This document shows, piece by piece, positions 1 through 38,133 of a DNA stretch of 38,133 nt. A model generated the notes under the pieces. That model saw only the letters and a list, made by a program, of their open reading frames with translations. It searched no databases and was not told the origin of the DNA. Both the position numbers and the translations under genes were made by a program. Position 1 is the first letter of the stretch. Each line of letters starts with the position of its first letter. This DNA is from Saccoglossus kowalevskii (Eukaryota; Hemichordata; Enteropneusta; Harrimaniidae), in assembly GCF_000003605.2 (NCBI RefSeq), contig NW_003124894.1:557298-595430 (forward strand), in the 5' to 3' direction.

Positions 1-1573
1 CCCCTATAACTGCTTTCTCAGATCTCTTGACCTCATTACATATGCACACAGTTCATTTAAAATGACGTATGTCCATTTATCCAGTGTGCAGTGTTGGTGG
101 TTAATTCTAGTTTCCTAACAATGTGTATTCAATGACTACATTCAACAAGTGCCAACACATTTAGAGCTAAATATGAATAAAAAACATAAACTCACAATGG
201 TGATTTTGAGCATGTTTAATTAATTATGTTTTATTTTTAAATAAAAAACATGCAGTGCAGTATTCTTATTAAAAGATGTAAATTACAAATGCTCATGCAC
301 CCGCATTTACTCTAAGTTTTATTTTCTGATAAAACATCCCATATCGTTTTTATCAAGGTGTATTTTCAAACCAAATTATACATGCTCCAAGTTTAATATA
401 CACAATTTGATTCATGCATGTAATTTTAACCAATCATAACTACGGTATTAAAAAAAAAAAAATTGATAGGTCAATTGCTTCTCACTGTGTACCTGACTTG
501 GAAATACATAGGTAGACACTGCACGGTGAATGTTGACCTTTTCCCAGTGTACATGCTGTGCTTGTAAAAAACTTTAAAAAAACATTTAAGCCAATATAAA
601 TGCTATATATGTATAGATTTCATGATTTAAAAAAAAAACTTAAAAACTCATGTCAAATTATGTTTCCCATGCATCAGTTGCCAATCCATGTCATGACTGA
701 TCTAACAAAGTTCTGATAATAAATATCATCATTTCAACGTGTATGTTTTGACACATTACAATCTACGTACTTTAACCAGATTTCCTGGGTCAAATATTAA
801 CTTGAGAACAACACCAGAGGTCACTCACTCTAAAGTCATAAACCACTGCTCCTGTTTATCTACTACAAGAAGTGAAAATTTATTGAATCATTTTAAGTTT
901 ATTAACATAATGATTTTTTTTTTCACAAATTTTAACATTGAATATCTATATTTTGTACACATTCAATAAAGATAGTATCATTTTCTGCACTGTTACCCTT
1001 TCTTGACCAAGTTGTTTTCTAATTTTTTAATTTAAATGTTTGTCAAGTTTAAAAATATCTCTGTTTCTCGTTTCGCGCATCATTTTGAACTGTGCGCCTC
1101 AGACGTTTTTTTTCCTTCTAAAGCATTCCAAAATGCCCTTGTACTCACACTTGTTTCAAATTTCCCCCATTTTAGCTCAGTATTATTTTCTTTTCACTTT
1201 TAAAATATTAAAATTTACCAAAATACATGTATAGGGTTATGTATTTTCTTGATTAGTAGCACATGCACTTTAATTCATATATGGCAACAACATGTATGTG
1301 AATAAAATAAAATAAATCTAATTTTCGATTTATGTGTGATTCCATTAGAAATGTGCTTTTAATAGAATAAATACGGTATATGTAGGGATGTTTTGGCTTT
1401 GAAGTAGCCTGCATCACATTGGTAAATGAACCAAAGTTGGATCAATAAATTCATATGCCATGGTTAAAAATTCAGAACATGAAGTGTTCATAGTTTCATA
1501 TGTAAAAATGTAAATACATTGTAAGCTCTGATTATGTGATGGTGGTAATGTTTTTTTGTTTCTTAATATGCAG
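1..1573 (+). other. Intron upstream of the first visible SLC17 exon; no exon seen
   Basis: AT-rich, non-coding sequence with A/T homopolymers and no open frame that looks like an SLC17 segment. The first visible SLC17 exon begins in phase 1 at 1574, so this stretch is most simply an intron. The N-terminal half of the transporter must lie to the left of the window. Short open frames at 739-969 and 1040-1234 are low-complexity, Phe/Leu/Ile-rich chance frames. Confidence 0.6.
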
Positions 1574-4194
1574 GCACTCAAATTGGTAATGTGATCACTC
1601 TGCCAGCATCAGGTCTACTCTGTGTATATGGGTTTTCAGGAGGATGGCCTTCAATATTTTATATCTTTGGTGAGTAAGTGAATGGTAAAAATAATATTAA
1701 AACTAATATGTGTTTACAATTCAGAGTGTGATTGTGCCCTCTTGTGACAAGTTTGTGAAGATCTTTTTTTTTTTAACAACATATGATTTATGTCAACAGG
1801 TGTTTTAAAAGCAGAGAAATTACTGGGTTTTTAACTTTAGAAGATTTCATGTTACATGGGTATTCACTGAGTTTGAAATTCATGGTTTTGTGAAAGAAAC
1901 ATTTCATAACATGGTTAGCTTCACATATTTAGGTGATTTAAATTAGTACATTTATGAGTGAAATTATCAAAAGCTCAGCTGTTAATCAAGCTCTTTAGAG
2001 TCTGCACACCAGGAATTCAAATAGCTTGAAGTTTGTTTGCGCCCTCTTGAGACAATTTTGTAATGACCCTTTGTTTTTAACAATTTATTTTTAGGTACAG
2101 CCACTCTAGTGTGGTTCTTGTTCTGGGCGTTCCTGGTAGCAGATTCCCCGGCCAAGCATAAACGCATATCAAATGTAGAGAGAATGTACATTGAACGGAC
2201 ATTAGCCGAGGAAAAAAGTGCACACAAGGAAGAGAAGGTAAAATATCAGCATCACCATAATTTGCTCAACATATACATATCTATTTATGAAAGATTGTCT
2301 TATACAATTTTTTTTTGGTACCCTTTTCTTGACAGCAACACCACGTACCCTGGTTTACAATCTTCAAGTCTATGCCATTCTGGGCTATATTGGTGACTCA
2401 CGTGTGTTGTAACTGGGGGACATATTCATTGTTAACATTCCTACCGACTTACATGCGAGAAGTCTTAAAATTTGACATCAAACAAGTGAGTTTTCTTTCA
2501 ATTTTTTATTATTTATTGTCAAACTTATAATAATTTCATTATGTCAAGAACACATTATGATCGCAGCTATTTATGTGTCTACGATAATGTCGATACTAGT
2601 AGGCAAAGCAAGAATTTGGGAATGTCCAAGGGAAAGGGGTGAATTTGTTGCTGAAAAATGCACGAAAGTTACAAAATTAATATATTTTTTGCGACTAGAA
2701 ATGTTTTGATATTTGATTATTTAATAGAAGGACAATACTTAGTGATACTCATTCCACTCATTGTTATTTGATTTTTTATTTGATGTTGTCTTTTAGAATG
2801 GTCTATATTCTGCTTTGCCTTACATTGGTTTTTGGTTGTTCATTAATATTGGTGGGCATATTGCTGATTTCTTAAGATCTCGGAAGATACTCAGTACTGG
2901 GAATACAAGAAAACTTATGAACACAATGGGTAAATATTAATGCTTGTTGTCATTACAATTATTAATGCCTAAAATGTTATGATTGTTTCATCGATAAGCA
3001 AATTATTCAAAATTAAACCCCAAATCAGAGAATAAATACACATAAATCTTTTGAATAACCAAATAAAATTTTCAAATTTGTTAATTTTTTTTTTTTATTA
3101 TTAATCAAGACAGTTTTGATCCAGACCTGTTACCTATTAGAAATTATGCCCATTTAGTCCAAAACAAAAAAACTACCGGGTATACATAAAAATGTATAAA
3201 ATGGTTTATAAAAATTCAGGCAGAAAAAATTTATTTTTTATTTATTCTAGTCATACCTATATAGTGATCCATCGTTTATTATTGTCTTTTTAGGTTCTGT
3301 AATACCTGGAATATTCCTAGTTATCACTGGTTATATGGATTGTACCCAAGCAACCACTGCTGTCATACTCCTTACCATAGGTGTATCATTCTCAGGATTC
3401 CAATATGGTGGTGGATTTCTCGTCAACCATGTTGATATTGCACCTAAATACGCTGGTGTCTTATTAGGTATAACTAATACTACCGCAACTATTTCTGGAA
3501 TCTTGGCTCCATACGTCATTGGTACTATTACCGTTAACGTAAGTGAAACTTTATTTGTGACTGCGCATATGTTTAGTGTTGACACATTCATATAAGGTAA
3601 TTTTTCTCGCTGCAAGATCTTGCGTATTGGATGAAATAATTTTGAACTTGACTTCCTTGTTTTTCATAGCTCATGTTGAAATGTTGATCTTTCATGGGAG
3701 AACTATGGTGTTGAGATACTCTACTTCATTAAAATGAACTACCCCTGGTATAATCAAATAGCATATTGTTAAGCATTGGAATAGGTACCATAAAATACTC
3801 ACATGTTTTTTGTATCTCATGCAATGTTTTAATGATGCTATGACTGTTGTTTTTCTAGTTTTTACACTTGCAGTTAACAGTACCAGTAAATCAAATACCA
3901 ATAGTGAGTTGAATGCCCTTGAAAAGTATCAACCTTTGAATATCCTAATTCTGAATTCATCTTTTCAAACTAATAATTTTGCAGCAAACTCAAGAGGAAT
4001 GGCAGATAGTTTTCTACATTGCCGCTTGTATCTATACATTTGGGGCCGTCTTCTTCATTATCTTTGGTAAAGGCGAGGTCCAGGATTGGGCAAAAGAGGA
4101 GCCAGACCAAGAAGATCCAGACCTGGCCAGGAAATTGATGTCTATCAACGGTTCCGATAAAACAGAACAAAAAGAATTTGAAACTCACATTTAG
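1574..4194 (+). CDS. Sialin-like SLC17 anion transporter, C-terminal part (six exons)
   Basis: Member of the major facilitator superfamily SLC17 branch (sialin / vesicular anion transporters), which move sialic acid, glutamate or other organic anions across lysosomal or vesicular membranes. Coding exons read as 1574-1669, 2095-2237, 2336-2485, 2797-2929, 3294-3538 and 3985-4194. All have AG/GT borders and matching phases (1,1,0,0,1,0), giving 324 residues after the split first codon. Visible motifs: [11 protein letters not shown]; the cytoplasmic loop SPAKHKRIS with [49 protein letters not shown]; and the tail KGEVQDWA before an acidic, soluble C terminus. These are positions where the sialin type is strongly conserved, and the SPAKHKRIS loop favours SLC17A5-like over the phosphate-transporter subgroup. 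Six or so membrane segments are covered. The start codon and first half are outside the window, so the substrate cannot be judged. Confidence 0.93.
3597..3805 (+). repeat. Dispersed repeat copy in last SLC17 intron
   Basis: About 200 bp that match 11021-11265 (MANF intron 3) in the same orientation. Shared blocks are the AGATCTTG block near the start, TTTCATAGCTCA, CTACTTCATT/TTACTTCATT, GTTAAGCAT/ATTAAGCAT and AAAATACT at the end. The two copies have diverged with small gaps. No terminal inverted repeat was recognised, so the class is unknown. Confidence 0.6.
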
Positions 4195-6249
4195 TAGATT
4201 TTAGAATTGTTAAGAAATTTTGTTCATTATGATCATCATTGCAAATTACTTTGCATATTTTAAGTGAAAGAAAAATACTGCCATAACAATATTTTCTTTT
4301 ATAATTTTGTTTTCAATATCAGCAGGTAATTTTTTTTCAATAGTGATACCAAATTATGGTAATGTTAATCTATAATTTCAAGAAAATATATCATCTGTAC
4401 TAAAGATGCATTTTCATTGGTTGATCAATGTCACATGATGTTACGTTATCAGATGATAACCTGGTTGAACACCTGATTGAACACATTTGTGTGTTAATCA
4501 GCAATATTCAATGTTTTCCATCATTTTGACATATCATCTGAACACCAAACTCATGAAATTCGGGAAAATTTTCTATGCATGTAAAACCGTTTAGCATACC
4601 ATTGCCTGTATATTCAATTTCTCAAATTATTACAATTATTATAAATACTCAAACACTGCCCATTACTGAATAACAAGGAAGAGATGGTCACTAAAACTTG
4701 AATCATTCAAGTTTTTGCCCATGCTGTGCTTCACACAATAATGTTCATGAGAGATCCTTATTTCTGAATTAATAACGAAAATGAATTATCGTAATGACAT
4801 TGTTTGACCGAGTTCTGATACAGTGCTGAAATATATTATAATTATTATAGCTGCAGAATATTATGGATTTGCTGTGCAGTGGCATCATGGTTGGCATGAA
4901 AAGGTTTATCGTATTACTAATACCGAAGGCTATATTCCACTGTCATAAGGACCAGAAAAATAAGTCTTCTTTATTGTGGGCACTAAATTTTAGAAAAAAA
5001 TGAAAGAAAAATTAAAAATTTTGTTAAAAATCACAAACGACAGTCTCAGTATAAAAATAAAAAGCTGCCTGTGCACATCGATTTTCAATAAGAAATTGAC
5101 TAGAAATATTATTTTTCATCTTATACAACATGAAAAAATGTAACATTTAACAAGAATACAAATATTATTCTCTCCAGAGATTCACAAATGTTTATATAAT
5201 AAAAAAAACTGCCATTCTTGTTCTTGAATAATTGTTGTCATAAATAATTATTGCATTATTACTGCCTGAGTAAAATAGATGGAATTCTATAGCTTTGTGG
5301 AGAATTTACTTTTTAAAAATATCACTGCCAAATTCTTTTTATTATGTAGATTATATTTTTCTTTATTTTTAAAATGATTTTAACCTGATTAAAATGTAAT
5401 AAACTAATATTCTTATTGAATGTTTTCAATATTTACCTTACTTAATACTTATTTTATTAAATCTATAAAGGTCAATCCGTTTATTGTCATTTTTACCTTG
5501 CCCATAATAATATTGATTTCCAAACACCTCATAAAAACGAGAGCATCCATAGCGGTGTCAACGTTTGTCTACAAAATAAAAGGTATTAATTTATAATTTT
5601 TGGCTAATATTACATTTTTGACTAAATTCACTATCAGCTATTACAAAAACTTATGAATATGTCCTGGCTGGTAATTAAGTTGATGCTGAGGAGGCTGTAT
5701 ATGTAAACTGTTTTTGGAGGGTTGTTTGTAGTTGGCTGGTATGAAAGGTAATCAGAGAAAAGTAAACAATAGCATAATTTTCAACAATCTTCATTGGAAA
5801 ATATCACGATTTTCCCGTTTAAGGGTTAACTATTTAAATCATGGTGGAGATTGGAGAATCTTTGTTTTAAAAGCTAGACAACGAGAGAAAAACAAAATGT
5901 CATACAAGGTGTTGCAGAGAAACACTGTTCAGCCATCGAACCACAGCCCGGCTCACAACTATCGAGAGTTTTGTTCTTCATACTCTCTCGAATTGATAAA
6001 ACGCCATCTGTGTTGAAATGTTGTAAGGGTATCATGTGACTTATGTTTGTCCAATCAGCGTAAGCCAGCTGGACTTCGTCTGCCTTTACAGGAACTTCAT
6101 TGATTTCGTCCACGTTGACTAAAAACGCCGGTACAGATTGACTTGTATCTTGTGTAGTAAGCAGGAGCAGTTGCTGCGGACAAAGTAGCTGCTGGACGAC
6201 CAACAACTTGTTTCTTACCTCAGGACAATTATATATATATATAATCAAA
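4195..6249 (+). other. SLC17 3' flank and MANF 5' flank
   Basis: Non-coding, AT-rich. It should hold the SLC17 3' UTR; candidate AATAAA signals on the + strand are at 5056-5061 and 5398-5403, and neither can be chosen by eye. From about 5880 the base composition becomes less AT-rich and the sequence reads as MANF promoter and 5' UTR. The open frames here (5732-6016 +, 5874-6248 -) have no recognisable domain and overlap this promoter-like region. Confidence 0.5.
6051..6069 (+). promoter_or_regulatory. ERSE-like element upstream of MANF
   Basis: CCAAT, exactly nine bases, then CCAGC, lying 181 bp upstream of the MANF start codon. The ER stress response element consensus is CCAAT-N9-CCACG, bound by NF-Y plus ATF6/XBP1. 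Half-site spacing is right and the first half is exact; the second half has its last two bases swapped. A separate CCACGT (XBP1/ATF6-type core) lies at 6110-6115. Vertebrate MANF is known to be induced through an ERSE, so the context fits, but function here is inferred. Confidence 0.45.
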
Positions 6250-9200
6250 ATGTATACTTGGACGTTAATTTCTTTGGTTGTTTTCGTCTTTCTCAGTTGT
6301 GCGTTACAATTTCACCAAACAGACGCCAAACTAAAAGAAGGCGATTGCGAAGGTAAGTTTTGGTTTTGCTGATTTGTGATAATCAAGCTCCGAAATCATT
6401 GTTTTTTAGTCGGTATCTCGCGTAACGGTAGCTTCCGTATATTTCCCTGTATCGCCGGCGATGACTTCGGACTTTATGATGACTCGTCACTTCCTGGTTT
6501 CAGCGCAGACGTCAGGTCCTAGGGCGAGCTACTGATTTGACCGACGATTCGTACATTGTACGTGTACAATCTCGACATGGAAATGAATGAATGAGCAAAT
6601 GACAAGTACATGTAGTTGAAAAGTAGCCATGTAGTTATCATAAAGTGAATATATTATTGATATCGAATAAGCATATAGTATACCATGGAGGTAGAAAGAT
6701 ATTGTATCTCCATGAGTATACCTACATAAAATTACCAGATACTATGAACACAAGAATAGTAGGTTGGTATACATAGTTGTAATCTCGAGACGAAACATAT
6801 GAAAGAATGATGAATACCCAGGAATATAGATATGCATATGCATGTGTTCGTTAAATCTTTACTATACATTGTATGCCATGATTTGGATATTGTTATGTTA
6901 GACAATGAAAAGTAATTTATGAACAAGCGCAATAAACAAGTCCTGAACAACATCTGCCAATGTAGTCCTTTTATGACGAAATAAAACACTAAAACTCACT
7001 TTATCCAATTTATTAGTGACATTCTATACGCATTAATAGTAATACCTGTAAAACAAACTCAGATTATCTTCATACAGATCATTTTCATGTAGTACCAGGG
7101 TATATCGGTATAATCTGTGAAGGTACAATGTGTACATCTGGTGATGTGCTTGCGGCTAATCTGTGGTTGCAAAATAGTTGGTCTTTGTTGTAAAATCCAG
7201 ATCAAATTAAGTTTTACAGGGTTAGGTATCATATGGTGTCCTGTTAATTGACCCCATCATCTTTCTTTCTCATTCAAAGAACATGCTCGCACATTCACAG
7301 TAACAAAGGATTTTCGTTTCAGTTCTTAACTTTGTCAATTTTGCACCATGAATTATTTTGAATCTAAATGCTAGCTTTTGAAATTTCACTCTAGTTTGGT
7401 GTTTTTGTTTTTGTCCATATATGCTATACAAAGAAGCTCACACATTAAAAAAACCCTCTGATAGCCTGTTTTTGATAGCAGTAAGCCAATGCTGTGCCAA
7501 TAGCAACTGTGTTGTAATTTGCAGTTTCCATTGGGGCTCTGTTTTGCTTGTTTACAGTGCCCTACAATACCAGTCTCAATAAAGTACGGTAACATAGCAT
7601 TTGTTTGTTGCAAGAACTATATTAATTATTAAACTCTCCAGAAATCAATATGTCACTAAATAAAAGCATATAAAAACGTTTCGACCAGAATAGTTTCGCC
7701 AGACTTCTACAAAAGCCACAGTAGTTTTTTTTTTTTTCCCTGGCTATGGTTATTTTGTACGTTACGAGCACTGCATGTTTATATTTGTATATACGTGGCA
7801 TATTTATATTCATTTACTGGTGTCTTCTATGTTTTCAGCAAATATTAATATGCCGCGAGTTAAATGATCCATTTATTAGTGTTTTAAAATGAATGCATAA
7901 TATCATTGTTTAATATTGATTTTTCTTTCAGTGTGTATTAAGGTACTTACTGACTTTGAAAAAAAGCTAACAGATGAAGACAGAAAAGATTCATCATTTA
8001 TCGACACAAAGTTAAGGAATCACTGCAAAAATTTGAAGAACCAAGATAACAGATTTGTAAGTGCATGTATATGTATTCAGTAGATAATATGTCAAAAATG
8101 GGAGATTTTGTATCGGTGAAAATTTCCTAAAAGGTCTTAAAGACATAGAGTATAAATGTTAATTGAGAAATGTTGTCACTATTATCATTATCCCATCAAC
8201 AATCTGTTCTTGAAGCAATTTGTTGTTGCACCCATATTTAATATACAGATTGTGAAAATATTTTAATTTTATAGTTTTGTAATTGGTGGTTTTATTCAAA
8301 ACTAGTCACAAGGCCCATATTGACCTGTGACTAATAAACTAAGAAACATGTATGTTCACTGACATTGTGTTTTAATTTATATTCTGCTGCTAATAAAATA
8401 CAATGTGGCAGTCAGCTGAGACCTTAGTCCAATAAAACACATATTCAACCACTATGGTATTGTAGTACCCATATAAGTACCATATGGTGCATTTGAATAA
8501 TAATAATTACAAGAAATTGTGCATGTCTGGTTCCATCTGTTCATATCTCGCACATGCTTTGATCAATAAACGTTGTATATACATCAGTACATGTGCTGAA
8601 CACAGTGGTACCTTGATACACTTCTTTTGCTTTTTAAATCTTGTTTAAAATGGCCGTTTGGCAGCAATTTTGGTTTGAAGAATGTAGTTCTGAATCTATA
8701 TATGCGACATGTTCATGTATCAGCAATAAATCAAAACTGGCTGGCTGGCGGTCATCTGGCAATTCTACATCTTATGTTACTTAAGGTAGCGGGACTATTA
8801 TTTGCATACTTGTTTTCATTTTATAATTGTGACTAAATGACTACAAATAGACCCGGGAAAGTATATATTTTTAGAATCGCCAGATTTCAAGCTTTTCACA
8901 AGTGTATTTTGCATGCCGGTATCTGCATTCTACGACGCGTTACTCAATCAAAGGTGAAAAATTACTTTTTCTGTAAAGAAAATAATTACGCATTTATGCT
9001 GGCGCTACCTAGACTATTATTTGTGTTGAAAATTACGATTTTCACATTTATTTATTAATTTTCAACACAAATAATAGTCTCGCTACCTAGACTATTATTT
9101 GTGTTGAAAATTACGATTTTCACATTTATTTATTAATTGATGAAATGCACTATAAACTTTCATGTGATAAAGTCAACATAATATAGAATGTCATGTAAGT

Positions 9201-11630
9201 TGGTGAAAATGTAGATTTTCTGAAGGGAAGCAAGACAGCCTCAGTAGTGTTTTCCAAAATCAGCAACACAGGTTTAATCTGTGTGCCTATAAGTTTCAAA
9301 GATAAACTCAAGACAAAGCAATGTTAGGATGTGTTATCAGTAGCTATCTGACACACAATGAGTGTTTCCAAACATTTGAGTGGTTTGTCTCCGCCCCTGT
9401 TTGTTTCACAGATTAGTCATTTGCATATGAATGCGTTAGACACAAGGTCACACAGCCACTGAAAAAAAATCATTGATTTTGGTGTTTTCATATGCCGAAT
9501 TTATCCAATTATAGCTATCCCATTCCTTTATTTTTTTGGTTTCCAATAGCTTTACACATTTGGATGTCCCTACACATGTTAAAACAGACCTTGATGGGAA
9601 AACAAACTAAAACAGTAATTGAAATTCAGCACACTATTTTTTAAAACTCGTTGCTTGAATAAAACTGACCAGACACATTCACATTACCTGACTATTGAAC
9701 AACTAGGAAAAGTGAAAAAAATATTTCTTATCGCCAGCATAAATGCGTAATTATTTTTTTTACAGAAAAAGTAATTTTTCACCTTTGATTGAGTAACGCG
9801 TCGTAGAATGCAGATACGGGCATGCAAAATACACTTGTGAAAAGCTTGAAGTCTGGCGATTTTAAAAATATATACTTTCCTGGGTCTATTTGTAGTCATT
9901 TAGTCACAACTGGAAGATGAAAACAAGTATGCAAATAATAGTCCCGCTACCTTAATATGGATATTGCTTCAGTAGTTGTATAATATCCTGTAATATAAAC
10001 AAGAACTATGTCGTTACCAGTGACTTGTTTAATTTAGTGTTGCCTTCTTGGTTTTTTTACGCATGAAATTTGTATTATAATTACTAGTAAATAGTAATAG
10101 GTTTCAGAATCTACTGTACATATGAATTTCAATGGTAATTTTGCTTTGACAGTAATGGCATATAGCATGAAACTTTCATTATTTTTTATTTTCAGTGTTA
10201 TTATATAGGTGCTACAGCTGATGCAGCAACTGGTATTCTTGGAGAAATCTCCAAGCCATTCACAATGCATTTGCCACCTGCAAAAGTGTGCGAGAAACTA
10301 AAGAAGAAAGATAGTCAGATCTGTGAATTGAAATATGGTGAGTAGTTCTAGCACATGTGCCAATGACTTATGTCTGAAGCTGGTTTATTCCACTGGTGCT
10401 CAATAATTGTGTAAAAACACTGCATGTCTGGTGTATCAAAAGTACATGTTGTTGTCTAGATATTGGCAGCCATCTTGGTGACTTTTCAACAGTTTCCTAT
10501 ACCTTTAACACGTACCTCTAACGTACATTGTGGGGAGGAGCACTTTGGGATGTCACATGCAGTTTATTTGACCGGTGCATTCATCTGCACTTGACAATGA
10601 CTGGCTGGTGGATCTACCATGCTTGAAAAACTATTGATAGAGTGAATTATTTCTATTGCATGAGTACCTAATATGAAATCTAGGAAAGTGGTAGATCCCC
10701 GAGGTGCTGTACAGTATACATGTCGTCAATAAATATTGAAACTACATCTTGTAAAATACTCTAACATGTTCTTGATAATTCAAGATGAGCTAATTTTACG
10801 TGGTCGTGGTTCAATTTGAGTGCTGTGTAGTTGTTTATCCTCATTGTATGGAGTACTCCTCACCTGCCAAAATAGTGTTTAGTTAGCAGATTTGCATTAA
10901 ATTGAAGAGATATAAAATGTTGTTGTATTTTTCCCCCAATTCTCTATATGTAAGAAAACTCATTCTTGGAAAGTGTTGAATTTTGAAATGCTTATCAGTT
11001 GCATACAAGAGAAAGCAATAGGTGATTTCCGGTTCATCTGCGAGATCTTGAAAGTTGGGTGAAAGACGTGCGCCGTACATCTGCCGCAAAAATCGAACGA
11101 TTTGATTTTGAACTCAAATTTCTTTATTTCATAGCTCACATGGAAATGGCCAATCTTTGACAGGGAATATTGCATTTGAATTACCCTTACTTCATTGAAA
11201 TTGACCATCAAATGTGTACAGCACGTTATTAAGCATGGAAATGTCCCTAAAATACTTTCAGGTTTGTGGAATCCCTCGCCTCTGTTTGTCGCTGCCATGA
11301 ACGTTGTTTGTCCTGTTTTTACGTTCAATTTCACGCATAATGCAGGATTTCGCAGTGAACAGAAAATCCTGGGATTTTTTTTCAGGGAGTGTATAAATAA
11401 AACTGTAAATTGCGATTGTTCTCAAAGAAAATGAATTGCCACATGTATATCTTCTTTTTTCAGAAAAACAAATTGATCTGAACACTGTGGACTTGAATAA
11501 ATTGAAAGTGAAAGATTTGAAGAAGATATTAAACGACTGGGATGAAACATGCAAGGGATGTGCAGAGAAATCAGATTTTGTGAAAAAAATTCAAGAACTG
11601 AAACCTAAGTACTATAAGCAGGAGCTTTAG
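6250..11630 (+). CDS. MANF: MANF/CDNF-family neurotrophic factor, complete, four exons
   Basis: Mesencephalic astrocyte-derived neurotrophic factor: a small ER-resident, stress-induced and partly secreted protein that supports ER proteostasis and cell survival. Exons 6250-6352, 7932-8056, 10196-10337 and 11464-11630 join in phase (1,0,1) to 178 residues, close to the usual ~180. A signal peptide covers about residues 1-26. The saposin-like N-terminal domain includes [12 protein letters not shown], and the SAP-like C-terminal domain includes [10 protein letters not shown] and the CKGC (CXXC) motif. All eight family cysteines are present (33, 36, 66, 77, 108, 119, 153, 156). It ends in KQEL, a KDEL-type ER-retrieval signal in the position of the human RTDL. 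The start is the first Met before the hydrophobic leader. Invertebrates usually have a single MANF/CDNF gene; the symbol follows the ancestral type. Intron 2 carries a foldback element (8781-9955). Confidence 0.97.
8781..9955. mobile_element. Foldback / MITE-like element with 224-bp inverted arms in MANF intron 2
   Basis: The left arm 8781-9004 and right arm 9732-9955 are near-identical reverse complements of equal length (224 bp), separated by about 727 bp of non-coding DNA. The outer ends read TTAAGGTAGCGGGACTATTA on both strands, so TTAA sits at both borders and may be a target duplication (a piggyBac-like habit) or simply part of the arm. No transposase frame is present. The similar short open frames at 8837-9058 (+) and 9684-9899 (-) are the same arm read twice and are not genes. 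A third, diverged partial copy of the arm lies at about 37345-37440. Confidence 0.8.
9003..9138. repeat. 58-bp direct duplication around a 25-bp perfect palindrome
   Basis: The 58 bp at 9003-9060 recur without change at 9081-9138. Between and overlapping them, 9011-9035 and 9056-9080 are perfect 25-nt inverted repeats around a 20-nt loop. The arm ends (ctagactattatttg, tcgctacctagac) resemble the terminal bases of the enclosing foldback element, so this looks like a small internally rearranged or nested copy. The identity of the two 58-mers indicates a recent duplication or gene conversion. Confidence 0.8.
11021..11265 (+). repeat. Dispersed repeat copy in MANF intron 3
   Basis: Diverged direct copy of 3597-3805, in the same orientation. 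Shared blocks include TGCGAGATCTTG near the start, TTTCATAGCTCA, TTACTTCATT, TTAAGCATGGAA and CTAAAATACT. The two copies lie in introns of neighbouring genes. Confidence 0.6.
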
Positions 11631-12018
11631 ATGTGTTTATTTCTCACAGTTCTGCATCCCAGTGAGAAATACAAATGAAATTTGTGTATTTTTCACAACA
11701 AAGTATTCAACGTCTATCATATTGACCATTTAATTTTGAACACTTGTATATCTGACTAGTTAACTTGAAATTGATACAAGTCTGGATTTGCCCAGAAGAT
11801 ATTTTCATATGCAGAGAAGCTTTCGTTAGTAGATAACATTTACTGGTTAAAGAAATTTAATGTCACACATGTATAACAGTAAAAGAAAATGCCCCCCCCC
11901 CCTAAAAAATGATATTTATTAATAAACTTTTTTGATGAGATCTTTTATACCAAAAAGTAACTTGTGATAATGTACTGTGGGAGTTCCGATTGTTACTACT
12001 GAAATTTCATTGTCTGAA

Positions 12019-12024
12019 AATAAA
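12019..12024 (+). promoter_or_regulatory. Candidate MANF poly(A) signal
   Basis: AATAAA about 390 bp after the MANF stop codon, followed within 20-60 bases by T-rich sequence. An earlier AATAAA at 11921-11926 is an alternative. Inferred from motif and position only. Confidence 0.4.
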
Positions 12025-13030
12025 TTCTTTTCTGCCTTTTTTGAATCTTGTGATTTCTGTTTTATTTGAGATTCTGGTTTGTCGACATCGAAAATATTGT
12101 TTTGTAAAATGTTGAATTTTTACTGACACTAACAGAATATAGCTCTCGAAATAAGTATTACCAGTCATCATAGTTGTATCTCGATTTTTACAAGCATTTA
12201 TTTTGCAGTTTACTTTTCTATATTGTATAACTTATTTGTCTATACAGAAGTTGAGATTAAAGTAATGTAGTATTGCTGTTGAGTACAAATTGTGCATATT
12301 CACTAAAACCTTGTTGCTTTCATTCTGCCATGCTGAGTGGTCATCAGAGAATGTCATTGAACATGGTTTGTATGCAATGCAAGAATCATAATTTCTAGTA
12401 ATCCAGCCATAACAGAGATTATTATACTGATAGAAATAGATCCAAACTAGTCGACCCCAACTAATCAGTTTGCTTGACTTTACGAATCCTTGTATCAGGT
12501 CTCTGGTTTAGAAGTATTATACAGGTAAATGACGATGCGTCTACAGTCAAAATGAGTCGTGTTTGAATGATCCAGTATAAAATGAATGCACTTATATCAG
12601 AGATACACTTCTAATAAAGAAAGTACATTACATACACAAGCTTGGATTGAACTCTGAACAACGTTTTGTCCAGAGTTGACATAAAGCTTTTGGACCTCAT
12701 CACATTCAAGTTGATCGGGGTTGTGTCCAACTGTGACAACTTTCATGTGTAAAATGAAAAATCCTGGAATGTGTGTACACATAGACCTTAAAAGATGCAT
12801 GTACCAACAAAACTTGTGATTGGAGAGTTCCAAATCCAGTGTTGATATTATGTAGGCCAGATAATTTACTTGTGTTGTGCAAATATAAAATATTTAAGTT
12901 TACTTGGGACTGCTCCAGAATGTCTCACTGTTTTGATCCCAATTTTAATGGCAGAGCTTATCATATTGACCTCCATTTTTGAGTTTCATCAATTTTAGTT
13001 TGTGTCATTTTTTGGCTGAAACCATTTTTG

Positions 13031-13300
13031 AACCAAAAAGCACCCCCAATGTTAGTCATCTTGGGATCAGTTTTTAGCTGGCTGTGGAGCACTTTAGCAA
13101 AAATATCCAGGCAAGTAGCTCCCACCTAAAATTATTTAATAGCGTAAAATGCCAATTTCTGAGCCAAACAACACCCCAAATGTTAATCTTATTGGGTTCA
13201 GTTCAACTGGCTGTGAATCACTCCTACCTAAAATATTCAGGCAAGTATCCAAGCCATTTTTTTGAATAAAACACCAATTTTTTAGCCAAAAAGCACCCCT
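13031..13300 (+). repeat. Diverged ~120-130 bp tandem repeat (about two copies)
   Basis: The phrase (A)RCCAAAMARCACCCC begins at 13031, again near 13162 and again near 13284, giving periods of about 131 and 122. Between them, GTTAGTCATCTTGGGATCAG pairs with a diverged GTTAATCTTATTGGGTTCAG. The CTGGCTGTG and ATCCAGGCAAGTA / ATTCAGGCAAGTA blocks also repeat in order. Old, non-coding duplication downstream of C1orf74. Confidence 0.7.
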
Positions 13301-13519
13301 AGATTTGATACCAGTATTTCATGTCATTCGATATTAATTGCATGATACAAGTACATTATCCTTTAATTATTTCTTAAGGACAGACAACAAATCGTGCAAT
13401 GATCTTACAAACTACCATGTACAATTACCATATTTGCTCGATCAAATGTATCTTTGCACATGATGACAATATTTTTTTTTAAATTTGTTTACATCAATGT
13501 AATTTTGTAAACTGGCAAA

Positions 13520-14305
13520 TTAAAGGGTGATACTTGAATGACATGCTGAGCTTTTGTCGAGTAGACAATGCATAGAAGAATTGCACAACCCTTGGATCCT
13601 CTTTAACCAGTCATCAATCTCGCGTTGAAATCTGGGAATTAGTTTTGCAGGAACACTAAAAGAATAAATCAGTTGCCCCACTGTATCAGTATTCGTTGTT
13701 GGGTTGCAATTGACGTATGCTCGGTATGTGGTCAGTAACACCATACTCAGACAGTTTGAAACATCCCGAACTTCTTCCGTGTTATACCAGTAAATAACTG
13801 GGTAACCAAGTAAAATTCCAAAAACTGTAGAAATATTCCATCTATCGCCCGGTTTGAGCTCGAGTGGAGCAGGGGAGGCACTCTCTAATGAGAACGCCCT
13901 CTGTAGTTGTAACGTGTGATCCAAAACTTGTCTGTGACATTGACAGGATGCTATCTGGGGTTCGGGCAATGTGTTTGAAACGTCAACAAGAAAATTGCTC
14001 GTCCGCTCCACAATTTTACGCAAATGGGCGACAATTGATGCACGGTTGTAAATAAACACATCATCTACCAGTGATAAACATGATAACTGTCCTGTCAATC
14101 CAGATTTGAAAGTTCCGTTGATAAACTGCTGCATCTGTTTTACATCAACTGATGCAAAGTCAAAGAGAAAACTTGGCTTGATTCCTCTGTCGACAGAAAC
14201 AATGTTACTCAGTATATCCATAGTTTTCTTCAGACACGATTTAGGCAGCTTTTGTTTGATATGTTTACGCCACTCAAGAACATTTAAATCACAGGGCGCA
14301 GCCAT
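13520..14305 (-). CDS. UPF0739 (C1orf74-like) protein, intronless
   Basis: Single-exon 261-residue protein of the UPF0739/DUF4504 family, whose human member is C1orf74 (269 residues). Biochemical function is unknown in any species. Seen here: an N-terminal basic helix region; KPSFLFDFASVD at residues 43-54; and the strongly family-like GILLGYPVIYWYN at 163-175, followed by a Cys/Thr/Tyr-rich stretch (CLSMVLLTTYRAYVNC). There is no signal peptide or membrane helix. The Met is the first in the frame, and its context (ACAAAATGGCTGC) has A at -3 and G at +4. The gene lies on the opposite strand to its neighbours, convergent with MANF and divergent from the EF-hand-like gene 1.5 kb away. Absence of introns matches the human coding region and does not suggest retroposition. 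Confidence 0.88.
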   Translation of the reverse strand: MAAPCDLNVLEWRKHIKQKLPKSCLKKTMDILSNIVSVDRGIKPSFLFDFASVDVKQMQQFINGTFKSGLTGQLSCLSLVDDVFIYNRASIVAHLRKIVERTSNFLVDVSNTLPEPQIASCQCHRQVLDHTLQLQRAFSLESASPAPLELKPGDRWNISTVFGILLGYPVIYWYNTEEVRDVSNCLSMVLLTTYRAYVNCNPTTNTDTVGQLIYSFSVPAKLIPRFQREIDDWLKRIQGLCNSSMHCLLDKSSACHSSITL

Positions 14306-15829
14306 TTTGTGCCCTTCAGTTAATTACTTAGACCCTTTAAGACAGTAAAGATTTTAAACATGCTGGCAAGAATAGTACAAATTAAGCTGTCATTTCGTAA
14401 ATATGTGTCACTTTTTGTACTTTATATTAATTATTGATTTTCATTTTTTATTGTGTGTGAAATTTATAAAAATAAATATGCAGAACGATGTCAAACAGTA
14501 CGTCATGCTGCACTATTCGAAGCAGCCATACTAAAATCTTTCATATGTTAGGTAGTCCATAGATACCTTTGACGTCATATACAAGCTTTCAGGAAACCAA
14601 GGAGTATTATTGTAAATATAATCTCATGAAAGTTGGATTTGAACTTGTCAGAATCATGTTTTGAGTGTCTTTCGTGGTTATTAGGTATGTATACGTCGTA
14701 ATCGATACGGCCCGACTTGGTAGAGCTGCAACGACAGATCTTGATTTCAGCACGGTAGCTTGACACGGGATGAGTATATATTATTTTACCTGTTCACTTG
14801 TTTGCTTTCTCATGGGCATAATATCGCGTCACGAACACGTATACCGACGTATTGATTATTAATTTAGCAAACAATTTCAGTGCCATATTGTCAATCAACA
14901 GTGATTTGAGAAGTAAATAACATTGACTATCTAGCACTGATTTCTTCTTTCAAGTTCTAATTTCACCGTGCAAAATATTTTCATTTATTTGTACGTTGGA
15001 GTCAACATTGAAACCATGTTTATATACTCATAAATATTTATAAACACAATCCATCACAATATTCTTTTTTAATTTCTTCACACTTGAGTGATATCAAATT
15101 CAAAATAAAATACATACTATCTGTACATTCTTTATATTTTTTATAATTGTAGAGTAAAATGTGTAGCTGCTGATTTTAATTAAAATGTAGGTAAATAAAT
15201 AATTTATAATATTCATGTTTTTGTTGACACCAGTGTATCAACATCTCCTAGTACTGGCTACTCTGAAATCAACAATGCTGTGTACATTATAAACTTTTTT
15301 TAAAACCTAAATAATTATGTTCTCAAATGCCTGTTACACATTGTATGAGCGTGTACATTGACCTTGACTGTTCCAATTTCTTCCCGATTGATGCATGAAT
15401 TCTTAGCTATACATAGGGTAGTTTTGTAAAGAGACTAAATTCAAATGAAAAAGTTTTATACAGCATATTTATGACAAATAAACATGCCTTTATTGACTCC
15501 AGGGTGAACTTCAACTACTTAGAAGCATTTATTTATGTGAATTGAACTAATAAAATTGGAGATAACAATAATTTAAGATAAAAATGAACAAATCTATAAA
15601 ACATGTATCACCTTCTGTAAATATTTATTAAAATATAACATGCCTCCTCGAATAAATAAATAATGCAGGATGATAATGAAGTAAAGTAATTGTATCCCTG
15701 TGTGTATATTTGGCCATATTATTTTACCCAGTAGTATATAGTTGGCAATCATATCCTATTGTAGATTTGATGATAGTCTGTTTTACTGAATTGTTAATTA
15801 TTTTTCAATGAACCCCAATTTTTTTTTAG
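14306..15829. other. Divergent 5' gap between C1orf74 and the EF-hand-like gene
   Basis: AT-rich non-coding DNA between two genes pointing away from each other. An acceptor-like T9-AG ends at about 15830, just before the EF-hand-like gene's start codon, so that gene probably has a non-coding first exon somewhere in this stretch; its donor could not be identified. The only motif singled out is the palindromic CRE at 14570-14577. Confidence 0.45.
14570..14577. promoter_or_regulatory. Perfect CRE palindrome TGACGTCA
   Basis: Full CREB/ATF-type consensus 265 bp upstream of the C1orf74 start codon, in the gap shared with the divergent EF-hand-like gene. Motif seen directly; role inferred. Confidence 0.35.
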
Positions 15830-15850
15830 ATGTGCTACTAAGAACCCACA

Positions 15851-18645
15851 ATGGTGTTATTGGATGGAGGTAGCCTGCCTGTAGGCGAAGAAGAGCTTGA
15901 TGCAATGTTCACCATCTTGGATCCTACTTTTATTGGTTATCTCACTGTACAACAACTGCAGGATTTCCACTATGCACTTTATAGCTCCACCATTGATAAT
16001 GACCAAGTAGTGGCAGCAGTGGATCAAGTATGTGGGAAGAGCTCCAAGGGGAGGTGTGATAAGCAGCACTTCCTTGCGACCCTCTTGGAGCTGAACAGAC
16101 GTATGAATCTAGAGCAGAAACTATGGTGGGACTTCAAGGTTTTAGATAAATCTGGTACCTGTACTATTTCGACCAAGGATGCCCTTTTTCTTCTCAAAGC
16201 AACCCATGGGGAGAAATTCTCCATGCATATGTGGAATGCGTTTATGAAGTCACGAGACTTTTCAAATGATGTGGTGTCCTTCCATGAAATCCTTATGTGG
16301 CTGTGTAGTATTCCAGATGGTCCCCCTGCAGATGACGAAGAGCTCAAGGAACAAGCCGAGAATCTGGACACTGAGAAATTACGAGAAGAATATAAAGAAC
16401 ACAAGAAATTAAAATTAATGCAGGTATCGTGGCCACAGTGTCATCAATATCATCTCATTAATATTCATGATACACAGTGTAATCATTATCACCTGTCTGA
16501 TTATTCATGTCATCATTTTCATTGCATGAATATTCATGATGTGTCATCATTATCACTTGATGAATATTCATGATATTGTGTGAAAAGCCAAATAAGTAAC
16601 CAGAGAAGAACAACAACAAAAAGAATAACAAAAAACAGAAACCTGTCAAGCGTATTTATTATGATTGCCACATTGAAATACTTCAAGGTTTTTGTAATTT
16701 TACCTCGTAACTTTGCAAAACACATAGGTCTATTCGCATAGTGAATAACTTCAGGCAAATCTGAGTATAATTATTCATTCCTATATTTCAGCGTTTTGAA
16801 ATCAAATCGGAGAAATGACGTTTTTTATAAATTATTCCACCTTACTAAAATGTTTTTATGTTTTCCCAGGAGGATGACCAGATGCTTTTAACTGACTACA
16901 GAGAGAAGGAAGATTATCGTGATCAATTTACAAAAGGATCTAAGAGAAAATACAACAGGTTAGAATTGTGACAGAGACTGAATTAATCAAAATATGAGTT
17001 GAATAAATAAGTTTTCTCGATCTAGAGTACTGTAGATACTATAAACATTTGAATCAGTATTCAAGATTATGTGACACACAATGTGTGGTAAAGATTATTG
17101 CCGAAATACACATACTAGAAACTACAGTTTACCGGTACTGTAATGCATTGCTGGAAGTACTGTAAAATGACTAATTTTTCACTGGGTTTAAATTTCACTG
17201 ATTTACCATTTCAGGCATATTCAGTGGGTTTTGAATTCATGGTTTTATCATTTAGATAGTGTGTTCTTTGCTAAATTTTACATTTTCACTGGGTTTTATT
17301 TGTGTGCATTTTCCAGTCTGTGAAATAAGCAAAACTAAAACCCAGTGAATGATTAACCCCTTTACAGTACTAGGAATGGAATTTGTGAACCACTGCAACA
17401 AAAAATTATGATGAAAACAAAAACGCATTTTTTTTCAACAGTTATGTTATCAATTTTCGAATTTGAGGAGCATTTTTTGGTGTTTTTCTGCTGATTGGTG
17501 GTTAGCACAAAAATAGGGGTGCCTAGTTAGTTTCAGATTAACATTGCCATTGTATTCATATTGAATTCTTTTAGATGGGATAAAGGTGGCGTTGAGGCAT
17601 TAATATTTGATGATGGTACAGACTATGAGGAAAATACCATCAAGGCACGAGACAGGGTTAGAGTCAATGACATTCTTGATTCGTTGGAGTATAAGTATGA
17701 AATGTTGAGACAGAAGCTCTTCCGGGAATGTATACAAAGTCATGTTGGTAAGTAAATTTAGTGTCAAAAGATCGCCATTAAAAACTAATTAAGTTAATAA
17801 CTGCTGTGCAGTGATTCAGATTAGGTTTTCATCAAAGCATTATGTAGAAAATACCAGATTTATACTGCCACAGTACTCATATTTAATTTTGCTATTATAT
17901 TGATCATATTCACTAGTTTTTAAATTCACACATTTGTGAACTAGAACCCCAGTGAAAGTGCACTGTGTCTTCCGATAACCCGAGTGAATGTCACTGCCTC
18001 CCTAGGACCCCAGTGAAAGTTTCTGTGACTCCCTAGGACCCAAGTGAAAATTACCATGCCTTCCTGGACTCACTAACTCACAAAATTTGTTAAGATTTAT
18101 CTCTCACTTGGGTCCTAAAGTTGTAAAGTGACAGCAAGCAATATTTGCAAAATATTGTCCTCACAAATGCCATTTAATCATCAAATCATGAAAATAGTTA
18201 GCAGTGAAAATTAGGTTTCAGTATGCCAAAATACTTTCCAATGGAATCTCACATACCATATTTGCTTTATTGGAAACGCATCTCTACTAGAAACACACAT
18301 AAAGTAAAATCACTAAAATCTGACTACAATTTTTTTTTTGCAGGAGAAACTTTTTGGTCCACGATGTCTGAAAGTGAGCAGCAGGAGATGGTGATGCTGT
18401 TGGACATCAAAGAGAAGAAGTTTCGTAAAGAATATCAGATGGATAAACTGGGTGCATTGGCGGAGACAGCGCAGACTTACCCGCACAGATTAGTTGCTCT
18501 AATTGGCGATCTCATACAGATTCATGAGTCTCGAAAGGTTGATGATGAGAATCATCGAACTCAGTTGATTTCTGATGGATGCACTGAAGACGAGGTCAAT
18601 GAACGGCTACTTAAAAGCCACCAGGAACTCATTGAAGGTAGTTGA
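15851..18645 (+). CDS. Protein with four degenerate EF-hand-like units and a charged C-terminal half
   Basis: Not recognised as a named protein. Exons 15851-16423, 16870-16958, 17575-17747 and 18344-18645 join in phase (0,2,1) to 378 residues. The start is supported by an in-frame TAA nine bases upstream and an acceptor-like T-run/AG just before it. Residues 1-152 look like a calmodulin-type four-EF-hand lobe pair: loops at 24-35 (DPTFIGYLTVQQ), about 61-72, 99-110 (DKSGTCTISTKD) and about 134-146. Most calcium ligands are lost; loop 3 keeps Asp1, Ser3, Thr5 and Ile8 but has Cys at the Gly6 position and Asp at 12. Residues 160-191 and the later exons are Glu/Lys/Arg-rich and probably helical (QQEMVMLLDIKEKKFRKEY; HRLVALIGDLIQIHESRK). 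The last exon may stop at TGA 18643-18645, or splice at the weak donor GTAGTT (18638) to exons not found here. It is probably a scaffold or regulatory protein; that is a guess. Confidence 0.72.
16436..16575 (+). repeat. Short minisatellite-like tract just inside intron 1 of the EF-hand-like gene
   Basis: Starts 12 bases after the donor. AT-rich phrases such as ATTCATGAT, GAATATTCATGAT, TCATTATCACYTG and GTCATCA recur irregularly, with CATTATCACYTGATGA-like blocks about 60 bp apart. The apparent extension of the coding frame through this tract (His/Tyr/Asn-rich) is repeat translation, not protein. Confidence 0.55.
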
Positions 18646-18661
18646 TTAAATACTTTATGTT

Positions 18662-18799
18662 AGCTGGAATTAATTTTTTCTGAGTGAAAAGAATTTTTGA
18701 GTGTTTTGTATGAAATTTATTTTCACTGATTGTTCATAAGTTGAATGTAAAATGTAGAAAAATTCACTGTATTTTATTTTCACTGAATCATTTCTTCAG
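18662..18799 (+). repeat. Dispersed repeat, copy A (reverse partner at 36676-36816)
   Basis: Begins AGCTGGAATTAATTTTT and contains TTTGTATGAAATTTATTTTC, TTGAATGTAAAAT and TTTTATTTTCACTGAATCAT. The reverse complement of 36676-36816 carries the same blocks in the same order. Related ACTGGGTTT/CCCAGTGAA phrases recur through 17180-17350 and 17880-18130. Confidence 0.75.
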
Positions 18800-20323
18800 G
18801 GAAATGGTGGAAATAAAATAATTCACAGTGTAATTTATGCTGTATGGCAAGCATACTATGAACTTGTTCTTGCAGTTAAAAATGTGTTATATTTAGCTGT
18901 TTTTTTAAATTCAGTGATGTAATGGTATTATGATATAAAAAGGATCTTAGGATAGTAATAATGTTTGAGTTTTTCTGCTGTGTGCAGGGGGGGAGTTGCA
19001 TGACACGATTGGTTGAAATACTCGTCTCATTTGCATAAATTAATATTCATGAGCAATGAAAAACTCGTCTTTTCAGTAAAATTGTGCCAAAATGCTTTCC
19101 GATAGCATACATGTTAGTTCTAAATTGATTGATTCTATCGTTACTAGCTGAAAAATAATCGGAAAAATGATGTAAAGGTAATTTTGAGACACATTTTCGA
19201 TCAGACTCCAGCTAACTATTGAAAGTAAACACAGGTTTTCTCTTTACCGTGATCATAGCAAGTTATGAAATTCATGGAGAATGCAGAGGCACGTTTCTAT
19301 TTCACTCTAGTAATATTGCTCAAAATTGCTCAAAATGTTTTCGGTGACTTTTATCAGTGAAAAGTTACCTAATTAGTATGCATTTCAATGAACCACAGTG
19401 TGTGTGCATGCGCAGTTTGAAATGGAACAGATTTGAACGAAATAAAATCACGCGTAGAACTCGGGCTCTAGCAAGAAATTGTTGCGTCAAACTGGTTGTT
19501 GGTTGAATTGTTTTGAAATAGACATAATTTTGGAGTCTGTATTTGTCTATGAAATGTTTCTAAGTTTTGTTGAGGATTATTCTGTAAAGGAATGGCTGAA
19601 ATTAATTTATCTGTTCGTAAACGGGACGTTGTTGCTTGACGGTGGGCTACGGACGACTGACGTCGAAACGTTCCATTCAGATCAGATGGCGCCCTCTCGT
19701 GCCAATCCCCCCCCCCCCTGTGTCATGGCTTACCAAGCCACAATGGGTCTGGCATTCTGATTGGTCCATCACTTTCTTGTTGCGGGTTCTATTTCCCTTG
19801 GTTACCTGCTGTCAGCGTTAGGGGTTGGGCGAATATAAAACTGTTTTGTTTTTTTGTTATAAATTTGCACAAAAACAGCGAGGATGCCAGAAATATCTCA
19901 AATATGTAGGTCTAAGCAGGCAGAATGTGCTTGCCATTTCTATGTTCCACCATTTAAATTTTACCATGTATGTGTCGTTTCTATCGTGAGTTCTGACTGG
20001 GTAATACAAATGAGCCTGAGTGAACCTTATAATCGTTTGAGGGCGTGCGACATACAATAAATCGTGGTGAAATCTGCCAATGTTAATGTTATTGTTAATG
20101 TCGAGGCTTCGGCCGAATAAATGGTCCTTGGCTGGCGAAGATGACTTGAAACAACACATTTATTTTGTTAACTTGAAGATATTTCACAAATACCTACAAC
20201 AACATTAACTTAACCGTTCACTTAACAATAAATTGCTTAAATTAACATATACTGTATAGAGGAATAGAGGAAAAAAATCCAGCACTCGTAAATTGATTTA
20301 TCGCATGTATCACTCAGAAGCAG

Positions 20324-20406
20324 TGACGTCACGCCGTGTAATATTGTTTTCATCTTACATCTCCTGAGCATCAAATCTGATTGGTCAATTTAAAAATGTG
20401 ACGTCA
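20324..20406. promoter_or_regulatory. Paired CRE palindromes with ATTGG box between
   Basis: TGACGTCA occurs at 20324-20331 and 20399-20406, with TGATTGGTCAA (inverted CCAAT) near 20378-20388. A further TGACGTCG lies near 19658 and another ATTGG near 19760. The arrangement is promoter- or enhancer-like, but no gene start was found nearby. Confidence 0.35.
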
Positions 20407-21466
20407 CCATCACCATCACAGAATGATAATTAAATGTCGTCAGTTGTATCTCCGATGGTGAATAGACACTTTAAATGCCGGTGTCCGTCGCGAAGCGCGT
20501 GTTCGAATTTCATGTATACAAATAAAGCATTTTACACGCGTTGTATACGTCGCTAAGAGACCCATATCGAACAGGACGCAGTGCGACGACCACTGTCCTT
20601 TAAACAGTCGTTTCTGGAAACGAGGCATTGTATCCAAAGTTAAATATTAATGTTTTCATTTTCAGCATAATACATAATAATAGATCATGATATGGAATTC
20701 ATGCATAATGGTTTTTCTCTTAGATGATTAGCCGAAATGCTTAGTCACCGTGGGTTTTTTTCAGAACATTGTTACGGAGTAGTGCCCCCAAGCTACATAA
20801 TAAAAATAAGGACAAAATTAACATAACAATTAAAAAAACGAGATATATACCGTGACTATCTTAAACCTGGTTTTGTCAAGGAGGGGGACAGCACAGTTAT
20901 CTCATAACTGGCAAGAAAACAAAATATAAAAGTGCTGAAAAATATATGTATGTATGTATAATTGATAATATAAAGTCTGTAAATATTGAAAAAAAAAATA
21001 TCTCAAAGCTGTACATGTGTAGGAAATGCAAAAACATTTTTTTTTTCAAAATGTTGTACAAAGTCAAGGCATATTAAAGTAAATATTAAATGTTGTAAAT
21101 AGCACTGTGACAAGAACCCCTCACAGTCCAGGGTAGAAATAGGGTGGGTAAACAGAGAAAGCACTGTAAACTTCGCGGCTGCAGCCAAACGCAATTGCCG
21201 ACAATCCTAGACGGAAATGATCGCCGATATTTCGTTGAGAGCGTGCGTACCACGAGTGTTCCATTCTAAAAGTTCCTCGTGTCCACTGTTTTATTGATCT
21301 GTGTAACCATGGTATTTACAGCAGTGGATGATATAACGGGAGAAAATTTAACACGATTTGGGAAGCAAGAATAGGTCAAGTGGCCCTCTCGTGGTAGACG
21401 AGATCTCTGGGTCTAATGTCCGTGAGTATATGGGACTTGGAATGTTTATGATATAGATCTGTCTTT

Positions 21467-21530
21467 AGGCCAAAAAAAACTTATGTTGCCCTCAAGTCGG
21501 ACAATTTAAAAATTGGGTCAGTCGGTCGGA

Positions 21531-21561
<31 letters not shown>

Positions 21562-21834
21562 CTCGTGAAAACTAAGGGTATCGTAAATAGCCGAGGTATA
21601 TGGACTTCATAGTATTCGGAACATTAATACAGATCAACCCGAGGTTCAAAGTCGCCACTTATCTCCTGGGGATCAAACAACGGTCCGGGATCGTTAATTT
21701 TCTAGAAATACTTTTTTACTGCTTAAAATGGTGACTTTTTAATATGTGGACCTATTAAAGAAAAAAAAACGCGACCCGACATTTCATATTTTTCGGTCGG
21801 TCGCTGAGGGCAACAAAACATTTTGTTTTGGCCT
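21467..21834. mobile_element. MITE-like element with AGGCCAAAA...TTGCCCTCA termini
   Basis: The left end reads AGGCCAAAAAAAACTTATGT then TGCCCTCAAGTC; the right end, on the other strand, reads AGGCCAAAACAAAATGTTTT then TTGCCCTCAGCGACC. Inside the ends, GTCGGTCGGA (left) matches GACCGACCGA (right) less exactly. The ~370 bp are non-coding, with a long T-run at about 21530-21554. Terminal structure and size fit a non-autonomous DNA transposon. Superfamily unknown; a target duplication was not clear. Confidence 0.65.
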
Positions 21835-21976
21835 TATGGTAATATTTTCTAACCACGTGATCAATCCATGGCTAAGTTAATTTTAAGAAACAAATTGAAA
21901 ATAATAATGTAAAATGTGGTCGATTGAGCGGATCAATAAACAACATCCAAATTGTGTCCGAGATTAACTTATTGTT

Positions 21977-24900
21977 TCAAAGAGACGTGTCTTCAATCAC
22001 ACCGCTGTCCCTGTTGCATTCGTGTTGCAACAAAGCCGTGTGCTTTGTGTAGGTGGTTGTGGCAGTTACATGTTGACTTGGTGAGTCATCCGGGTCAGAT
22101 GCTACATCTTCTTCGCAGTACGAGTAAACACCAGATTCGGGATTTTCCTTCACTGAAAGTAAAACATAGAAGTACATAACAATAACGTTCATAACTACCT
22201 TATACTAAAATATGAAGATACACAGATAGGGGAAATGTCACATGGCATGGAAACATAATGCTTTCGTTTGTCTAGGTTATGTGATAAATATTTTGAGTGT
22301 GTATGTATTAAAATATGTAATCATAGTACACATGCAATGTAAATAGAATTATGTGAATTTGCATTGGTGGTGGGAATTACCATGCCAGTTTATACAATTG
22401 TGAATAATATAAAAGTGAAAGGCGTTTTCTCATTAGTGTGTATCATTTATGCATACAATTACATATCTCATATACTTTGTATCATTTTAAATTGTACATG
22501 GTATTTCCAGATTCACACCGGTTGTTAATGGCACATACATTAGATTCTCAACAAGATAATGACAAGTTTCTGCCACTCACCACGAAAGCCACTCATCGCG
22601 AAGCTACTATTATGTTAACAAATAATCCTCTGTTAGTCTGTGCTCGTATCAGAAAATGGCAACAAGGATTTGCGTTAGGGTGGAACTTTACATTATAGAT
22701 ATGTATAGATTGTAACTTACTAGCTGTTACTGTATTATACGTCTCGTCTTGTTTCACTTCTAAGGCTGGCTGCTTCTTTACATCAATGCGTTTATGCTTT
22801 CTCTTGCATTTACTTCTCAGTCGTACAAAGCCTTTCTTAGGAATGCACGGTATGGATGCTCTTTTCAGGTGACCGTTAGAAGACGCTGTCTGTGATTCTG
22901 AATCGTCGCTGCACGATTCCTCCGCTGTGTCGGCGATTTCCGAGACATTTCGACGTAAGCCGACATCACAAGTCGTCCCATACGTATCAAATATGTAGCG
23001 CCTTAACAACATGGCAACGTCATTCCTGTTTTTCTCTTTAAAGAAATGAACAAGTGCCTGAAGATGCTCCTTTGTGATTACACCAATTTTACAAACCCAC
23101 ACTGTTAACACTGCCTTTGTGGGGCTTTTCTTCTTTGTACTTTGGCCAGTCTCCAGAAGAAGTATTTTGTTCATGTCTAAACCCACATGGTGTGCGAACG
23201 TCTTCCAGTCAGTTACAATTTGGTCCTCTTCAATGTTGTCCAGCATTCGGCATATTTCGTTTACGAGTGTACCTGGTAACATAGCACCATACATGCTATA
23301 TTTCGTTTCCGGTGTCTACATAGGAAAATAACAACTATAAATGATGAATAACATCGTGGTTTTGCTGTGGTTGTATTACTAAGTTCATCTGTGTGTTTAT
23401 TTTATGCGTCACAGTCATCTCTCTGCGTCGTGTTCGGTATGGGTTCTATGCTATTTATACATCCAGCGATCCCACATATTTTTTAAATCGGAAAAAATAG
23501 ACGAAGGAAAGTCAAATTCAATTTAATTTATAAAACAAATACCGGTTTGGTGAATATTAGTTTGTTTTTTTTTAAATGTCGAACACGCTTTACCTTCACT
23601 TTGCCGATATTAGTAGTATAGATTTTACCGACACACTTGGAGGCGTGGCCTGTTTGGAATTTTACAAGAAGCACCAATCACAATACTGGCTACGAACCAG
23701 AGCGCGATGCCAACTAATTCTTAGTTCTCTGTGATACAACGTGTGTAAAATATATTATTTATTTACATGCAATTCAATTGGGCACTGCGTGTTGACAGGG
23801 GGCGCGTTAATGAATCCATGTAAACATCTAAAACTACACATTATGTGGCGTAATTCCGGATAACAATTTCCGATGCCCAATGATATCATTGTTATTTCAA
23901 TTTGGTTAACTCACCTTAATGTCCCCAGGCGCAGGCTCGGATATATTGAATTTGACCACAGTGTCTGCGTTTTCGCACAGTCCCATTTGTCGGATAAGAA
24001 GGCGGCAGCGGAACTGGCCATCAGAATTGCGCATGCTCAATACAAAAGTGGCGGAGTCTTCCATTCTCCATAGTTTGTCGTGTGACATCTGAAAACACAA
24101 ATTTGATATTACAATAAAACGACTAATTTAATAGAGAATATTTTTAAAAAGCTACCTTCTTAGTAGTAGCCGTTTTGACCCACATTGTGACACTGAAAAA
24201 CACCACATAAAGAAAATGCGGGTCTCCGATTTTTCATAGAATCACAAATTATGAAAACATTTATGAAAAGTAATTTTTCTCAATTCGTTATGTCAAGTAG
24301 ATTAAAAAATAAGTAAAAGTAATTTTTCATGGAAATTGTGTTTCACATCATTATTCCGTAACATTGACGTAAAACGTCAGACAGTTTGTGGGGCTCGAAC
24401 TTTAAACTAGATTATTTTTATTTATTTTTATTTTGCCATTTCAAAACATATTAGTTGTACAGTGTATGTTTTATAACAAGTGTGACAGTAGTGTGGTCAT
24501 TCTATATTCTAGCAAATGTATAAAATAGGATACCTGTTCAACACCATCATCGTCACCTAAACTCCAGTCATGTGACAAATTCATTACGCGAACTTCAACA
24601 TTTTCTGTTTTCTCCCTGAATAATTGCAATTTTCTCTCTATATCTGCCTGTTTTCCACCAAGCTTGTTTTCCTTTTTCTCGCATTCCTAGAAAAAAAAAC
24701 AGTCAGACAAGTCGTTTTGATTGGATTGTTTTGTGTAGTCATTATTTCCAAACGTTTTGTATATAAGCGTTTTTTTTCACATTTTGTTTTTTCATATTGT
24801 TTTAATATATGCAATATTGGCCCCAGACTATCGTTTTGTTACTATACAAGTAAACTCACAATATGTCAATTGACATGAAACACATAGATAGATATATACA

Positions 24901-27900
24901 TACACATGAATATAGCTAGAAATGTTTTTGGTCGCCACCAGGGTAATTTTTCGGGTATCTCCTGTGTGTTTAGTTATGCGTAGCATTGTTATCATAACGA
25001 CATTGTATTTAATATATATGAAATTTTCTTTTTAAAAAATCAGCTAGTGGCCTCTTAATAATAGTAATTTCAATATCGGGTCATTGAACATACCTCTAAG
25101 GAGTAGGGTCTAATTCCATATAGCCTCAATATCATATCTGGTCCACGGCGTTCCAGAAAAGGGACGAATAAAACGTATATTGCATCTGGTTCCCCCTCTG
25201 CTCCAAAACCAGTGAAATGGTCAACCATAAATATGATGGAGTCGTCTGAAACCCGCAACACATTGTCTTCCGCCTGCAAGTAATCGGTCTTTTCGTTTAA
25301 GTCAGTCTGAGTAATTACTGGCACAAACTTGCGCTGTTCTCCTACACAGTGTGGTACGGTCAGAAACACGTTGTCGTTGAACTTTTGACTTGGCCCGCAG
25401 AAAACAGTCGGTGCGATTGCAACAGTGTTCCTTTTTACACGTGACTGGTGTGCGTCTTCGTTCGTCACGCAGATGTACACTTGCCGTTCCGTGCCTTCTG
25501 GTATTGCGCCGGGTGGTATGTACAGTTGAACATCACGTAACTTTAAGGTTCCCCCGTATTGATCGAACATTGCCGCCTCATAGCTACACGAGTCGGGTTT
25601 GTTGGCGGATGGAACGCCGTGAATTTGTGAGATGTCAATACGAAAAGGGCATCTCTGCGTTTCTGAGTAATTTGGCAACGCATTTGTACAACCATCACAC
25701 TGGCGATCTGTCTCTATTCCTCTCACGTCTTTGTTTCCCGATTGTTCTGGTTCATTAGTTTGACACGTATCTTCAAGGTTGCATTTTCCACTCTTCCCTG
25801 AGATAGACGCCGACTTTTTTTCTTTACCTGTGAAGGGAATTAGTTGTTTACAATATCCACCGAATAAGTAAACACTCGACAAAACGGAAAGGATTATACG
25901 AAAAGAACTTTTACGATTTGATGTCGACAGGATCACGTTAGACAGATTAGGGTCGTGTGCACGTTCTCTGAAATGGTGTCGTGATTACTGAATTCGATGG
26001 ACTGTACGTAAAAATATACACGAATTCAACGAAGCCTGATATACTAGCTTATGTATGATTTTGTTGAAACTATGAGTTTATCTTCTCAGTCACGATAGAC
26101 GAGTCAAATTTCGAGTGCAAAACTATCTGAAACTTATGCCTTCTACTATTGCCATGTATTGACTCGGGTAATTAGGTCTTGGTTATCACGTGTAAGTCAC
26201 GTGTGAAATGTTGGTAGCGAGGCTTTTCCCGCGTATCGAATCCTGCCTTGTTTCAAAACATGACTAAACTAATTCAATGAATATCAGTCGCTAATTAATA
26301 TAATTCGTGTTTTTCTTTCATTATGCTATGCCGTAGATTATACATGAATTGAGAAAACTTGCCTGTAGTTACACCGCTGCTGTGTAACTTGCTTTTATTC
26401 CTTGCCTGCGGTGTTTTCGATATGTTTTGTAATTTCTTCAAGAGTTTCCTTTTTGGTCTATGTTTACCTGCAACGTATAAGCAATAACATGTTGATGTTT
26501 CACAGTTGAAATTCTCAGTTGCTGCAAAGTTCAACCGATGATATCAAATTGAGTACGCTGTCATGGGGATTGTCGCTCGCTGCGTCACTATCTAAAATCA
26601 TTCAAAAGTGCGTAATTTAACCCAAAAAAATGTGAAGTAGATTCTAGGCATCTAGAATCCAGATTTTCACGAATATTTAATATTGTTAGTGAATATGAGT
26701 TTTAAAGAGACAATGTGGACATGTTTAAATTATTTTGTTTGCAAATGCAAATCAGGTTGATAAAAACAGTGTGAGATGATTTATCGTAAAATAAACACGC
26801 TGTTATTCATTTGATGAAATAATTAAATAAAATGCTTGCACGTGCATGGCATGGGCTTCAAATTACCTGTACGTTCGTACGCATGCGCTTTTGCGTTTTA
26901 CAGATAATTACCTTTCTGGACAGCTATGCTTGGAGCTTCTTCTTCTTTGTTGATTTCATTATTGGCATGTGCATAGTCCGTTGAGCGTGAAATTGAACAA
27001 TAACCGAGTTTCTGATTGATAACATGTTCACTGTTTTGGGAAAACAACATCCCACCGTTCAAGGGTTTTCGTGGCTTTTTCCGCCTCGTTATTGTTGCTC
27101 GTTGGTGACGTTTAAGTTCAGGCAACGACGAAAATATATCATATTTGGCAGATTGTCCTGTAGTATCGGATTGGCCATAATTACCATCGTTGACCAAACT
27201 GACCATACTATTCCTGGACTCTGTGAAGAGATGACACGTGTTCAATTGATATAACTAATTACTACTGTGTTACTTTATATATTTTCTATCAGTGTCGCTA
27301 ATATTTTGCTGTTGGGGTAGAAGCCTACGTGAAACAGTGTTCTATTGTGTGATATAGTGCCGAAATGTAAGAGAACTGCCAACAAAACAATTGATATTTT
27401 TCGAACGGTTACTTTAACACACTAATATTTTTCATGACCCATTTTTTAAAAAAAAATAACTATAACAAAATGTACCTCCATTACACACGACATATAATTG
27501 TTTTCACTCTGTGTCACCGACCTACAACTTGAGACACGGCATAATATCTCAACCAATGGCAAAATGGTCACCCGTTCACTATAATATAATCCTCGCTTAC
27601 TTTCGAACGATGATCCTGAGCTTCAACACTTTTTTCAAACCAGCTTTTTTATATTGTACAATTAATTTCAAACTTAATTAATTTTTTGTAAGCGTATAAA
27701 GCATTTTCCACTTTAAAGGTCGTAATTCGTATGCAATTTCCAATTTTGAATTTTTAAACACAAATTATCAAGTATATTATAAACATGTGAAATGTAATTA
27801 AGAATTTGCTTTATCTGTAAAGTGTAAAAACCTATTTTTTACTATAAATGAAACTTTCCATTTTATTTCCTGTAAAAACGTAAAATGCATTTTTATTTCC

Positions 27901-30516
27901 TGTAGCCAATACCTGCTATCCCCTTCCCTTACTGGGCTAAAGGTTAAACACGTCAAACATATACAAAGTATATATTAAATAACATCGACTTAAAACTTTT
28001 CATAATACAAAGTATATTTTTTTTGTTTATTTTTTTTTTTAATATTAACTCCTAGAAAGCGTAGATTAAGTTATGTCTATGATTGTTGTATCAGTTGTAT
28101 GTGTACTAAACAGAGTTTGTTCCATGTTATTTTATTGTTAGAGATGTATGTAACTATAGTATGTAACTATAGACAACTTCCGATTTGAGGAATCAAATGA
28201 ACTTAAAATTCTGTGAAATCGACAGCAAAAAAACACACACAAAATTGAACATGTTGGATTTAGTAGAGGGAATATTAATATGCAAACGATAGATCCCTGA
28301 CACATCAATTACAAAGATTACACCAATTATGTGTATAGATTCATTTCATAGATAATGTCAGATAATAACGGAATACACATCACAGTTACACAATATTGTG
28401 TATTGTCATGATTTATTTCCATGTGTCTAGAGATCGATCACTGATACGAATTGATAGTTGGTTTCATGTGAAGTGCTGGGTGTCATCATTCAACGCTCTA
28501 CCATAACCTGTCATCATTTAAGCTTATACAAGGTACTGGGCGGAACTCTAGTCAGTTATTGGAACTAATTACGATACAAACTTTGCTAACAGACTGTTAT
28601 TCCCGACAGTTTGGTATGTGTAGTTTCTTAATATAGCGGACAATTAATCAATATATATGACGTGTTGAGTACTTCGTGTGATTGGCTACATGCGAGTGAA
28701 ATGTTTGGAGGCTACGCCTTAAGCTTTTAAACTCCCCTATAATTGGCTAAAGTTTTGGAACGTAAATAAAGTGAGTCTTGGTCAGTCTGAGAAAGATCTC
28801 CACTAGACGAGGCGAGTCTTGAGAGTGCTCCACGAAGCGAGAGAGTCTTGGGGCTTTTCCCCGGGGTATTTAGTCTTGGAGAGTTTTCAACGAGCGACTA
28901 AGACTAGAAGTTGACACGTATTCTATATCTGTGTGTGTGTCTTTGCTTGGTCGAAAGGTGGCGAATGTAGCGATCCCGTGTACATGAGAGAAGGTTTAAT
29001 AACACGATAATTAAGCCATCATAAAACCACAGTCCCTCTATGATAGAGGGACTGTGATAAAACACAGAACACGCCGATCAAAATCGTGTGTTGTATTCAG
29101 TTGGCTTCCTCTGCCTCGTGATAAGCTTAATTTGAACCTTTGTTTATAGTATCTATAACTGAACAAATAAGCAAAACGTGCTGGTTTACTGAAAATAACT
29201 CTCTCCCAATTATAATTGTTTTCATTTGCTAGTTCTTCGAAAACTTACTTTAATATTACACCGAATTCGGCACCACTGAGCATGTTACTGCAAATATATG
29301 AAATGCATTGTGGAAGATAAACTCCGATTGTATATAATGAAAACCTAGCACTACTATATCCAGTCTCACTAAATTTTATGTAATTTTTTCAAAATGATTT
29401 CACAAGTTAGATTTCATATTAATAAAATTATATGACTTTTTCATGAAGAAATAAACTCCCCATGGAAACCAGTGTAAACATGATAATTTTTCATGATAAT
29501 TCACACTTTTCTATCCCAAAAGGTCATCCTGTGACCCCTTTTTCATTTCGGTATTCTGATGGTATTAACTCAGAATAATGAAAAAATGACGATCATGACA
29601 TATAAACTTCAATTCGGCTCTTAAATATACATCCAGGAAGAAAACTATTAGCCCCAAAAAGCGAATAGTTTCTGGTCAGCACACCATTCAGTTCGAAATG
29701 TGTATACCTCTACTTTATTTAATGCTATCTGCTAAACTTTTCGATAAAAGTTCTGGTGGTTTTAATCGTACCAATTAATATTTAAAAACTTGTTTTGTTA
29801 TTTATTTTTCGCTCACCGTAGAAATGACCAAAAGTAGCAGTTGACAGTGGAAGCTGCATATCGGGCAAAATAGCATACGTATTTATTTTAACTTGAGCTG
29901 AAATCGGTAGTATTCTCCCTCACCAGCAGCTAAATATAACCACGCACAAGTTAAAAAATGTTAGTTTGATCTAGCATGAATTGCCTCTATTTATTATCAA
30001 CATATCACCTAGTAAATACCTACCTGTTGGTTCTACCGCCCACGGGTCGTGTTCATTGCAGCTGACCGCACAGTACATTTCCTTCAACCCGGCGGTTACC
30101 ATGACATCGTTCAAACTTGTATAACTTGACTCATTTCTGTAACGTGCGCACTCTTCGTACAGATTTTGTTGTTGTGACCTATCTGTTACCACCTCTGCCA
30201 TTGGGTCTTTTGGTCGAATTGTTAAACCTTCCATCTCATGTATTGTTTGCGAAACTTTTGACTTATTTTGTGCAATGGTTTCTACATCCACAGTGTTTGG
30301 TATTTTGGACGTAGCTGTCTGACGTTCTAATCCCTTCTCTCTCGCTTCAGCGTTGTCAATCGTACACGCCATTATTTTATGGTCTGTTTCATCTGTGTCG
30401 ATCTTCTCATTTACATTTGTTATACATATTCCTTGATCGTGATTATTCGTTGAATCTGTAAGACTCATTGTTTGGTTATTCTTCTCAGTTTCGATTGTCA
30501 GACAGTCTTTGCGCAT
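21977..30516 (-). CDS. Soluble ZU5-UPA-death domain protein (UNC5-tail-like), eight coding exons
   Basis: Exons (minus strand) 30516-30024, 27220-26912, 26467-26363, 25827-25094, 24686-24534, 24088-23915, 23315-22721 and 22152-21977 join in phase (1,1,1,0,0,0,1) to 912 residues ending at TGA 21979-21977. ZU5 spans about 389-513 (LYIPPGAIPEGT, CGPSQKF, LTVPHC); UPA about 514-655 ends in a conserved-looking VKFNI; the death domain about 669-765 has DWKTFAHHVGL and VLTVWVCKIGVITKEHL. This is the order of the UNC5 netrin-receptor tail and of UNC5CL, where it holds an autoinhibited death-signalling module. No Ig, thrombospondin, signal peptide or membrane segment is encoded. The first AUG after an upstream acceptor (30675) is in frame with the long open frame, so a soluble protein is likely. 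Residues 1-388 are unrecognised, hydrophilic, with basic exons 2-3. Intron 3 has a GC donor. Exact N-terminus is the least certain part. Confidence 0.88.
27675..27930 (+). repeat. Dispersed inverted repeat, copy A (partner 35557-35808)
   Basis: About 250 bp within intron 1 of the ZU5 gene. GAATTTGCTTTATCTGTAAA, GTGTAAAAACCTATTTTTTA and TGTAAAAACGTAAAATGC, among other blocks, are matched in order by the reverse complement of 35557-35808. No coding potential. The two copies lie about 7.6 kb apart in opposite orientation. Confidence 0.85.
28550..29000 (+). mobile_element. Possible solo LTR or LTR-like fragment
   Basis: A less AT-rich island in the 2.8-kb intron 1 of the ZU5 gene. An ATTGGCTAA box near 28742 is followed by AATAAA at 28765-28770. 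Then come four AGTCTTG phrases at 28774, 28815, 28844 and 28872, separated by GA-rich and CG-containing spacers. A TG-repeat and the phrase GGTGGCGAATGTAGCGATCC follow near 28960. A poly(A) signal followed by a repeated structured tract resembles an R-U5 boundary. No gag, protease or polymerase frame is adjacent and no target duplication was confirmed, so this is tentative. Confidence 0.3.
29021..29063. repeat. Perfect 29-nt hairpin flanked by a 7-bp direct repeat
   Basis: CACAGTCCCTCTA (29028-29040), loop TGA, then TAGAGGGACTGTG (29044-29056). The hairpin is flanked immediately by ATAAAAC on both sides (29021-29027 and 29057-29063). The direct repeat looks like a target-site duplication around a minimal inserted hairpin. 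Confidence 0.85.
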
Positions 30517-30675
30517 TTCGGGTGAGTCCACTAATAAGTTATGCTGTACAACACAGACGAGAAACGGCGTCGCCTTTTCTCGTACTTTCACACGTCACGG
30601 TACAGATCCCGGAATCGCAGAATTCTTCAACTGATCCCGGAATCGCAACAATCTTTAACCGTTGTGCTGACGACT
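30517..30675 (-). other. Putative 5' UTR part of ZU5 first coding exon
   Basis: On the minus strand a good acceptor (CGATTTTTCAG) ends at 30676, and the sequence from 30675 to the ATG at 30516 contains no other ATG. It contains stops in all frames, including TGA CGT GTG directly before the open frame, so it is untranslated. It carries GATCCCGGAATCGCA twice (plus-strand coordinates 30605-30619 and 30633-30647). An alternative acceptor (TTGTACAG) would start the exon at 30543. The upstream non-coding exon was not identified. Confidence 0.5.
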
Positions 30676-31579
30676 CTGAAAAATCGAAGGATAAGTCTTA
30701 AACGATAGTGTGAATAACAGTGAGTACACCTCGAGGAGGGGCACTTGCTGAATTGGTTTATAGATAGATCTATTGTTAGTATTTAAAAAGGGCCTTTTTT
30801 TATTAGATTAAAAAACAAAGTTTGATGTCCCATATATATGAAAGCACTAGATATGACATGGATATGATAGTTCTACAATAAGGTGACATTCGCTTACCAC
30901 GATACATACAAAACACTTTCATATATAACACTGCATCTCAATATTTTAGCTTCTATACAGACGTCTGTGTTATGTATAAATTAAAATGTTTCTATAGAAA
31001 GAAAGTTTCTATTTTCAATTCTTGAGAATAATTTCATGATTATCTATTTAATATCTGTCAAACCATACTCCCCAAGAATTAGTTTGTTATCACCATTACA
31101 ACTTGCGTTTAAACACGAATCAGTGCAATGCGCCAAATGTCAAGTCTTGCACAATAAGCCATGTCTCCCTAACTGGGTTGTTATTCAATATACAACAATT
31201 CATATCGATTACGTCTTGTCAGCTGTGTATTGTTCCCGCTAACTTTAGAACTGTATGACACAAGGAGGAAGTTGGCTTAACAAAAACGTTTTTTTTTTTT
31301 GAGGAAGTAATGAACATTTCCTTGAAGAAGTACAATTGTGTTTTTGTTCAATTACTGACAACAGTTTAGTAACGAGCTAGAAAGTACAAATACAGTGTCA
31401 CTGGCATGGCGACAGTGAACGCCGCCATCTCAATCTATACATGGACATAGAGCATACTAGTAATGAAATCCATGTGTTATTACTTCTCGTGCTTAATACA
31501 ATTACTGTAACAATGACTGAATAAAATGCGACCGTTGAACGTGGTCCTATTATATATAACATGTCATTGAAAATTACAC
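30676..31579. other. 5' flank of ZU5 gene; no gene seen
   Basis: AT-rich, non-coding, presumably promoter or first intron of the ZU5 gene. A sequence containing GCCGCCATCT (a YY1-like motif on the minus strand) lies near 31421-31430. No TATA box or transcript start can be assigned with confidence. Confidence 0.35.
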
Positions 31580-32796
31580 AGTCCCCGTTAAGTTCTCTTT
31601 GTGCTCGTCATATTAAAGCGGAGGGGTTGTCGCGAGCGTGTCGATGAAACTTGAGTTCCAGGTGGCGTATACAACAGATTGTTTATTTACATCAAAACAC
31701 GTGCTTCGTGTCATAGTAATATGGCCAAAATAAAAACAGCCGTTATTCAGCCATCTTTGATCTGATTATGAAACACACTGATATGTATGATGTATGTGCC
31801 AAATACGAATGAAAATGGTACATAAATTGTGGAAATATAGTAGTAAGGCCAAAAAGTCAGATGGCTGTCAATCGGCCATCCTTGACCAGATTATGAAACA
31901 AATTGTCATGGACATGCATCCTAACATGTATAAAGTACATGTACTAGTATGTGCCAAATTTGAATGAAAACTGACAGAGCACGTCCAAGATACCGCATAA
32001 AAAACAAAAACAAGATGCCTGCCAGTCGACCATTTTTGATTCATTTGTGAAATAAATCATCATAGACATGTATCCTAACATGTATAATCCATGTACCAAG
32101 TTTGAATGACAACTGACAAAGCATGTCCAAAATACAACATTTTCAAAAAACAAGATGGCTGCCAGTCGGCCATTTTGAATCAAATCGCTAAACTACTGCA
32201 TGTGCATATGTCCCACATAAGGTACTAGGCACATGCAAAGAATGAACGGAATCGGTCCACAGGATTCTGAAATATGACGTTGGATAGACTGACGCACGGA
32301 CAGACGGATACACGGACGGTCGGGCGGACAGACTCAGGAACTCACGGACGGTCGGAGACATGTATCCTAACATGTATGATCTATGTACTAAATTTGAATG
32401 AAAACTGACAAAGCATGTCCAAAATACGACATTTTCAAAAAACAAGATGGCTGCCAGTCGGCCATCTTTGATCCAATTGTGAAATAAATCATCATGGACA
32501 TGTATCCTAACATGTATAATCTATGTACCAAGTTTGAATGAAAACTGACAAAGCATGTCCAAAATACAACATTTTCGAAAAAACAAGATGGCTGCCAGTC
32601 GGCCATTTTGAATCGAATCACTAAACCACTGCATGTGCATATGTCCCACATAAAGTACTAGGCACATGCAAAGAATGAACGGATTCGGTCCAAGGGATTC
32701 TGAGATAGGACTCCGGACGGACGCACGGACGCACAGACGGACGGAGACCGAATTATAAGTCCCCGTTTTCGGACTTCGTCCGAACGGGGACTAATA
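31580..32796. mobile_element. Pearl / Helitron-like non-autonomous element with ~140-bp satellite core
   Basis: Starts near AGTCCCCGTT (31580-31589) and ends in a hairpin with AGTCCCCGT...ACGGGGACT arms (32758-32792). The core is a diverged ~140-bp tandem unit (CAAGATGGCTGCC at 32151, 32443, 32584 and a variant at 32011; GACATGTATCCTAACATGTA beside each). There is also a larger ~432-bp duplication of unit plus GCACATGCAAAGAATGAACG plus an ACGG/ACGC-type tract (32280-32350 and 32700-32750). The last hairpin base pairs run into CTAA-T, matching a Helitron-type 3' end (hairpin then CTRR, inserted before T). Core satellite, ACGG tract and 3' hairpin are hallmarks of bivalve 'pearl' elements and related Helitron-like elements. 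The open frames at 31944-32651 (-) are the repeat translated. Confidence 0.65.
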
Positions 32797-35556
32797 AAGC
32801 TGAGTCGATAGTCGATGGCGCGTATGAATTGGCTTGTGTTTTATTGCTACCGCGAACTGCGTTCAATTAGGGAGGAGTTTACTAAATAAAAACACGCTTG
32901 TACATTTTTTCAGTTGTACGCCCGGAATGTGTGATAAAAAGGTGATAGACAGAGAATTTGATAGGAATTATAATACTCTTTCAGGAAAGGATTGTCGGTA
33001 CAAGTATTGAGTTTGGGAAATATTTTAGGAAGTAACCAATATACATCCAGCTACTTTCACGGAGTACAATTGTGTTTGCTCTTTTTTATAAACCAGAGCG
33101 GACGTCATGATATTTCACGTTATATAAAACTCTATAATATTAAACTGTTGCTGAACAAGCGGCGATGTGAATACTTTTATACATTAAATGGAATGTTACT
33201 ACATACTTACCAGAGCCACATTCTGTTAATTTAAAGCAAATATATCAAGAACTCTAAAATTGTTGGCTCAATATACCCCCTGTTTACTGGCTTTGTAACT
33301 TGAAGGAGGAAGTAGACGTATATTAAAAAAAATACAAGAAAATTGGCATCGAGCCCACTCGGAACAAGGGAAATTCCGAGGTCTATTTTAGGCAGCAAAA
33401 GAAATGCAGCAATGCATGGACCTGTTCTGGCTTTCCCAGTATGTGAGTGCATAAATATCGACTATTTAAAGCGATGAAGTCGTCACTGCGCTTGCGGCAA
33501 ACCATATACCTTAAATAAAATACATTTTATTTTTAAGGTCTATGGGAGACAGCCATAGAGAGTATTTTTTATTACGTCTACCCATTGTCCTTGTTGTTAG
33601 GACTCAATTCATGTGCGTGTACAGGAGACGACCACTGCACTTTAACGGAAAAAGCAGCAATAGTTTTGATAAAGTTAAAAATTGAATATCAATTCCTAAG
33701 ATATATACTATGCTTTAATTCAGTAAGTACCAGCAAAACGAAGTTTTTCCACTATGTTCCACCTAATAAAAACTTACAACTGAATTTTTAATCAGTGTTT
33801 TCGACACGGCATATCAGTCTGGTCAAGTACTAAATCAATACGATAAACAGAGTAGCCAAGGTGTTAAAATAGATCAAATACTGGAAAACACCAAATTCTG
33901 CATATATGTGTTTCCAACGCATGCTTGGTGGGGGGTCTCAGCAGCCCTCAAAAACTAATATTACGTGTAATATCGTAAATAATCCGTCTAGATTTAACTT
34001 TTTCCTCGTGAAAGGAGTGTTGGCTATTCCTTCTCTGGACTCCCTCCCCGTGTGTACTACCAACTCTTTCTATCATGTTCTCACTTGACGGCACTTGTCA
34101 AGCTATAAACGGGCTACAGTACTCATTTCGCCCAAACTCCCGCCTTAATCGTGTTTTAATCGCTTAATTTGCAGCCGTGCGGACTTTTCCGAATGGAAAA
34201 CGGCCACATTTGTATCGCTTTCTTTTCCCACTCGCTTATTGAAAACATCGACTGCTGGCCCAAACACTGATCACTGGTGCATGAGTGATCGAAATAGTGG
34301 TTTTAATGGTAATGTTTGTGAATACAACGAGTATTAACTATTATTAAATTGTTATGAAGCTGTTGTGCTTGCAGATCACTTTTTATACTTCGTTGTTGTT
34401 CTATTTATATATTTTATCTTTTTATTGAATTCGGTACTATTTTCAAAACATATATTGTAGTCATGGTGACATCTATCATTCATGGTTCATTCTTCGAAGC
34501 GAATCAATAAAGTTCACCACAAGTAAAAATAAATAATCGCAAATTGTTTTTAGATTTGTAGCGGATTTTATTTTCGTTTATTAGTTAGCAATAAATGCAC
34601 TTTTTCATAGGCAAATTTATATTCTTTTAAACCTTTAAATAATTTGCCGAAATGAAACAAACTTCCCTTCCTACGAGCTCACAGCACGACAGTAAATTAT
34701 GTACGTTCGCTCCCGGTCCTACAGCCCCTTTGCACGTATCCCCGGAGTAAGATTATTGTTCACAGGGCCAAAATTAACAAGGAGTAAATCACAGTCTTGG
34801 AAGAGCGGATCGTACGTTCACCATTCACATGATAGCTCATAAACACCAACGACATAGTTGTTGTTGTTATTGTTGTACTTAAAAGAAGAAAGTTTTTAGG
34901 ATTTAAGTAGGAATTAGATCGTTTTATAGTCCGAATCTTCCTTGGAAAATGTTTAAGCAGACAGAAATTTTCATATGATGCATTGTATAAATGTTCAAAT
35001 GCAATTAAATATGTTTGGGTCAAAAGCGTTCCAAATAACTGATGGTCCATAAAAGACAACAACAATCCAGGTCACTCAATAACCATAAATAACCCCCCTA
35101 CACTAATACGTGGCTGACGTTTTTCTTGTAGCTCGAAACACGGACAGAAACAGAGTGAAACATACTTAAACAAAAGTAAACTTGTCCGTTAATGAAGTTT
35201 GTATTTGTATGTAAGGAGTTAAATACTGTATAAGAATTATTGATGAGAAATTAAATATGCATATAATTAACGCTCGCGGAGTTTTTTATAGTTCACACAA
35301 ATAAGTGTCCGCGGTAAATGTAATGTAAAGTATTACAGTCGCTACAGAAGTGTGGCCAGTTCGTTTTAATTAGACCTTCTCAAGAGTTCATAGCTTTATT
35401 GGAGGAATAAATGGAAATACACAATGTACTTGACATGCTGAATGCGCCGTTTTATCACTGGAGCTATGAACCACCTGTTGAACATGGAAGAGTTAGGTAT
35501 AGCTATTTTAAGATCAATCATTACATTCACTTGACCACTAGTATCAGGGGACAATG
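32797..35556. other. Gene-poor stretch, nothing assignable
   Basis: AT-rich non-coding DNA with chance open frames of 60-100 codons (33231-33452 -, 33585-33791 +, 34760-35065 -), none with a recognisable motif. A GTT-rich tract lies at about 34858-34875. No RNA gene was recognised. Confidence 0.4.
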
Positions 35557-35808
35557 GGGATAGCTGGTACAGGTTACAGGATATAACATGGCATTTTACG
35601 TTTTTACAAGAAATAAAATGAAAGTTCCATTTACAGTAAAAAATAGGTTTTTACACTTTACAGATAAAGCAAATTCCTAATAACATTTTACATAATATTT
35701 TTATAATATATTTGATAATCTGTTTTTAAGAAACCAAATTTGAAATTGCGTAAGAATTACGGCATTTAATGTGAAAAATGCTTCACTAGAATACGTTTAT
35801 AAAAAATA
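35557..35808 (-). repeat. Dispersed inverted repeat, copy B (partner 27675-27930)
   Basis: The reverse complement matches 27675-27930 in ordered blocks over the full length, with small indels. The best block (GAATTTGCTTTATCTGTAAA, then GTGTAAAAACCTATTTTTTA) is identical for about 40 bases. Confidence 0.85.
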
Positions 35809-36066
35809 CGATCTTTGTACAAATTACGGACGAATAAAATGGCAGATTACACCTTGTCCATGTCTACGAATTTACGTGTTTTATTTAATTAAATTATATT
35901 ATTACGACTACGGAAAATAAAAACAATTGATTACAGCCTACGAAAATACTCCTTGCCGACCATCTAATATATCATACTAACTTTTTAACATTCTAATGAT
36001 TTTCAGATTTTCTCCGTCGGTCTCTCGGTTTGTTTTCATTATATCGGATTAATTTTGTTTCTTCTG

Positions 36067-36402
36067 TTATGGACTATTTTCATCGTGAACGAGTTTGTAG
36101 TACTTGATGCAATGTAAAAAGGCATAATAATATCCGAGTTTAGGGCATCCAATTTCCCATGTTGTCACACAAACCACAGTGTCACTCTCGCAAGCAAACG
36201 TGGCAGAGAAATAAGAACCAACTAAGATTAAAATGTTACCTTGGATATGATCGCAACAAATAATTATGCATTCATGCGTGTTTTCAATACGCCGTCCGGA
36301 CTCGTCCATTCGACTGTCCAAGTTGCTGTGAAGGACGCAGACATTATAGAAAAAGTACGGGTTTGACCAAATAGAAAGGCTTGAAGCAAAAACAAATTGC
36401 AA
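36067..36402 (-). CDS. Unrecognised 111-residue open frame, Cys- and aromatic-rich
   Basis: An uninterrupted minus-strand frame in a locally less AT-rich segment. The translation is hydrophobic with many Cys and Tyr (HECIIICCDHIQGNILILVG; FACESDTVVCVTTWEIG). No domain recognised, and no clear splice context, promoter or homologue. It may be a fragment of a gene or mobile element, or chance. Confidence 0.15.
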   Translation of the reverse strand: MQFVFASSLSIWSNPYFFYNVCVLHSNLDSRMDESGRRIENTHECIIICCDHIQGNILILVGSYFSATFACESDTVVCVTTWEIGCPKLGYYYAFLHCIKYYKLVHDENSP

Positions 36403-36675
36403 TCTAATTTGTTTTGAGTTGATTTTTTTTTTGTCAGCTGTAATATTTTCTTTTCCTCTATTAAATGTGTGGATTTTTATCTGTATTATTTTATTTTATT
36501 TACCCCCGCCCACCCGAGTTATTAATGGACAATCCTGATAGGATAAATATCACTGCGCGTATCGCACGCCATTGTTAAACAACAAAACGCTCAAACAGAT
36601 AAAAGGTGACACGTGATACGTTATATCGATTACTGTAGAATACTTTTCGCTTTGAATTAATTTTCGCTATTTTCG

Positions 36676-36816
36676 CTGAAAGAATGATTCAGTGAAAATA
36701 AAATCCAGTGAATATACCTTTTTCCCATATTTTACATTCAATTTGTCAAAAATCAGTGAAAATAAATTTCATACAAACCACCCAAAAAGCCTTTTCGGTA
36801 AAAATTAATTCCAGCT
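36676..36816 (-). repeat. Dispersed repeat, copy B (partner 18662-18799)
   Basis: The reverse complement carries AGCTGGAATTAATTTTT, TTTGTATGAAATTTATTTTC, TTGAATGTAAAAT and TTTTATTTTCACTGAATCAT in the same order and spacing as 18662-18799. Confidence 0.75.
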
Positions 36817-37102
36817 AAAATAAAATATTTTAAAGTCTACTGATTGGCTAAAAGCTTTCCACACAGTTAGCGTACTCGTGTTTACATTGATAAAACCCAG
36901 AACACTCAAAGAGGTAAAAAGTGTGTTAAGTAGTATGTAACTTCAATTACTCTTATAATGCGATGGTTGCGGTTGGTCACAGATTTAAAACAACTTATTC
37001 TAGAAGTTATTTTTTCTCACAGTCTCTGTTTTTCTTGGAGAAAAAGATAGTATAAGTAACGTCACCCGATAATTACAAAATTATCACAGTCTTTAGATAA
37101 CA

Positions 37103-37225
37103 ATGGGAGTAACTTGTTCAACTTGTGCTGGTTTCAGATGTGGCAATGCGACTGAACAGTATATCAAGAACTACGGGAGACACCTTCAGTTTACCAGTCT
37201 ATACATAGGAAATGTAAAGAAATAA
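37103..37225 (+). CDS. Possible 40-residue small ORF or first exon with myristoylation-like N terminus
   Basis: ATG to TAA encodes 40 residues beginning MGVTCSTCAGFRCG. Gly2 and Ser6 fit the N-myristoylation pattern MGxxxS, with Cys5, Cys8 and Cys13 nearby. It could be a free small ORF, the first exon of a + strand gene running off the window (possible donor GTAAAG near the end), or chance. No support beyond this pattern. Confidence 0.15.
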   Translation: MGVTCSTCAGFRCGNATEQYIKNYGRHLQFTSLYIGNVKK

Positions 37226-37249
37226 ACTATTATCACATAACATGCATAA

Positions 37250-37270
37250 TTGTTGTTGTTGTTGTTGTTT
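37250..37270 (+). repeat. (TTG)n microsatellite
   Basis: Seven TTG units in a row; a simple sequence repeat. Confidence 0.9.
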
Positions 37271-37344
37271 TGTTTATTTTTCCCCATGTGGTACACACCA
37301 CATGTTACAGAATCTGAACAAGAAATCGTGAAGCTTGTGAATTC

Positions 37345-37440
37345 TAACAAATGTATACTTTACTGGGTCTTTTTGTAGCTATTTTGTCATAATCGTGAGC
37401 TGAATATAAGTATGCAAATAATGACTCAGTTACTACCCTA
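37345..37440 (-). repeat. Diverged partial copy of the foldback-element arm
   Basis: ATGTATACTTTACTGGGTCT, then TTTTGTAGC, then AAGTATGCAAATAATGACTC and TACTACCCTA match, in order, the end of the right arm of the MANF-intron element (about 9865-9955). Only the outer ~95 bp of an arm is recognisable. Confidence 0.7.
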
Positions 37441-38039
37441 TTAAACCATAGAACTTAGTGATTCAATTGACCGAGCCAGTTTCTCGAGTTTCTCCGGGTG
37501 TGATTTTAATGGAATTTAAAAAGTGAAATGAAGTTTCTGTTTCACTGTAATAACGATAAATAAATAAGTAGACAATTTAAAAATTGTGCATGATACGAAG
37601 GTGTGCATTTTCTAGGTGTCGGTAAACACATATTTTTCGCAAAATTTAGCCTAGAGCTTTGTTCAAAATATTGAAATTACAGTATCGTCAGCAAAAAATA
37701 GTTCATGACTTCAAGGGAATTTACCGCGATAATCCGGAATCTAATGAAGACTCGAGTGGCATTGATACGCACGCACAGAAGTTGCTGTTACGTATGCCAG
37801 TAATGATAGTGACTCACCCCGGCCTTATGACCTAACTTGTCACTAAAAAGACGCCTCTCACCCAACCTACATATATTTACACGATTTCTAGTGTGTGGAC
37901 ACAGTTTCAATGTGCTGTCTATGCCATAACAGCCACAAACAGCATTTTTGTAGAAAATTTAGTTATTTTATTAAAAACAACGGGGTAATATCAAAGATGA
38001 TCTATGATCAGTCGCCTACTATTACTATATTCCGTATTT

Positions 38040-38080
38040 AATCTCAGACTAGTAATACATTGTATTACTAGTCTGAGATT
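38040..38080. repeat. 41-nt near-perfect palindrome
   Basis: AATCTCAGACTAGTAATACA, one T, then TGTATTACTAGTCTGAGATT: 20-bp arms with no mismatch and a single-base spacer. The following ~40 bases (AAAGAGACAATGTG... ATATTTAAATAATTT) resemble 26703-26740, so it may be the tip of a dispersed repeat cut by the window edge. Confidence 0.9.
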
Positions 38081-38133
38081 TATTATAAAGAGACAATGTG
38101 CATTTTGAGCATATTTAAATAATTTGGCATGAT

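Follow-up and report, generated by a model that had tools for sequence, protein, structure and literature searches.

Among the closest described systems for the gene reported here are the ZU5-bearing signalling proteins UNC5CL (ZUD), PIDD and CARD8. UNC5CL is reportedly autoprocessed, as Heinz is said to have described in 2012. It is also described as recruiting IRAK1, IRAK4 and TRAF6 (PMC7570868). According to D'Osualdo et al. (PMC3210808), PIDD is cut at HF/S immediately after each ZU5 and CARD8 and NLRP1 are cut at SF/S, Ser, Thr or Cys being usable as nucleophile in such reactions, and in UNC5b a Leu replaces the essential Phe. The ZU5 of CARD8 is described as being held to the UPA and death-fold half after the self-cut, and activation follows when the N-terminal half is destroyed (PMC9213247); UPA itself is described as promoting filament assembly and lowering the filament threshold (PMC7794386). 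Autoproteolysis has already been predicted for TRADD-N proteins carrying ZU5/FIIND (PMC8195603), and thus the idea that ZU5 proteins other than the vertebrate PIDD, NLRP1 and CARD8 are cut is in itself an older one. The annotation class is not new either, since "UNC5C-like" transcripts are named in RNA-seq reports from clam and oyster (PMC4769524, PMC13070813).

The window, by which we mean the whole stretch of DNA analysed, comprises 38,133 nt of the Saccoglossus kowalevskii assembly GCF_000003605.2 (contig NW_003124894.1, positions 557,298-595,430, forward strand). It contains a real gene, whose product is a variant of the UNC5CL/PIDD kind in soluble form, built from domains that are already known. 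Eight minus-strand exons from 30516 to 21977, each lying where the original prediction had placed it, join as proposed there to a stop-free frame of 912 residues, and the AUG at 30516, which had been taken as the first, does lie in the open frame, where a stop codon stands 81 bases above this AUG. The features of the gene are as follows.

30516-30024, minus strand: exon 1, aa 1-164, from first AUG to a phase-1 donor, net acidic, disorder-like
27220-26912, minus strand: putative exon 2, phase 1-1, with basic cluster RRKKPRKP at aa 210
26467-26363, minus strand: putative exon 3, phase 1-1, Lys/Arg-rich, GC donor, the least certain exon
25827-25094, minus strand: exon 4, conserved lead-in, entire ZU5, HFT site and probable start of UPA
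25340-25573, minus strand: ZU5 domain, aa 388-465, Pfam E 2.9e-16
25211-25219, minus strand: His506-Phe507-Thr508, predicted autoproteolysis site, cut predicted between Phe and Thr
24686-24534, minus strand: exon 5, probable part of UPA (open frame, counterpart in paralog L016, UNC5B profile alignment)
24088-23915, minus strand: exon 6, probable part of UPA (same three grounds as exon 5)
23315-22721, minus strand: exon 7, death domain and start of tail, with basic cluster KCKRKHKR at aa 825
22995-23255, minus strand: death domain, aa 677-763, Pfam E 2.5e-8
22152-21977, minus strand: exon 8, C-terminal tail with ESGVYS, DSGVIED and the stop codon

All seven splice acceptors of exons 2-8 read AG, and the donors are GT after exons 1, 2, 4, 5, 6 and 7 and GC after exon 3. 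Codon usage makes exon 1 look coding, leaves exon 2 doubtful and gives no support to exon 3. In the claimed frame exon 1 scores 0.289 bits per codon (best of six frames), exon 2 scores 0.134 (third of six), exon 3 is without coding support at -0.046 and exon 8 scores 0.404, to be read against 227 non-gene ORFs of at least 34 codons whose mean was 0.009 bits and whose highest value, 0.40, came from one ORF of 36 codons. Since both of these weaker exons are phase 1-1, the frame would survive if exon 2 or exon 3 were skipped or wrongly placed. The true protein might then consist of exon 1 and exons 4-8 (774 residues), with exons 2 and 3 intronic or alternative, and we judge this slightly less likely than not. 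Besides their shared phase, the missing coding signal and GC donor of exon 3, the weak signal of exon 2 and the single exon that precedes the ZU5 exon in L016 as modelled all favour the shorter protein. Against it, both doubtful exons keep the necessary frame open and have AG acceptors. Either length is compatible with the autoprocessed protein proposed below, and the two proposals do not compete. As a separate observation, GTAAAC/GTAAAG stands directly 3' of the acceptor AG of exons 3 (26467) and 4 (25827), a resemblance to recursive splice sites that may be chance.

The gene can be compared exon by exon with L016, a ZU5 locus on contig C303 of the same genome that splices to 774 residues and whose exon boundaries were placed by eye on the pattern of the window gene. 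The two genes agree in intron phase at five places, with phase 1 ahead of the ZU5 exon, phase 0 ahead of each of the two UPA exons and of the death-domain exon, and phase 1 behind the latter, and identity across ZU5-UPA-DD is 40%. Since the introns of L016 match in position as well as in phase all the way from its ZU5 exon to its death-domain exon, exons 4-7 are, on this comparison, one gene, and the alternative that the eight exons belong to two genes, which the original prediction had named, was not found for them. Exon 8 very probably belongs to the same gene, because the tail ends are similar (PESGVYSYC in the window, PDSGFFSVC in L016), the tail of L016 having one exon more. L016 as modelled has one leader exon and no counterpart of window exons 2 and 3, and no convincing alignment was found between its leader, the only other one modelled, and that of the window gene. 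Both tails carry DSG-type motifs, ESGVYS and DSGVIED in the window (22152-21977; aa 860 and 903) and DSGFFS in L016 (7505-7611); the pattern [DE]SG..[STDE] occurs twice in the window tail and once in the L016 tail, as against 0.14 and 0.20 per shuffle. We take these motifs to resemble beta-TrCP phosphodegrons.

The protein was predicted to hold ZU5, UPA and death domains without receptor parts, with residues 1-388 matching nothing recognised and forming a novel N-terminal half. The domain content is confirmed by Pfam for the ZU5 and death domains, and the UPA after the ZU5 is supported indirectly. UPA is not listed in the Pfam search of the window protein, and L016 scores against UPA (PF17217) at E 4e-4 and 20.5 bits, under the curated cut-off of 27; the UPA region is covered by alignments to the UNC5B structure 3g5b, both by phmmer (aa 390-732, E 1.3e-8) and by a two-sequence profile of the window protein and L016, which aligns to the ZU5-UPA-DD structure over profile positions 7-375 of 410 (E 1.7e-20). 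Pfam found no domain in residues 1-381, with nothing under E 0.07 nor close to a cut-off. FoldIndex gives negative values to all pieces of the leader and to the tail (771-912), whereas ZU5, UPA and DD come out positive. The novel half thus stands as a region free of known domains, but its composition suggests disordered sequence and not a new domain, and the support for two of its exons is weak.

Set beside the known systems, the window protein shares ZU5, UPA and a death domain without Ig or TSP1 (neither was found by Pfam) with UNC5CL. UNC5CL is shorter, at 518 residues according to the original prediction, and has an N-terminal membrane anchor, whereas the window protein has 912 residues with a long leader and tail, and no membrane stretch is present in this model (best 19-residue Kyte-Doolittle mean 0.905). 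PIDD1 is described as combining ZU5 domain(s), UPA, a death domain and the HF/S cut after ZU5 with LRRs (PMC3210808); the window protein has the same domains and an HFT, but a single ZU5 and no LRR in the 912-residue model by Pfam. CARD8 is described as a disordered leader and ZU5 followed by UPA and a death fold (PMC9213247), a layout like that of the window protein, although CARD8 has a CARD at its end and SF/S as its cutting site where the window protein has a death domain, a tail of about 140 residues and HFT. The ZU5/FIIND proteins described in PMC8195603 are fused to TRADD-N, a domain that Pfam did not find in the window protein.

The death-domain part of the window and L016 profile finds UNC5H2 (E 0.0045), IRAK3 (0.0055), ankyrin-3 (0.0071) and Pelle (about 0.014), while a better value (4e-5) goes to the whole chain of ankyrin-2, with no single stretch passing; the window sequence alone finds IRAK2 at E 0.054. 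Such similarities are too weak to name a partner. A single-sequence AF2 model of the death domain (mean pLDDT 63.2) gave only non-significant Foldseek matches, the top row being IRAK2 at E 0.091, and the ZU5 model did not succeed (mean pLDDT 37.6).

The best clue to mechanism, newly noted here and absent from the original prediction, is found at the end of the ZU5, where the window protein reads DHFT (aa 505-508), that is, the [HS]F pattern followed by one of the possible nucleophiles Ser, Thr or Cys. In an alignment of 17 ZU5 rows from this genome (the window, 15 loci and the joined UNC5, with L020, L029 and L031 left out), HF[S/T] occupies the site in 13, and the remaining four read GFS (L018), HLI (L027), TLS (L030) and RLS (canonical UNC5); outside the alignment L020 has THFT and L031 has VKYG. 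His506 and Phe507 are each kept in 14/17 rows and both are among the 22 most conserved columns printed, which past position 462 include only these two and Arg537. UNC5B has DQLG at the aligned place in the two-sequence-profile alignment and in another, a contrast that depends on the alignment because phmmer set the window FTG against a later FTG of UNC5B and not against LG. The conservation of His-Phe is no proof of cutting, since a ZO-1 ZU5 chain, in a low-scoring alignment, keeps DHF followed by Gly (DHFG); His-Phe would thus be partly a feature of the fold, and only the Thr points to cutting. The ZU5 precedents in the papers cited here are cut before Ser; Thr is chemically allowed, but no ZU5 example with Thr is among them.

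The window gene belongs to a large set. A profile search of the 572 Mb genome returned at least 32 ZU5 matches; 19 loci besides the window were fetched with their flanks, 12 matches lying outside this set. Searched with a death-domain HMM built from five sequences, 10 of the 19 scored at E < 1e-4, namely four seeds (L014, L016, L024, L027) and six new loci (L012, L020, L022, L023, L025, L026), whereas L017 (at a contig end), L019, L021 and L028 did not score at that threshold. In the ZU5 tree, midpoint-rooted for drawing only and with L028 on a long branch, the window gene pairs with L016 (support 95/93), and a starred seven-row split (96/99) unites the window, L016, L017, L019, L021, L024 and L028 separately from canonical UNC5 and L020. 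Among the six loci nearest the window gene the death domain was found only in L016 and L024, both HMM seeds, and the group may not be uniformly ZU5-UPA-DD.

The locus that we take as canonical UNC5 lies on contig C1732, with two UPA matches downstream of a ZU5 match, TSP_1 13 kb further upstream on the same strand, and an Ig-like exon readable by eye (L015). Its ZU5-UPA-DD tail is common to UNC5A-D and the window protein. It differs from the window gene in having TSP1 and the Ig-like exon, in a ZU5 split by introns where that of the window gene lies within one exon, and in reading DRLS where the window protein reads DHFT. Two further loci carry long open frames. L020 (reverse strand, 2389-4311 of the reverse complement) has a single frame of 641 codons in which a hydrophobic stretch (19-residue mean 3.2) is followed by ZU5-UPA-DD with its THFT site, the same layout as UNC5CL. 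L030 (reverse strand, 1307-5617 of the reverse complement) has a frame of 1437 codons ending in ZU5, receptor-like, with seven segments at hydropathy of at least 1.6. The original prediction had presented the window gene as a receptor-tail module without the receptor; receptor parts are indeed missing from the gene model, but this is less odd than it appeared given the number of ZU5 matches, the anchored-looking L020 and the precedents of UNC5CL and PIDD. Anchored-looking, soluble and receptor versions in one genome make direct comparison possible.

The explanation we prefer, and to which we give about an even chance, is that the product of the gene is a soluble ZU5 | UPA-death-domain protein that processes itself and serves in signalling, of the same type as UNC5CL, PIDD and CARD8 and a member of a lineage-expanded group. 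Its observed base is the domain order, a model without an anchor, HFT at the end of the ZU5 and kinship with the other ZU5 loci, from which we infer cleavage, expression and an immune role. On folding, Thr508 would attack the Phe507-Thr508 bond, and the N-terminal half (leader and ZU5) would stay bound and restrain the C-terminal half (UPA, death domain and tail). Removal or displacement of the N-terminal half by a pathogen protease, the proteasome or the binding of a partner would act as trigger, and the freed half could then cluster via its UPA and recruit death-domain partners, among which the example of UNC5CL makes kinases of the IRAK/Pelle type, signalling toward NF-kB, the first candidates. 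CARD8 appears to be the closest working model for such a mechanism, and the protein may serve innate immunity or cell death, either as a self-cut sensor of danger or as an adaptor in signalling. If HFT cuts, self-cleaving ZU5 | UPA death-fold proteins would form an expanded family here, beyond PIDD, UNC5CL, NLRP1 and CARD8, and receptor UNC5 would be the member lacking the site.

It is rather unlikely, though worth weighing, that the protein is instead an adaptor that is never cut, in which a closed UNC5-like ZU5-UPA-DD assembly is opened by a partner attaching to its leader or tail and HFT is a remnant of the fold. The Gly at the nucleophile position of the ZO-1 chain agrees with this, as does the almost end-to-end alignment of the module with the UNC5B structure, but every one of the 13 aligned rows that bear HF continues with Ser or Thr, and canonical UNC5 has RLS. 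The autoprocessed protein could be given a more specific form, by analogy with CARD8, as a death-domain tripwire whose disordered, rapidly changing leader serves as bait, so that destruction of the leader removes the self-cut ZU5 and UPA-DD seeds a Myddosome-like platform; this we put forward as speculation that is probably wrong in its full form. Should the remaining paralogs have leaders as unlike one another as the two compared here (window gene and L016), an invertebrate would possess in this group a diversified bait repertoire.

Quite improbable, in our judgement, is a nuclear regulator imported by the basic clusters of leader and tail, its death domain acting in nuclear scaffolds. The death domain of PIDD has reportedly been proposed to act in such scaffolds. 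Candidate import signals are RRKKPRKP (aa 210) and KCKRKHKR (aa 825) in the window protein and KRRSRRRR (aa 719) in the tail of L016, but basic clusters are common in disordered regions, and RRKKPRKP falls in the doubtful exon 2. For a cytosolic or nuclear location, and for an immune role, the pointers are the basic clusters and family precedent, and those only.

We consider it highly doubtful that the gene encodes a membrane protein with further exons, for a signal, an ectodomain or an anchor, that precede the part of the gene inside the window and are spliced to exon 1 via a phase-1 intron. An AG 14 bases before the exon 1 ATG permits a phase-1 acceptor within the open frame, and because of it a coding exon upstream of the AUG at 30516 is not strictly excluded, the in-frame stop above the ATG speaking against one without being decisive. 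All introns from exon 1 to exon 4 are phase 1, exon 1 of L016 starts two bases after an AG just ahead of its own ATG, and L020 is an anchored-looking cousin; furthermore, the 8 kb next to the window on the upstream side of the gene are all N, so that an exon far upstream could have escaped notice. On the other side, the upstream regions of the window gene and L016 are without convincing ORF similarity, and none of the nine minus-strand ORFs (at least 70 aa) upstream of exon 1 in the window has a Pfam match over cut-off, the lowest E being 0.03 for an integrin Ig-like model (14.2 bits against a cut-off of 23.6). A TSP_1 profile search of the genome, in which 150 of 256 candidates were scored, gave at least 137 matches, and none of the matches listed lies on the contig of the window. 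The absence of the extracellular and membrane parts of UNC5, as originally claimed, holds for the protein, which shows no Ig, TSP1 or membrane stretch, and in these nine ORFs Pfam finds no Ig or TSP1 over cut-off. That the window gene is a broken UNC5 is ruled out, the genome separately holding a canonical one.

Other features of the window lie outside this gene. On the plus strand, 6142-11627 includes an exon with ARMET_C (MANF-type) at 11409-11627 (Pfam E 3.5e-25), and the ORF at 6142 looks by eye, without Pfam support, like the signal-peptide exon of the ARMET_C gene. On the minus strand, 13520-14320 encodes a DUF4504 protein (E 9.2e-41), apparently in a single exon, and 31944-32790 holds repeated ORF fragments with like pieces, by eye, in L017, L019 and L024, a dispersed repeat.
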